A DNA stretch of 64,000 bases from Cladocopium goreaui (taxonomy: Eukaryota > Sar > Dinophyceae > Suessiales > Symbiodiniaceae): positions 121,829-185,828 of the forward strand of contig CAMXCT020001034.1 of NCBI GenBank assembly GCA_947184155.2. The letters run 5' to 3'. The notes below the pieces were generated by a model. That model had not been told where the DNA came from. It worked only from the letters and a program-made list of their open reading frames with translations, and ran no database searches. Of the stretch, positions 1 through 64,000 are shown in pieces. Position 1 is the first letter of the stretch; the number at the start of each line of letters is the position of its first letter. Position numbers and translations under genes: made by a program.

Positions 1-189
1 GTCCTTTATTCGAAACAGCGGAGTTTGTTCTAGTTGGAGCTGCTGGAGCATGCTTCGTTCAGCCATCAAAATAGTTTCTAGGGATACTTCTTTGGGAATC
101 CAGAGCCCGTCATGCAACCAAATAACAGACTTAAGGTGCACTCGTCTGGTGAGCTCTTTATAAAAGGTTAGCATAACACATTCTTCATA
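1..189 (-). pseudogene. ORF2 C-terminal continuation beyond an in-frame stop
   Basis: After the TAG at 190-192 the same frame stays open to the left edge of the window, and the protein looks genuine, with a stretch reading LKSVIWLHDGLWIPKEV. This suggests a single nonsense change in a longer ORF2 rather than its natural end. The fold is not recognised. Confidence 0.6.
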
Positions 190-3100
190 CTATTCAAGTA
201 CACGAAATGTCGCCCCTTTATCACTGTTGTGATAGCTAGGTCTTAGCCTAGGCAGATGAGTGCCAACCACTTTACGGGTAGCGCATTCGATTATGGTGCT
301 AAGGTGCACTAACGGTACTGGGCAGGAGAAACCTAGGTCTCGTTCCAGCTTTGCACAGGCAAGAGATGCCCCAGCATTCATCACAATTAGCGGATGTTTC
401 TTGATCGCTGACTGCCGTTGTTCTTGGGGGACTAGTCCTAGCAAGTCATTGAGAACTACACGAAGATCAGTGATGGGTGGGAGATGGGAGTCCTGGCTGA
501 GGCGCCTCATGATCTCATAAAAGGAGCCAGCCATGTCAACTTCTTGATGCGTTCGACCGAACAACAAAAGCCGCACTGTGCGCGGAAGTCGCTGTGCACA
601 TGGGCCGCGTCCGTATAGTCGACCTAGATTGTCCAATGATGTGGGCATGTATTCAACCACGCGCGGTCGAGTGAGATTAGCTGTACTCGCTAGGTAGGCT
701 TCTATTTCGCGCTTGTAGCGCTCAAAAACAGTCTGTGTGAGAAACTGCCGTACCTGCGGCCATCCATTGCTTGGGAGTTCAGTTAGCAACAGTATGGTCT
801 CTCCGCATGGCCGTTCTTCTAAAACAATGGCCCCAGCTTGCATTGCCATGTAATACGGAGCTGGGGCAGGTACTTCAAAGGGGTGCAATTGGTCCTCCGC
901 AAGCTCAGAAGCAGCACGACTGGCTATTCCCGCCAAATAGTCAGCGATTATATTTGCTTCTCTGGGGCGATACATCCAGGTGCCAAAGTCAAAGAAATTG
1001 GCCTGTTTTCGTCTTATTTGTTGTATAATTGGTTGTAAGTCTATTCTTCGAAAGCGTCCTGCAAATGACAGATGTTTGATAATTGGGAGGATGTCCCCTT
1101 GTAAATACGCTTGCTGGACTACAAACTTCCTTCTCACCAGTTCTTCACTCAGTAGGTCAGCACCAAGGTTTGCAGACATAGCTTCAGCAAAAATGTTGTC
1201 AGGGCACTTGGGCAGCGCTAGAGCCCTCCATTGCAGGAGAGTTACGCCTTGTGTCTGCAATTCCAATAAGGCTGCCCCTGCTCCTCCTACTCCTTTGTCC
1301 GCATGGCAAGAACCATCAGATTGAACAATCAAGGTACCTGCCTCTTGTTGTAAGTTGCTACATAGCACATCGTCAGGACCTATCGGCATCAGAGCGGTAA
1401 TTTTCAGGTGGAAATCTCCACACCCACATCGATAGACGGTTAACTTAACGTTTGGTACAATTCCAATTCCAACTTGGAAGGACTGTTGAATCAATTGTGC
1501 TTCTTCTGCTCCAAGTTGGACAACTCCAGCTGTTTGGTTTGTGTCATACGTTTTCGTAGCACAACAGACTCGTGCAGGGACAAGCGTGTGCGAAATATGT
1601 AAGGGAGGTCTATCTAGACATGCTAGACTAGAGTCATCAAGGTCGCAAACTGCAGTGGTCCGCTGCATTCGTATGTGAGCTACTCTCAAATCTGTAGGTA
1701 GATCTATATAAACTTTATGAGTGAGATTGGTAATCCAAGTTTCGGTCTCCACCAATGGGGCAGCAGCTTGATGCCTCATGGCACCGGCTTCTCGTAAGAG
1801 CATACGATATTGGTGAACTACTCTGGTAGCAATTGCTAGGTGTTTCTTGCTCCTTCGTGAGCCATCCAATAGGGATGAAATGGTGGTGTCATTGGTTAAG
1901 TTCCTGAGAGCTACGATTGGGACATGGCACCATCGTATCCAGTGTCCGACCGTGTTATCTCCTTCGGCGCAGGCAACGCAAGGTAAGCATGGACAGGTTT
2001 CAACTGCTACATTTTGGCTTAGTACATTGGCCGGTTCTCTCGGCTCAGGCAGTGCTACTGCGTTTGTAGTAAACGCAGTAATCTGCTTACTGGAAATACA
2101 GTTCTCACAAATTGCCACTTGACAACCACCAGGTGGATATGCTCGCCCTGTGTTGGAGCAGTAGACACAGCGTTTGCTTCTGCTTGTTCCTCGCCGGGCT
2201 AGCCAATCATCGTCATCTTCATTGACAGCCCATCTGAGCAATGTAAATCTGGCCATACTTGGGATCCATCTTTTGCTGGCTGTAAAGGCTTGGGAAAGCC
2301 ACGTCCAGCTGACTCCTCCCGTCCACCCTGATGCCAATACTTTGTTGCGGATATAGCTGGACGCAACTTTCATCATATGACGTAGAATAAGTGTTTTGAC
2401 TTGATTAATTCTATGTTTGATAGTTCCGTTGCTTGAGGCAGCCGCAGTTAGTAGCTCCTCCCCTACTATACTCGACCAGGCCTGCCATAGGGCTCTAACT
2501 TGGTGTGTCTGTCTATTAACAGGAGGGGGGTATTCACTATAAAGTTCGTGAAGCTCTCCTCCTTTGCGTAAGAAGAGGCCTAGCGCAGAAACAAGTATGC
2601 TCAGGCCCGGGTCAAGTAGAGGGGATATTCCGCTCCAACGAAGGACATAAGCTAGCAAGTCGTGCCGTATCCAACTTCGGCCGAGGAGAAGTTCAGCAGC
2701 TGCGGCCCTGAGCATTTGCAGGTCTTCAGTGGCAGCACCAAAGTAAGAGGTTGTGTACAGGACTACACTTTGAGCAAACGTGTTGAAAGCAATGCTTCTT
2801 GACACGATTGATAATACCGGTTGCCTGAACAAACGTAGTCTGTGTACAAATTTTTCGGCTGCCTTTGGATTGATATGCTTCAATGTTGATGGATGCGTAG
2901 TAGCTTTCCATAAGTCATTGCCATTCAGCTGTGTACGTCCTAGTAACAGCAAGCCAAGTGATGTGGCAACACCTTGCACGCAGTGAGCCCCAAACCCGGC
3001 TTGGTCTAGGTCTAGTTGGGGCAGAACCCAACTTGGGAGTGGGCTATTAACTACAAGGGCAGTCTTGCACCTGCATTGCCACTCTATGGCTAGGAGTGAG

Positions 3101-3444
3101 CTGATGGAGGAGTAATCCATTCCGTTCAGAATTCGACTAGCATTCCTCGGAGTTAGGCAGGCCAATACACATTCCTGCTCTAGCCAGGATAAGTGTTTTC
3201 TTTGGCAGGATGGCAGCCCGAATGGCTGACAGGGCGGTGGGGTGATACGCTTGTTGGAGGAGACTTTCCTTCTCTCTCCTATCTGTTCCCGCCTGGGTCT
3301 CAAAGGGGGGGCAATCAGAACAAATTGCTTGCCAACATAGGTGAGAATCGATTTGAAAACCGGCTGTTCGGCAAACCTGATAGCACGTTTGAATATTTTG
3401 GACCCATCCAATATCATTCCCAGGTCCAGCAATCGTGTTGTCAT
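190..3444 (-). pseudogene. LINE ORF2 distal part: RNase H and unknown C-terminal domain
   Basis: The frame is open over 1084 codons, but true coding probably enters it near 3170, after a frameshift from the RT frame. RNase H signatures are visible in order: an aspartate in VQSDGSCHADKGVGGAGA, a glutamate in FAEAMSANLGADLL, an aspartate in LQGDILPIIKHL and the late ANIIADYLAG motif. Such a domain would remove template RNA during target-primed reverse transcription. Between RT and RNase H lies a cysteine-rich segment (CVYCSN, CENC, CPCLPC), probably zinc binding. About 220 residues after RNase H match nothing I know. The frame ends at TAG 190-192. Confidence 0.8.
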
Positions 3445-5941
3445 CTATATACCCCTGCACGCTTAATACTCGCGGAATTCTGTTCAGGTAATGGTAGATT
3501 GGATCCATCGCAAGGCAAAAGAGGAAGACCGAAAAGGATCTGCCCATGTCTACTCCCACATGCACTGCTCTGGGCGGTAATAATCTGCCCTGTACTTTGT
3601 GGCGAATAAGCCTACCAAATAGTACATACTTGGCATAGTTACAAACCCAAGTCGGCGCCCCCCTCATTTGCAGGATATATAATATCCAATAAGGGTTGAC
3701 TCTTTCAAAGGCCTTCGATAAGTCGACCAGGAGAGCCGCCGTGGGGACATCACTATCCAGCAATGCTTGAATGGCATTGACTGCATGCTGGGGTTCTTTG
3801 AAACAGTTCATTACTACCTGCGATGGGTGCATGTATGCACAAGTTGCTTTCATAATGACCGCAGCAATAGTGCCATCTACTAATCTGTCACAGGTATTGG
3901 GCATTCCAAGAGGCCTAAAAAAATCTGCCGTCGGGCCTAATTTTGCCTTAGGGATCCATACCCCTACTTGGACAGGGGCTGCTCGAGCGCCTGAGATCAT
4001 TTTTCCCATTAGCTGTTCAAGTACTGGATAGCTATCTTCAGGGGATAATCTCCAAGCAGAGTATGGAATACCATCGGGGCCAGGGGCAGAGTCTTTAGTG
4101 GCGAGTAATGTGCGAAGGAAGTCTTGCTTCTGCGGTAGATCTATCGAAGGCCATGCCGTGGCTGTTTGGTATTCTTGTAGAACAGGTTTCCATTCCTGAA
4201 ATTGATCAGCGGGTTCGTCGAACCAAAATTTCCGTGTGTCAAGCATTGCTTCATCCAACATGCAAGATGTAGTGCAATGGTCACCCTTGCTATTTAAGAT
4301 TGGGCCATTGTACATAACTCCTTTTGGGCAGATCGCCCGAAGTCGGTTCCAGAAACTAACGTTGCTTCCAATACCCCTAGCTTGGAGATTGGTTTGTTCA
4401 AGGCTCGGATAATAACGGGAAACTGAGATTTGATCATAAAAATCAAACATCTGTTTGAGGATGTCGCTCCTCACACTTATTTTGCATGCTTGTATTTCTG
4501 GTGCTGGGTGGGACGCAAAAACTTGGTACGTGACAGCCTGTAAGGCCTGATATTGCTTAATAGGAATATGCAGGATTTCTGCACGGATTCTGAGGAATTT
4601 CCGCAGGAGTTCGTGGTCAGGAACTCGTGGGTGCGTGGATGGTATGGGTTGGTGTCTCCACCAAGACCATAGTGTAGCGACAAAGTCAACATCGTCAGCA
4701 TTTCTCAGCCTTTGGATGCGTCGTATTAATTCTTGTAAATCGTTGGGGACAGCGTAGGGGTCTGCTTCCGTACGCCCGGGGCAGAATACGTCCGATGGAA
4801 TGGTTTGATGAATCGGGTCTTTCGTGTTACTTTTGACACATGGACGGACCAAAAAGGTGGCAGTAAGTTGGTAGTGTCCGCTTAAATGATGGCGTCTGTG
4901 CGTCGCGACAAGTACATCGACTTGGGCGGCCGCTAGATATTCCGTGGGGCATAATATTCTATCGAGGGCAGAATACCCATTCGGCCCTTCAAAGGTGGAT
5001 AAGTTTGGGTGAATATCCGTGACTCTTGCATGTATTAATAGGTCATTCCAGAGGTCCGGAAAAGCACTGTCGGCTTGGTTAAAGTCCCCGCTGAGATATA
5101 GCGGGTGGTCGTTTTTCTGCTGTTTAATCCAGGTGACGAGTTCGCGCAGTTCAGTGCCTTTACTATTCGGATGCAAGTAGATGGAAATAAGTCCTATTGT
5201 TGAGTATCTATCCTGAATTACCGCAAGAACAGCTCGACCCGGGATGATTTCTTCAGTTCTGTCCAAACGCCAACCAGGTGGAATAAGGACTGCTGCACCT
5301 CCTGATATTCCTCCTCTATCTGTTGGGATGCCTGCGGTATGCGCCACCTGTAGACCGGGGATAGTGTGATATAAAGCCTCAGGTGTTTCCTCGTGCCATC
5401 GAGTCTCTTGTAGGGAAACCGGCCCAGTCCGCAATAATCGCTTAGTCAGCCTCAGCTTAGGGTCGTTGCTCGTTTGAGAGGGGGTCCATCCTGAGACATT
5501 CCAGACGTGCAGTCGTTTGAGTCGAAAGGGCAAATCTTGTTTAATCGTGCTTCTATACTGCAGTATGTTCCTACCGACTTCTTCCATAACAGGTGCACAG
5601 ATGGTCCTCATATCGAGGGCGAGAGTTTGTCGACAATCATCAATATCTTGCTGGAAGAGGCTCGCTATTTGTTCGAGATTAAGGTTCCACCACGGCCGCT
5701 TGGTACCTTTGGGCTCCCGGTGCAGGGCCACGCCAAAAAGGCGAAATCCACGCAGAAGCATGGCCCCCCGCAAGCACCAGGCGCACCCTGGGGCGGTACC
5801 CTTTCCACACCACGAGTCCCAGGTCAATCCAAGGAGAGTGGATCCACTCACCGAGTGACGTGGGAACCGAACCCATTCATTTCCACCAAGAATGTACAGC
5901 GTAAACCGTACACCCCCAATGGACGTGGAGACGGAACCCAT
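3137..5941 (-). pseudogene. LINE ORF2 proximal part: endonuclease and reverse transcriptase
   Basis: The frame starts at an ATG (5939-5941) and is open for 934 codons. An endonuclease/exonuclease/phosphatase domain comes first (NVSGW, QETRW, LSGDFNQAD, SALDRIL, SGHYQL), supplying the Asn, Glu, Asp-Asn and His metal and catalytic positions. The RT follows, with motif A DLSKAFERVNPYW and catalytic YIDD (in VQGYIDDNTIAG). Together these nick the target and copy the element RNA. The frame is lost around 3140-3170, where RNase H continues in another frame. The first 100 residues are low in similarity to known families. Confidence 0.88.
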
Positions 5942-6936
5942 TCATTTCACCCAAGATGATCACCACTCAATCCAAGGGACCAACTCATGATGCCCCCAAA
6001 GGTTCCCGGACTCCAGCGACTACCGGAGAAGACGATCCAAGAAAGGAGTGGAAAGTCTTAGTCACCTTTTCAGTGACCCCAGTCCCTATGGAGCACAGCT
6101 CGGACCATAGAGCCAAAAACAAGGTCCTCACTGTGGCCAGACTGTACATTGAGCCCACTCTCCCCGAAGGTTGAGAGTGAACCGGTCGGTGACCCAGTCG
6201 TTAGCGATCCCATGTATCCCAGGGGGATACACCTGTCTTGCGACAGGACCCTAACACTGTTAGGGAGGAACCGACGGTCTTGTCCACCGCGAGCTTAGCT
6301 ACCCAACGATGAATATTGACCGTTAGCCAACGGGTTGCCCCGTTGACCCCTCCTCGAGACAAGTCCCCAAGTCTCTAAGAGGTTCACCGACCTTGCCTGT
6401 TCCCCCGTGTCATCATTGGGTGTTGCTACCCTAGACACAAGGTAAGGTGAGACCCGTCGGTCCCGTACCACGTGTGTACCGATCGGTCCGGGAGAACCCC
6501 GAGATACCGCACGATCACCCAAGGATGTGCGCAAACACAAACGAGGGTGTGACATGAGGAGCAACCCAACATGTCAACACACGCCGACTAGGGGGTACCA
6601 AGGTACCGTGTCAATTCACGGTTCGATAGGGACGGGGGCCTTCAGCAACTCCCCTGCGCTATAGCAATAGTTTAACGTCCCCCCGGACCCTCTCGGGTCC
6701 ACCTCCCCCTGTTGGACACATGGTATTGGGGACCCCATCCCCCTACCCATGTCCACTTGCAGTATTCTCGGTAGTATAGAGAGGTCCCGAACCTTACTAA
6801 GATAAGACGGACACGGCGAGTCGTGGTCTTGAGCATAGGCCAATTTGATACATCTTGTTAGTGTCTTTTTAAGAGTACGGAGAGAGGAGTAGGAAGAGCA
6901 CGAAGCAGCATCATGATGCTGTCATGACAATTCTCT
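5942..6936 (-). other. LINE inter-ORF region, hairpin-dense
   Basis: No credible ORF lies here between the ORF1 stop (6937) and the ORF2 ATG. Instead there are many short perfect inverted repeats with small loops: 6213-6231, 6232-6247, 6249-6265, 6328-6345, 6356-6375, 6547-6580, 6594-6607, 6685-6700 and 6713-6755. By eye the stretch is richer in G and C than its flanks. It is a candidate structured RNA, possibly driving ORF2 translation; that role is inference. Confidence 0.65.
6181..6278 (-). other. Candidate four-way RNA junction
   Basis: Arms 6181-6190 (ACCGGTCGGT) and 6270-6278 (ACCGACGGT) pair over 9 bp with one bulged G. They enclose three consecutive perfect hairpins: TGTATCCC/GGGATACA with a 3-nt loop, CCTGTC/GACAGG with loop TTGC, and CCCTAAC/GTTAGGG with a 3-nt loop. 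All pairs are Watson-Crick, so the fold does not itself tell strand; the minus strand is assumed from the element. Confidence 0.6.
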
Positions 6937-8889
6937 TTACTCAGGAGGAGCTTCATCTAAAGTTGTTAGCACCCTACTCCACTCCTCCGTACCTGGAAAT
7001 ATAAGGTATTCACCACAATCATCTACGGCAGTGGCCTGTAATAGGTATTTCCCGATTTGTCTTGGCGCTTGTCGAACGCTGACCTGATGGGCATACCAAA
7101 CTGGAGACCATATAAATGGTATTGACACACGACAGGTCGAAACCAAACCAGTGTTTAAACACAGTTGGACTTGTTCATTGTCTACCACATGAATGATTAC
7201 CCAATCAGGGGGAGGGGTTTGCATAGTTCTATTGATAACTCCAACAATGCTAAGCCCACCTGTTCCTTCCAGTCCTCCAAGAAGATGGAGTATTGTATCC
7301 GTGGTGCCTGGTGTATGAATAAAGCAGGGTCGCGCGCCTACTGTGCTTAAAAAACACATAGCACATATCGGGCTTCGAATTGCTGCAAATTCGCTTAGAT
7401 GAATAAAATGTTTGGATTCATCGATCCGAGTTGTAATTGGGTAGTTGCTAATGATGTTGTGCGTAAGCTGTACTACATCTGCAGGAAACCTGGGAATAGT
7501 GCTGCTGGAAAGGAAATCAGAATCTTGCTGGTAGTCATACGCTGCAGTGCCAAACTGGAAGGGCTGGTCAGTTTCATGTGCAATGAGCAAAAACAGAAGG
7601 CTGGGCTTCTGTGCCCCCACGTAGATGAGGGGAGGCTGCACGGTTTTCGGGGCCCAAATGATGAAGCCAAAGGAAAACTGGTGTGTTGGACCAAGTGTAG
7701 CAACTTGGAGGAGTGTGAACAGTTGCTCAATGGCTGTCAGCTTGTCACCGCTTGTATATGCTTGTAAAAGTTCAAGGTATTTACACTTGATCTCCTGCTC
7801 CGTGACTCGAAATCCGATGCCACTCCCAACTGCCGACCTTAGTAATCGCGATGACAATGCTGCATTCTCAAATGTCAGGGACGATTGATGTAGCCACTTC
7901 ATCTGCGTCTGCTCAAGAGCCTGGGAGAGGCATGCATCACAGAAAGGTACACTCTTTGCTTTCACACTAGCTTGATTATCAGTAGTCTTAGCCGTTTGCA
8001 GAAACGAGAAAACTGTAGGTTGCTTGACAGTCGGTGGAGTTGCAGCTTCAGGTGGATCACCTATCCCATAATGTCGCCACTTGGCTTCGAAGTCAACTTG
8101 ATCTGCCTTCAATTGTACTCCGCGCTTAGATCCTTGTTCTAGTACTGCACGGAGTAGGTCTTGGTATTTGGCATAGACATCATGGATAGGGGGGGCCTCG
8201 CTATGACAAGGTTGCCCATCAGCATCTCCACGCACCCATGCTTGAAACTGCGGGTCAGTACCTAATGCCGCATCAATCAGGGCAGGGTGAAAGCTATTCC
8301 CACAAAAATCCCTGACAACTTTATCAGTGAGGAGTGCTGGGCCATGCCTGGCGACTGTTAAGATGTCTTCAAGGCCCGATAATTTACGCACTTCCTGAAG
8401 ATTGAGAACCCGCATCGGTAGAGTTATATTTGGATTGTGGAAAATGGGAGCAAGCTGTTCAATAAGTTCGTCCTTGATAGACGACGTCGATTTCGGAGCA
8501 CATATAACTGTTAGAAATTTCTTCCAAGCAGGAAGAAAATGCGCCGGGACAATGCTAGCCCAAGGAAGCTGGGGTACTTTCTTATCTTGAGCGAGCTGAC
8601 ATAATAGCGCAAATGACCTCTTTCCTCCAAAGAAAGCATAGTCCCACAGTAGCGCATGAGGCTGATAGGCTGTCCACGATAGCTTGAGAGCACCTCCTGT
8701 TGTATACTCTCTGGTTCTTAGCAAGGGAGCAAGTACTACGGATTCATTTGTGAGATAGAGGAGCGGGCCCCACTGTTCGTTGCCAGGAGGGCTGTTAGGC
8801 ACAGGGGTACCTGTGTCAAGGTGACTTCGCAGGAATACTCTTTGTCTCCTGATCCCAAACAAGGAACTAGTGTCCCATAAAATACCCAC
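6937..8889 (-). pseudogene. LINE ORF1: C-terminal half of cytosine methyltransferase plus tail
   Basis: This frame continues the methyltransferase after a frameshift near 8886. DNMT motif VIII (RRQRVFLRSH, about residue 16-23) is followed by a target-recognition region and motif X, GNSFHP (about residues 197-202). This is the order expected for the end of a C5-cytosine methyltransferase. The remaining 440 residues include a paired cysteine motif (FCDACLSQAL) and are otherwise unrecognised. The stop at 6937 is taken as the end of ORF1. Function as part of one enzyme with the next entry is inferred from motif order. Confidence 0.8.
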
Positions 8890-10136
8890 TGTTTTGTTGG
8901 TATCTGGCGGGGCAGGCCTAGGCAGTAGAGAAAGAGCTGAAAATGTTCAGAGCGTTCCAAGGGATGTCCTGCTTTCATGTTTCCGCCTCCCTGCACCGCT
9001 TGCATGCTGCCTGCATTTTCGGCGAGGTATCGAACGGGCTTGAAGCCAAACAGCTTTTGAGCATGATGTAATACAACATATACAACAAAGAAGAGCATGC
9101 TCCTTCTGCCCGTGAGTCCAAGCAACCCATTCAAGTAGCCAGCGAATGTTAGGTCCTGGCAAGGAGAGCCAGAGATCAGTAGCCATCTGATGTTAGGATA
9201 CATCGCTTTTGCCTGTCTCAGTATCAGCGAGTCTTTGTGTAGTAGATCCCACACATCCTTGACATATATTGTGCCGACACCTTCTGAATTGTATCCCCAG
9301 TGTTGGTCTTCTCGCATGCCCAATTCTGCTGCTACCAATCGACGCAGCACTGGATCTTGCTCAGCTGCGATATATACAGCGGGAGGCTTGCCAAGTTTCT
9401 TTTTTATGATGTGATAGATGGATCCAACCCCATCAAACATAGAAATGACGCCCACTCTGGCTGGGCCAGCTTCATCGACGGTAGTCAACGGTAAGCCTTC
9501 TGGGTCAATGGCAGTGAGCAAGGACAGTTCGCCTTCGTTCTGGCTACTCTTCGGTTTGCCTGACTTGGTCTTTGCTGCTCTCGAGTGGGATTTCCTCTTT
9601 TTGCTACGCATCTGAGTCTCCTGAGAGGTTGGCCCAGATGTTCGTTCTTTATTCTTCCTTGGTGGCTTGAGTATTCCTTTGACAACTCTGAGCTGCTTCT
9701 TCGTGTAACTTGCTTTATCTACAGCACCAGCAATTGTGACCAGGTCTTTGGTGGTGAGAATGGCTTTGGGGGATTTGATCGGTAACGTTAGAACACCTAC
9801 AATAAAAAGTTTGCTGTTGATTCTGCTACTATCAAGGACTCTAAGTCCGTTGCTATGGTCATAGACTGAGATGTTTCCGGTCTGTCCAGCCTGTATGACT
9901 AGCAGCGGACTATCTTGGTCAGTCCGATTCACCGTTACCAGGCAGCGAATTTCATACGTTCTATTCTGAAAGGTGAATTGGTGGCCAAGCGGAAAGTGCC
10001 CAGCCTCGATTCTGGGGAGTGTTTCTCCTTGTTCTGCTTTCAATCGGATCAATGCAACGGGCCCGAATGAGGCAGCAGCAGAAAGCTTGTTCCAGGTTAA
10101 GGCATGAGCATTTTTGTCTCGCTGTGATCTCTGCAA
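8736..10136 (-). pseudogene. LINE ORF1: cytosine-5 DNA methyltransferase, N-terminal catalytic half
   Basis: DNMT motifs are clear: motif I ISMFDGVGSIYHII (S-adenosylmethionine binding, about residues 231-244), motif II acidic residue in YIAAEQD (259), motif IV SGSPCQDLT with the catalytic Cys (326), and motif VI ENAG in RYLAENAGSM (373-376; usual form ENV). The general look resembles DNMT3-type domains. Residues 1-220 are a basic linker. The true frame leaves this reading near 8886 for the downstream frame carrying motifs VIII and X, so nothing below that point in this frame is coding. Enzymes of this family methylate cytosine; carriage by a LINE may alter how the element is silenced. Confidence 0.88.
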
Positions 10137-10353
10137 TATTCCATGTAGGAGTCATGCGGTGGAGAACCTCTTCAAAGGTAGTGGTGGATGTCACGACTGC
10201 ATTAAAGTGGTCAACCGACAGGTTAATCTGATTCGCACACACACTACACTGAAGTTCATACTTGGTGAAGAGGAAAGCTCGCGTGTTTTGGTTCAAATTC
10301 CCACACACGGTTGCATAGAACGCAAAGACAGCGGTCACTTTGCATAGCCTCAC
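9961..10353 (-). pseudogene. LINE ORF1: short zinc-finger-like bridging segment
   Basis: Between two longer frames, roughly 10330 to 10130 reads best in this frame, with YELQCSVCANQINLSVDHF (CxxC then His) followed by VLHRMTPTWNIAEIT. It links the upstream and downstream ORF1 pieces by two frameshifts. A zinc-binding role is a guess from the C..C..H spacing. Confidence 0.5.
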
Positions 10354-11635
10354 TCGGTGGTAGGTTATCTAATGTGGCAAGCGAGATACTGGCGTCGAAA
10401 CAGCTGAAGGGGAAGACCGTAGGGACTTGATTGACCCAGCTCCATCCAACTCCGACTGCAGCAAGGGCAGCTTGTCTAACATGAACACTAATGTGTGCCG
10501 GCACCCACGGGCCTTTCGACAATAGATAGAGGGCAGCATGAAAGCTAGAAAAATGTTTGCTATGGATTGCTAGCTGCTGGGCTCTTTCGGCAAGGTGTAG
10601 TCGCAGGTTGGAGTCAAAATTAGGAAACCATTTTCCGCTTGCTTCCAGGAAAGGTGCCAGTGTTGACAGGTGAGCTGGAACAGCTGGTTCTTCAACTAGG
10701 GTGTCACTGCTGCAGTTGATTAAACCTTCCTGTTCAATTGTTTCCTGATCCCCAGTAATGTCGATGCAGATCTGCGTACCATCGTTAGCAGATAGAGTCG
10801 AACTTTTCTTGAGGGCAGCATGGATAGGTGGTTCTGCTTTCTTGTCTAGCACCTCTGACTTCCGTGTTGGTTTTGTGATGATGCGCTTTGATGCATGTGA
10901 TGGGGGGTCGGTGACTGGATCACTTGCTCCTTTAGCACCTTGTCCCTCTTGTAAGGTTTGCTCATGTTGACGAGCCGCTATGTTAGTAACATAGTTAGGA
11001 AAATCCTGGTTGCCAGGACGGTTTCTTTGGCTGGGAGGTGTAGCAGTGATGGGATCGTTGTAATTAGGATCTTCAAGTCTGGGCACGGGTTTGTTTGGTC
11101 CGTTATCCGCAATCGAGGAGATCGGGGAAATAGGGTCTGGCGACAAGAATGGGGTTTCCCCTAGTGGACTAACAGGACGTGGGCACGGAGCGTTGCTGAG
11201 TTGTTCTTCTTGTAGTAAGGAGGAGGCTACCACACAGGGGAGTGCCTTCACCGGGGAGCCGTCAAGCTGTTTTTCTTGACTGGGTTTTTTAGCCGGTAGG
11301 GGACCCTTTTGCCCGCTTGTGAGATGAGGCGATGACTGAATCCCTTTGCACTTGGGTGTGGATGGTGGGTCGGGATTGCACGGCAGCATAACACTGTCCT
11401 CGCAATCGCCATTAATTGGGTCAGTAGTGGAATCTACCATCATGCGACGATTGGGCATCTCTAATTGGGGGGGTTGGCTTACTGGTAAGTTAGTCCACGT
11501 CATTGTGGGACTGACAGTTCGGTGAGTGTTTGGAGTGCCCTGTTGCGGGGGGTGGTTGTGAGCCTCTTTGGTCGCCTGTGCGGCCACGCACCCACTGGTT
11601 TGGCTGGGGAGGAGGTTTTTATTGCAGCTGGGCAT
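10256..11635 (-). pseudogene. LINE ORF1: proline/serine-rich middle region
   Basis: A 459-codon frame, disordered-looking and rich in P, S, N and charged residues in its first 300 residues, then a helical 120-residue portion (LRLHLAERAQQLAIHSKHF...). No domain is recognised. It overlaps the upstream frame at 11500-11635, where the sequence suggests a frameshift, and joins the zinc-finger-like piece near 10330. Confidence 0.55.
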
Positions 11636-13845
11636 GTCGCGACGTAATGACTTAGTGCTCGCTGGGCTGAGGTACGGGTTATCTTGACCAGGTTGTATAT
11701 CCTGTGGTAGTGGGGAGGGGGGGAAACAGTGTCAGCAGGGGCATAGGGAGGCGGATGGAGGCTAGTCTTACAAGCATCAGCTGGTACCGGGCTTTGGTTA
11801 GTTTTCTTCTCTTGCGTCTGCTGTGTTTTGCCTATTGCGGTGGGTTCCTTAGCCAAGGTAACGCAAGGGGCCACTGATGCCGCATGTTTACTAACAGTGC
11901 TGTTCACTTTGGCATCATTTGTTGGCTCGAAGCACCAGACTTTAACAACAAGAGGTCGTGTGGCTGACATAAGCAGAGTATAATGATCAGTCAAGGGAGG
12001 GACAAAAAGCATCAAGTAACAGTCTTTAAAGGGATAGATATGTAACGCATCCACTTTAGTAAGATATGGAGCTTCTTCCGCACCTTCAACTCGATTAATC
12101 TGACACTGCTTACCCGATGGTAATTGAAGCAACAAAATTCGCGCATGTTTGGCCAGACTTTCCGGACTTTGACTCGAGCGTGGACGATAGGTGCCGCTGT
12201 CCACCTTGACTGCTTCGCAGCGGCTAAACCTTGTGAGGAAGACATCTAGGTAATCTGGTTCCGGCAGTGCATGAAGAAAGAGAATCCACGGGTATGTTTC
12301 TTCAGCATACGTGTAAGACACTGGTTGATCTGGGAGGTCCACGTGCGATTCTTTCAAAAGCCCAAATCGCCTTCTTTGTGAGGAATTCTGTGCACTAGCA
12401 GGTGCAATAACTGTAAGTCTGTTTTTGAAGCTAGGATTTAGTTGTTCCCCTATTTTCCGCCAATGTTCACTTTTTGTCTCATGTCTAGGGGGTTCTCCTG
12501 GGGCTTCTGTTTGGGGCAGAATGCATCCACAATGTTCCACTGTAAATGAGAACTTCATGCCGTCCTTGTCGGTAAAGGTATGGTTGCATGGAAAAGGAAT
12601 ATTCAGGTCTCGTGGTGCCCAAAAAGTAATCATAGCAACGTTCGAATTATCCTCTTCCACAATTGTCTGAAACTCAAAACGGGTGGCAGAGAAAGTGCTT
12701 GCAAGCGACAGACCAAGTTCCGTATTGATGATGGGCTCTCCTTCATCAAGACAATCGATAACACTACTCTTTGCAATCTGTAGTGGTATAAGCGGCATGC
12801 TGCCAACTGGCGAGTAGGTAACAGACATTTCATACCATCTGTTCGCAATGTACTTGACGTTCCCAATCGAGACTTGTGACGACTGCTGACGCTGTCCGAA
12901 TGGGAGATAAGTAGTGGTACAATGGAGCAAATTTCTCAGTACCTCAATGTCAATACCTTCAAGGCTCAGAACAATTTGTGCCTTGGAGAGGAAATAAAAT
13001 TTGATCCGATACGACATGAGCTCTGATGCGAGTGATGTTCTTTCCTGATCACTGAGATGTCGAGTGGACATGACTGTGAAAGTTTCAGCCTCTTTGAATC
13101 TCTGTAATCTGGGCCAATCAACCCCTTCCTTGACCTGAAACTGAGTATCCTGAAGCACGCTGGTTTCTCTAATCAGAGTCTCTATTACTTCACGGACCTT
13201 ACACCTTTGAAGGGCCGAGTTCTGTTGAAATTTAATGGTAAGTGGTATGCTCCCTTTGGACTTATCAGAGTTATAACATCCATTGGGAGCAGTACTAGTT
13301 TCCATTATTCCAGGGAGGTATCCATGGCGCAGATCCTTCCCATCAGGAATCTCATAAGCAATTCGGGCAGGAAGTATTAGCTCATCACTTATGGTATCTG
13401 GAATCTTCCATACAATTTTGGGTCGGTTGTCATCAGAGTAGTTCATGGTGACCAAGTACAGAACAGTAGGGTACTTTTGGTATTTGATGGCCTCCGTGAG
13501 TTGTCTGATTTCTCTTACAGCAGCTATATGTTTATTACACGTGTCAAAGATCTTAGCTGCAATTTCAACGGGTCCTGTATTGGCATGACACTCAAAAATG
13601 AAAATTGCTGTTCTTTGCTCAGCATAGAGTGCACGCATAACACTCTGAGCTGCCCCAAATGACGGAAATGCATACACGGTGGTTTCATTTTTGGCAATCT
13701 GAGTATGCAACTGATCGTATGTAGTGAGCAGGATGCCTTCCGGTGCATTGATCCTGCTTGGAAAGTGTACCACCAGTGTTGCTTGGATCCCAAGCTCGCT
13801 AAGTCCATCTGCTGCTGCTTGTTGCGCTTCGGAATGTTCAGACAT
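11500..13845 (-). pseudogene. LINE ORF1: N-terminal region
   Basis: I place the start at ATG 13843-13845 (MSEHSEAQQAAADGLSEL). The frame is open farther upstream, but there it only translates the hairpin repeats. About 780 residues of unrecognised globular protein follow, then a proline-rich tail. Internally it repeats a pattern of beta-rich stretches but has no known ORF1 coiled coil or RRM that I can see. It is the first coding segment after the hairpin-bearing 5' UTR. Confidence 0.65.
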
Positions 13846-13915
13846 GATATTCAATTCACAGTTGGTGGGAGGATGAGACACAGCAATGCCAGGAGACACA
13901 AGGTGAAAAGTAGGT

Positions 13916-15020
13916 GTACCAGCGCACCTGTCACGTCTATGGACAGACACGCCAATACAAGGAGAGAGAGGAAGGGAAGGAAAAGGGGAGAAGGGGGGGG
14001 AAGTACAAGCGCACCTGTCACGTCTATGGACAGACACGCCAGCACAAGAGGGCCAGGGGGAGAGAGGGGGACAGAAACAGACAACGAGACAAAGAAGGGA
14101 AGGGGAGTACGAGTGCACCTGTCACGTCTATGGACAGACACACAAGTACGAAAGGAGAAAGAGGGAGGGAGAGATGACAGGGTCGCACAACTGAGCAAAC
14201 TGAGTAAGATTCTTGGGGATAACTGAACCTTAGTTGTACAGTGATGGTAAATTATGCGATCAACACGTAGGCCTTGGTTGATCAGAGTACAAGTGCACCT
14301 GTCACGTCTATGGACAGACACACAAGTACGAAAATACGGCGGTGATGCAGGTGAAAAAACAGCAGAATTTGGTTGGGAGAAGTACAAGTGCACCTGTCAC
14401 GTCTATGGACAGACACACAAGTACTGATGTACACTGCTGGCAAAAATAATTAAACGAAACAGAAACTAGAAAACAGTAAAAGGATATCTTGGGGGAAGCT
14501 GGACCTGAGTTGTGTTACGATGGTGCAAGATGCAAAATAAAGTTGAATATAGGTTGGACAGAGTACGAGTGCACCTGTCACGTCTATGGACAGACACACA
14601 AGTACACAAAAAAGGTTTGCTGTGGTGAAAATGTCAGTTACAAAAAGCCTTGGTTGACAGGAGTACAAGTGCACCTGTCACGTCTATGGACAGACACACA
14701 AGTACGAAAATGCAGCTGCGGTGAAGATGCCAAAAACTAAACCTTGGTTTAACAAAGTACAAGTGCACCTGTCACGTCTATGGACAGACACACAAGTACG
14801 AAATGCAACTGTGGTGAAGATGTCAAAAACTAAACCTTGGTTGAACGAAGTACAAGTGCACCTGTCACGTCTATGGACAGACACACAAGTACAGAAAAAT
14901 CAATTCTAACACAGTGAAAGGTGAGGTGTGTGCACAGACGGAAAAACTGGATCTTGTTGTGCAAAAGAAAAGGTACGAGTGCACCTGCCACGTCTATGGA
15001 CAGACACACAAGTACAAAAC
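13916..15020 (-). repeat. 5' UTR tandem array of ten RNA hairpins
   Basis: Cores lie at 13922-13952, 14009-14039, 14113-14143, 14293-14323, 14388-14418, 14569-14599, 14669-14699, 14763-14793, 14856-14886 and 14979-15009. Read on the minus strand each has a 5' arm GTGTGTCTGTC, a 9-nt loop CATAGACGT and a 3' arm GACAGGTGCAC: 11 pairs, three of them G-U. On the plus strand those three would be A-C mismatches, so the structure belongs to the element RNA. Most copies have an outer GTAC/GTAC stem. Copies 1 and 2 change T-A to C-G in step. Spacing is mainly 87-123 bp, and the copies near 14.7-14.9 kb are parts of a monomer of about 94 bp. Confidence 0.9.
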
Positions 15021-15229
15021 AAATTAAGTAAAAACTGAGACTAAGGTTTGCGCAATCTCTCAATTGGTGTGTTCTCTCTAAGGGCCAGACGAAGACCAGC
15101 AAGAGAGTGTCTAGACTTAAACAAACCAAACAAAAAGGGGGGTTCCGGCAGCACAGGAGGAATCGAGCACAGTAAGTCGCCCCGCAACAAACTACACTAC
15201 AAGTCCCTGACCCCTGGGCTAACTACGCA

Positions 15230-15276
15230 GTTACCAGTACTCTCCTCTGCAACAGGTGTGCTCGGCTACTGGTAAC
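15230..15276 (-). repeat. 10-bp perfect inverted repeat in LINE leader
   Basis: GTTACCAGTA (15230-15239) and TACTGGTAAC (15267-15276) are exact reverse complements around a 27-nt loop. On the minus strand it lies just downstream of the spliced-leader relic, so it would be a hairpin at the very start of the element RNA. Confidence 0.75.
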
Positions 15277-15288
15277 TTGAACCGAAAA

Positions 15289-15310
15289 CTTGAGCCAAAG
15301 GGGTTACGGA
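15289..15310 (-). other. Dinoflagellate spliced-leader (DinoSL) relic
   Basis: On the minus strand the 21 nt after the first base match the known DinoSL at 18 of 21 positions: CCGTA at the start and TTTGGCTCAAG at the end are exact, with three changes between. It is followed at once (15277-15288 region) by TTTTCGGTTCAAG, which resembles a second truncated leader, the tandem relic pattern known from dinoflagellate retrogenes. It marks the 5' end of a trans-spliced, reverse-transcribed RNA. Confidence 0.85.
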
Positions 15311-15600
15311 CCGTGGCATTGGGGTTGCTATCACATTCCTTCCTCCTCTACCTGCTTCCTACAGGGTAAAACGTGGGTGGACCCCTCAATTATTTGTTTG
15401 TTTCCCCCATCATCAGAATTTGCATCATGGGTCAAGCCACTTGACAGACTCTCTCTAGAGAAGCATGGCGCAACATTTGTGAGTGCTGTGGCTACTAGCT
15501 GTATACTGGCCTGGATCTTTATTACTTCCTGTCTTCTTATTGCCTTCCTTCAGGCTTGTTTGATCCCAGAATAGAATGCGTCTCCTTGTGCGCCATGGTC

Positions 15601-16543
15601 TCAATGGAGAGGCATTGAGGTAGGCGATCGAATGCCTACCGGATGGGATATTATGATGCAACTTTCCTTTTGAATCCGCACCGGCAAGTAGAGGCCGGCC
15701 AGTAGTCGTCGCCATTGATGCGAAGCATAGTCACCTTGCGCATGGAGTGGCCCTGTACTGCGCTGATACTTCTGGACTACACTATCTAATATAAGGGTAG
15801 CGCGCTCTGACATGGCAGTGAGGCAAGATTGTGGATTCTGGTGGCACTCTGGTCTCAAGTGGTCTGTAGGGTCTCTGCTCTGAGTGAGTAAGGCAGCAAC
15901 CGTATCCTTTGGGCCCTGTGCCGCGGAAACTTGCACTGCATTGACGCATTCCCGTCGACAAGAGCCCAAACCAGTTCCAGGAGTGGTCACAAAGATCACT
16001 GATGGGTACTGCTTGCCATGGGTCTGCTCGGGCATGTAGGAGCAATTGTACATTGTCACGATGCCGGTGTAAGACAGCAACGGCACTGGGCTCTCTTCCG
16101 ATGTGACAGTGGTTTCCCAGCTCCACTGCCAGGGCTAGCATAGTTGTCGGCTGCTCCTTTGGCGGCAAAAGCTTTAATAACAGGTACGTCAAACTGACAC
16201 CCGGCTGGGGAAACCTCAGGTCCTTGGTCGCCTGGTACGCATAAGCGCCGTTGTCATTGTCCCGGAACATTGCAAGTGCTACCAACGTGCTGATGTGTCC
16301 ACTATCAGGGAACCACGTCAGGTCAAGTCCTTGGCCAAAGAGATAGCATAGTTCAACTACATCTTTCTCATACAGTGCAGTCACTAAGGACTGATATTGC
16401 TCGGCTGTTGGAACCTGCACCGTTTGTACAAGAAAGCAGAGTTCACTGTCTTTCACAGTCGTTTCCTGACTAATGGTCCTAGTTGGAGGCAGGATTGCAG
16501 CCGTATTATCCAAATACAGGATAATTTGAAATGGTGATCTCAA
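15601..16543 (-). pseudogene. Ankyrin-like gene remnant
   Basis: Two overlapping frames (15782-16543 and 15601-16086) look like one coding segment with a frameshift near 16080. NVQLLLHARADPWQAV resembles the LLL.ARADP core of dinoflagellate ankyrin repeats, and TTMLALAVELG could be an ankyrin helix. No complete repeat series is visible. It has the same strand as the LINE but lies upstream of the LINE 5' end. Confidence 0.35.
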
Positions 16544-17060
16544 ATTAAGGCAGCGAGCCCTTCAGCAACCTGGCGGGTTGGACCATGACTCAACCTTTTT
16601 GCACCAGGTTGACTAAGGCCACCCAATTTAAGATTATGCAGCAAGTAGCGTGACAGTAAGCAAAAGTTGAATGTTTCTGCTCTGTTGCCAGCTCAGTCTC
16701 CTGTCCAGCTGGCTTGACTGCTTGCTTCCACATTAGTGCGGATAGGAAGACATGAGTGCCTCAAATTGTTAAAGTGTAATAATCTAAGACTGCTGCAGCA
16801 ACCTAGGTACGAAGGTGTATATTGGTCATAGTACTCTGCGTCGCCCATTTTGGGCTCGAATCGCTGGCTAAGGCTTGGTTACTAGCCCATAGGTTTGAGT
16901 GCAAACTAGCACGCGGTAGCAGGCAACTACCCTCCCTCACTCTCTTTCTGTCGGTGAGGTTTTCTGAGGAACCACTTTTAGGTCATGGTGTTCATCGTCC
17001 ATTGGTTCTTTTTCCCGAGAGCGCCTGCGAAGGGTTCTTCGTAAAAAAGCAGCCGTTATA
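16544..17060. other. No gene seen
   Basis: Mixed-composition sequence with only a weak 90-codon plus frame (16822-17094) that runs into the 30-bp repeat. Nothing recognisable. Confidence 0.5.
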
Positions 17061-17600
17061 CTACATCTTCACACCTTCACACCTGCAGATCTAGATCTTC
17101 ACACCTTCACACCTGCAGATCTAGATCTTCACAACTTCACACCTGCAGATCTAGATCTTCACACCTTCACACCTGCAGATCTAGATCTTCACACCTTCAC
17201 ACCTGCAGATCTAGATCTTCACACCCTCACATCTGGACATCTAGATCTTCATACCTTCACACCTGCAGATCTAGATCTTCACCCTCACACCTGCAGATCT
17301 AGATCTTCACACCCTCACATCTGCAGATCTAGATCTTCACACCTTCACATCTGCAGATCTAGATCTTCACACCCTCACACCTGCAGATCTAGATCTTCAC
17401 ACCCTCACACCTGCAGATCTAGATCTTCACACCCTCACATCTGCAGATCTACATCATCACATCCTCACATCTGCAGATCTACATCTTCACACCCTCACAT
17501 CTGCAGATCTACATCATCACACCCGCACACCTGCAGATCTAGATCTTCACACCCTCACACCTGCAGATCTAGATCTTCACACCTTCACATCTGCAGATCT
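17061..17600. repeat. 30-bp tandem repeat, about 18 copies
   Basis: The unit contains CTTCACACCTTCACACCTG followed by the palindromes AGATCT and TAGATC. Copies are contiguous with point differences (CTTCAC/CCTCAC, GATCTAGATC/GATCTACATC). There are no spacers. Confidence 0.95.
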
Positions 17601-17660
17601 CTTCTCGCTCTTCTTCTATTCTCTCTTAAGGCGGGGGCGGTGCCGCCGGAGCGCCACGAA

Positions 17661-18352
17661 ACGCAACCCTTTCGCACGAAATGGACGTTGGACGTCCAAA
17701 ACCTAGGTAAAATTGCGATTTTGAAGCGTCGCCGGCAACCCTTTCGCACGAAATGGACGTTGGACGCCAAAAACTGAGGAAAAATTGCAACTTTTATTGG
17801 TCGCGCGCAACCCTTTCGCACGAAATGGACGTTGGACGTCAAAAACTGAGGAAAAATTGCAACTTTTATTGGTCGCGCGCAACCCTTTCGCACGAAATGG
17901 ACGTTGGACGTCAAAAACTGAGGAAAAATTGCAACTTTGAGGTGTCGCGCGCAACCCTTTCGCACGAAATGGACGTTGGACGTCAAAAACTGAGGAAAAA
18001 TTGCAACTTTGAGGTGTCGCGCGCAACCCTTTCGCACGAAATGGACGTTGGACGTCAAAAACTGAGGAAAAATTGCGACTTTGAGTTGTCAATCGCAACC
18101 CTTACGCACGAAATGGACGTTGGACGTCAAAAACTGAGGAAAAATTGCGACTTTGAGTTGTCAATCGCAACCCTTACGCACGAAATGGACGTTGGACGTC
18201 AAAAACTGAGGAAAAATTGCGACTTTACTTTGTCAATCGCAACCCTTACGCACGAAATGGACGTTGGACGTCAAAAACTGAGGAAAAATTGCGACTTTAC
18301 TTTGTTATTCGCAGCCCTTATGCACGAAATGGACGTTGGACGTTAAAAACTG
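17661..18352. repeat. 72-bp tandem repeat, about ten copies
   Basis: ATGGACGTTGGACG recurs at exactly 72-bp steps from 17681 to 18329. Because 72 is 24 codons, frames stay open on both strands: plus 17753-18346 gives 24-residue repeats beginning MDVGRQKLRKNCNF, and minus frames are open too. Variant blocks differ in the last 20 bp (TTTATTGGTCGCG, TTTGAGGTGTCGCG, TTTGAGTTGTCAATC). Whether it is translated is unknown. Confidence 0.92.
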
Positions 18353-18374
18353 AGGTAAAATTGCCATGGACGCT

Positions 18375-18572
18375 TTCGTTTGTGTAAAAGTGCCTGTGTG
18401 TAAAAGCGTCTGTGTGTAAAAGCGTCTGTGTGTAAAAGCGTTTGTGTGTGAAAGTGTGTGTGCGTGTGTAAAAAGCATCTGCGTGTAAAAGCGTCTGTGT
18501 GTAAAAGCGTCTGTGTGTAAAAGCGTCTGTGTGTAAAAGCGTTTGTGTGTGAAAGCGTGTGTGCGTGTGTAA
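18375..18572. repeat. Short GTGTGTAAAAGCGTCT tandem repeat
   Basis: About a dozen degenerate 16-bp copies (GTGTGTAAAAGCGTCT with variants) lie directly between the 72-bp block and the first 393-bp duplicate. Confidence 0.9.
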
Positions 18573-18574
18573 AA

Positions 18575-18967
18575 CTCATGAGTGGCATTCTCAGTTTGGA
18601 ACGCAGCGAACAAATCCTTTGCAGTGGATTGTGCAACTCTGCAGCGACAAGCATAGTTTACCTCTTTACCTCTTTCCTTGGCTCAGATGTGAACGTAGAG
18701 ACAAGATGCATTGTGTACAGAGTGAACATCCATATTCTTATATGTACGCTGAATGTTCGTGAAACAAGTGATGATTGGCAAACAGGTATCTTGAACATTT
18801 CTTGGACTTCTCGAGGTTTCTGTGGGGGCTGTCCGTGAGATCTCGAGAATTGCATTGTGACAATGTCAGTGTTTGTTTACGATGCAGTGGATCTATGTAA
18901 GTATAGCACGAAAAAAATATATGTAATGTTTTCATTGAAATGCATGAGCAGTGGACAAAAAATACTA
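18575..18967. repeat. 393-bp direct duplication, copy 1
   Basis: Starts CTCATGAGTGGCATTC and is nearly identical to 19131-19523. It encodes no convincing protein. It carries the hairpin at 18808-18849. Its 3' 160 bp also resembles sequence in an intron of the downstream array gene (31760-31910). Confidence 0.92.
18808..18849. repeat. Dispersed hairpin, long-loop type
   Basis: TTCTCGAG (18808-18815) pairs perfectly with CTCGAGAA (18842-18849) around a 26-nt loop containing GGGGCTGTCCGTGAG. Confidence 0.8.
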
Positions 18968-19130
18968 TGCGGGCCGATCCTGACCTGCCGCCATTTTTAA
19001 GTCGGGACCTTATATGCAAATGAATAACATGTGGTTTGATGATTTGATGTGTTCATTGTAAGCTTGACTGTTGACACGTTCAGCCTTCAGTTTGCAGGAC
19101 TCTGCGACAGTGGTTCTTTGCCATGTCAAA

Positions 19131-19523
19131 CTCATGAGTGGCATTCTCAGTTTGGAACGCAGCGAACAAATCCTGAGCAGTGGATTGTGCAACTCTGCAG
19201 CGACAAGCATAGTTTACCTCTTTACCTCTTTCCTTGGCTCAGATGTGAACGTAGAGACAAGATGCATTGTGTACAGAGTGAACATCCATATTCTTATATG
19301 TACGCTGAATGTTCGTGAAACAAGTGACGATTGGCAAACAGGTATCTTGAACATTTCTTGGACTTCTCGAGGTTTCTGTGGGGGCTGTCCGTGAGATCTC
19401 GAGAATTGCATTGTGACAATGTCAGTGTTTGTTTACGATGCAGTGGATCTATGTAAGTATAGCACGAAAAAAATATATGTAATGTTTTCATTGAAATGCA
19501 TGAGCAGTGGACAAAAAATACTA
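19131..19523. repeat. 393-bp direct duplication, copy 2
   Basis: Lies 556 bp after copy 1, with only a few substitutions (for example TTTGCAGTGG to TGAGCAGTGG). It ends just before the first exon of the array gene and could hold its promoter. Confidence 0.92.
19364..19405. repeat. Dispersed hairpin, long-loop type
   Basis: Same arms as the 18808 copy: TTCTCGAG (19364-19371) and CTCGAGAA (19398-19405). Confidence 0.8.
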
Positions 19524-19577
19524 CGGGAATCATTGTACCGTACAATTTTGTGGTCGCTGTTTCATTTGCTGAAGGGA

Positions 19578-19832
19578 ATGTCTGTGCGAATGGAGCATGC
19601 GACCGCGTCATCCTCGTCGTCCGATGGCGTGGAAATTCGGTTGCAGGAGCTGCGTAGCAGTGCTGTGACCAGGGGTCGTGAATGGCTCCAGGATGCCCTG
19701 GCCAACATTTCTGTCATGGAGCTTCGCAAAATGGCACATGCTCGGAATGTTGGCCGTGGACCGGACAACAAGTGGCTTGCGGTTGGAGAGCTGCGCGCTC
19801 GATTGCTGGATGTCTTGGCACCACGCATGCAG
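19578..19832 (+). CDS. Exon-array gene, first exon
   Basis: From ATG 19578, 85 codons end exactly in phase 0 before a GT donor at 19833. After a Ser-rich start (MSVRMEHATASSSSS) the exon aligns with the repeated 72-residue module: LANISVMELRKMAHARNVG, then NKWLAVGELRARLLDVLAP. The consensus (small helix, L-R..A...GV, then WLPV.ELR..L..VL) vaguely resembles SAP-type helix-loop-helix modules, but I cannot assign it. An alternative start is the second Met. Confidence 0.65.
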
Positions 19833-19939
19833 GTCCGGTGGGGCAGAATAGGATTGTGACGAAAGTTGCGTGTTTGTCACATGGTGCAATGTTGTAGGAT
19901 GATTGTTGTTTTGTGGTGGCAGTGTGTCGGATGCTGCAG

Positions 19940-21527
19940 GTGGAAGAGGCATCGGCTGCCGAATTGGAAGAACTTCGCCTTGGAGCTGTTTCAGAGGGCA
20001 AGGAGTGGCTCAGTCGTGCTTTGTCGGAAATGTCGGCTCGTCAGCTTCGAGTTCTGGCTGCTGCGGGTGGTGTGGAGACACGATCCGGCAAGGCGTGGCT
20101 GCCTGTAGCAGATCTGCGCACCTCGTTGATGAAAGTCTTGGAACCTTCCACGGAGGTTGGGTTCAACCAAAAAATGTGTTGTGACATGAGTTGTTTTTGT
20201 GACCGAATTTGAATGTTTGTCACATGGTGCGATGTTGTAGGATGATGGTGGTTTTGTGGTGGCAGTGTGTCGGATGCCGTAGGTGGAAGAGGCATCGGCT
20301 GCCGAATTGGAAGAACTTCGCCTTGGAGCTGTTTCACAGGGCAAGGAGTGGCTCAGTCGTTCTTTGTCGGAAATGTCAGCTCGTCAGCTTCGAGTTCTGG
20401 CTGCTGCGGGTGGTGTGGAGACACGATCCGGCAAGGCGTGGCTGCCTGTAGCAGAACTGCGCAACTCGTTGATGAAAGTCTTGGAACCCTCCACGGAGGT
20501 TGGGTTCAACCAAAAAATGTGTTGTGACATGAGTTGTTTTTGTGACCGAATTTGAATGTTTGTCACATGGTGCGATGTTGTAGGATGATGGTGGTTTTGT
20601 GGTGGCAGTGTGTCGGATGCTGCAGGTGGAAGAGGCATCGGCTGCCGAATTGGAAGAACTTCGCCTTGGAGCTGTTTCAGAGGGCAAGGAGTGGCTCAGT
20701 CGTGCTTTGTCGGAAATGTCAGCTCGTCAGCTTCGAGTTCTGGCTGCTGCGGGTGGTGTGGAGACACGATCCGGCAAGGCGTGGCTGCCTGTAGCAGATC
20801 TGCGCACCTCGTTGATGAAAGTCTTGGAACCTTCCACGGAGGTTGGGTTCAACCAAAAAATGTGTTGTGACATGAGTTGTTTTTGTGACCGAATTTGAAT
20901 GTTTGTCACATGGTGCGATGTTGTAGGATGATGGTGGTTTTGTGGTGGCAGTGTGTCGGATGCCGTAGGTGGAAGAGGCATCGGCTGCCGAATTGGAAGA
21001 ACTTCGCCTTGGGGCTGTTTCACAGGGCAAGGAGTGGCTCAGTCGTTCTTTGTCGGAAATGTCAGCTCGTCAGCTTCGAGTTCTGGCTGCTGCGGGTGGT
21101 GTGGAGACACGATCCGGCAAGGCGTGGCTGCCTGTAGCAGAACTGCGCAACTCGTTGATGAAAGTCTTGGAACCCTCCACGGAGGTTGGGTTCAAGCAAA
21201 AAATGTGTTGTGACATGAGTTGTTTTTGTGACCGAATTTGAATGTTTGTCACATGGTGCGATGTTGTAGGATGATGGTGGTTTTGTGGTGGCAGTGTGTC
21301 GGATGCCGTAGGTGGAAGAGGCATCGGCTGCCGAATTGGAAGAACTTCGCCTTGGAGCTGTTTCACAGGGCAAGGAGTGGCTCAGTCGTTCTTTGTCGGA
21401 AATGTCAGCTCGTCAGCTTCGAGTTCTGGCTGCTGCGGGTGGTGTGGAGACACGATCCGGCAAGGCGTGGCTGCCTGTAGCAGAACTGCGCAACTCGTTG
21501 ATGAAAGTCTTGGAACCCTCCACGGAG
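19940..21527 (+). CDS. Exon-array gene, exons 2-6 (216 bp each)
   Basis: Exons 19940-20155, 20283-20498, 20626-20841, 20969-21184 and 21312-21527 are each 216 bp, phase 0 at both ends, separated by 127-bp introns (GTTGGG donor; GCAG or GTAG acceptor, then G). Each gives 72 residues running from VEEASAAELEELRLGAV to SLMKVLEPSTE. Two subtypes occur: a (SRALSEM, VADLRTS) and b (SRSLSEM, VAELRNS), ordered a-b-a-b-b. Coding and intron sequences are almost equally conserved, pointing to recent unequal duplication of whole 343-bp units. Cellular role unknown. Confidence 0.7.
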
Positions 21528-21624
21528 GTTGGGTTCAACCAAAAAATGTGTTGTGACATGAGTTGTTTTTGTGACCGAATTTGAATGTTTGTCACATGGT
21601 GCGATGTTGTAGGATGATGGTGGT

Positions 21625-22025
21625 CTACGCTACACAAAGTATTGGAAAGGTAAGAGGGACCAGTAATGGGGAAACTTACGCGATACCAACGCGAAGCGCC
21701 AACAAACAACGCGCCGAAAACGCCAACACTGCAAACACCAAATGTGTGGCCATGACTGCACAAACTGACATCCAACTGAAACTGAAATCAATGAAATGTG
21801 AAGACATCACCGGTTGAAAGCACTCGCAACTTTTGTTCGGCAGGTGGTGGTGTCTCACGCATCAATCCTCTTCAAGGTGCGCTCCCATGCGCCAGAGATT
21901 ATTCGTAGTGCCCAAAAGCATGCATAGTGAAATCCATCTTGCAGTGAAAATGAAAACATCACATCTGTAAATCGAAAAATTTCTCAGCAGCAATTGTTCC
22001 AGTGGTCTCCTTTTCAACCTCCCCA
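21625..22025. repeat. Split direct repeat A, outer copy
   Basis: 401 bp, starts CTACGCTACAC and appears identical to 22524-22924. Its left edge is the element end; the host intron ends at 21624. Confidence 0.95.
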
Positions 22026-22068
22026 TGCGTGAGCATAATGCCACAACCCAAGGGATGGGTCGGGCGGG
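22026..22068. other. 43-bp spacer between repeats A and B
   Basis: Begins TGCGTGAGCATAATG and is present only once. At the other A/B contact (22523|22524) the repeats touch directly in the order B then A. Confidence 0.8.
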
Positions 22069-22523
22069 ACCTCAAACTGATTTTGAAGCCAGCGCTTCTC
22101 GAAATATGTAATGTTCGAAATGTCTTCCAAGAACTTGATCAATGCTGCACCCAAACTCCAATGAAACTCTTTCAGTAAAAATTCAAAGCAGCACAGCAAA
22201 ATCCAGATTGTAACTGCAGAAAAATAAAAACAGTCTCAACTGTTTCTGTCGTTTCACATGAACTCCACAAGCAGCACCGAAAATAAACCACAAGGAAACT
22301 GAACTCACAAAAACGAAATGAACTGTCAACTTCACGAGGTCTGACATGAAGTGTTGTACCAGGCACCAAGGTTGTAAACTGTTGAAGGCACTGCCAACAA
22401 TCAACAGGTACATCAACACAGTAACACCAACGGAATCTAGAAACCATCAACTCAGTGATCCCCACCCTCCCACCCGGCCAATACTTGGTTTCACATAGAC
22501 ACACTGAGCAAGCTCAGTGATGC
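22069..22523. repeat. Split direct repeat B, inner copy
   Basis: 455 bp beginning ACCTCAAACTGATT and ending GCTCAGTGATGC, same as 30261-30715. Confidence 0.95.
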
Positions 22524-22924
22524 CTACGCTACACAAAGTATTGGAAAGGTAAGAGGGACCAGTAATGGGGAAACTTACGCGATACCAACGCGAAGCGCCA
22601 ACAAACAACGCGCCGAAAACGCCAACACTGCAAACACCAAATGTGTGGCCATGACTGCACAAACTGACATCCAACTGAAACTGAAATCAATGAAATGTGA
22701 AGACATCACCGGTTGAAAGCACTCGCAACTTTTGTTCGGCAGGTGGTGGTGTCTCACGCATCAATCCTCTTCAAGGTGCGCTCCCATGCGCCAGAGATTA
22801 TTCGTAGTGCCCAAAAGCATGCATAGTGAAATCCATCTTGCAGTGAAAATGAAAACATCACATCTGTAAATCGAAAAATTTCTCAGCAGCAATTGTTCCA
22901 GTGGTCTCCTTTTCAACCTCCCCA
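22524..22924. repeat. Split direct repeat A, inner copy
   Basis: 401 bp, same as 21625-22025, directly abutting B1. The B|A junction is the shape expected of a circle junction. Confidence 0.95.
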
Positions 22925-22971
22925 ACTTTAGAGGAGGCCAGTGGAGCAAGCCCCCCCTTCGCGATCCTCTC

Positions 22972-24178
22972 CTACCATGGAGACTTGTCAAACTTCTTAC
23001 TCCCAACCTTAGGTGCCTGCTTTGCAAGTTCCCGCGCTGTTGCCCGGGCTGTTTCAAACTCCTCTCTCGTGCGTATCAGGCCTTCCAAGACCTGCAGGTC
23101 CAAACTGTCCCAACAAACATGTAAACGCAGCTTGTCGTCGAAACCCTCAAAATTTTCATTGGTGAGCTGGTCAGCCTCAGTGTTTTCATCCCTCGGCCTC
23201 CAACGTAATCCCAGGCTAAGTCGTGCCCTAGACAGTGCTGAGGACAATTGCATGTTGATCCCCATCAATGGCCATCGTGTGGTGGACCTCTTGCTCGTCA
23301 ATGACTCATTGGCTTTGTTGTCGGTACCTCCCACTAGAAAGATCTCCAAAGCTTTCCTCTCTCTCGTCTCGCCAAGCCAGCCAAACATGTGTAATGCTAG
23401 CCATGATGCCAGCAACTCCGCAGATGTCGAAGCCCATTGCGCTCCAATTCCAGGCTTGAAAAGGTACGGAACTTCCGTTGGACCTAACTTGATAGAAAAC
23501 CACCTCTTTGTACCAATCTCCCATCCAGCCAGTACCACAAACTCAGTTGTGCACTTTGCGTCTGTTCTGAAGCGCTCCCCTTGGAAATGCTGAGGCCTGC
23601 GCGCTGAAACCAAGAATGTCTCCCGCTTGAATTCGTTGGCAATGTATTGTAACGTCAGGATGACCGTGTCGGGAAGTCTGCAAACAGTCCCCGCTGCTGT
23701 CACCGCAGCCCATGAAAAGAGAGGTGAAAGATGTGGTTTAAGCCACACCAGCAGTTGTGCAATGAACCCAAGTCTCCCCAAGAACTCTGAAAAATCACGG
23801 GCCTGAACAACATACCTGTTGGCCATCGCACGGTCAATCCAATCGATGATCCAGGTGCCACGTTTGGTGGAAATGCCAACTTCCGTCAAATCATACCGTA
23901 TCTGGAACCCCACAAACTCTGAAGCAAAACCACCCTTGAACTTGTGATATCCAAATGGGGTCCCTGCCACTTCAAAAGCCAAAAGCCAGACCCAAAGAAA
24001 AAGGAATTTGGATTCCCCAGCAAAAACCCCATGGAGGTCGTCCACGTAGATCATGTGCATCATCCAACGTTGATGAAACAAGTAACCGACAAATCTGCCG
24101 ATCAGTCCAGCCAACTTCGACCACCAGTAGGGCGCACTTGATACGCCAAAGGTGCCAACCCTGTTGACCCAAATCGTG
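22972..24178 (-). CDS. YR retrotransposon: RT C-terminal half and RNase H
   Basis: RT continues here after a 1-nt frameshift at about 24176-24178. Read through, the sequence VNRVGTFGVSSAPYWWSKL is typical of DIRS-group RT and leads to the catalytic MIYVDDLHGV. RNase H follows, with GTDNKANESL and RWRPRDENTEADQLTN as the late motifs. The protein ends at 22972, inside 50 bp of repeat A2. The frameshift makes this copy defective unless it is a sequence error. Confidence 0.85.
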
Positions 24179-26218
24179 TCAGAGTTGATCTGCTTTGCAA
24201 CACATGTAGCCCCAGTCAGACCTCCTTATTTTAACAAGCCTATGAGCTGCACGTATGTCTGCACTCACGCAAAATGGTGCCTCCTTTGTCTCAGTTGCCT
24301 CCCTGACAATTGCAGCAATCTCAGCTGGACCAGGGCATTCGATTTTATCCTGGTACAGGATGGCATGGTTCACCATCACAGAATGGGTTGCGTCATGAAG
24401 TGGACGGACACTGCCGTCTGGTTTCTGTATTGCCGCCATCGAAGCAATTCGAAGACGGTCGCCAAATTCTTCACGAAGCACTCCCATCTTGGAGGGGTGC
24501 ATGCGACCCAAATCCTCTTCCTCACGGAATTTCTGCTCAAGCTCCTTCGTTGAAATCTGGGCCGAAGGATAATTTTGTGCCACTGCCATGAACTCCGTCT
24601 CATCCAGGCGCCTGTGCTTCAACTTAGGGGGACAGACTTGAGGCGACCTCGGCAGAGGCTGCTCCACCCCCAAACAAACTCCAGTTGCGAAAGAATCCTT
24701 CTCGTCAACCAACCACTTTGCATCTGGATCACCAAACTCTTGCAACCACTGTGCCAGTGCCCGTAAATGAAAGGGCTGACCCTCGTCAACCACTCTAGCC
24801 TCTTGTGGGTCAGGAAGAAGGTCAAAAATCTTCGCCCGCACCTTTGCCAGAGCCCCTTCAGAAAAAGGTGATTCAAGAAGTTTCCCAGTGACCAATTTGA
24901 AGGCCAACAACCGGAGGTCTGGCACTTCAGCCATTACGCATTGCGCCAAACAATCGAAAGTGTTGTTAGCCAACTGCACCATGTCAGGACTCCTTCTCGT
25001 GCCTCTCTGTTGAGGACGCCACCTGCATGGGCTGCACAAACCAAAACCATCAGTGAAATCCTTGCAAGTTCTGTCCCATTCCACTGAAATGGGTTTTCCC
25101 GTGTTGTGGCAAGCTCCAATGTCAAACTCCGTATCACCTTCAACTGTAAGTTCCAAAACTGTTGATGCAGCCGTTGTTGTAACTGTCGTTGCATCCGTGG
25201 GTTCTTTCCCTGCTCCTGTTGTTGCTGTCTGAAAAGCTCCAGGGGCACTGCCTTGCTCTTCATCAGAATCTGAGGGAATAACCTGAACTTGCGCGGGAAG
25301 AGAAACCTTCGCCTTTTTATTGGGTGATTGTTCAGCAGCGTTCTCTGTTTTCACAACCCTTTTGTTACCAGTAGATTTGACCCTTCCGCCCCTTCCGGAG
25401 GATGCGCAAGCATAAAGGATCAAATCTGCAATGAACTGACAGAGGCCAGGAGGGTAGGCAGCACTAGGTGCCGTGTTCCAAGTTGAATTTGTCTTTCCAA
25501 TGAGAGTCTTGGTATGATGATGGCCACATTGCTTTGGTAACGGGCCCTTGTAAAATCCAAACCTGTCGAACTTCGGCAGGGCAATGTGACAACGCTTGTC
25601 AGTAACTTCCATGTTTGTCATGAAACGCGTCGGCTTTGGAGTTGGTGCACCAAAATGGCATTGATGAATTGCAAATGAAACTTCAGGCCACTGCCAAATG
25701 GATCCTGGTTGTTCGCCCTCAACTGTGCCCAGGTCTTCGGGATGCTCAAGCAAAAAATAACCACCGGATTCAGCCACAAGTTGACAAGCATGAATGCATC
25801 TATCCACAAAAGAATTTGCTTCATCGACTTTTGCCCTGTGTGCCGCACTCAACCAGGGAAAACCTCGGGGCCACATCCTCGTTCTCAAAGGCTTCGGGCC
25901 AGGGTGACGTCGATTCTGAAAACGAGCCCTGCTAAATGTATTGCAAGGCGGTGACACGATCAAAACCCAATTCCCCTCTTTGAGGGTATCAAAAATCTTG
26001 TCCCACAATGCATTGTCTGTCAAGTCATGCTGTGGGGACCGCTCAATGTCAAACTCATGCAACTCAACCTGAACGCCTCCTTCAGTTTCAGCTTTCTTCA
26101 AGAATGCCGCAACATCAGAATGCCGTTTCTTCCCAGCAAAAAGGTAAACCACTTTCAAAATGGGTTTCTCAGTTTGAGACCGTGTGGGACTGCTGGGTGG
26201 GCCCACACTCTTCGGCTG
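24179..26218 (-). CDS. YR retrotransposon: methyltransferase-like domain and RT N-terminal half
   Basis: The frame is the same as gag, separated from it only by the TGA at 26219-26221. A methyltransferase-like domain comes first: KVVYLFAGKKRHSDVAAFL (motif I type), WVLIVSPPCNTFSRARF (PPC catalytic-loop type), YFLLEHPEDLG and FGAPTPKPTRFMTN. The PPC motif suggests cytosine-5 chemistry rather than the Dam-like N6 domain usual in DIRS elements. A linker of about 250 residues and the RT fingers follow (MAAIQKPDGSVRPLHDATHS, CVSADIRAAHRLVKIRR with motif A Asp). It stops at 24179 by frameshift. In ordinary DIRS elements the methylase follows RNase H; here it precedes RT. Confidence 0.8.
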   Translation of the reverse strand, partial: QPKSVGPPSSPTRSQTEKPILKVVYLFAGKKRHSDVAAFLKKAETEGGVQVELHEFDIERSPQHDLTDNALWDKIFDTLKEGNWVLIVSPPCNTFSRARFQNRRHPGPKPLRTRMWPRGFPWLSAAHRAKVDEANSFVDRCIHACQLVAESGGYFLLEHPEDLGTVEGEQPGSIWQWPEVSFAIHQCHFGAPTPKPTRFMTNMEVTDKRCHIALPKFDRFGFYKGPLPKQCGHHHTKTLIGKTNSTWNTAPSAAYPPGLCQFIADLILYACASSGRGGRVKSTGNKRVVKTENAAEQSPNKKAKVSLPAQVQVIPSDSDEEQGSAPGAFQTATTGAGKEPTDATTVTTTAASTVLELTVEGDTEFDIGACHNTGKPISVEWDRTCKDFTDGFGLCSPCRWRPQQRGTRRSPDMVQLANNTFDCLAQCVMAEVPDLRLLAFKLVTGKLLESPFSEGALAKVRAKIFDLLPDPQEARVVDEGQPFHLRALAQWLQEFGDPDAKWLVDEKDSFATGVCLGVEQPLPRSPQVCPPKLKHRRLDETEFMAVAQNYPSAQISTKELEQKFREEEDLGRMHPSKMGVLREEFGDRLRIASMAAIQKPDGSVRPLHDATHSVMVNHAILYQDKIECPGPAEIAAIVREATETKEAPFCVSADIRAAHRLVKIRRSDWGYMCCKADQL

Positions 26219-27472
26219 TCACGACCCCTGGTTCTTGCTATGGTCAACTGCTTTGTGGGAACCATAGCAACCTTTAACACGGCATTGATGGACCCTGCCG
26301 CAAGAGCCATCACAGTCACCACTATTCCATGCGAAACAGAGCTCGCGACCATCCGGTGTCCTCCAAGCAAGGCTGAGGCCTTTCAACCGCTGGTCGAGGG
26401 GCTTGCCTTTCGACTTGCCCTTGGAGTGCTTTCCTTTCCCTTTTGTAAAACTTGAAGTCTGTTTGCCACTGAAACCTCCTTTGCTGTTGAACCGTGGCCA
26501 CTTGTTAGGTTGTTGTTGCGGCTCCGACAACGCTGACCTGAGTGCCACCGGCGTGGTGAAGTACGCCTCTTTCAAGTCAGGATCCCTGATGACAGCAAGC
26601 AATGACTCACTCAATGTGTGTCCCTCCAAGACCTTTTTCATGGCCTCTTTCCTGAGCCTCTGTTCGTAGGCAAGCACTATCGACCATTCTGGCCGAACCT
26701 TCTGTTGTGACGCTTCTCCAGAAGCTGCTGGGATCTGAATTCCAAATACCCGATCCCCCAAAATATACTCAGTGAACTTCAAGAAAGGCTCCATTGCCAA
26801 TCCATGCAACCAGTGTTTGGCCTTGTAACGTGAAGCCATGCACAACCAAGTATAGGCCTCGACCTTCATGGTTTTCCTGTACTCTTCGGTTGTCGCCGGC
26901 ATTTTCGCCTTGGCTTTCGTCCTGGTCACTCGGATGTGCCCTGTGTTGTCAACAGCCGACTGAATAACAGAATTGCTTGAAGACTGCTTACTCAAAATCT
27001 CATCAAGGGGTGCTGCTGTAGGTTCGTTGCATTCAGTTTCCTCTGCCTTGATCGCAAGGTAGTCCGGTGAAGGACATTCTGAATCTCCTAGGACTCCATG
27101 AATCGCCTCCACAGCACGTAGCATAGCCTGCCTCTCATGGATCTGAAGAACACGTGGCTGCCCTAAAACTTTGGCTTCCGCTTTGAGTTCAACTTCTTTT
27201 GACATGTACTCCTTTGCAGTTTCCCATGCAGCTACAATTGAAGCAATCTGAGATCTACGCTCTGGGGTGTCAGCCACGATTGCAAAGTCCTGCAAACAAG
27301 ATGTCCTGATGGACGCCCTGTCATCACCTAGAGCAGTGAACTTCCTGAGATTTCCATAGTGCCTGGCAATTGCAACTTGGTGTTCCAACATCACTCCCGA
27401 CTCTCCAAGAATGAATTGTAAGTCAGAATCCATGTTCGTCTGAACATACTGTCTCTGTGCAACTGGGTCCAT
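26219..27472 (-). CDS. YR retrotransposon gag-like protein
   Basis: Start chosen at ATG 27470-27472 (MDPVAQRQYVQTNMDSDLQF); the frame is open for 65 more codons upstream without an obvious better start. It has helical N-terminal and middle parts, a basic Lys/Gly/Ser stretch (KGKGKHSKGKSKGKP) and a terminal Cys/His cluster (CFAWNSGDCDGSCGRVHQC) like nucleic-acid-binding gag fingers. It ends in TGA and is followed in frame by the methyltransferase/RT ORF, so a gag-pol readthrough is possible. Confidence 0.75.
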   Translation of the reverse strand: MDPVAQRQYVQTNMDSDLQFILGESGVMLEHQVAIARHYGNLRKFTALGDDRASIRTSCLQDFAIVADTPERRSQIASIVAAWETAKEYMSKEVELKAEAKVLGQPRVLQIHERQAMLRAVEAIHGVLGDSECPSPDYLAIKAEETECNEPTAAPLDEILSKQSSSNSVIQSAVDNTGHIRVTRTKAKAKMPATTEEYRKTMKVEAYTWLCMASRYKAKHWLHGLAMEPFLKFTEYILGDRVFGIQIPAASGEASQQKVRPEWSIVLAYEQRLRKEAMKKVLEGHTLSESLLAVIRDPDLKEAYFTTPVALRSALSEPQQQPNKWPRFNSKGGFSGKQTSSFTKGKGKHSKGKSKGKPLDQRLKGLSLAWRTPDGRELCFAWNSGDCDGSCGRVHQCRVKGCYGSHKAVDHSKNQGS

Positions 27473-28157
27473 GGCTCGGTCAAGTGACCCACCCGCGCGG
27501 CGAGAGTGAAAATGAAAAAAAAAAACACACAACAGAAATGCCCTATGCCTCAAACCTGGCGCTGGGGTCAGAAGATCTAAGGCCCTAGCCACAAAACTGG
27601 CATTGGGGTCAGGGGGACTAGAACTGGTAAATTTCCTGCTGGTTTCGGCCGGGGCCAGGAACCCCAAAAAAGCCGAGATGTTGTAAAACTCGGTTTTTTT
27701 TCAAGTTAGATCCTACTCACTCAAATGAAGCTGCCTGAGCACTGTCGTGTTGAATGACTAGATGGTACCCTGAGGTCTGAACCATCAGTCACGGACAATG
27801 TCTGAACATGTGTCAATCCGCCCATGTTGTGTGCCGCGTCTAAACGCACTTTCATGACATTGGCCCCCCGTAATCGATTCTCAAATGCAAAAAACATGCA
27901 ACTCCAAACAACATCAGAAATAACATCCAAAGAATTGCAATGCAATCGCCAACATGCAGTGACAAAACCCGGCAACCTAAGAAGCCTCGAACGAAAGCGA
28001 AAGAAAAAGGAAAAACCGAGCACGACAGACCTCCTACCTAAGAAGCCTCGACCGAAAAAGAAAAGAAGAACCTCAACACAACGACCGACAGATAGCCAGA
28101 TGTCAAAACATCCGTCCCAAATCTGCCCATGTTTTCAATCCACTCGGACTGCACTGA
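27473..28157 (-). other. YR retrotransposon: region between YR and gag
   Basis: About 690 bp without a convincing minus ORF except the open extension of gag (27473-27667). It contains A/G-rich plus-strand tracts (28000-28080). Possible leader or promoter for gag-pol. Confidence 0.5.
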
Positions 28158-30206
28158 TCACAAAGGAACTTCATCCATGTCATTTTCTGAGGCCGTGGAC
28201 GTTGATGAAGCTGTCGACGAGGACTGGTCCCCATTCTCACGACCACATTCTGCAACCATTTTCTTCTTACATGCTTGGCACACTGAATCAAAATCATCAG
28301 CGGTCACTTGGTCTAAATATGAAACTTCGCAACACCTGTCAGGCTTGACAAAACATCCACTGAGATGCAAACGCCTCAAGCAGGTTCTTCGAGAGACTGT
28401 GATGAAGTACTTCGCAGAGTGGACTTCGTCTGCAGCTTCCCTGTGGGTCATGTCGGCAACCTTGGCTGCCAAGTCCGTGTCATCGCCATCTCCATCTTCA
28501 TGGTCATTCCAATCCCCATCAAGAATGGTCAACGTGGGGTAGATACCTCCAAGTGACTGTCTGCCTCCCCAATCAGAGAGCACTGAATGCCTCTTCTTGA
28601 TGCGATTGGGGTTCGCTCCAGCTTTCTCCGCTGCATCACACAGCCTCTGAATGGGTTCATCTTCATAGTAGACTTCTTCCAGTCCTTCAACTAGTGACCT
28701 GTTGACGGCCTTCTGGATCTTGAAGACCACCTGTCTTGATGTCCTGACATATTCCTCTGATGAAGTCATGCCCATTGACCACCGTCCCAGAAAAGCCCTC
28801 TCATCGCGAGAGAACCCAATGACTGCAGCAATCGAGGTCAAGAAATTCCTCGCACTGTGTCCTGAGAAAAATGATTCCAATCCATCTGGCAATAAAAGAA
28901 GGTGGGGCATCAATTCCCATCCAATCCCAGAGCGCTTCGGACAACTGAGTGTGCTCAGCAACTTCGCAATCAAAGAACTGAGACCCGACGGTGTGACAAA
29001 TTTCCGTCTCACCTTCGTCCAATCCTTGCTGGGCTCCATCACCATGTAGTCCCTGGGAAAGCTGAATTCATCTGACTCCCAGATGTTGAAACCACACCTC
29101 AACCAATCTTCTCCAGTCAAGGAAATGGTGCGAAAAATGTGCACCGCCACTTCTTTCTGAACCTTGTCTGGACCAGTCGTCTTCGACTTTCCCAAGATCA
29201 GCTTCAGACCAAAATTCGAGAGGAAGGAGCGCCTGGGAATGATCGCCTGAACATCGTCGCATCTCATGGCGCCCCAAATCATCACGAGGATCACCCATGC
29301 CAATGCCCTGGAAAAGATCGTTGCTGCTTCTTCAACAACCAAGAGCTCCAATGCGATCACCATCGCAACTGTAAACATCTCCGCTGGTTTTCTCGGCGGT
29401 GAATCCTCACCGAGCTCTGCTGTCCACGACTTGATGTGTCCCTTCCACAATGGATCATCAGAAATCCTTGCAGAGTCTGGCACCCGTCCAAGTTGCTCCA
29501 ACATACCCAGAGTGATGCTCAACGACTCTGGAACTGTCCTACCACAACCGTTGTCGACCCTGTGCTGCATGTAATCGATGGCATCCTTCACAGATTGGGG
29601 AAAAAGATAACCCCGATGCATCTCCAGCCACTTCTCAAACGGCTTCCAGACCTTGTACCTGGATTTCAAGGTGTTCGCCCTCCTTGCAGCAAAGATATGA
29701 ATCCAAGCAGAATTGGCATCGTCCAGAGTCTGAATGAGAGCCACAATCGGCAGCTGTGCATTGATCATCACCTGGGCCAATAACAAGGAATACTTCTTCC
29801 TTTCCGAGTCAAACTTCTTGGACCGAACGTCAGGGGCATCCTCCCTATACTTCTTCTGCTTCCGCTTCGAATGCATCTCCAAAATGCAATGAACACTTGT
29901 TTTCGTGATGCGTTGATATTCATCTTGTACATTCAAAACATCTGGCAGGGGGAGCACATGCATTGCAGATGAAACCGTTACCAACCTCACCCGCTTCAAT
30001 GGCCTGCTGACTTCTGCCTTCCACTGCAGCAAAATTGCAGTAGCGTTCCGCTTTTCCTCATCGACCATATGAGGGAATGCCTCAACCAGCATCTCTTCAC
30101 AGTCTGCCTCCCCATCAAATGCTGCGTCCAAACGCAACGGAGACACAAAGACTCGCTGCAGAAAGCTGAGCAACCCTGGTTCGACAGCAGGCCATGCACT
30201 ATCCAT
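28158..30206 (-). CDS. YR retrotransposon tyrosine recombinase
   Basis: First ATG is 30204-30206 (MDSAWPAVEPGLLSF); 682 residues. The catalytic set is visible in order: Arg in WGAMRCDDVQAI, Lys in GKSKTTGPDK, HxxR in FSGHSARNFLTS, Trp in LGRWSMGMTS and Tyr in SSEEYVRTSRQ. This is the integrase of DIRS-group elements, joining a circular DNA intermediate to target without duplication. The N-terminal 250 residues are the expected SAM-like core-binding region (KSRYKVWKPFEKWLEMHRG). A C-terminal acidic and Cys/His part follows. Position as the first ORF of the element is unusual. Confidence 0.9.
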   Translation of the reverse strand: MDSAWPAVEPGLLSFLQRVFVSPLRLDAAFDGEADCEEMLVEAFPHMVDEEKRNATAILLQWKAEVSRPLKRVRLVTVSSAMHVLPLPDVLNVQDEYQRITKTSVHCILEMHSKRKQKKYREDAPDVRSKKFDSERKKYSLLLAQVMINAQLPIVALIQTLDDANSAWIHIFAARRANTLKSRYKVWKPFEKWLEMHRGYLFPQSVKDAIDYMQHRVDNGCGRTVPESLSITLGMLEQLGRVPDSARISDDPLWKGHIKSWTAELGEDSPPRKPAEMFTVAMVIALELLVVEEAATIFSRALAWVILVMIWGAMRCDDVQAIIPRRSFLSNFGLKLILGKSKTTGPDKVQKEVAVHIFRTISLTGEDWLRCGFNIWESDEFSFPRDYMVMEPSKDWTKVRRKFVTPSGLSSLIAKLLSTLSCPKRSGIGWELMPHLLLLPDGLESFFSGHSARNFLTSIAAVIGFSRDERAFLGRWSMGMTSSEEYVRTSRQVVFKIQKAVNRSLVEGLEEVYYEDEPIQRLCDAAEKAGANPNRIKKRHSVLSDWGGRQSLGGIYPTLTILDGDWNDHEDGDGDDTDLAAKVADMTHREAADEVHSAKYFITVSRRTCLRRLHLSGCFVKPDRCCEVSYLDQVTADDFDSVCQACKKKMVAECGRENGDQSSSTASSTSTASENDMDEVPL

Positions 30207-30260
30207 ATAGAACCATGAATCTACGTCCAATCAAGATTGGAAAGTGAAACGCCCCCACCT

Positions 30261-30715
30261 ACCTCAAACTGATTTTGAAGCCAGCGCTTCTCGAAATATG
30301 TAATGTTCGAAATGTCTTCCAAGAACTTGATCAATGCTGCACCCAAACTCCAATGAAACTCTTTCAGTAAAAATTCAAAGCAGCACAGCAAAATCCAGAT
30401 TGTAACTGCAGAAAAATAAAAACAGTCTCAACTGTTTCTGTCGTTTCACATGAACTCCACAAGCAGCACCGAAAATAAACCACAAGGAAACTGAACTCAC
30501 AAAAACGAAATGAACTGTCAACTTCACGAGGTCTGACATGAAGTGTTGTACCAGGCACCAAGGTTGTAAACTGTTGAAGGCACTGCCAACAATCAACAGG
30601 TACATCAACACAGTAACACCAACGGAATCTAGAAACCATCAACTCAGTGATCCCCACCCTCCCACCCGGCCAATACTTGGTTTCACATAGACACACTGAG
30701 CAAGCTCAGTGATGC
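30261..30715. repeat. Split direct repeat B, outer copy
   Basis: Same as 22069-22523. The right edge at 30715 (GATGC) meets host sequence TTTGTGGTGG. Confidence 0.95.
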
Positions 30716-30745
30716 TTTGTGGTGGCAGTGTGTCGGATGCTGCAG

Positions 30746-31647
30746 GTGGAAGAGGCATCGGCTGCCGAATTGGAAGAACTTCGCCTTGGAGCTGTTTCAG
30801 AGGGCAAGGAGTGGCTCAGTCGTGCTTTGTCGGAAATGTCAGCTCGTCAGCTTCGAGTTCTGGCTGCTGCGGGTGGTGTGGAGACACGATCCGGCAAGGC
30901 GTGGCTGCCTGTAGCAGATCTGCGCACCTCGTTGATGAAAGTCTTGGAACCTTCCACGGAGGTTGGGTTCAACCAAAAAATGTGTTGTGACATGAGTTGT
31001 TTTTGTGACCGAATTTGAATGTTTGTCACATGGTGCGATGTTGTAGGATGATGGTGGTTTTGTGGTGGCAGTGTGTCGGATGCCGTAGGTGGAAGAGGCA
31101 TCGGCTGCCGAATTGGAAGAACTTCGCCTTGGAGCTGTTTCACAGGGCAAGGAGTGGCTCAGTCGTTCTTTGTCGGAAATGTCAGCTCGTCAGCTTCGAG
31201 TTCTGGCTGCTGCGGGTGGTGTGGAGACACGATCCGGCAAGGCGTGGCTGCCTGTAGCAGAACTGCGCAACTCGTTGATGAAAGTCTTGGAACCCTCCAC
31301 GGAGGTTGGGTTCAACCAAAAAATGTGTTGTGACATGAGTTGTTTTTGTGACCGAATTTGAATGTTTGTCACATGGTGCGATGTTGTAGGATGATGGTGG
31401 TTTTGTGGTGGCAGTGTGTCGGATGCCGCAGGTGGAAGAGGCATCGGCTGCCAAATTGGAAGAACTTCGCCTTGGAGCTGTTTCACAGGGCAAGGAGTGG
31501 CTGAGTCGTTCTTTGTCGGAAATGTCAGCTCGTCAGCTTCGAGTTCTGGCTGCTGCGGGTGGTGCGAAGACAAAGTCTGACGGGATTTGGCTGCCTGTAG
31601 GAGAGCTGCGCAACTCGTTGATGAAAGTCTTGGAACCCTCCACGGAG
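30746..31647 (+). CDS. Exon-array gene, exons 7-9
   Basis: Exons 30746-30961 (subtype a), 31089-31304 (b) and 31432-31647 (b variant) continue the 216-bp phase-0 series beyond the retrotransposon. Exon 9 has changed residues in its second half (AKTKSDGIWLPVGELRNS), so it is older or diverging. Confidence 0.68.
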
Positions 31648-31775
31648 GTTGGGTTCAACCAAAAAATGTGTTGTGACATGAGTTGTTTTTGTGACCGAAT
31701 TTGCATGTTTGTCAGACATGGCATCATGTTTGTGACATACCAGGGATCGACAAACAAATATCTTCAACATTTGTT

Positions 31776-31825
31776 GCATCTCTTTAGGTCTCTGTAGGGG
31801 CTGTCCGTGAGATCTCGAGAATTGC
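31776..31825. repeat. Dispersed hairpin, long-loop type, decayed, in intron 9
   Basis: GCATCTCTTTAG (31776-31787) against CTCGAGAATTGC (31814-31825) pairs at 9 of 12 positions plus one wobble; the loop holds GGGGCTGTCCGTGAG. Confidence 0.55.
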
Positions 31826-31957
31826 ATAGTGATCATGCCAATTTTCGTTTGTGATGTAGTGGATCTATGTGTTATTATTTCATTGATATGCATGAGGAGC
31901 GGGGAAAAAATGTAGGATGATGGTTGTTTTGTGGTGGCGGTGTGTTCCATGCTGTAG

Positions 31958-32173
31958 GTGGACGAAGCATCGGCTGCCAAATTGGAAGAACTTCACCTTG
32001 GAGCTGTTTCAGAGGGTGAGGAGTGGCTCCATCGTGCTTTGTACAAAATACCTGCAGAGGAGCTTCGAGTCCTGGCCACTGCGGGTGGTGTGGAGACACA
32101 TTCCAACCGGAATTGGTTGCCTGTAGCAGAGCTGCGCAGATCGTTGATGAAAGTCTTGGCGACTTCCACGGAG
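31958..32173 (+). CDS. Exon-array gene, exon 10
   Basis: Again exactly 216 bp, phase 0, but the most diverged module (LYKIPAEELRVLATAGG, NRNWLPVAELRRSLMKVL). The donor GTTGGG is kept while the following intron is unrelated to the 127-bp introns. Confidence 0.68.
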
Positions 32174-32196
32174 GTTGGGTGCAATAAAAAAAGGCA

Positions 32197-32236
32197 TCTT
32201 GAAGTTTTTATAGGAGCTGTTTGTGAGATCTCGAGA
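32197..32236. repeat. Dispersed hairpin, long-loop type, in intron 10
   Basis: TCTTGA (32197-32202) pairs with TCGAGA (32231-32236), one T-G wobble; loop contains GAGCTGTTTGTGAG. Confidence 0.5.
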
Positions 32237-32325
32237 ATTGAATAGTGATTATGCCGGCAATTGTAGATTGTCGGCATTGCAAAAACGTCAAGTGCGGCTG
32301 TTTTTTTAATTTATTTTTTTAGCAG

Positions 32326-32883
32326 GAGCCGTGTCACGATGATACCCTTGCATCTGGTGCAAGTGTCTTGTGGGGCTGGCTGAAACGATGTTTGGAAAGT
32401 CCTGCGGCGCCTGATACTACATTGCTTCGAGATGCTGTTCCAGAACAAAAAGATCGCATGCGTATTTTGGCGGTTTTGGCCGACAAGACCATGGGTCAGG
32501 TGGAGGGATTGCATCTTTCGCTTGCTTCTTTGGATGCTCGTGTGGTGGATGCGACGTTGCCGCTTCTTGCTACTTTCGATGAAGTGCAGCAATCGTGGCC
32601 CAGCAAAGCTGTCACGGATTCTGTTGATTTATTGGATTTACCAGGTTACTTCGCCTCCATTGGCATGGAGCATTTGCTGCGGCATCAAGTCGTGGCATTG
32701 TTGTCCTGTGTTTTGCTGAGTGTATCGGAAGAAAGACGACTTCAATGGTGTCGTTTGGTGGGGTTCACCATCGACGCGGACATGTTGGAAGTGGCGAGCC
32801 GTTTGTGGGATGTCCACACACTTACAGCTGCTTGTGAATGGGACAGTTCTGGTGGTTATGAGGATCGTGACAATGTGGTGGAG
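32326..32883 (+). CDS. Exon-array gene, exon 11
   Basis: Acceptor TTTTTTAGCAG|G at 32325 and donor GAG|GTGAGT at 32884 define a 558-bp exon, phase 0 at both ends. It encodes 186 residues of helical protein (LWGWLKRCLESPAAPD ... MEHLLRHQVVALLSCVL ... ACEWDSSGGYEDRDN). The fold is not recognised. Confidence 0.65.
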
Positions 32884-32977
32884 GTGAGTGGTTGTCGAAA
32901 CTATTGTATGGCCTGCGTTAGTTTTTTTTTTCGTGTCTTGCCGGTTCGCGGTGGTTTGGTCTTTGCGTTGCTTGCAG

Positions 32978-33308
32978 GTGGTCCTTGGCATCCTGTGGGG
33001 CACGAAAGCGTTGGTGGTGGATGATGAGGGCGAGGTGCGCCGGCGTCGAGGTAAGTTGGATGCTGCAGACGCGACGTACCTGCGATGCCTGATGCGGAGA
33101 TATGGTTGGGAAAGATTTGACCAGGACGTGGAGGTGTGCTATTGGTCCGAATGTTTTCCATCTGCTCGCTATGGGAACAAGAAGTGTTTACAGTTTGCTT
33201 GGCTTTTGCTGACGCAGTTACTTCATCCTCGCCAGACGCCTGCATTGCAAGCTATGCGCTCACGTCACGATCCAGTGACGGTCGGAGAACTCCGTGATTC
33301 CAGGACGA
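32978..33308 (+). CDS. Exon-array gene, exon 12 (end uncertain)
   Basis: Acceptor CTTGCAG|G at 32977. The exon reads VVLGILWGTKALVVDDEGE ... CYWSECFPSARYGNKKC. A GT donor at 33309 and an acceptor before 33404 would give a short last exon ending at TGA 33451-33453. That overlaps the antisense Rep-like gene, so the 3' end is doubtful. Confidence 0.55.
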
Positions 33309-33352
33309 GTGCGTGTCGTTGTTGTGTGTTTTGTGTACTTTTCTTACCTTTG

Positions 33353-34439
33353 TCACCTTTGCGGGTCATCAATTTTGCACTCTTCCACTTTGACATTCTG
33401 CAGGTGCAATTGAAGTAGCAAGGACGAGCGCATATCTGCGATGTTGGGCGTGACGAACAAATGCGCAGAACCATAATGCCACCCAGCCGCATGTCCACGC
33501 AACCGGATCTGGCTGCGGTGCCCTTCCATGCCAATGATGCTCGAAGTTGCCTGAAGCACTCCTCCCAATGCTCGCTTCAAGGCCACATCCACCTGCGGAT
33601 CTCGCAGCAACTCCCTGAGGTCCGCATTGTCTCCATGCAATGCCATTGCCTTGAGCAATTGGTCCGTGTTGACTTCAGAAATAACACGACAATGTTTGCC
33701 AAAGCCACGACGCATCACATGCGCTTTCGTCGCACGCATCAACTGCAATCGACGCTGCACGTCGTACATCACTGGAAGCAACGTCTCCTGCCCGCATACT
33801 TGGAACAAAGGCGACAAAACTCAAAAACTGAAACCACCAAAACACAACCACCAAACCATCCTGGGAAAACAGAAAACTCAGCAACAATTGTATAAACCAA
33901 ATCCAAAGCACTGAAAGCGACCATCTTGGCAACAAGGCATCACCCTCACTGTAATGCAGTTCTTCCCGAAGCAACAAATATCGAAACACTTCTGTTGCAT
34001 CCATGTTGGCTTCACGCTTCAAAAAAGGCAAGCCATCACCCCATGGAAACAAATCCGGAAACGACATGCCCCAGGTGGCCGGATCAAACATCGACAGCGG
34101 TTCGTCTCTGGTCGGAACAACCAACTTGGAAGGTTTGACTTGGAACATAGCTGATTCCACATTCCGCTCATTTTCAGCCGTGCCACGGGCAATCTTCTGA
34201 ATTCTCCGAATTTTTTGAAGTGTTCGCCTCTCTTGGGCTCCTTCACGACCCAAAAGTTCACCAGGAACAGATGCATCCGGGGCCGGCATTTCATTGTTGA
34301 TGCGGTTGCGAAGCACATCGGCAGCATCGCTCCTTCGCCGCCCACCCTGTCTCACACAGACCTCCTCCACATCCTTCAACACACGCACCCACTTGTTCTG
34401 TTCATCCGCACCATCGTTCAAGCCAACAATGGAAGACAT
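33353..34439 (-). pseudogene. Helitron-like Rep N-terminal fragment (two exons)
   Basis: Exon 1 runs from ATG 34437-34439 to near 33930 and contains FDPATWGMSFPDLFPWGDG, a signature of the region preceding Helitron Rep domains. After an intron of about 130 bp, exon 2 (about 33800 to 33353) contains SSIIGMEGHRSQIRLRG and GSAHLFVTPNIADMR, matching the Helitron_like_N type. The HUH nuclease motifs and the PIF1 helicase that should follow are absent, so this is a truncated fragment or a domesticated piece. It is divergent to the RPA-like gene. Confidence 0.7.
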
Positions 34440-35074
34440 CAAATGACCTGCAGAGGTGGCTCTTGCGGCAGTTTGGTACCGGCCTGGGTTTTTGATGGAT
34501 GTGTTTGGTCTTGGAGTGAGTCAAATTCTCGCACATCGTTATAGAACTGTTTGCCTGGAAACATGTGTGGTATAGTGACGACTTGCGCATTCATCGCTGC
34601 ACCACGTGAACACAACGTGTCTTGCGCACACATCCGTTGATTTCGGGTCTGTGTTGGTTTGTGCATGTTTTGGGATATGTTTCGGATAGTTGTAAGAACT
34701 TGAACTAACTGTTTGTGGATGCTCATTATGAATTGCAGTTGTGTACTTGCACTTCCTTGCCAAGATGTTGTCCTGTCACGGTGTTTGCGTTGATGGCTTC
34801 ACGGTGTAGGCTCAAATCCATTGACCAATTTGGGCATCATGTGCAAGCAAGATGTGTCAACAAAAACGAAAACAGTTGCATGCAGAATGTCAAACAAGCC
34901 ACGGTTTTCTGTTGGGACTGTCCGCGAGACCGCGGCTTGTGCAAGAGCCATTGATTTCTGCAACATAGCGTAAAATCACTGCCAAACACGCACTGTTATA
35001 ATTTGTTTCTCACTTGCCTTCTTTGGTGCTGCATGCACCTATTCGCGGGCCTCTTGTCACCGCGGTCTGAAAAC
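34440..35074. other. Divergent intergenic region
   Basis: Separates the minus Rep fragment and the plus RPA-like gene and carries the hairpin at 34894-34940. No gene seen; a shared promoter region is likely. Confidence 0.5.
34894..34940. repeat. Dispersed hairpin with GGGACTGTCCGCG loop
   Basis: ACAAGCCACGGT (34894-34905) pairs with ACCGCGGCTTGT (34929-34940) over 12 positions with one mismatch, around a 23-nt loop. Confidence 0.75.
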
Positions 35075-37090
35075 ATGTCTTTGCAAGAAGTGACTTTGGA
35101 ACGCATTACGAAGAGCAACACCCACATGGTCATGGTGGTTTTGCGTCTGGTGTACCATGAAATGAAGCAGTTGCCTGGAAAAGATAAGGGCACCTGGTGG
35201 AAGTCGATCGTTCGGCTCGTGGATCAAAAGGGACAGGGACTCTATGCAGAGATCCGGGGATCTTCTGAGAGCGGTGTTCGCAAGCGGGCCCAGGAGTTTT
35301 ACCAACCCAAATACATCCAATTGACGCAAGCTGTTGCAGTGCAGAATTCACTTTTTTTGTCCGGTTTCTCTGCCGATGTCACGAACAAGGGCAAGGTGCG
35401 CGGCCTTTTCCCCACCGCCAGGTCCAACTTTGGTGTTTTGGCGGAACATTCCGAAGGAAAGGAGAGGGCGGATGTCATTGGAAAGGTGACCCGGAAGGAG
35501 ACGCCCACGATGAGAGTCCAAAAGATGACATTGTGGCTGAAGGATGAGTCTTTCAACGAACTGGCTGTGCATCTATGGGGAGGGCGTTTTGTTGCCAAGG
35601 GCAACGAAATCGATGTTGGCTCGGTGGTGCAGGTGGACAATGCTTTGTTGTCGAAGATCCCTGCCGGCATCGAGGCGAGCTGTGAGCACTGGATGGATAG
35701 CAGCAGGAATTGGTTCAGTGCTTTGCATGTCAATCCCACAGGCAGTCGTGTCAAGAAACTGAAGGCTTTGTCCGACACGCGGGGTGAGGCGCTGTCCGTG
35801 CCTTGGCTCCAGACTGCTTCACGTCGAATGGTGTCGGATGGCATGGAGAAGTTCATTTCGTGCTGCGCCACTGTATCTTCGTGCTCTCTGGCGCTTACGG
35901 ATGCGATGTTAGAGGCCGCTGTGTCGCGCTGAACTAGCTTGTAATGAACACGCTTAGTCCGTGTGATTGGGAGTCTTTCTTTGTTGATTGCTTGTTGTGT
36001 TTTCCCTTTCTTTATCATTATCTGTTGTCAGGCACAGCAAGAGATCATCGAAGTGCAGTTGAACTGCGTTTGGGTCACAGGCATCTTGGGGGATCCCATC
36101 TACACGGCATGCAAGAATTGCGCGACGAAGGTTGATTTGATGACCGGGCATTGCAAACGTCATGAAAGTCACAACTGCCAAACGATTCGAGAGGAAGAGG
36201 TATCCATCTTGGCCACAGTGACTTTGGCAGATCACACCGGTGAAGTTGACAGAGTCTTGGTGGATGGGGACAGGTTGCGGTTGCTGGCAAATGCCAAGAG
36301 CAAGGAAGATCTGGTCGCCCTCTTGACGAAGCGTGGTCCGCAGGCCGTGTGCTTTTGTCATCCAGTGGACGTCCGCTTGGCTACCAATGGCCGCAAGCCA
36401 GGCGGCGGCAGATCCAACTTGCCTGCTGCTGCGCAGGGAGTCCTCCAGTCGCAGGAGACGGATCAGGAGAATTTGCCCGAGTGTCAGTTTCAGGTGCTCG
36501 CCGCACAGCACGCTCTCTGCCAGAGGTATTCGGATGCACAGCGTCCGATGATCAAGAAGGTAGTTCGAGTGGAGAATCAGAGGGCGACGGGAATGGTGTT
36601 TCCGATCGCTTGCCCTCATGAGAACCTGTTGTTCTCTGGCTTCGGTACCAAGCTGCGAGCCGCGGCAATCTTTCCCAGCTATGTCACTGTGTTGGTGCGG
36701 GCAGAAGATGAGGAAGCCAAGATCGTTGAGACGGGCACGGGGGACGACAAGGTCATCATGCTGCAGTATGAGAAGGTGGTGGCAGTGGAGGCGTCGTTTC
36801 CCAAGCATTTCCGGGCGGAGGCCTTTTGCCAATTGCAGCAGGCGATTCGCTTCAACATGTGTGATGGCAATGTGCATCTTGTCATCGGCAAGGTGACGGC
36901 GGAAGATGATGGCTCCGACATGGTTTTGGTTACGGAAAGAGTCTTCAAATTGCAATCGGAGGAACAGGTGAAAGCGATCATGGCCGAGCGTGCCGCCATC
37001 GCAGCTGTGCAGATGATTTCTTCGAAAAAAAGACACGCCGTCGACTTGGTTGAGGAAACGCCCTTGAAAGTGAAGAGTGCCAAGTGGTAG
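35075..37090 (+). CDS. RPA1-like single-stranded DNA-binding protein
   Basis: ATG 35075; exon 1 to about 35920, GT-AG intron (about 35921-36031) phase 0, exon 2 36032-37090; about 635 residues, near the usual RPA1 length. Exon 1 has an OB-fold-like portion with IGKVTRKETPTMRVQKMTLW and LAVHLWGGRFVAKGN, as in RPA1 DNA-binding domain B. Exon 2 has a domain-C-like zinc ribbon YTACKNCATKVDLMTGHC (CxxC ... CxxH). RPA-like proteins coat single-stranded DNA in replication and are also carried by some Helitrons; a Helitron-like Rep fragment lies just upstream. Cellular versus transposon origin is open. Confidence 0.65.
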
Positions 37091-37124
37091 TTTTTTTTTG
37101 GCCAATGCAATATCATTGCTGACA

Positions 37125-37154
37125 GTGATGCTACAGGGACTGTCCGTGCATCAC
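37125..37154 (+). repeat. Gene-end hairpin, 16-nt loop
   Basis: GTGATGC (37125-37131) and GCATCAC (37148-37154) flank loop TACAGGGACTGTCCGT. Starts 35 nt after the RPA-like stop. Confidence 0.85.
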
Positions 37155-37266
37155 GCAGCGTGATTCTTTGCACCACGGCTTTTTTTTTATTTCAACCAGC
37201 GTGGTATTTCTGGCTAGGAAAGATCCATGCTGTGGAGGGTCGCAGAAAGTGTGTTGCGTCCTGAAA

Positions 37267-37441
37267 TGTCTGTTAAACACAGAATTTTGACGGGCTTGAT
37301 GCTTCAGGGACTGTCCGTGCATCGAGCGAAAAAGCAAGGAAAATGGTGCTATCCGTGCCATCATGATAAGCATTCGTTTGCGTGCTTTTGTTATTCTTTG
37401 TTTACAGTTTCACCGTACAGAGAAAGTCGTGCAACTGAGGT
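37267..37441. repeat. 175-bp dispersed repeat with hairpin, copy 1
   Basis: Roughly 90% identical to 39419-39592. Starts CTGTTAAACAC and ends near GTGCAACTGAGG. Hairpin arms GCTTGATGC (37294-37302) and GCATCGAGC (37319-37327), with one T-G pair, flank a 16-nt loop TTCAGGGACTGTCCGT. Confidence 0.88.
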
Positions 37442-37742
37442 CACAGAGCAGTGTGTTGCGTCCTCAAAAATGGGGCGATGCGACTTTCTTTCAAAGGATG
37501 TCATCGACAGCATCATGGCATTCCACTGCAGCATGGCACCACTTTTGTAGAAGTATGCATAAATCAATGATATAACGTCTGTTTTTGACAGCATCATGGT
37601 ACCGAGCTTTTTTGGGCTATTCACGCATAGGTTTGCCAGTGATTTGTTGATGGATGTTGCATTTCCGGCTTACATGTCCTAGATTTGTCTTTTTTGCTTT
37701 TTGTTATTGCCCTGTCCCTCGTTCCCTGTCTTTCCGTGCAAG

Positions 37743-38180
37743 ATGGAGCCGGCAGAGGGCAAGGCCGCTGAGGCCGAGGAAATGCCACCCAAAGCAGGTG
37801 CCTGCCAGCCTCGACATGGGCATGAAAGAATTGGTCGTAAAGATTACGGGCCAGCAGCTCTAGTGCTCAGGTCCATCAAGCGGTGCAAGGTGCTTATGAA
37901 CCTTTCGCTCAAGTACCGCTGCCTGGGTGAGACTGTGCTGGCGGAAACTTTGCCGGATCCCACTGCGTGTGCATCCAAGAGAAAATGGGAGACAGCAATA
38001 CAGAAGGCACGTGAGACTCTTCGACTCATGGCCCCAGATGTCGATCCTGACACAGATGTCGACATTAGCCTTGCTGGCACTGATGCACTGCCATGTATTT
38101 CAGCAGGGTGTGAGCTGGAGCTTGCTGAATCTGATGGCGCGCCAGATTTTGATGGCATGCCTGATTTTCAATGGATTTGA
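37743..38180 (+). CDS. Unknown 145-residue protein
   Basis: ATG 37743. Acidic, Ala- and Glu-rich start (MEPAEGKAAEAEEMPPKAG), a basic middle (ERIGRKDYGPAALVLRSIKR, SKRKWETAIQKARETLRLM) and an acidic tail. No domain is recognised. It sits between two gene-end hairpins in the same orientation as its neighbours. Coding potential is moderate. Confidence 0.45.
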   Translation: MEPAEGKAAEAEEMPPKAGACQPRHGHERIGRKDYGPAALVLRSIKRCKVLMNLSLKYRCLGETVLAETLPDPTACASKRKWETAIQKARETLRLMAPDVDPDTDVDISLAGTDALPCISAGCELELAESDGAPDFDGMPDFQWI

Positions 38181-38252
38181 ATCTGGAGGAACTGCCCGTG
38201 TACTTACAAGCTTTGCACTTCTCGCATAATTAAGTCCTGTCGTCCTGTCGTT

Positions 38253-38284
38253 CTCGATGCTGCAAGGACTGTCTGTGCGTCGAG
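38253..38284 (+). repeat. Gene-end hairpin, 16-nt loop
   Basis: CTCGATGC (38253-38260) and GCGTCGAG (38277-38284), eight pairs with one T-G, loop TGCAAGGACTGTCTGT. Starts 73 nt after the preceding stop. The rest of 38181-38689 holds no gene that I can see. Confidence 0.85.
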
Positions 38285-38689
38285 CGACGTGATTCTCATA
38301 CAAATTCGCCTGCTTTGCGGCGGTTTGCACGTTCGGCACAAGGAACTGCAATGCCTGCCTGCACGGTGCTTCGAAAAATGTAAGAGTGCGTTGACGCTGT
38401 CTGACACGGGCAAGTTTCTTGGACGGGCGTGTTGCAGTTCCATTTGTGAAGTGTTCGTCTTGCAATGCAGTGTCGCACTTGGAAATAAGTAATGCAGTTG
38501 GTGATCATGAAAAAATGCGGTGAGGCATCTCTCTGAAATGCATGTTCTGATCTTGCAGTTTATACCTCTAAACTATTGTTACATATATGATTGACGGCAT
38601 CATGGCATGTAGTAATTTTCATGGGGAAATTACTTGGTGTGGACTGCAGTTTTAATTGCTTTGACGTCGGCGGGATTATAGCTGCTGAC

Positions 38690-39418
38690 ATGGAACCCGG
38701 CGCCTTGCATCGTCGTCTGGATGACATCTATCTCCATCGAAGAGAACGGCCTGGTTTGATACTGTCAGCTGTCCATGAACACGCGTCGCCGAACTTGGCG
38801 GAGACACAGCCCATGTCGGTAGAGATTTGTTTTCGTTTGAGCATCTGGCCTCTCCAGCAGCTGAGTGCCCTTCCGGAGTTTCATTTTCTAGTCGACATGG
38901 ATCCACGGGATGCCAGTGTCGATCTCTTATACCAAGAGCATTTACTGCAGTGGATGACTGTGGTGGATTTACTGGGCGACTTGGTTGGTCGCATAGAAAC
39001 GCATCATGGAGGACGTTGTGACAAAAGATACATTTGCATCGCAGCGGAAGGTCATCGCCGATTCGCGGCTCGTGAGAGTTTGACTATTCTTCGTGAGCTT
39101 GCGGATGAGAATTCTGTGGTCTCTCTTGTTGCTCGCCCTTCCAGAGTTGGTAAACAAATGCTGGCTCAATTCTGGCTTCCCAAGCTTGACGCAAAGTTGG
39201 CAGCTCCAGCGTTGGCCCGACTGGACTTGCATTGTTTCCAGGTGATTTTGGCTTGGATCTCACTTTGCGGGTGGTACAACCTATGCAGAGTGAATAGACA
39301 GTGGAGCCGCTGGCTTCGTGCAAACCCGACCTTTCGATCTGTGGTGTCGGATGCGCGTTGGGCCAAGGATCCCGAGTTGCTGTCCATCCAACGGGAGGTG
39401 CGAGCCAACGAGGAGTGA
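38690..39418 (+). CDS. F-box-like protein, 242 residues
   Basis: ATG 38690 (MEPGALHRRLDDIYLHRRE). N-terminal 160 residues unrecognised, with a possible alpha/beta region (FHFLVDMDPRDASVDLLYQE). The C-terminus (LDLHCFQVILAWISLCGWYN, then LCRVNRQWSRWLRANPTF) resembles an F-box helix set, which would bind SKP1 in ubiquitin ligases; position at the C-terminus is unusual. Family call is tentative. Confidence 0.5.
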   Translation: MEPGALHRRLDDIYLHRRERPGLILSAVHEHASPNLAETQPMSVEICFRLSIWPLQQLSALPEFHFLVDMDPRDASVDLLYQEHLLQWMTVVDLLGDLVGRIETHHGGRCDKRYICIAAEGHRRFAARESLTILRELADENSVVSLVARPSRVGKQMLAQFWLPKLDAKLAAPALARLDLHCFQVILAWISLCGWYNLCRVNRQWSRWLRANPTFRSVVSDARWAKDPELLSIQREVRANEE

Positions 39419-39592
39419 TCTGTTAAACGCGGAATTTTTGACGGGCTCGATGCTACAGGGACTGTCCGTGCATCGAGCGAAATGCAATGAAAAGGATGTC
39501 TTCCGTGCCATCATGATAAGCATTCGTTTGCGCGCTTTTGTTATCCTTTGTTTACAGTTTCACCGTACAGAAAAAGTCGTGCAACTAAGGAA
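39419..39592. repeat. 175-bp dispersed repeat with hairpin, copy 2
   Basis: Begins directly after the F-box-like stop. Hairpin arms GCTCGATGC (39445-39453) and GCATCGAGC (39470-39478), nine Watson-Crick pairs, loop TACAGGGACTGTCCGT. Where copy 1 has T-G this copy has C-G. The rest of 39593-40038 has no clear gene. Confidence 0.88.
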
Positions 39593-40038
39593 GGTCATCC
39601 ACTGCATCGCGGTACCGAGCTTATTTGGTGAATTCTATGAGATTTTCGATATGAAAACTCGTGAACATGTGAGATCATCGGCATTATGGTAAGGAGCATG
39701 TTTTTTCCGTATATGCTCGTACAGCAGTTTCTGTTACGCATGCCATGGAGGAGGGCTGGAAACAGCAGTGGTTCTACAGCATCATGGCATCGAGTTTCGG
39801 CTTGCAACTCAGTGTCCGACTTGGAAGTAAGTACTCAGCTGGATCTTAGCGCACCTCTGGTTGAAGGCATCGTTGCATGCTGTAACCGTAGATTAAAACA
39901 ATGATCTGTAGTTGTGTTTGCATTGTTGTCGTTCGCGTGGCTTGCGGATGAATGACCTGTAGTTGTGCATTGCGGATCTGTTAAATCGCTTGCGTCGTGT
40001 TCAAGGTAGGAAACGTTTGTTCGATCACAGTGGCAGCC

Positions 40039-40770
40039 ATGACCACTAGCGCTCGTGAGTGGAGAGCGGCGCGCGAAGAAGATATCAGGAAGGCTTACGC
40101 CGACAAAGAATGTTGGACTGACCTTGACCGCATTACCTGTTGGCACCCTTACAGTTTCGGGTCCATAGAGGAGTGGCCATTGGACGCTGCCGTGATCTGC
40201 AAACCTACGGATCGAGCGTCGGTGCTGCTTGGCAGCATCAAAGCGGCCTGCAGCTTGGAAGACATTTGCCAGGCTCTGTCGGTGAAGGTCACCGTGGTGG
40301 TGACCATGTGCGCAAATGAAATGGAGATTCGAGGCGCCCCAAAGGATTGGGCGCAGTATTTCCAGCAAGAAAATGTCTATCACGTCAAGTGTCATTTGGA
40401 AGACACGACATTGAAGCCGCCGCACCGTTGGGAGGAAAGAATCCCTGACTTGGTAGCTTCTTGTTTGGAACAGTGGAAAATTGTTTGTGGCCAACTCTGG
40501 AAACAGTCCATGCTGGCAGTGACCAGGGGCGAATCCATGCACGTGCTCTTTCATTGCTTTGGAGGCATCAATCGAAGCGTTGGGGCTTTATGTGCTTGGC
40601 TCGTCGTGGGTTACAACTACCCTGCAGAGGATGCCGTCCAGTTGCTGCTTAAGAAAAGACCTTCCTTGCGCCCTTGGCACAATCGCCCCTATGTCTTGGA
40701 GGCTTTGTGGCAGCTGGAAGGTTTGCGGGCCGAGTGGCACATGGAACTGAGCGCGGCGTGCACAAATTGA
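40039..40770 (+). CDS. Dual-specificity phosphatase-like protein
   Basis: ATG 40039; 243 residues. The signature HCFGGINRS fits the HCx2Gx2RS form of Cys-based phosphatases, here preceded by MHVLF and followed by a helix (VGALCAWLVV). An upstream acidic residue in VKCHLEDTTLKPP could be the general acid. After the loop come AEDAVQLLLKKRPSLRPW, typical of DSP domain ends. It would remove phosphate from protein or another phospho-substrate; the substrate is unknown. The stop is only 11 nt before the next hairpin. Confidence 0.7.
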   Translation: MTTSAREWRAAREEDIRKAYADKECWTDLDRITCWHPYSFGSIEEWPLDAAVICKPTDRASVLLGSIKAACSLEDICQALSVKVTVVVTMCANEMEIRGAPKDWAQYFQQENVYHVKCHLEDTTLKPPHRWEERIPDLVASCLEQWKIVCGQLWKQSMLAVTRGESMHVLFHCFGGINRSVGALCAWLVVGYNYPAEDAVQLLLKKRPSLRPWHNRPYVLEALWQLEGLRAEWHMELSAACTN

Positions 40771-40781
40771 TTTGCACCACT

Positions 40782-40811
40782 GTTCGCCTGGAGAAACTGT
40801 TCGTGGCGAAC
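40782..40811 (+). repeat. Gene-end hairpin, 16-nt loop
   Basis: GTTCGCC (40782-40788) and GGCGAAC (40805-40811), loop TGGAGAAACTGTTCGT. Part of a repeat of about 190 bp (40753-40935) whose copies follow. Confidence 0.85.
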
Positions 40812-40971
40812 GTGGTAGATCAGTAGCCAACTGTTGTTTGTCTGTAAAAATTGTTCGATCCTGTAGGGACATCGAAGAAATGGAGTGCAACAGGTGTTAT
40901 CTATGCCATCATGCTATCGAACTTGTTTTTGTGGAATCATTCACTGCGTACACAAACGAATTTGCACCACT

Positions 40972-41001
40972 GTTCGCCTGAGGAAACTGTTCGTGGCGAA
41001 A
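40972..41001 (+). repeat. Gene-end hairpin, 16-nt loop
   Basis: GTTCGCC (40972-40978) and GGCGAA (40995-41000), loop TGAGGAAACTGTTCGT; within repeat copy 40944-41120. Confidence 0.78.
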
Positions 41002-41486
41002 CGTGTTACATGAGTAGCCAAGTGTTGCTTCTCTGTAAATATTGTTCGATCCTGTAGGGACATCGGAGAAATGCAGTGAAACAGGGTGTCGTCCAGGCCA
41101 TCATGATATCGAACTTGTTTTGGGCCCGGAATCATTCACTGCGTTCACTTGTTGTTTTTTGGATACCAATTTTTAAACATTTCCAATCCAAAGCTGTGTT
41201 TGCGCACCTTTGTTTGGAAGTGAGGTCATACACGGCATCATGGTACCGGGCTTATTTGCTATGTCAAACTCCGGAGTCGTGTTTTCAGTTTCGAATTGAA
41301 AGAGCAGATGCTTCGCATTGGATTGTGTGTTATACATTTTTTTGCCTCAGATGTAAACGCATGGACCAGATGCTACATCTGCAGCATCATGGTACCGACT
41401 TTTGCTTGGAAGCAGCTTGTGGGAGCTGGAAGGCTTGCATACCGGGTGGCACTGAGTGCAACTGGCGCAAATTAATCTGTAGCACT

Positions 41487-41516
41487 GTTCGTCTGGAGAG
41501 ACTGTTCGTGACGAAC
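41487..41516 (+). repeat. Gene-end hairpin, 16-nt loop
   Basis: GTTCGTC (41487-41493) and GACGAAC (41510-41516), loop TGGAGAGACTGTTCGT. The C-G pair of the two earlier copies is T-A here. Part of repeat 41465-41680. Confidence 0.87.
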
Positions 41517-41529
41517 ATGCAAAACCAGT

Positions 41530-41563
41530 ATGTTCGTCTGGAGAGACTGTTCGTGACGAACAT
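41530..41563 (+). repeat. Gene-end hairpin, 16-nt loop, tandem to previous
   Basis: ATGTTCGTC (41530-41538) and GACGAACAT (41555-41563), nine pairs, same loop as the copy 43 bp upstream. Confidence 0.87.
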
Positions 41564-41689
41564 GCAAAACCAGTAGCCAACTGTTGTTTGTCTGTAAAGT
41601 TTTTTTTCCATCCTGTAGGGACATCGGAGAAATGCAGTGAAACAGGTGTTATCCTTGCCATCATGATATCGAACTTGCTATCATTCACA

Positions 41690-44600
41690 GCATTCTTGCA
41701 CGGAGTTCTAGTTTCTTACGGAGCCTTTGTTTGTGTACTTTTGCATTTTGTAGCATTTCCATTGCGACTATGTTTGCCCACCTTTGTTTGCAACTAAGGT
41801 CATCCACGGCATCATGGTGCCGAGCTTCTTTTGTATCTCAAAGGTCTTTGTGTGGAAATGCGTCTGACCTCTCTCTCTCTCTCTTATCTCTTCCCCCTCT
41901 TTCTCTCTGTGGTTCCACGACACATGTCATCTGATGCCCTTTACCCAATATTCTCTTCTTGATCAATTTTACTTTTTTACATCATGTCTTTCCATAGCTC
42001 ATTTAAAATTCACCAATAAAATTCACCAACTATTCACCGACTATCTTTTACGACTACCATACTCAGAGCTGCTTGAAACACATTTTTTTCGCTCTCGGGC
42101 CAACCGTCGTCTAGTTCCATCCAACGCCGTATAGCTTTCGCCAGGTCGTTCAACATGTTCCAAGCATGTTGCATATGAGATTAATTAATTAATTCACGCA
42201 GGGGCCAAGCTGTAGGGCCGCAAAAGTCAACTGGTAGAGGACCGATACATAGTCCTATTCACTTGTCACGTTCCAGAGAACAAAGACCGAAACACAAAGA
42301 ACCAAAAGCAAAAACAAAATAAAAAACAAACACATACAACAGCAACCCACACAAAACACAAACAAAAAAACACACAACCACACAGCAGTGACGTGACAGG
42401 TCCCAGTTATGGGTGAAAAAGATCTGTTGAGGCCAGAGGTGATATCTTAGTATCAGCTCGGCGCATGCAGATGACAACTTGTGTGCCATGTCGACGCAGG
42501 CCCATAAAAATCAATAAAAGCAGCCAACCTCAAAATCACAATGGGTCACTTCAGAGGGTGCAGAAGCAACAAAGCTCAATGCGGAAACCAGGGATCCCCC
42601 CAGCCAGGATCTTCGAGATCTCAAAGAGCAGCCATCATGGCATAAAATTACACCCAGACACTTTGAAGCAAACACCGACAACGCCGGGTCACAACAAAGT
42701 GGTGAGAAAACTACCGCAGTGAAACAGGAGAGTGAAACGTGATCTAAGGTGAAAAAGACGGCGCGGTAACAGCACTCAGGTACACTCAGAATCCGCTCAG
42801 TACTGCTTTTCCAATCATCATATTGCAACGAAATTATGAGTAGCACCACTATGCTAGTGCTCTTGCAATGTATCTTCGTGATATGGGAGATTGTACCCGT
42901 ATATGGGAGCTGCAGTGCACTCTGGCGGTATATACCGCTTTCAAAACTGATTTTTTTTTTCCTCCGGTTTGGCCGATTCGCACTAGGCACGGTCCTTACA
43001 ATAGCGTAAGCGGTGAAAAGCATTCAGAAAAAGGACTCGTGTGGTCCAAAAACGCGGGCAAATCATCACATCAACACAAACAAAAAACCAAAAAACGCAA
43101 CCAAAAACGACCCGCAAATCCCCCAGCCAGATTTGCGTTTCGCCATAAAGCAAACAGCGAAGCAACAAAGAACGGGGCCGGGCCCAAACAAAAACCAAAC
43201 CAAACAACTTGAGATTTGCCTTGAATACAGTGACCTAAGCCACTGTATCGTCATCAAAAACATGCAAACTAATTAAGTGCGGCAGAGCGAAAAATATAGT
43301 ACACGATCACCCAGATTCTCATCGCCCATACAACCGTGACTGTCACTCCAGCTCTCTGAAAGGTAGGCAAAGCAGGAATAGCTGACAGTACAGCTCGTAC
43401 CAGTTGCCATTCTCATTGTCAAAGTTGGTCCTATGATGATGAGTGAAGTTGGAGTCCAGTCTCTGTAGTAAGATACTGCCGCAGTGGTGATGTGACTCAA
43501 TACCCCCCTCAAGGGGGGTAGGGATTGACAGCCTGTAGGTCATGCAGGACAATAACTGTAATTCATCACAGATGCTGTCGTATCGTAGGAAGCCAAGAGG
43601 ACCTGAAACGGTGCCAATGGTGAAAGATCTCCGCAGATAAAAAGGATCCTCTCCGTAAGGTCATTGCAGATGAATAAAATACACTCGTGCAGAGGGTAGG
43701 CTTAAGCAAAGAAAGATTGCTACTCAGCGACCTGTACTCAATTGCGCCGCTCGCACATGGCAATCGTGCTCAAGCCACAAACTTGAAGAGGTGGCTAGGT
43801 TTGCTGTACCAGCACCAGATTGACTAGCAGGATTCACAAGGTGTCATCGTCCCAGCAAAAACTGCTGCAAGTCAGATGTTCCAGAGGTTCGCAGTGCATC
43901 TCACATAGGGCCACTCTCCCCTAGAGTGAGCCATGAGCAGAATCACAACGTCCCATCAGCGCACCGATCCATGTTGGCAGGCTTTGCTGCACTAGGGCGC
44001 TCCAGACTGAACAGCAGGAAGCACCACTGGACAGCGCCAGTAGTGCTCACTGCAGTACAGCCTGGTCCATGGCTCTACCGGGGATCTACCGCCCCTCCCG
44101 GAGAAATCGCAGAAACAAAACAGAGCGAGAAGGGCCCTCCCCAGACAGCCAACGAAAAAGCCACATGAATCAAACAGCCCAAAACCGCAAAAAGACATAA
44201 AGGAGGTAAAACGGAGAGGGGGGGACGGTGACAGGAATCTGCCCCACCGCAAACGAATTCAGAGTAACTAAAGATAAGACCAATGTAGTTAAGGTGAAAT
44301 GACAGAGCAATTATGTAGAGCGGTAACCTCAGTATCCAGGCAACAGGTAAACCAGAAGACACAAAAACCACAAAAGAGAACCCTGCCATCATGGGGGAAA
44401 GCAAACCACAAAAGGGGGGAGAGGCCAAGACAAAACACACACACAACGACACCGGCCACACAGAAGGAGCGAGGAGAGGAGCCAGGAGGCAGCAGAGGAC
44501 AGAGGGAGAGGGACACACCCGCACCAGAAGGGGTACAAACGTGCCTTAGCGGAGTTCAAAAAAGGGGCCAAGGATCATACTATGATGAATACCTCAGTGA

Positions 44601-45310
44601 GGGTGCACACAGCACTCCAACAACACAGGAAACATGGTGTAGAGGGAAAGAGCCCCACACAGGGCCAAAGGCCTTTAGTGCCATGAGACACAATGAAGAG
44701 GGGAAATCAATGCACAACAATCACTCCAAGCACAGAGGCAAGGCAACCAGGCCGTCGCCGGAAGCAACGATACCCAGAGGGAGGGACCAGTAAAACCTGG
44801 ACCAAGGCGCCAAGGAGGAACATCCGAGGGGGAGTGAGGGTCACGTCAGGCAGGGAACAGTAACCACAAACAGAAAAAGACAGAAAAAGGCACCAACACC
44901 TAATGTAGCTCTGCGGATGGCAAAACCTGTGGATGAGTCAGCGAATTCAAGTGCCTTGGTGGGTGGAAAGGGTGGGGGAGTGGGTGGCTCATCTAGACTA
45001 CATCTGGGGACAACAACAGCATCTTTACCCATCGATGATTGTCAGGCAAAGACTGCGAGAAAGCGAGTGCGTGCACTAGGCTTCATGGCAGAGGCAACCT
45101 TAGTACAAGCTAAGCTCTCGACGGGACAGCACATTCAGAAAACGGGTATTAACGAAGCCATGCGGCCCGATCTGTTATGCCTAAGCTGGCACTCACACAC
45201 AAAGCCAACTGTGGCTCCCAACTGATGGAGAGGTCTGGGTTGGTTGGAGCCAGGCATGTGTCGCATGATGAGCCTAACAATTATAAATGGGGAAACTGTG
45301 TCTCCTGCTG
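41690..45310. other. No convincing gene
   Basis: Contains a CT microsatellite (41868-41913), A/C-rich tracts (42270-42380, 43040-43215, 44340-44470) and scattered short frames without coding character. A 20-bp stretch near 42931 (TATACCGCTTTCAAAACTGA) recurs at 49731-49750. Nothing else is recognised. Confidence 0.5.
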
Positions 45311-45356
45311 CATACCAGTGCACCTGTCACGTCTTTGGACAGACACACTGGGTATG
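45311..45356 (-). repeat. Single copy of the LINE 5' UTR hairpin
   Basis: Core 45318-45348 has the same 11-bp arms as the 14 kb array and loop CAAAGACGT. The outer stem is different: CATACCCA with TGGTATG, seven pairs and one bulge, in place of GTAC/GTAC. Confidence 0.88.
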
Positions 45357-45547
45357 AACAGTACACTTAAGTAGATGTGACACATGAACCAATTAGACAC
45401 GTAAGTCATCTTCCACCACCGTGATTGATGAAACAAAAGCCAACCAATGGGTGAAAACTCGGAGTGAAACAGAAAAGAGAGAAGGGGAGGGGGGAGAGGG
45501 GGTGGACACACGAAGGAAAGTGTGATACTAGGGGGTTGAGCTGGGGA

Positions 45548-47269
45548 TCATGTCATACCTCTCGTGAAATGTTCCAGATGGTGTTTTTTGTCTGCTGTAA
45601 TGGTGTCATACCATTCATTGGTGAGCCCAAATGAAACTGGGTTCACTGCTTGCTGGGCAGTAGCACGCTGATGAAGCGCTCTGAGCGCCCTTCGATGTTC
45701 ATCCAGATCTTCCGGAGGGACCCTCCTGCGGACTCGCCTGTCTGGGAAGTTTCGTTCCCGCAGGTTGGTTTGCAAGGCATGTTCCGCTATATAGACTGCT
45801 GGTTGCTGGAATAAAACTCGCTCCGCAAATCTGTCGAGATGGACTGTCCACTCAGCAAACATATGGCTGTGTGACAGTTGCTTCCTGAGTCGCGCCTCTG
45901 TTTGATGAAGGCTCCCATTCATATGCCACAATAGTAAAAGACTGTAGTTGGAAGGCCAGTCAAGTGGGCACAGTGTGGCTGTTTCTTTCCATTTTTCAGG
46001 GGTAAGCCCTTCTGGAGAGGGAATAATCACTTCCAGAGTAGTACGATTCGATCCTAGGGGTTGGAGACCTCGCATCATACATGGTTCAACGAGCCCTGTG
46101 GTGTATCCATTGATGAGCTCCTGGAAGCTTCCAGCCATTTGAAAGTCTTCATCCAACCCCAGGTGAAAACCAGGCAAATTTTTAGCAACAAATTTAACTG
46201 CTTGGAGCAGCTGCTTTTCTCCTTCCACGGGAGTCTCGTCACAGGAACGTTTCGGGCACGTGATGTTGATTTCTTGAGGTTTCTGTGCATTCTCAGGAGC
46301 ATTCTCGAGGAGTTTGGGAGCAATTTTACTGGCCCAACTAGCCGGAAACCATGCCAAGAGGGCAGAGGCGCCACTCGTAAGGTCCACTAACCCAGTAGTG
46401 CGCCGATGCGGCCGATCTGTGACTAGGACTTTAACAGGGCCACTCGGCGCTCGACTCCGATTCACCTCGGAGCTCTCGCGGGCTGAGCCAATGAGTTCAG
46501 ACAGGATGGGCCGAAACCAGTAAGTGGCATACAACAGGCATTCAGTTTCTGGAGTCACCATGGATTCAGCCAATCTCATCAACGAGCTCATCGCCTGGGC
46601 GAGCTTCTCTGCCAATCGAATTGTGAGAGCCCTGGCTGTTTGCATAAGGACATCCTCCACCCTGGCACCTTGCCCGCGCAACCACAGTTCACCGGCCACA
46701 CTCAGCAAGACGCGCGCAAACTTTTCTTGGATGGCAATCAAAGACAACGTCAGTCTCGCCTGGAGCCACAGCGGCGGGAGAATGCCAAGGTTTTCTGGTA
46801 TGCAGAATGGGTTTCCGTCAGGTTGGATATTGTCAATTAACATTGCTAGCTTATCAGCTGCGCTCAAGATCTCGTCCTCAGAGGGATCTTCAGCTGCTTC
46901 AGGTATGGGTGGACACCATGAGATGGTAGGGTCTTCTGGATCACTTTCTCCATCGGTAGAGGCTGCTTCCTCATCCGAGGAGGGGTCACTCACTGTGTCT
47001 CTTGCACCCTCCGGGCCTGCAAGTTTCATAGTGCCTGGATCAAATTGGCGATCTAGTGTGGCCAAAAGCTCCGGTTGCAACCGATGGGCATCAAAATAAT
47101 GGATACCAGGGATTACCACGAGTTGTCGATCCTGTATACCAACATGAAAGAAAACCTTGTGACCCCTTGTGTCGATGAACGAGGGCTGGGGACCCATTGT
47201 AAGCTGCACACAGCCAGAGGGGAGATCTGTAACCATCAGCGGCGTAACCATATAGGTATTCACGATCAA
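45548..47269 (-). pseudogene. C-terminal part of SF1-helicase polyprotein
   Basis: A 573-codon frame with an acidic stretch (SDPSSDEEAASTDGESDPED) and an otherwise unrecognised helical body. It begins inside the 3' end of the helicase frame. The switch is best explained by an indel at the homopolymer run near 47276-47286, making one protein of about 1370 residues. It ends 190 bp from the LINE-type hairpin at 45311. Confidence 0.5.
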
Positions 47270-49514
47270 TTGAGCAGGGGAAAAATCCGCTGGTCGTCAG
47301 CACATGGTCACGTGTGCGGGACTCTAGCGCTGCGAGGACATTAGGGGGGAGCCGTAGCCTGTCTCTGCATGCCACTACCAGCCGATATCGTCTCCACGCT
47401 CGTGTGCCATTGGTGGTCACTATCATGGCAATAGCAAGGGGCGGTTTATCTTGGGGAATAAAGGGTACCGATAATCCCCAGTCCAGTATGGCACATCTGT
47501 CGCTGGGGTAGTTTGTAGGGCCATGGTACTGAATGTCACGGGCTTTCAGCGTGAAGTATCCGTAATGGTAAACCCCTATTGTCTGGGCCATTCCAATCAT
47601 GCCTGCCATGTCGAGAGGCGAGACAATATAGGTATGGTCAATGGCTCTTGTCAGCGCTACAGTTGCCCTTCCATAGCAGTCCTCGCGCTCGTCTGCTGTT
47701 GAATCTCTCCGTCCTCCACTGAGAAAACCTACCCCTGTTTGAACAATGACAGCAATGCGTGCTGTCGCTCCTGCAGCAGAGGAGGTGGTGGAAACTCGCA
47801 GCCCACCATACCACTCGGTCTGAAAGCCATGTTGGAGTAGCAAATTATGTACAGCCGTACGGTTGCATAAGACAAGCAGCTGCGAGGTCGCTCCCTGTTG
47901 CAAGTTACGATAATAAGTCTTCAGGTAGGTACAGAAGGCAACCACATCCTCAACTGCAGACCTGAGATCCTTAGGGGCTTTCCACAATACTGTGCGGAAG
48001 CCTCCGATGGCTACAGTGGACTCATGTGGCACGAAATGGCCAATGTAGATATGGTTGGACTCATGGAGGACTAACTCCGGATATCGAACTGCAACGATAG
48101 CTTGGTAGGTCAGCATTGAAACTCGTGAGCTGTTAGGGAGAATGATGCCCCATCGATGAGGACCACAGAGTCCAGCTGCTTCAAGGGTCGTGGTGCACTC
48201 AGGTACCCCAAACTCCTCTGGTGCTGTGGCAATCAGCAAGACTGCGAGCGCCGCTGCAATGAGGCTGCTGTGTGCATCCAACTGGCACGAAATTCGGCAG
48301 TGGAACACCCGCCTTAGGGCGACAGGCAGCTCGTAATCTTGCGGAGTGGATGTCCATGGGCCACTGTGCGGCTTGTTTGCAAGTCTCAGCAGACTGAAGA
48401 GCTCTGACTCCGGATCTTGGCTCGCATCAGGCCACAGCTGGGCTACGAGGGCTGCCATTCGTGCTGGTGGAAAATAGTCGCCTGACTTATCAAGTGCTCG
48501 GAGCCCCAACGGCCATTGCAACAGTTTACGTCGATTGACAGCTGCTGCTCGGCCTTTGGACAGCCCTCCTGGAGTTTGCCTGTGGTCTCCAATAAAGACA
48601 GTCAGCATTGGCTGTTGTATGGCAGCAAGAGCTGCAATCTCATGGTAATTGCCATACTGTTGACTTTCGTCCATAAAGGCAAGCCAGGTGCGAGAAATCC
48701 AATGGCCAAAAGTGGAGTAGCGCATCGCCATTTCCGCCGTAGCTGAGCCACCTGTTGCGATGAGTATATTCTTATGTGAGATGATTCTATTACGGTCACT
48801 ACATCGGACGTCAATTTTGGAGGCGTACGCCTCTCCTTTACCCTCCTCCATGCGTCCAATTAGCCTGCCGAAGTTCTTGATCGTGGGGGGCGCAAGATCA
48901 CTCACTTGATCCGCCAGTGCTTTGGCAGCTACATTCTCTTTAGTGTAGACGATTGCAACAAAGTCATTCAGTTCGCAGCTTAGGGCAATGAGCAGGACCG
49001 CAAGGGACCGCGTTTTGCCAGCACCAAAAACCCCTGCAATACATAAGTCAGATCTTCCAGTCATAATGGCCAGCAAGAGTGCAATTGAGACTGTCAGGAC
49101 ATGTCCATCACCGTGTGCTGCTAGAGGAAGGAGATGTTCACGATAGTAACTGTCATGGGCCCCATCCATCAAGATCGCGGCTGGTGTCAAAAATCGGCTC
49201 AGAATTCTGACTAACGCATCAGTCAGTTGCGTTTTGCGCTCGCTAGCCATACGGCGAACAGGTATATGCGGCTGCACGATGCCCATTGCCAATGGTAGGC
49301 GCGACTGGTTAGCTTGTGCAAACACTAAGAGTTCATGGCGGCTGCGTGTGTCTCCCAGAAAGGCCAGCTCTTCCCAAACAACGGCCATGAACGGGTGGTC
49401 TTCAATGGGTTTCAGCCAGTCCTGTGCAGGATCAAAATAACTCATTGTTCTAAGATGCTGGTCCAAAAAGTCGCCCACAAAAGGTCCGAGCAATAGGCAG
49501 AGAGACAATAACAA
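47091..49514 (-). pseudogene. Superfamily 1 (UPF1-type) helicase domain
   Basis: Helicase motifs in order: Walker A CIAGVFGAGKTRSLAVLL, Ia-like VAIVYTKENVAAKALADQV, motif II LAFMDESQQYG, motif III VFIGDHRQTPGG, motif V-VI region TARIAVIVQTGVG and ATVALTRAIDHTYIVSPLDM. The DESQQ and VALTRA forms fit the SF1B/UPF1 group, which unwinds RNA or DNA using ATP. Coding continues upstream in another frame (49450-49791) and downstream in the 45548 frame. Native gene or transposon cargo cannot be told, although the nearby LINE-type hairpin hints at the latter. Confidence 0.75.
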
Positions 49515-49791
49515 GCTCTAGCAGCTTTGGGGCAATGCGCTTGAGCGCTCTTTGAACAGGGTTTTTGCTAGTTCCGCTCGACATCACCTTCTCATGTACC
49601 AATGCGATGACACAACGCTGCTGATTGTCTGGCAACTGGAATATGCCCAGTAGGGCTCTGGCTGCCATCACGTTCGCTTCCGAGTTGCCTAGGTTCCCAG
49701 CTTCACAGAGAGCACGCGGCGACAGCGCATATACCGCTTTCAAAACTGAATCCAATGCGATCGAGTTCGCGAAGGGCGAGCTCGACAGCAT
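49450..49791 (-). pseudogene. Upstream extension of helicase ORF
   Basis: Reads FANSIALDSVLKAVYALSP and NQQRCVIALVHEKVMSSG, then joins the helicase frame by a frameshift near 49500. Unrecognised. Confidence 0.45.
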
Positions 49792-50757
49792 GGATGCAGG
49801 CTTGCAAGCGTTGCGCAGTTCAAGCGGTCAACTTAGCAGGTGTTGCAACCAACTGCATAAGATGCGGACAGGTGATCATGGTAGCTGGCTCAGTTGCCTT
49901 GGTGTGGGAATGCGAGCGTTTCTCTCTGTCCAGGGACCAGGTCTATCCTCAAAGTGTTCAAACGAGGTTCTGGACAGGCAACTTGTGTTAGCTGTGTTAA
50001 GGTTCTCTGTTGGGTAATGTTGTACGCTCGCATGCATGAGCTGTAGCTGTCGACTTATCACTTCACGTTCTGCAACATTGACACGGGCTTCTACTCGATG
50101 CGCAGAATGTCTCTGCAGTCTTGTTCGTTGATAACACCTGCAAGGAGTTCTGTTTGTTGCAATGTCGCAAAGGTGTCTTCCAAAGTTCTTAGGGTGCTCG
50201 TTAGTTTGTTCACATAGTTCTGCAAAAGGAGGAGATCCTGTGCCTCATTGTGCCTCTGAGGTTCTTGTGGCAGGCATGCCAATTCACTTGGTTGCGCTGA
50301 GCTCATATGGCCAGGTGGCATTCACGCGATGCAGGTACTGGGTTGTCCTGAGCAAAAAATAATTGACGGGCGCCATGACTTGATGTACTTTGACATCGCA
50401 CTACCCTACGATGCAACAGGTGAAGGTGGAACAACACAACAAACAACTCAGAAAAGGATTATTATACCCGCCCCCCACCGCCTCCCGTCCCATACTGGCT
50501 TTGGCATGCTGATAGCAAGGGTATTCGCAGCGGGCAGTAATCAACCATAAGTACCCCATGGTGACAACGCCTCTCCACCGCACTGTCACCAAGAAGTTGT
50601 GCTGGCAAACCTGAGCTGGCTCCAGCGTGTTGGCTGGAAAAGGAACGTAGCAGGCAGACCATGAGTACCCCATGGTGACAACGCCGCTCAACCTAGGTCA
50701 AGTTGTACGCTGATTGCATGGAGAGAGACATGGGTACTCTGTGTTATTTGGTGTGTC
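49792..50757. other. No clear gene
   Basis: Weak minus frames (49876-50061, 50091-50321, the latter a helical 76 residues) may be remnants of the helicase gene. AGTACCCCATGGTGACAACG occurs twice (about 50550 and 50663). Confidence 0.4.
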
Positions 50758-51563
50758 TTACTGGAACCGCTCGTGTGGGGTAGTGCGAGGGTCATCACTG
50801 CTACCAGCACCACTGGCTGCAGCAGTGACGGGGAGTGGATCACTGCTCTCCGCTGGTTTCATCATTTGGGCGATGAGCGGGTGAGCCTGCTTGTCACGCA
50901 GGATGCGCGTCATCTCGCGAGTAAATGCTGCAGGGTCATCAACTAGTTTTTTCGCGTCCGCCAGTGGCTTATCCAGGACAATTGCAATGAGCATTTCACC
51001 ACCATCTTTGTGGCTTATTTTGGGTCGGCCAGCTTGTATCTCGGCAAGGATTGCCACTGCCTTGTTTTCACACAAAGTACGTTCCCATTCCTCCAGAGCT
51101 CTCTGCGCAAGGGTGTCAGTCTGCAGTGGGGCTTTCAGGGCAGCTGGTGTCCCTAACGCTCGTAGGAAGGGGCTATCAGGAGGAATGGGAGGTGAGAAAT
51201 GCTAAATGGCTGCGACAGCACGTTGGACGTCATTTGCTTGTACATCATAGGACGTGGTCGTTTTTTGCTTATAGCAGGTTCAGAGTCAGCCCATAGTTCC
51301 TCCAGTGTATATCCTGGTTTCGGTTCCATATACTTGCGGTTCCACACTGCATGATGGGACCATTGAGGCGCGTCATGGTTGATTTCAACAGAATCACGTT
51401 TCATGTCATATTCTTTGAGCATATCATCTAATTCTTGCAAACTAGCAGCTCCATGAATGCAACATTGTCTGACAGCGCCATCGATGTGGAGTGGCCATCC
51501 CACTGGCATGTGGGAGTCTTCCAGAAGTCCGTCACCATTTTGCTCTATGATTGTACCTAACAT
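50758..51563 (-). pseudogene. Unknown protein with one frameshift
   Basis: Two frames join near 51190: 51563 to about 51190 (MLGTIIEQNGDGLLEDSHMP ... GYTLEELWADSEPAISKKRP) and about 51185 to 50758 (PDSPFLRALGTPAALKAPL ... EEWERTLCENKAVAILAEI). The product would be about 260 residues with a Ser/Ala tail. No domain recognised. Same strand as the helicase remnant. Confidence 0.45.
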
Positions 51564-53234
51564 AGGGACATCAATACAATCGGGGGAACAAAATCAAATG
51601 ACAGAAATTTGGCTTACAGTTGAAGGCTGCAGCTTTTTTCCGCTGCAAACATGTATTTTTTCTGCCTCACAACTTTTTCTGCCTCAAACACGCGTTTTTT
51701 CCGCATCGTGGCTGGTTTTTTCACTTCAATTTATGTTTCCAACAATTGCTGCCATTTCGAGCAATTTTCGAGGAGCACTTCGAAAAATTGCAATTAACGT
51801 GCAGACTTACAGACATTCCGCCAAAAAGACTTCAAGCAATTTCAGATTTTTTTGGGAAACTTAAGGAAAGCAAAGCACCTGAAACGACTTCGGAGACTGA
51901 AGGCTTGAGGAAACTTGAGGGAACTTAGTCCAATTAAAAGAAGCTTGCAGAGACTTCGAGACACTCGAGGAAACTTAAAGAAGCTTGAGGCGGCTTAAAA
52001 GACTTTATGCGACTTAAGGCGACTGAGGGGAATGAAAGGAACTCAAGAGACTTGAGACAACTCAATTATTTTTTTTGGCTGTCATGGTTGTTGTTCTTGT
52101 GTTGTTGTTGTTGTTGCTGCTGGTTGTTGTGGTTGTTGTGGTTGTTGTGGTTGTTGTGGTTGTTGTGGTCGTTGTGGTTGTTGTGGTTGTTGTGGTTGTT
52201 GTGGTTGTTGTGGTGGTGGTGGTGGTTGTTGTTGTTGTGGTGGTGGTGGTGGTTGTGGTTGTGGTTGTGGTTGTGGTTGTGGTTGTGGTTGTGGTTGTGG
52301 TTGTCGTCGTCGTCGTCCTTGTCGTCGTCATGGTTGTCATCGTTGTCCGGTGAAAGGGGCAGCCCGGAGGAAAGTCATTGTATGCGTTCCATGGCACGTG
52401 CTGCTCCCCATGCTCCTCATGCTGCACATATTGTCCATGCTGCCCATGCTGCTGCGGGTGGTGGTGGTGGTGGTAATGGTGGTGATGGTGGAGGTTGTAG
52501 TGGTGGAGGTGGCGGTGGTGGTGGTTGTTCTTGTTCTTGTTGTTGTTGTTCTTGTGGTTGTTGTCGTTCTTCTGCTTTTTCTTCTTCTTTTTGCCGTTCT
52601 CGCTTGTATCCACTACCGTTGAAACATGTCGCTGCGTCCACCGCTGGACGTTTCAACTTTTCATTCGCGGACGGTTGTTTCAATGTTTGGTCGCCTTTGT
52701 CGCCTATTTGTCCATGCGCTATCCAGCTTACAAGTGGCGAACGCCCAGTGTGTGACTCCACGTTCTCTAGCTCCTTGTCTTCGCGCAGCGCGGGAAAAAC
52801 ACAGGTTCGCAGCAGGGAAAAAACATCGGAACGGAAAAAAACACGTTTGGCAGCAGGAAAAAAACGCCTTGCAGCGGGAAAAAGCTGTTTCCGCAGCGGG
52901 AAAAAACGCTAGCACAAAACGCCGCTTCGCAGCGGGAAAAATTCAAAGCAGCAGAAAAAAAAACTCGCAGCAGCACAAAAGCACCTTTGCAGCAGAAAAA
53001 ATGCATTTTGGAGGCAGCGGGAAAAAACCGTCCGAGGCGGGAAAAAACCCGTCCGAGGCAAGAAAAAAACCGCCGAGGCAGGAAAAAATCCAGCAGCAGA
53101 GAAAGTCCAGCTTTGCAACCCAAAAAGTTGCCGCAACGGAAAAAATACATTTCCGCAACGGGAAAAAGCAGCAGCCCTGTAGTACAGTTGATAGCTGCTT
53201 TTGGACCTCGCAGGCATCTCTCGACTCATTCTGT
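51564..53234. repeat. Low-complexity and A-run repeat region
   Basis: Four parts: T-run motifs such as TTTTTTCCGCTGC (51620-51740); degenerate GAGGAAACTTGAGG repeats (51860-52060); a TTG/TGG tract (52087-52313) followed by more GTG-rich sequence to 52560; and many copies of GCAGCGGGAAAAAA (52790-53170), the reverse complement of the first motif. Frames through it are not genes. Confidence 0.8.
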
Positions 53235-53603
53235 ATGGCTAGTTCGGCAGCGGCGAAGCCACGAGCCCGTCCTCGCAAAGTCATTGCAATCCAAGACCTT
53301 GATGCACTAAAAGCCAAAAAGCAACAGCTAAAACAAGATCTCAAAGAGATGAATAAAACGGTGAAGGTGCAACAGCAGAAGAAAAGACGTCTCATGAAAG
53401 CTGCTCACAATTTGCACGATGAGGACCTTTTATGGCTTCTACGTGAACGTCAAACCCAACGAAGTGAAGACCCTAATTCTGCTCAGGATCAAAATGGAGA
53501 TGCGGCTGAAGATTTATCGGCTGAGAATGTCGAGCCCAATGAGACAGTGAATAGTGAGGAACATGTGAACAGAACCAGTGACGGTGCTCAATCGAATGAG
53601 TGA
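53235..53603 (+). CDS. Basic coiled-coil protein, 122 residues
   Basis: ATG 53235. A basic start (MASSAAAKPRARPRKV), a long Lys/Gln coiled-coil helix (DALKAKKQQLKQDLKEMNKT), then HDEDLLWLLRERQTQ and an acidic tail. First ORF of the plus-strand AT-rich group that includes Rep. Unknown role; DNA binding would fit the charge. Confidence 0.6.
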   Translation: MASSAAAKPRARPRKVIAIQDLDALKAKKQQLKQDLKEMNKTVKVQQQKKRRLMKAAHNLHDEDLLWLLRERQTQRSEDPNSAQDQNGDAAEDLSAENVEPNETVNSEEHVNRTSDGAQSNE

Positions 53604-54214
53604 GTGCTGGCAATCAAAGAATCTCCAGTCAGCTATCAAAGAGTAGTCAGCTTTGTCTTGCGTTACCTCTTTAAGTCTTCTCACATCAACTCCCAATGGA
53701 TGATTGATGCACTTCTCTTGTCAGCAGAATCGATGATCGAGGATTGTTCGTGATTTGTCCGCAGAGAAGAGAAATGTTTTCTCTTGCTTTTCAAAACCAG
53801 AACTGAGTCGTCGCTTGCATGAATAGCAAAAAGAGCTTGAGCGTTGCACTGCGTGTCATTAATCTCGTAACATTTGAATGGTTGTGAAAAAATATGCTAT
53901 CTCGTGTACGACGTGTCTTTTGGCTTCAGGTCCTGAAATTTGAATGATTATGCTTAATATCCTCTTTTCCATTATTTGTTTTCCATTATTCACTCGTTCT
54001 AGAATTATACAATTGTTTCGTAGGAACGTATTTCTCTTGCCTGCAGAGTCGAAGATCGGTTCGTCCGTGATTTGGTTGCAGACAAGAGACATAACACACT
54101 TTTTTTGTTTCAAAAACAAACAGACATGCAGCAAACAATAATATTTGCAAAATATGCATTTCTTCGTAGAAAGACGTTTAAAACAAGAACTTGGAGCTTG
54201 TAGAACCTACAAAC
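53604..54214. other. AT-rich spacer with a diverged direct repeat
   Basis: About 53717-53778 and 54036-54097 are related (CTCTTGTCAGCAGAATCGA against CTCTTGCCTGCAGAGTCGA, then GATCG..TTCGT..GTGATTTG). No gene. Confidence 0.5.
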
Positions 54215-55018
54215 ATGAGTCCAGCAGATGCCGGTTGCTTGGTCTCTCTAATCAAAAACTTGGAGCTGCAATTATCACTGGGTGACGTGGAGGAACTGGT
54301 GAAGTTAATGAAAAACATCTCCAATGAGATCACCAGAGAGACTGGAGCCACTACAAAACCACGAAATTCAGTTCGAGCATCATTGAGCAAGAATGTGGAC
54401 CAAACTAAATTTGGTAGCTTGGGCAATGCCTTCGCAATCATCTTTGTCGAAGTGTTCGAAGTGGGTACTTTGGCTGCCTGCGATTGGGAGATCATCGAAA
54501 CTGCACTGGAATGCATTGTTGCAGCAAAGCATGTGAGAGACTTCGAACTCTTGGACTGGGTCCAAGAGGAGGAAGCGAGAAAAGCTAGGGAAGCAGAGGC
54601 GCTGAAGGAGAAAGAAAATGCTGAGAAGGCTGAACAGGAGAAACTCAAACAACAGCACATCATGCGTCTGCAAGAGATCAGAGAGGTCAAAAAACAATGC
54701 GAACGTGATGAAGCCAAACTTGTGGCGACATGTCGAGAATCTTCCAGCTCGCACTATGTGGATGGAGCTCCCAAACCAGGTGATTTATTCCGAGGAGACA
54801 CGCCCGAGATGAAAAAGCCGAAAAACGACTATCATGCCAAGGTCCAACCCAGATATGAAGTATCTCCAGGAAAGAAAAGGTGGATGAACGGAAAATGGTA
54901 CAGACCTGAAGAAATTGAATTGTTTGAAAAATGTCGCAGAGAGACGGACGCAAGAATAGCAGCTAATAGGGCTGCAGCTTTGGCCCGCAGAGAGGCCATG
55001 GCACAGCAGAAACGATGA
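54215..55018 (+). CDS. Coiled-coil protein, paralogue A
   Basis: ATG 54215; 267 residues. N-terminal helix pair AGCLVSLIKNLELQLSLGDV, a long charged coiled coil (EEEARKAREAEALKEKENAE), and a C-terminal element GKKRWMNGKWYRPEEIELFE. It is homologous in all three parts to the next ORF. No known family. Lies upstream of Rep on the same strand. Confidence 0.62.
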   Translation: MSPADAGCLVSLIKNLELQLSLGDVEELVKLMKNISNEITRETGATTKPRNSVRASLSKNVDQTKFGSLGNAFAIIFVEVFEVGTLAACDWEIIETALECIVAAKHVRDFELLDWVQEEEARKAREAEALKEKENAEKAEQEKLKQQHIMRLQEIREVKKQCERDEAKLVATCRESSSSHYVDGAPKPGDLFRGDTPEMKKPKNDYHAKVQPRYEVSPGKKRWMNGKWYRPEEIELFEKCRRETDARIAANRAAALARREAMAQQKR

Positions 55019-55408
55019 GGACAGAAGGATACCACAAAGAGACGGCATATGCTTGAAATGTTTCAAAAGGATTAGTTAGGGGGCTTGATCATGGGATGAT
55101 CATCTTCTCAGAAGTATTTTCTCAGCATTCGGGCAGAAAAAGAAAGACCGGATTGTAATTCATTTCAATGTTTTACTGATCAGATTGAGAAAAGTGACTC
55201 CAATTCTTGATTCTTCCTCGTACGGCTCAAGGAGATGTTCTGTGCAATTTTTCTTTTATTTGATTCAGGACATGAAATGCGTACTTAACACAAGATGCAA
55301 CTATGCGCTTTTATGTTATCAATGAGCTCAAGAAGTCGTCCTTTATCATTTCAACTAGAAAGCAGCAGACTGTTTTAATTGGCATTACGCAGCATTGCTC
55401 TATTCGCC
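55019..55408. other. AT-rich spacer
   Basis: No gene; likely promoter and 3' processing region. Confidence 0.5.
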
Positions 55409-56326
55409 ATGCCACATCTTATGACATCTAAGTTACCAAGCGGCACGCCAGAATCTGCCAGATCATTCATTGGTTTGGTGAAACTCTTGAAGAAGCAGCT
55501 TACACTGGAGGATGTACAGCAGTTGGCAGTTTTATCCAAGTCCATGAAGGAGGTTACAACAATTTGGCAAAAACTTCTGTCCGACAATGGGAACGTACTG
55601 CCTCCAGAGTGGAACGCAGAAGAGGATTTGAGAAATGTGCAACATCGCTGTGATGACACACTCTTCAGTCAGGTTGGGAAAGCTCTAGCAACAGTGTTGA
55701 CCGAATTGTTGCAGGTGATTGACCTCGACATTGAGAATCTGACTGACATTGTGGAACATCTCGACAACATGTCATCAACCAAGGAGAATTTGAACAATGG
55801 TTCAGCACTGGAAAAAAGAAAATTGGAATCTTGTCAGAGCCAAGATGACATTAGACGACAGAGCCTGGAACAGCTGCGGGCACTGCGACAGAAAAGAGAA
55901 GCTGTTGAAGACGAAGAAAAACAGATTGAAGCACTCATTGCCGACATTGACAAACGTCAGAACAGTGCTAAGTTCTCCAGTACAGCAGCAAGCAAACTTG
56001 CTGAAACTGTTCCCAATAGATGCATTGATTCACAAACTCGTGCTCGAATTTTTATGGAAGAATATCAAAAAAGGAAGCTGAGCATACCAGCCCAGGAATC
56101 AACAGAGACAATAAAGATTGGAAATCAGATGTGGAGTCCAACGCAACTGTTCGAAAGATGCAAGCTTTTGAAAGACGAAAAAGATCGAGCTTTTTCTGAA
56201 AAAAAAGAACAAGAAAAAAGGTTGCTCCAGGAGACTATTAAAACAAACAGAATAATTGCATTGGCCAAAAAAAAGGCCAGAATATTCCAAGCGCATCTGG
56301 ATGATACATTTGCTTTTTTCAAATAA
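55409..56326 (+). CDS. Coiled-coil protein, paralogue B
   Basis: ATG 55409 (or 55421); 305 residues. Matches paralogue A in layout: ARSFIGLVKLLKKQLTLEDV at the N-terminus, a coiled coil (LRALRQKREAVEDEEKQIEA), and near the C-terminus IKIGNQMWSPTQLFERCKLL, followed by a basic tail. A tandem duplication inside the Rep locus is likely. Function unknown. Confidence 0.62.
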   Translation: MPHLMTSKLPSGTPESARSFIGLVKLLKKQLTLEDVQQLAVLSKSMKEVTTIWQKLLSDNGNVLPPEWNAEEDLRNVQHRCDDTLFSQVGKALATVLTELLQVIDLDIENLTDIVEHLDNMSSTKENLNNGSALEKRKLESCQSQDDIRRQSLEQLRALRQKREAVEDEEKQIEALIADIDKRQNSAKFSSTAASKLAETVPNRCIDSQTRARIFMEEYQKRKLSIPAQESTETIKIGNQMWSPTQLFERCKLLKDEKDRAFSEKKEQEKRLLQETIKTNRIIALAKKKARIFQAHLDDTFAFFK

Positions 56327-56686
56327 CGGGGTTATGTACACAATTTCTCGTGTCAATGTGGGTGAGACAATACGTCTGCATCAGATGTAGTTGTCTCTGT
56401 ATGTTCGACCTGGGGCGTAGAAGAAAAAGAGGTCGTCGACAGTAGAAGTTCATAAGCAATATTTGGCTTGCATGTAATTGGAAATTCTTAGCTTTCTTAG
56501 TGTTCTGCTATTCATCAAACCTTGAGTCACGCTTTGTTGATATATTGTTGTGGATTTGTTCTTGAATTAAACCTGAATCATGCAACTTCATGCGCTCACT
56601 TTATCACGAACATTTCCGACACATTTCCCCGCCGTCGTTTTTCGTCTCGAAGGCAGCACGTTCATTTTGCATGTGATTTGTCACGG
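56327..56686. other. AT-rich spacer
   Basis: No gene. The downstream frame is open back to 56522 without a better ATG. Confidence 0.45.
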
Positions 56687-57421
56687 ATGACTTCTGCTAA
56701 TTCTCGTCACCGTGCATGTTGTCATATGTGGACCTTCACAACGCCACAAGATTATTTGCAGAATGCAGCTGAACGAAAGGATCAGTGTCAGTATGTTCCA
56801 GAAGATTTCTCGAGGAACGACATATGTGAAATGTTTCGAACTGCTATGTCGGAACTTGGACACGGCTCCATTCTAGAGCAACTCGTTGTGGTCAAAGAGC
56901 CACTACTCAACCATTACGGATTTCAATTTCGTGTTATTTTCAAGACGAAAACTTCTTTTGCGAGTGACGACATTAATACACTGCTTGCCCAAAAAAGGGG
57001 ATGCCGAGGTTCCATGAGCCATCCTGAGAAAAATTGGCAAAGTCTTGTACAGTATGTTCTGGATTGCAAAACAAAGCGAAAAGAGGTGGCCGAAGACAAG
57101 ATCCCTTTATTTTGGCCGCACATGTGGCAGACCAAGAGTCAGGTGGTTCAGCAATGGCAGGATCAAGCAATGTCGCATAAACAGTGCACATCGAAACGAG
57201 GAAAACCAACCTTGGAGCAGCGACAGCTGAAGAGAAGAAGGACGCTGAAATTTGCGGATTTCGTGGAGATTGCAAAACAAAATGGCATCACCAATGAAAA
57301 CGAGTTTTGGAAAATTGCTGGCAGAGAAAAAGATGCAGGTAACCATGCCTTGTGGAACTATGGAGGCAAAGTCATCGTCAGCCAGAAAATCTCCAAGATG
57401 TTACAAATGAAGAGCGAGTGA
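56687..57421 (+). CDS. Rep paralogue lacking HUH catalytic residues and helicase
   Basis: ATG 56687; 244 residues. It aligns with the first 300 residues of the Rep at 57732: HMWTFTTPQDYL against MMWTFPTPRSYL, EQLVVVKEPL against RQMIVVYEPH, PLFWP in both, then NGITNENEFWKIAGREKDAG and LWNYGG. The HYH metal motif is FQF here, the Tyr and Lys of motif III are both Gln (NWQSLVQYVL), and the SF3 helicase is missing. So it should not nick DNA. A DNA-binding or regulatory partner of Rep is inferred; the intact frame argues against a dead gene. Confidence 0.75.
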   Translation: MTSANSRHRACCHMWTFTTPQDYLQNAAERKDQCQYVPEDFSRNDICEMFRTAMSELGHGSILEQLVVVKEPLLNHYGFQFRVIFKTKTSFASDDINTLLAQKRGCRGSMSHPEKNWQSLVQYVLDCKTKRKEVAEDKIPLFWPHMWQTKSQVVQQWQDQAMSHKQCTSKRGKPTLEQRQLKRRRTLKFADFVEIAKQNGITNENEFWKIAGREKDAGNHALWNYGGKVIVSQKISKMLQMKSE

Positions 57422-57731
57422 TTGCGTGCACATTGTCTAGTAATTCAGGCAAGTCCTGTGATCGAATGAAGATCACCATGCATTGTTTTGCACAAACTGC
57501 ATTGTGAGCGCAAGAAAAATTAACGCGCAGCATAGTGAAACAGCATATTTGAAACATTTTGCATAAGCTTAGAACTGAACTATGATCCGTCTTTGCAGCA
57601 CGGCAGTTCAAACAGAATATCGCATTCACATTCGCATCATCCAGACATATTTATACGATATAATATATATATATACATCGGAAACAATAATACAAACAGC
57701 GATTCTACTGAATTGAAAGAACGTAGATTTC
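57422..57731. promoter_or_regulatory. AT-rich region upstream of Rep with partial palindrome
   Basis: 57656-57680 is an alternating TA run bounded by CGAT and ATCG, 52 bp before the Rep ATG. It could be a promoter or a replication origin stem; no canonical CRESS nonanucleotide was seen. Confidence 0.35.
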
Positions 57732-59681
57732 ATGTCCTCGTCTCCCTCTGAGCCATGTCTGCAGACATCCTCAGTTCCGATTACTCAGAATGAAGAGCAA
57801 GCTGCTCAACAAAAGGATGATTCTTCATATGTCCTTTGTCAATACGATTCCTCTGAAAATGAGGAAGAAAAGGCTCTGAAAACGGAACACAGATCATGGA
57901 TCATGATGTGGACCTTCCCCACACCGAGATCGTATTTGAAAACTTATGAAGAAAGAAAGAAGAAAAATGAGCTGATTCCAAGAGACATCAGCAGAGAGGA
58001 GCTCGAAAAAAACTTTTTGGATGCTTTGAACAAGTGCCAGCTGATGGGGAAATTGAGGCAGATGATAGTGGTTTACGAACCACACAAGAAGCTTATGCCG
58101 GATGGCAGTGCACACGAAATGCACTACCACGTTTGTTTCAAGATGTCTGCAAACTTTGCCCACAAAGGGGTGTCCAACACACTCGCTCAACACTATGGGC
58201 TACATGGACACATGTCGTACCCGAGGAAAGGCTGGTACCAAATGGCAAAGTACGTGCTCACAGACTCTGCTGTGAAGCTACCCGTACATTTGGACCCGAC
58301 TCCATTATTCTGGCCGACAAGAATGACAAAAGAAGACATGCTGAAGAAGATGCAGCTCACCGAAGAGGACTACTTGAAAAAAAGAGCGGAAGAAAATAGG
58401 ATGCAATGGAAGGAAGAAAGCAACAATGGCGATGGTACACATCAGGACCGATGGAGAAAAAGAAGGAGAGTGCTCGATTTCTCCGAATTTTCCGACTACG
58501 TCCTACACCACAAAATCACAAACGAACAAGAGTTCTGGGTGTTGGCTTGTAAGGAGAAAGAAGCAGGCAATCCAACTCTGTGGAACTATGGTGGAACGGC
58601 GGCTGTGGCCAAACAAATCCAGAAATGCAATAAGGCACACATGGCCCAATTCCGGGACGATGTCTTTTTAGGCACCTCCAAAGCTACAAGCAAATATCCA
58701 TTATCTGCTTTCAACATCCCAGACGAAATTCGTGTTTGGATGAAACACTTCAAAGGTGAAATGGCTCTTATCATCCAAGGCGAGGGAGGACTTGGAAAGA
58801 CAGAAATGGCAAAGGCAATATTGGCCTCAATGGGAAAGTACTTTTTTGTGGACAGTTTGGATACTGTGAAATCATTGCTTTTCACAGGAAAAGAGTCGAT
58901 TCTTTTCGACGACGTCACACTGCAGAACTTCTCAGTTGACGAGGTGAAGTCGTTTCTCGACGTCAAATCGGAAAGAGCCGTGAAATGCCGCCATGAGGAT
59001 GGTTTTATTCCTGCTGAGACTGTCAGGATATTTCTAACAAATCATGAACGGCATACCTTTTTTCCAAGGGAAACTGATAACAAAGATCATTCGAGGGCCA
59101 TCAACAGAAGAATCATGTGGGTCACAGTGACCGAGAAACTGTTCACGGAATCAGATGGAAAGACTCAAAAAGACAAAGAAAAAGAAGTTGGAGTAGAGTG
59201 TGAGTCGGAGATTCCGGCAATGGATGATCTGGAAACACTCAAAACAAAACAATCGAGGAGCGCAAAGGAACCTTCCTTCAACAGCCCATTTGATGAAGAA
59301 TATGAACCTTTGTTAGAAGAATACGACATGTTCGACGGAGATGAGGAAGCTGCCATGTGGATGAATCTTTCTTCGGAAGATGCATGCAGAGAATCTCCTG
59401 CCAGCTCAAAAGGATTGCCTTTGCTGAGTTCAGGGAAAACCTCGCCTTCCGCAAACAAAGAGCTTGAAGCAAAAATGATGATCGAGAAAGAGACAAAAAG
59501 ACCCGGAAAAGATGAGACCGCTCACCTTGGAAAAGACACGGTTTCGACTGAGAATCATGAACATGATCGACCTGAACCCAAAAAAAATCAATCGAGTGAA
59601 GTGCATTGCCGAAAACAGTTTCCGACCTTTGGTCAGATACAGGAGAAAGAGCAAGCCGAACCCTCCATGGCACCACTATGA
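57732..59681 (+). CDS. Rep protein: HUH endonuclease plus SF3 helicase
   Basis: ATG 57732; 649 residues. Motif I MWTFPTP (59-65), HUH-type motif II HYH (131-133), motif III YQMAKY with candidate nucleophile Tyr169 and Lys173. SF3 helicase: Walker A GEGGLGKT (350-357), Walker B SILFDDV (389-395), motif C RIFLTN (432-437), arginines at 459-460. A charged C-terminal tail of about 170 residues follows. This layout is that of rolling-circle Reps of CRESS DNA viruses and related plasmids or transposons: nick at an origin, then unwind. Y-x3-K rather than Y-x2-K is unusual. Intron-free and apparently intact. Confidence 0.85.
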   Translation: MSSSPSEPCLQTSSVPITQNEEQAAQQKDDSSYVLCQYDSSENEEEKALKTEHRSWIMMWTFPTPRSYLKTYEERKKKNELIPRDISREELEKNFLDALNKCQLMGKLRQMIVVYEPHKKLMPDGSAHEMHYHVCFKMSANFAHKGVSNTLAQHYGLHGHMSYPRKGWYQMAKYVLTDSAVKLPVHLDPTPLFWPTRMTKEDMLKKMQLTEEDYLKKRAEENRMQWKEESNNGDGTHQDRWRKRRRVLDFSEFSDYVLHHKITNEQEFWVLACKEKEAGNPTLWNYGGTAAVAKQIQKCNKAHMAQFRDDVFLGTSKATSKYPLSAFNIPDEIRVWMKHFKGEMALIIQGEGGLGKTEMAKAILASMGKYFFVDSLDTVKSLLFTGKESILFDDVTLQNFSVDEVKSFLDVKSERAVKCRHEDGFIPAETVRIFLTNHERHTFFPRETDNKDHSRAINRRIMWVTVTEKLFTESDGKTQKDKEKEVGVECESEIPAMDDLETLKTKQSRSAKEPSFNSPFDEEYEPLLEEYDMFDGDEEAAMWMNLSSEDACRESPASSKGLPLLSSGKTSPSANKELEAKMMIEKETKRPGKDETAHLGKDTVSTENHEHDRPEPKKNQSSEVHCRKQFPTFGQIQEKEQAEPSMAPL

Positions 59682-60371
59682 ACATCGAAGAAGAGATGTA
59701 CGATGGGGCACGTCACAGAAGTCATGGTGGCCGTGGCAATCATGAAATGCGAGAGATTTATCATTACAATGTTCATTTGGTTTTGCTCCAAAGCAGGGCT
59801 CTTCAACAGCGAGTGATCGGGCTTCAGATGAACAGAACTATGGCAGGATTATATATTTGCTATACGATTGGAAATAAAAATCATATGTACAAGCTGTTTG
59901 TTTCATCATGTTACCTCTTAGCTGCCCTGCACAATCATTCTGTCTCGTTTTCAACGAGAAATTAACGAATGCTGGGAAAAGCATTTGTGCTTCATTGTAG
60001 AATTTACATGAAGCTTAATTAGACAATGTTTCCGTTTGCACACCGACGGAAGAAACGATCAGAGAGTTGTTCTGCTGTGTCTGCTGAAACATGTTTCGTT
60101 TCTTTATCGTGGCTACTGACTCAGAATAAGCTTCTTGCAGAGAATTTCTAGCTTTCATTGCATCTTCTCATAAGGTCTTGTTGATTTCTGTTCTAAGTGC
60201 AAGGGAAATGTACTTTTTTTTTTGGCTTCAAACAAACGCGGAAACGGTAAACTTAGGGGCGAAAGACAAACAGTCCTCATGGTCTTTTCCATCAGATCCA
60301 AACAACACATCATCTTGTCCTCGATTCTATTTGCAGTTCGAGCTCAAAAACTTTCGTTACTTGGTCGCAAC
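59682..60371. other. AT-rich spacer
   Basis: No gene seen; the frame from 60222 is open but its first good ATG is 60372. Confidence 0.5.
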
Positions 60372-60974
60372 ATGCCAAAACCCGAGGAACTAGATACGGC
60401 ATGCCTGGTTTATTTGTTGACAGGTCATTTGACGGTATGCATCCACTCAGCTTTCACAGAAACTGCAAATGATGAGTGGAACACTCGGACAATCAATGTC
60501 AAACAGTTCCTGGAGAAAGGGAGGCATGTAACGAGGAAGTTGGCAGACAACGATTTGGAAATGTTTTATCATTTCGATTTAGCTTGGACGGATGCAGCTT
60601 ATTTTTTTCAATCTCTGCTGCACAAGAATGGGAACGTGGATGCTCGCAAATTGAAAAGCAAAGAAACATCATTGCAAAGCAAAAGGAAAGGTACGTTTGC
60701 AGAGACAGATTCCAAAATTGCTATGCTAGTTCAGCGACTTACCAATGATGTGACACATGGCATCGGAAAGCAACATCCGAATGACTGGGAGGAAATTGCC
60801 AACAAATACATGTGGGCCAACGCTCAGCTCACTCATTTGCCAAATATTCTAGGTTTGGAACAGAGTATGCGTGCATTTCGCCTTTTGACTTTGGAAGCTT
60901 CTGAATTTGCATCGTCGCTCCATGATGAGTGGAAAAGAGAAGAAGCACGAAGACACAATCAAGAAGACGAATAG
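60372..60974 (+). CDS. Unknown 200-residue protein of Rep locus
   Basis: ATG 60372 (MPKPEELDTACLVYLLTGHL). Soluble, helical, with an aromatic segment (EMFYHFDLAWTDAAYFFQSL) and a charged C-terminus (EWKREEARRHNQEDE). No family recognised. Same strand and spacing style as the other ORFs of the group. Confidence 0.58.
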   Translation: MPKPEELDTACLVYLLTGHLTVCIHSAFTETANDEWNTRTINVKQFLEKGRHVTRKLADNDLEMFYHFDLAWTDAAYFFQSLLHKNGNVDARKLKSKETSLQSKRKGTFAETDSKIAMLVQRLTNDVTHGIGKQHPNDWEEIANKYMWANAQLTHLPNILGLEQSMRAFRLLTLEASEFASSLHDEWKREEARRHNQEDE

Positions 60975-61617
60975 ATCGCTCCATTTACCGACGACAATGA
61001 AACTGTGATCTGCAGTGATGCTTAGAATCCAAAAACTCCTACGAATATATCTTGGGTATGTTTTTCGGCCCTTACTCAACATTTGTAGAGGCCACGCATT
61101 GGCTCAACAAATGGAACCGGATGTGGTCGACTGGTTGGGGTGCGTTGCAATCAAATGGACTACATACAACAAATGTCTGACGTGTGAGCAGTGGTGATGT
61201 CTGCAAATCAGTCGTTTTACCCGACATTTTGGTGAATGCATTGTCCGATGTGCGGCAAACATCTTGGTTGCAACCTAGCAGAGGAGACCAGCGCAAAAAA
61301 AGGCAGTCATGCTGAGATCGGATTTAAAATCAATGTTATCCGGCAATGGTATTTAAAATCAATGACATGAACGAGGCTGGCTTCAAATGACCATTACTTT
61401 CTGTCCTCACCGTGAACGTGCCACGAATGCATGTTTATGCTTTCGGCTCAATTCTGTTCATTCCTTTTTTGTAAACAGAATAGATCATTTCATGCCACGA
61501 AGATATTTCAAGAAGGGCATTAAACAAACACCCATTTCGTAGCTTCATTACATTGAAACAACATGTGATTAGAGAGACCACATGAAAAGACCTAAACTAA
61601 GATTGCCTCCAAAATAA
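60975..61617. other. AT-rich spacer
   Basis: TTTAAAATCAATG occurs twice near 61323 and 61351. No gene. Confidence 0.5.
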
Positions 61618-61947
61618 ATGGCAATGGCATGGGATGCGATGGGTACCACCTTCGATAGTCTCATCGATCCATTGTTCAAGATCAACAGTCTATTGGCACG
61701 CTTGCAGGATCTGGAATCAGATCTATTTCAGATACAGGAGGACACACCAGGTTATTTCTTAGAAGCCAATCATGCAATCAAACAGGCTCTGGCGCAAGCA
61801 CGACAAGCGATTCGGGCAATTGAACAACAGCAACGCAGACATCTGGTTTTTTTCACGGAAGCCTTGTGCGGTACCATACCGATCTTGAAAGATTTCCACC
61901 ACTTTGCGATCCTCAAGCAGGCTTTTTACACAGCCAGTAGCCAGTGA
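61618..61947 (+). CDS. Unknown 109-residue helical protein
   Basis: ATG 61618. Predominantly helical, Gln/Ala rich (NHAIKQALAQARQAIRAIEQ), with a hydrophobic C-terminal segment. No family recognised. Last ORF of the tight plus-strand group. Confidence 0.5.
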   Translation: MAMAWDAMGTTFDSLIDPLFKINSLLARLQDLESDLFQIQEDTPGYFLEANHAIKQALAQARQAIRAIEQQQRRHLVFFTEALCGTIPILKDFHHFAILKQAFYTASSQ

Positions 61948-62335
61948 GAGATTCCGAAGAAGGATGATCTTAGAAATTTCCCAATTAGGAACCTAAGACG
62001 ATTCTTGGGTGCAATTTGTCCAAAGTCTTAGGCGTTGAGGGAGATATTGAACGCCAAGAGAAAAAGCTCGCACAGTGCATCAGCATTCAAACTGTGTATG
62101 CAAGGTTCGGTGAACTTTGTCACGGAATTGGAGGAAACAAAAAGGTTTCAATACAATCGTCCAGATGAAAGTTGGTGATAGGGAATGTTCGTGATCCGGT
62201 TCGAAAGAAAAGAATGTTCCAGATGCAAGTCGGTGATCGGGACTGTTCGTGATCCGGTTCGTAAAGCATTGATTTCTTTAACCTCCTTTTTTTCAAGGAT
62301 TTGCATCATAGAGAGTTGCACCGATGAGTTTTATT
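61948..62335. repeat. 43-bp direct repeat with GGGACTGTTCGTG motif
   Basis: 62161-62203 and 62219-62261 are two copies, 58 bp apart, ending TTCGTGATCCGGTTCG. The second has GATC on both sides of GGGACTGTTCGT, like a short version of the gene-end hairpin. No gene here. Confidence 0.65.
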
Positions 62336-63010
62336 TTTCCGACATTTCGTGCGACTGAAAGCTGCGATGGTGTCTTGGTACGGTCATTTGGTGCGACTCA
62401 CAGGTGCGACTTGTGTTTGGTACGGTCATGTGGTGCGACTGAAAGGTGCGACGCTTGTTTGGTACGGTCATGTGGTGCGACTCACAGTTGCGACGGTTTC
62501 TGGTTACGGACATTTGGTGCGACCGAAAGGTGCGACGGTGTTGTGGTACGGTCATTTGGTGCGACTCGAAGGTGCACCATTTCTTTGGTACGGTCATTTG
62601 GTGCGTCTCACAGGTGCGACGTTTGTTTGGTACGGTCATGTGGTGCGACTGAAAGGTGCGCCGGTTTTTTGGTACGGTCATGTGGTGCGACTGAAAGGTG
62701 CGACGGTTTTCTTGCTACGGTCATCTGGTGCGACTGCAAGCTGCGACTCTTCGTCTGCTACGATCATTTGCTGCGACTCAAGGGTGCGACTCTTGGCTTG
62801 GTACGGTCATGTGGTGCGAATGAAAGGTGCGACGGTCTTTTGGTACGGTCGTGTGGTGCGCCTGAAAGATGCGACGGTGTCTTGGTACGGTCATTTGGTG
62901 CGACTCACAGGTGCGACTTGTGTTTGGTACGGTCATGTGGTGCGACTGAAAGGTGCGACGGTTTCTGGTTGCGGACATTTGGTCAACTGACAGGTGCGAC
63001 GGTGTTTTGC
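62336..63010. repeat. 42-bp tandem repeat, about 16 copies
   Basis: Unit GGTACGGTCATTTGGTGCG plus ACTCACAGGTGCGAC and a variable end. At 42 bp (14 codons) several frames stay open (for example 62349-62990). GGTGCGAC occurs twice per unit. Confidence 0.92.
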
Positions 63011-63376
63011 TACGGTCAGTTCGTACCGCTCCGTACCTAGACTGGTTTTTTGGCTTCATCAAAGCATTACTCTTCAGCTTCGCCAAGTATGAAGCAAGTA
63101 TAGGTATATTAGCTTTAAAGCAAAGAGTGCATTCCCAGAAGATACTGAAGTCTCAAATGATGGCTCGAAGAGCTGAAGTTGAAATAATGCTATTCTACAG
63201 GTGCAGCTTGCTATTATTTTCATGGTATTTGTCATTTTAAAATAGACAGGTTTACCAGGAAGATGCTGAATCGATTGTACGAGCGACACATACATAAATA
63301 CAGCAATTCATAGGATGCCATTCAGCTCACCCTAAAGAAACAACATCACACAATTCGTGCCAGACGTGCTCATGCC
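63011..63376. other. No gene seen
   Basis: AT-rich transition between the 42-bp repeat and the next ORF. Confidence 0.5.
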
Positions 63377-63850
63377 ATGGATTACCGTTGCATTCTGAGG
63401 GAAGTTCATTACAGAATCGTCAATGAGAACGAAGACAACTGTCATCCTACTTCCTTTACATTGAGAGATGCAAGCAAACTTGCCAAAGTTGATGTTGGGA
63501 CACCACTCTTTCAGCACGACAACCAACATTATACAATTGAAGGTTTGGTCCCAAAGAAAGAAGACCAGATACAGCTGACCAGAAAAGAACAGTCTTGGTT
63601 GCTTGTAGAAATTCCAATCGTGCCTGACTATCCAGAATATGCCTGGGCTGCACTGAGACCAGCACGAACAGTACCGTGGGAAAAACATGCTCAAGAGAGA
63701 AGTGACGGTTACTACTCTCCTGCAGGCTTCAAACCACGATATCCTGAACCGAGCAAATGGTACAAACGTAGACCAGGTAGTGACTTCAAGAGTTCCTCCC
63801 AACACCCATGCAAGTGTCATAGGCTCCGTTTTTTTGGTGCGTCTCAGTGA
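63377..63850 (+). CDS. Unknown 157-residue protein
   Basis: ATG 63377 (MDYRCILREVHYRIVNENED). Contains IPIVPDYPEYAWAALRPAR and FKPRYPEPSKWYKRRPGSDF; the latter faintly recalls the PRYEVSP...KWYRP element of paralogue A at 54215. No family recognised. The end may be altered, as the last 20 residues look unlike coding sequence. Confidence 0.5.
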   Translation: MDYRCILREVHYRIVNENEDNCHPTSFTLRDASKLAKVDVGTPLFQHDNQHYTIEGLVPKKEDQIQLTRKEQSWLLVEIPIVPDYPEYAWAALRPARTVPWEKHAQERSDGYYSPAGFKPRYPEPSKWYKRRPGSDFKSSSQHPCKCHRLRFFGASQ

Positions 63851-64000
63851 TGCTTTGTCGCGAGCCGCAGTGGATTGCACACAAGATTGGTTTTTCGTAG
63901 ATTTGCCGATCCTGGATGCTACCATTACAGAAACTGTCGGTGACCTGCTCCTGTTTGCCGCTGAATTGGTTGGAAACGACCGGCTGCGACCGGGCCACTT

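Follow-up and report, generated by a model that had tools for sequence, protein, structure and literature searches.

The 64,000-nt stretch of DNA analysed here (the window) carries a family of small hairpins with a near-fixed loop and freely varying stems, which is an internal feature of a giant Helitron-like element. With a probability of roughly 0.55, we read it as a cis-acting RNA hairpin family of a giant Helitron2/Helentron-like rolling-circle transposon in a dinoflagellate of Symbiodiniaceae type, bound by a protein in element mRNAs and likely serving as a 3'-end or stability signal, a role that we infer from sequence features.

Loop, stems and strand

All eight hairpins that an earlier note had placed on the + strand at 37125-41565 were present with the described 16-nt loop and stems. 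Their first stem bases lie 35, 73, 27 and 11 nt past the stops at four gene ends, which corrects only the last distance, previously given as 12 nt. Standard pairs fill 92.7% of the 96 pair cells and both sides change in 10 of 12 pairs, in a set that contains close duplicates and does not represent eight independent events. The covariation claimed for these stems was upheld in that 0 of 500 shuffles attained the observed covariation score or proportion of pairing, but the number of doubly changed pairs was matched by 8 of 500 and that of pair types by 140 of 500. The count itself was too low, as the window holds 14 hairpins, each on the element's gene strand (+), including six additional ones of families C, D and E (Table 1).

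Scanning for the loop alone, without a stem requirement, gave 16 sites on the + strand and one on the - strand; a stem forms at 14 of the former (13 without a bulge) and not at the latter. Across five element stretches with shared homologous parts, the gene strand carried 56 loop motifs, 48 of them with at least 6 of 8 positions paired, and the opposite strand carried three, none paired at that level.

The wider family comprises 49 distinct hairpins at 85 places, with free stem sequences of 6-16 bp and one loop common to about ten unlike stems. Within the 16-nt loop, positions 5-7 pair with positions 12-14 in a covarying 3-bp helix that closes an ACTG-type tetraloop, giving the near-fixed consensus NNNN-RRR-[A/G][C/A]TG-YYY-GN. 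The invariant ACTGT and final GT reported earlier did not survive this enlargement, which includes GCTG and AATG variants and loops ending in GA. Twelve representative, hand-entered stems were 98.8% paired, whereas shuffles averaged 53.6% and never exceeded 82.1%. Stem mismatches were of single-strand type, G.T in 65 cases versus A.C in 13, under a selection symmetric in both types (40 versus 8 in the first seven stem pairs). None of 86 loop motifs in a reversed-sequence control passed the stem test used for that count, and a looser hairpin scan gave 36 matches versus 2 in reversed sequence. Homologous hairpins in L034, L036 and family B differ by C-G, T-G and T-A steps, as do those of family D in L031/L032 versus L033.

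Rfam yielded no family above its gathering threshold, either across the whole window or, with a relaxed threshold, in 37100-41700, and no such hairpin was found described in mostly openly readable literature, judged by titles. Pattern and protein-alignment searches of viral contig and genome contig collections found no relatives. An open frame across hairpin A2, used in a protein search, gave four matches, one being the window itself, and all four keep the loop frame.

Table 1 Features of the element copy and its hairpins (window coordinates)
Feature	Position	Strand	Remarks
Entire giant Helitron-like element, rearranged copy with nested transposons	17013..42114	+	Homology to other copies stops abruptly at both ends; flanks unrelated
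5' asymmetric terminal inverted repeat CCCGAGAGCG	17014..17023	+	Preceded by TTTTT
Hairpin, family C	18808..18849	+	13-bp stem
Hairpin, family C	19364..19405	+	Repeats the 18808 hairpin region over 400 nt at 99%
Hairpin, family D	19558..19597	+	12-bp stem; 3' arm overlaps apparent transposase start codon
Transposase (Rep-helicase) gene, 5' part, tandem exons	19590..33367	+	Colinear with copies C242 and C120, which run on into the Rep domain; exons inferred
Hairpin, family C	31781..31820	+	In ~180-nt insert of inferred transposase intron
Hairpin, family C	32197..32236	+	Following inferred transposase intron; one A.C mismatch
Inverted transposase-gene segment	33368..34452	-	Runs opposite to C242 (98.8%) and C120 (99.4%)
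Hairpin, family E	34896..34938	+	Upstream of RPA-like gene; bulge and mismatch; read by eye; covariance-model E only 0.5
RPA-like gene, two inferred exons	35075..37090	+	ORFs; weak REPA_OB_2, E 0.036, under curated cut-off
Hairpin A1	37125..37154	+	35 nt past RPA-like gene stop
Hairpin A2	37294..37327	+	Second in 3' flank of RPA-like gene
Small cargo gene	37743..38180	+	No Pfam match
Hairpin A3	38253..38284	+	73 nt past a stop
Cargo gene	38690..39418	+	F-box-like tail by eye; no credible Pfam match
Hairpin A2	39445..39478	+	27 nt past a stop
Dual-specificity-phosphatase-like cargo gene	40039..40770	+	DSPc E 4.9e-7, under curated cut-off
Hairpin B	40781..40812	+	11 nt past phosphatase-like gene stop
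Hairpin B	40973..41000	+	Within 190-nt tandem repeat
Hairpin B	41486..41517	+	Follows partial copy of phosphatase-like gene 3' end
Hairpin B	41528..41565	+	45-nt tandem duplicate
3' asymmetric terminal inverted repeat CGCTCTCGGG	42090..42099	+	15 nt inside element end
3' terminus CTAG	42111..42114	+	At 20/20 fetched right ends, selected by similarity

The host transposon

Judged by homology and termini, a giant Helitron-like transposon occupies positions 17013-42114 as a single copy. Its left end, in one exact 25-nt form, is found 512 times in the 1.17-Gb dinoflagellate genome, and 34.5 kb separate the element ends in copy C748. Helitrons insert without duplicating their target site. Here, flanks were unrelated at 20 left and 20 right ends, which were not paired by copy. 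Helitron2 and Helentron elements choose T-rich sites (TTTT^T/C or TT); TTTTT stood at all 20 left ends, where it was part of the query, and the second base after CTAG, outside the query, was T at 16 of 20 right ends.

Partly read copies code for a Helitron-type Rep domain and for a Pif1-like helicase. Helitron_like_N (PF14214) matched in L050 with E 1.7e-13, the HPH motif was read by eye, and 145 of 150 scored candidates, out of 330 genome-wide, gave Rep-domain matches. The Rep match lies about 23 kb before a same-strand right end in C748, C2042, C2024 and C418, 13 kb before it in C922 and 40 kb in C2223. An exon in L051 matched PIF1 at E 3.9e-4, its 20.5 bits falling short of the curated cut-off of 25.9; several relatives carry PF05970, those from Durusdinium bear the name ATP-dependent DNA helicase, and a PDB search gave no match of note. 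Fugacium kawagutii and Durusdinium trenchii have transposase relatives. The window copy has a broken transposase gene, with a different transposon lodged in it at about 21.6-30.7 kb, and Pfam found no Rep match in this copy; a candidate Helitron_like_N in the minus frame 33675-34442 was rejected, having no Pfam match.

The 5' end can fold as CGAAG/CTTCG with a 4-nt loop and the 3' end as a 3-bp stem. Helitron2 has hairpins at both of its termini; neither end fold here was more stable than shuffles, so we call the element Helitron2/Helentron-like rather than a Helitron2 member. A mark of Helentrons is an AP-endonuclease joined to the transposase, a gene that was read here in parts. Compared with Helitron2, Helentron and proto-Helentron elements, as portrayed in passages of PMC5148889 and PMC4067079, it is alike in the Rep domain and Pif1-like helicase of its other copies, in its asymmetric terminal inverted repeats, apparently T-rich flanks and CTAG 3' end, and in its cargo genes and weakly supported RPA-like gene. 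Relative to the Helitron2 and Helentron elements of those passages, it is far larger (34.5 kb in C748), its 3' inverted repeat lies just 15 nt from the end, its cargo genes are many, and a hairpin follows nearly all genes that were read, a feature that the passages do not mention.

Module order varies between element copies, and an ankyrin gene and the RPA-like gene have their final ~16 codons, stop and hairpin-bearing flank in common. Two candidate arrangements were discarded: a gene lodged in L012 between the stop of the RPA gene and its hairpin (the insert, of 2.5 kb, has repeat-like frames) and family C hairpins in host-gene introns (the gene is the transposase).

Position behind genes and across the genome

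In the stretches read, hairpins usually stand 10-120 nt past the stop of an element gene, transposase included, on one strand. In copy C105, eight of nine genes (all defined by ORFs, and eight of the nine having no Pfam match or one under cut-off) are followed by a hairpin starting 11-73 nt past the stop (11, 13, 27, 35, 36, 37, 70 and 73 nt). This number within 80 nt compares with a random mean of 1.56 and was reached in 0 of 20000 trials (P<5e-5), and the six genes with a hairpin within 40 nt were matched in 1 of 20000. The ninth gene, with no Pfam match, has no hairpin. The C748 transposase gene is followed by three tandem hairpins from about 116 nt past its stop, and in L009 a hairpin lies 10 nt behind another ORF. 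The element is repetitive, so many hairpin copies are not independent.

The enrichment just after stops that the earlier note had put forward as a check was found in C105, and its interpretation is supported in part: a structure-constrained element does lie just past stops, but not only there. Of the window hairpins, two are in inferred introns, three precede genes and one overlaps what looks like a start codon. The AAAAG/C motif, given in PMC3229502 for dinoflagellate poly(A) sites, follows some hairpins and is absent behind others.

Genome-wide, the loop pattern had 1290 matches versus 138 for the reversed control. Among the first 100 of these, 69 were examined in their sequence context: 60 lie inside element copies, all having six or more of the eight pairs, and nine lie outside, with 4-6 of 8 pairs. 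The 10-mer ACTGTYCGTG alone was not enriched in the genome (1417+1304 versus 2595+2439 in the reversed control). The hairpin as a general host gene-end mark was unsupported, since only five of 28 10-mer loci had hairpins, all of them element copies chosen because the 10-mer clustered there. A sixth locus, L024, matches only an element minisatellite and a stretch outside the element.

Possible roles and related systems

As an RNA signal, the hairpin would belong to element mRNAs, either as part of the 3' UTR or right at the 3' end; a protein would read the loop atop a helix of any sequence. The bound hairpin might define or shield the 3' end, or bring the messages of the transposon under joint control, and gene fragments joining the element beside an existing 3' module would inherit the signal. 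More tentatively, the family could be a private system of message punctuation in which a single binding protein recognises a cognate RNA hairpin at the end of each gene, whether native or acquired. Acquired genes would then come under the 3'-end and expression control common to the element, in an arrangement resembling a eukaryotic selfish operon that uses its own RNA code. The copies found in inferred introns, over a start codon or ahead of genes are no signals of a 3' end, and the orientation evidence also fits a role in single-stranded DNA. In the main rival, which we regard as unlikely, it is the strand displaced in rolling-circle transposition that folds into hairpins. These would serve, much like folded attC sites, for capture, pausing or the exchange of cassettes, so that each gene travels with the hairpin behind it. 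Such sites would suit a Helitron-type host with a Rep domain, confinement to one strand, the differing module order and the hairpin-bearing 3' end common to the ankyrin and RPA-like genes. Yet the element's own 3' terminus has a weak fold without the loop, the sole exchange breakpoint seen falls within a coding region, some 50 nt short of the stop, rather than at the hairpin, G.T wobble is favoured as in RNA, and a DNA signal would not need tight spacing behind stops.

Still less probable is a hairpin-bearing non-autonomous repeat that multiplies within the element and introns, its pairing kept by its own mobility and without a role for the element. A ~180-nt family C segment is indeed an insertion in one transposase intron by comparison with seven paralogous ones (it resembles 18753-18967 and has the right edge AAAAAAT), several tandem duplications occur, and the A2 flank recurs behind B hairpins. 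Families A, B and C, however, share no unit beyond the hairpin in blastn within the window, the opposite strand has no paired copy in the stretches read, placement past stops is strong, and the 60 loop matches inside element copies are all paired, the nine outside being unpaired or weakly paired. The mobile-repeat alternative of the earlier note therefore holds in that the hairpins sit inside a mobile element, of which they are a part rather than a repeat landed beside host genes. The hairpin could also divide the units of a polycistronic transcript and be recognised by trans-splicing factors on behalf of the following gene, instead of marking the 3' end of the preceding one. Dinoflagellate mRNAs are trans-spliced, and the genes stand close together, all on one strand; we judge this reading improbable, because coordinate subtraction puts the hairpins hundreds of nt from the next start but 11-73 nt from the stop. 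Small-RNA precursors with a silencing or controlling function for the element would also have a small stem with a conserved loop, and Rfam gave a chance-level microRNA-precursor match (E 2.1, 20.4 bits versus a gathering score of 90), but conservation of the loop rather than the stem is the reverse of microRNA and stems of 6-16 bp are too short, making this origin very improbable.

Two known hairpins offer partial parallels. The histone mRNA 3' stem-loop (RF00032) has a 6-bp stem of fixed sequence and a 4-nt loop and is read by a protein; similarly, a small hairpin just past the stops of a gene set could unite 3'-end formation, although here the loop is 16 nt with an inner helix, the stem is free and Rfam has no match. 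Integron attC sites are structure-conserved, sequence-variable hairpins behind array genes, active on one strand, at which a tyrosine integrase recombines, and the present one-strand hairpins behind most genes of a mobile array may be likened to them on hairpin layout. Dinoflagellate introner elements, which PMC7789003 reportedly also treats, are described in PMC11453091 as mobile and intronic, some with inverted repeats, whereas many copies here follow stops in a transposon with Helitron-like ends.

Parts of PMC12787238 and PMC3229502 indicate that dinoflagellate gene control is thought to be mostly post-transcriptional and that poly(A) signals are obscure. A hairpin behind nearly all genes read, with a fixed loop and changing, matching stems, suggests that the element marks its own message ends. 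About ten paired stems around one loop, with tandem copies and wobble intermediates as internal controls, would make an RNA-protein signal directly testable. They could also help to show how giant transposons maintain the expression of genes that they acquire, and the hairpin could serve as a sequence mark for locating Helitron cargo in Symbiodiniaceae genomes.

Fold and covariation of the hairpins

All eight hairpins claimed by the earlier note (h1 to h8, 37125–41565, plus strand) were present as described, and a search of both strands of the 64 kb for the ACTGT..GT motif with a stem of at least four pairs gave no further match. A covariance model and looser scans added six further plus-strand copies, at 18808, 19364, 19558, 31781, 32197 and 34896, the last being bulged and reaching only E 0.5. 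Judged by the loop alone, the window contains 16 plus-strand sites and one minus-strand site, with a stem present at 14 of the former and absent at the latter. The stemless plus-strand loops lie at 34539 and at 38184, directly 3' of a stop at 38180.

RNA folding closed the stems of h1–h8 and added pairing within the 16-nt loop, joining positions 5–7 to 12–14 in h1, h2 and h4 and partially in h3; this pairing was slid in h5, h7 and h8, and h6 folded differently. The 5–7 with 12–14 register is the one that covaries (100% of cells paired, two of three pairs doubly changed). In an ungapped alignment of the eight, which amount to about four independent stems because h2/h4, h5/h6 and h7/h8 are recent relatives, 92.7% of 96 cells were paired, falling to 29–49% when partner columns were slid by 1–3. 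Shuffles matched two of the five measures, in 8/500 and 140/500 cases. The covarying stems reported earlier hold up: 10 of 12 pairs were altered on both sides, homologues of family B (among the eight) pass stepwise through GTTCGTC/GACGAAC, GTTTGTC/GACGAAC and GTTTGTC/GACAAAC, and those of family D (elsewhere in the window) include a G-C to T-A change.

Across all loci read and the element in the window, 186 loop matches yielded 49 distinct hairpins at 85 places, defined by purine–pyrimidine complementarity at the seven inner positions; reversed sequences gave 0 among 86. Wobbles were one-sided: counting up to ten consecutive pairs, there were 65 G.T and 13 A.C, and over the inner seven 40 and 8. 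A looser scan of the window and two further copies (contigs C105 and C748) found 36 plus-strand matches, two of them chance-like (window 11556 and 32836), versus 0 on the opposite strand and 2 in reversed sequences. When no stem was required, at least 6/8 pairs formed at 48/56 loop-motif sites on the strand that carries the element's genes, at 0/3 on the other strand and at 0/6 in the rest of the window. Twelve representative stems were 98.8% paired (shuffled mean, 53.6%), a descriptive figure and no test, since the arms were picked as paired; two pairs of these stem families have a common arm, leaving about ten truly different stems.

A giant Helitron-like element and its copies

The 18-nt loop pattern occurred 732+558 times in the 1.1656-Gb assembly (window on contig C1034), compared with 65+73 for its reverse. 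Among the first 100 matches, 69 were examined with sequence: 60 fell inside element copies, all with at least 6/8 pairs, and nine lacked element homology, five of these having 6 pairs and four fewer, as by chance. Twenty regions and eight loci supplied 23 hairpins, all in five regions (on C2, C11, C25, C55 and C57) picked for clustering of the 10-mer ACTGTYCGTG. These five align to 17.0–42.1 kb of the window with differing internal losses and unrelated flanks, which places the element at about 17013–42114.

Left ends consist of TTTTT followed by CCCGAGAGCG, and right ends of CGCTCTCGGG-CCAACCGTCGTCTAG followed by T, with CCCGAGAGCG and CGCTCTCGGG forming an asymmetric inverted repeat; twenty ends of each kind were read. 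Because the queries already contained TTTTT and the first T that follows CTAG, these bases have no proof value; the second base after CTAG, outside the query, was T in 16/20. The end searches covered the best 40 of 669 and the best 40 of 828 candidates, at 99–100% identity, and the exact 25-nt left end occurred 262+250 times (reversed control, 0). Helitron_like_N had at least 145 matches in the genome (150 of 330 candidates scored), which probably include other Helitron families.

The tandem-exon gene starting at 19590 continues into a Rep domain on C120 and C242 (E 1.7e-13), and on C748 the same transposase gene seems to finish in a Pif1-like exon (E 3.9e-4, under the curated cut-off). Among the matches listed, one strand of C748 carries a left end at 40541, the Rep domain at 51712 and a right end at 75070, a 34.5-kb span, 8 kb of it read, that we infer to be a single unbroken copy. 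In the window, the transposase gene is disrupted by another transposon and an inverted piece. Relatives of the helicase exon came from 'Skav' (73%), Durusdinium trenchii (58%) and Symbiodinium microadriaticum (45%), and a phosphatase-like protein of the window had its best named relative in 'Skav', a prefix that we take to mean Fugacium (Symbiodinium) kawagutii.

We call the element Helitron2/Helentron-like because, unlike in Helitron2, which is marked by terminal hairpins, its ends folded no better than shuffles. Other marks of Helitron2/Helentron, according to parts of PMC5148889 and PMC4067079, are asymmetric repeats, TTTT^T/C or TT targets and an RPA gene, with CTAG marking proto-Helentrons. 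Helitrons are mentioned for Symbiodinium genomes in part of PMC9087856.

Placement after genes and a candidate role

Enrichment just after stops, a check proposed by the earlier note, was evident in the C105 copy, where nine genes were defined from open frames and 17 hairpins were found (16 by the looser scan, one more by the purine–pyrimidine scan). Five of these gene models are missing from the window, and only the ankyrin one had a Pfam match (E 3.5e-28). In 8/9 genes a hairpin started 11, 13, 27, 35, 36, 37, 70 or 73 nt past the stop; the ninth had none within 1600 nt. When hairpins were placed at random over 6778 non-coding positions, 1.56 genes on average had one within 80 nt, and eight genes were reached in 0/20000 trials, a test somewhat weakened by the genes having been defined after the hairpins were seen. 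Six of nine genes within 40 nt, and eight within 120 nt, each arose in 1/20000 trials. Elsewhere, an extra ORF (locus L009) has a hairpin 10 nt past its stop, and the C748 transposase gene is followed by three tandem hairpins that differ in stem and have loops ending in A, the first about 116 nt past the stop. Not every copy follows a stop, which speaks against a signal for stops only: 31781, 32197 and their relatives lie in inferred transposase introns, 19558 overlaps the apparent transposase start codon, and 18808, 19364 and 34896 are upstream of genes.

Our candidate role is a protein-bound RNA signal in the 3' region of element messages, which would be expected to show the features seen here: a fixed loop on a stem free to vary in sequence, one-sided wobble and a position close behind the stop. 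The strand bias is accounted for just as well by the main rival, in which the hairpins would act as single-stranded DNA while the element transposes by rolling circle. As an RNA signal, the hairpin would be read at its loop by an element or host protein and could affect how the 3' end of the message is formed, its stability or its translation. An acquired gene can take over a hairpin when modules are exchanged close to the 3' end: the ankyrin and RPA-like genes have in common their last ~16 codons, stop and hairpin flank (167 nt at 87%), offering such a route. Pieces that bear a hairpin also relocate inside the element, as shown by a family C insert of ~180 nt that is present in one transposase intron and missing from seven paralogous introns.

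Novelty and other features of the window

Rfam assigned no family in the window at its gathering score and, at a relaxed threshold over 37100–41700, a single chance-level match; the literature titles searched held no description of such hairpins. We read the hairpins as a putative cis-acting family that accompanies the individual genes of a giant Helitron-like element. Additional features of the window are listed below.

Further features of the window, with positions and strand
Feature	Position	Strand	Observation
LINE-type retrotransposon	190–5941	-	RVT_1 E 1.2e-11; weak endonuclease match
Run of transposon-like frames	6937–14118	-	encloses the DNMT3-type-like frame
Open frame weakly resembling DNMT3-type cytosine methyltransferase	8736–10136	-	best E 0.021
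Minisatellite, ~30-nt unit	17061–17600		adjoins left end; also in other element copies
Minisatellite, 72-nt unit	17660–18364		adjoins left end; also in other element copies
Transposon inside the transposase gene	about 21640–30700	-	reverse-transcriptase-like YVDD and methyltransferase-like SPPC in separate frames, by eye; no credible Pfam match for its frames
Inverted piece in the transposase gene	33368–34452		
Second repeated motif, CATCATGGTACCGAGC-like	37504–41828		intergenic, downstream of hairpins
Shorter hairpins, TTCGATCCTGTAGGGACATCGAA-like	40851–40925, 41042–41116, 41603–41677		3' of B hairpins; flank aligns to that of hairpin A2
Two adjacent frames, 35% identical	56522–59681	+	CRESS-type Rep-like with helicase P-loop, by eye; weak match to nSTAND3, nothing credible in PDB
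Short-tandem-repeat frame, CDGVLVRSFGATHR-like	62324–63040	+
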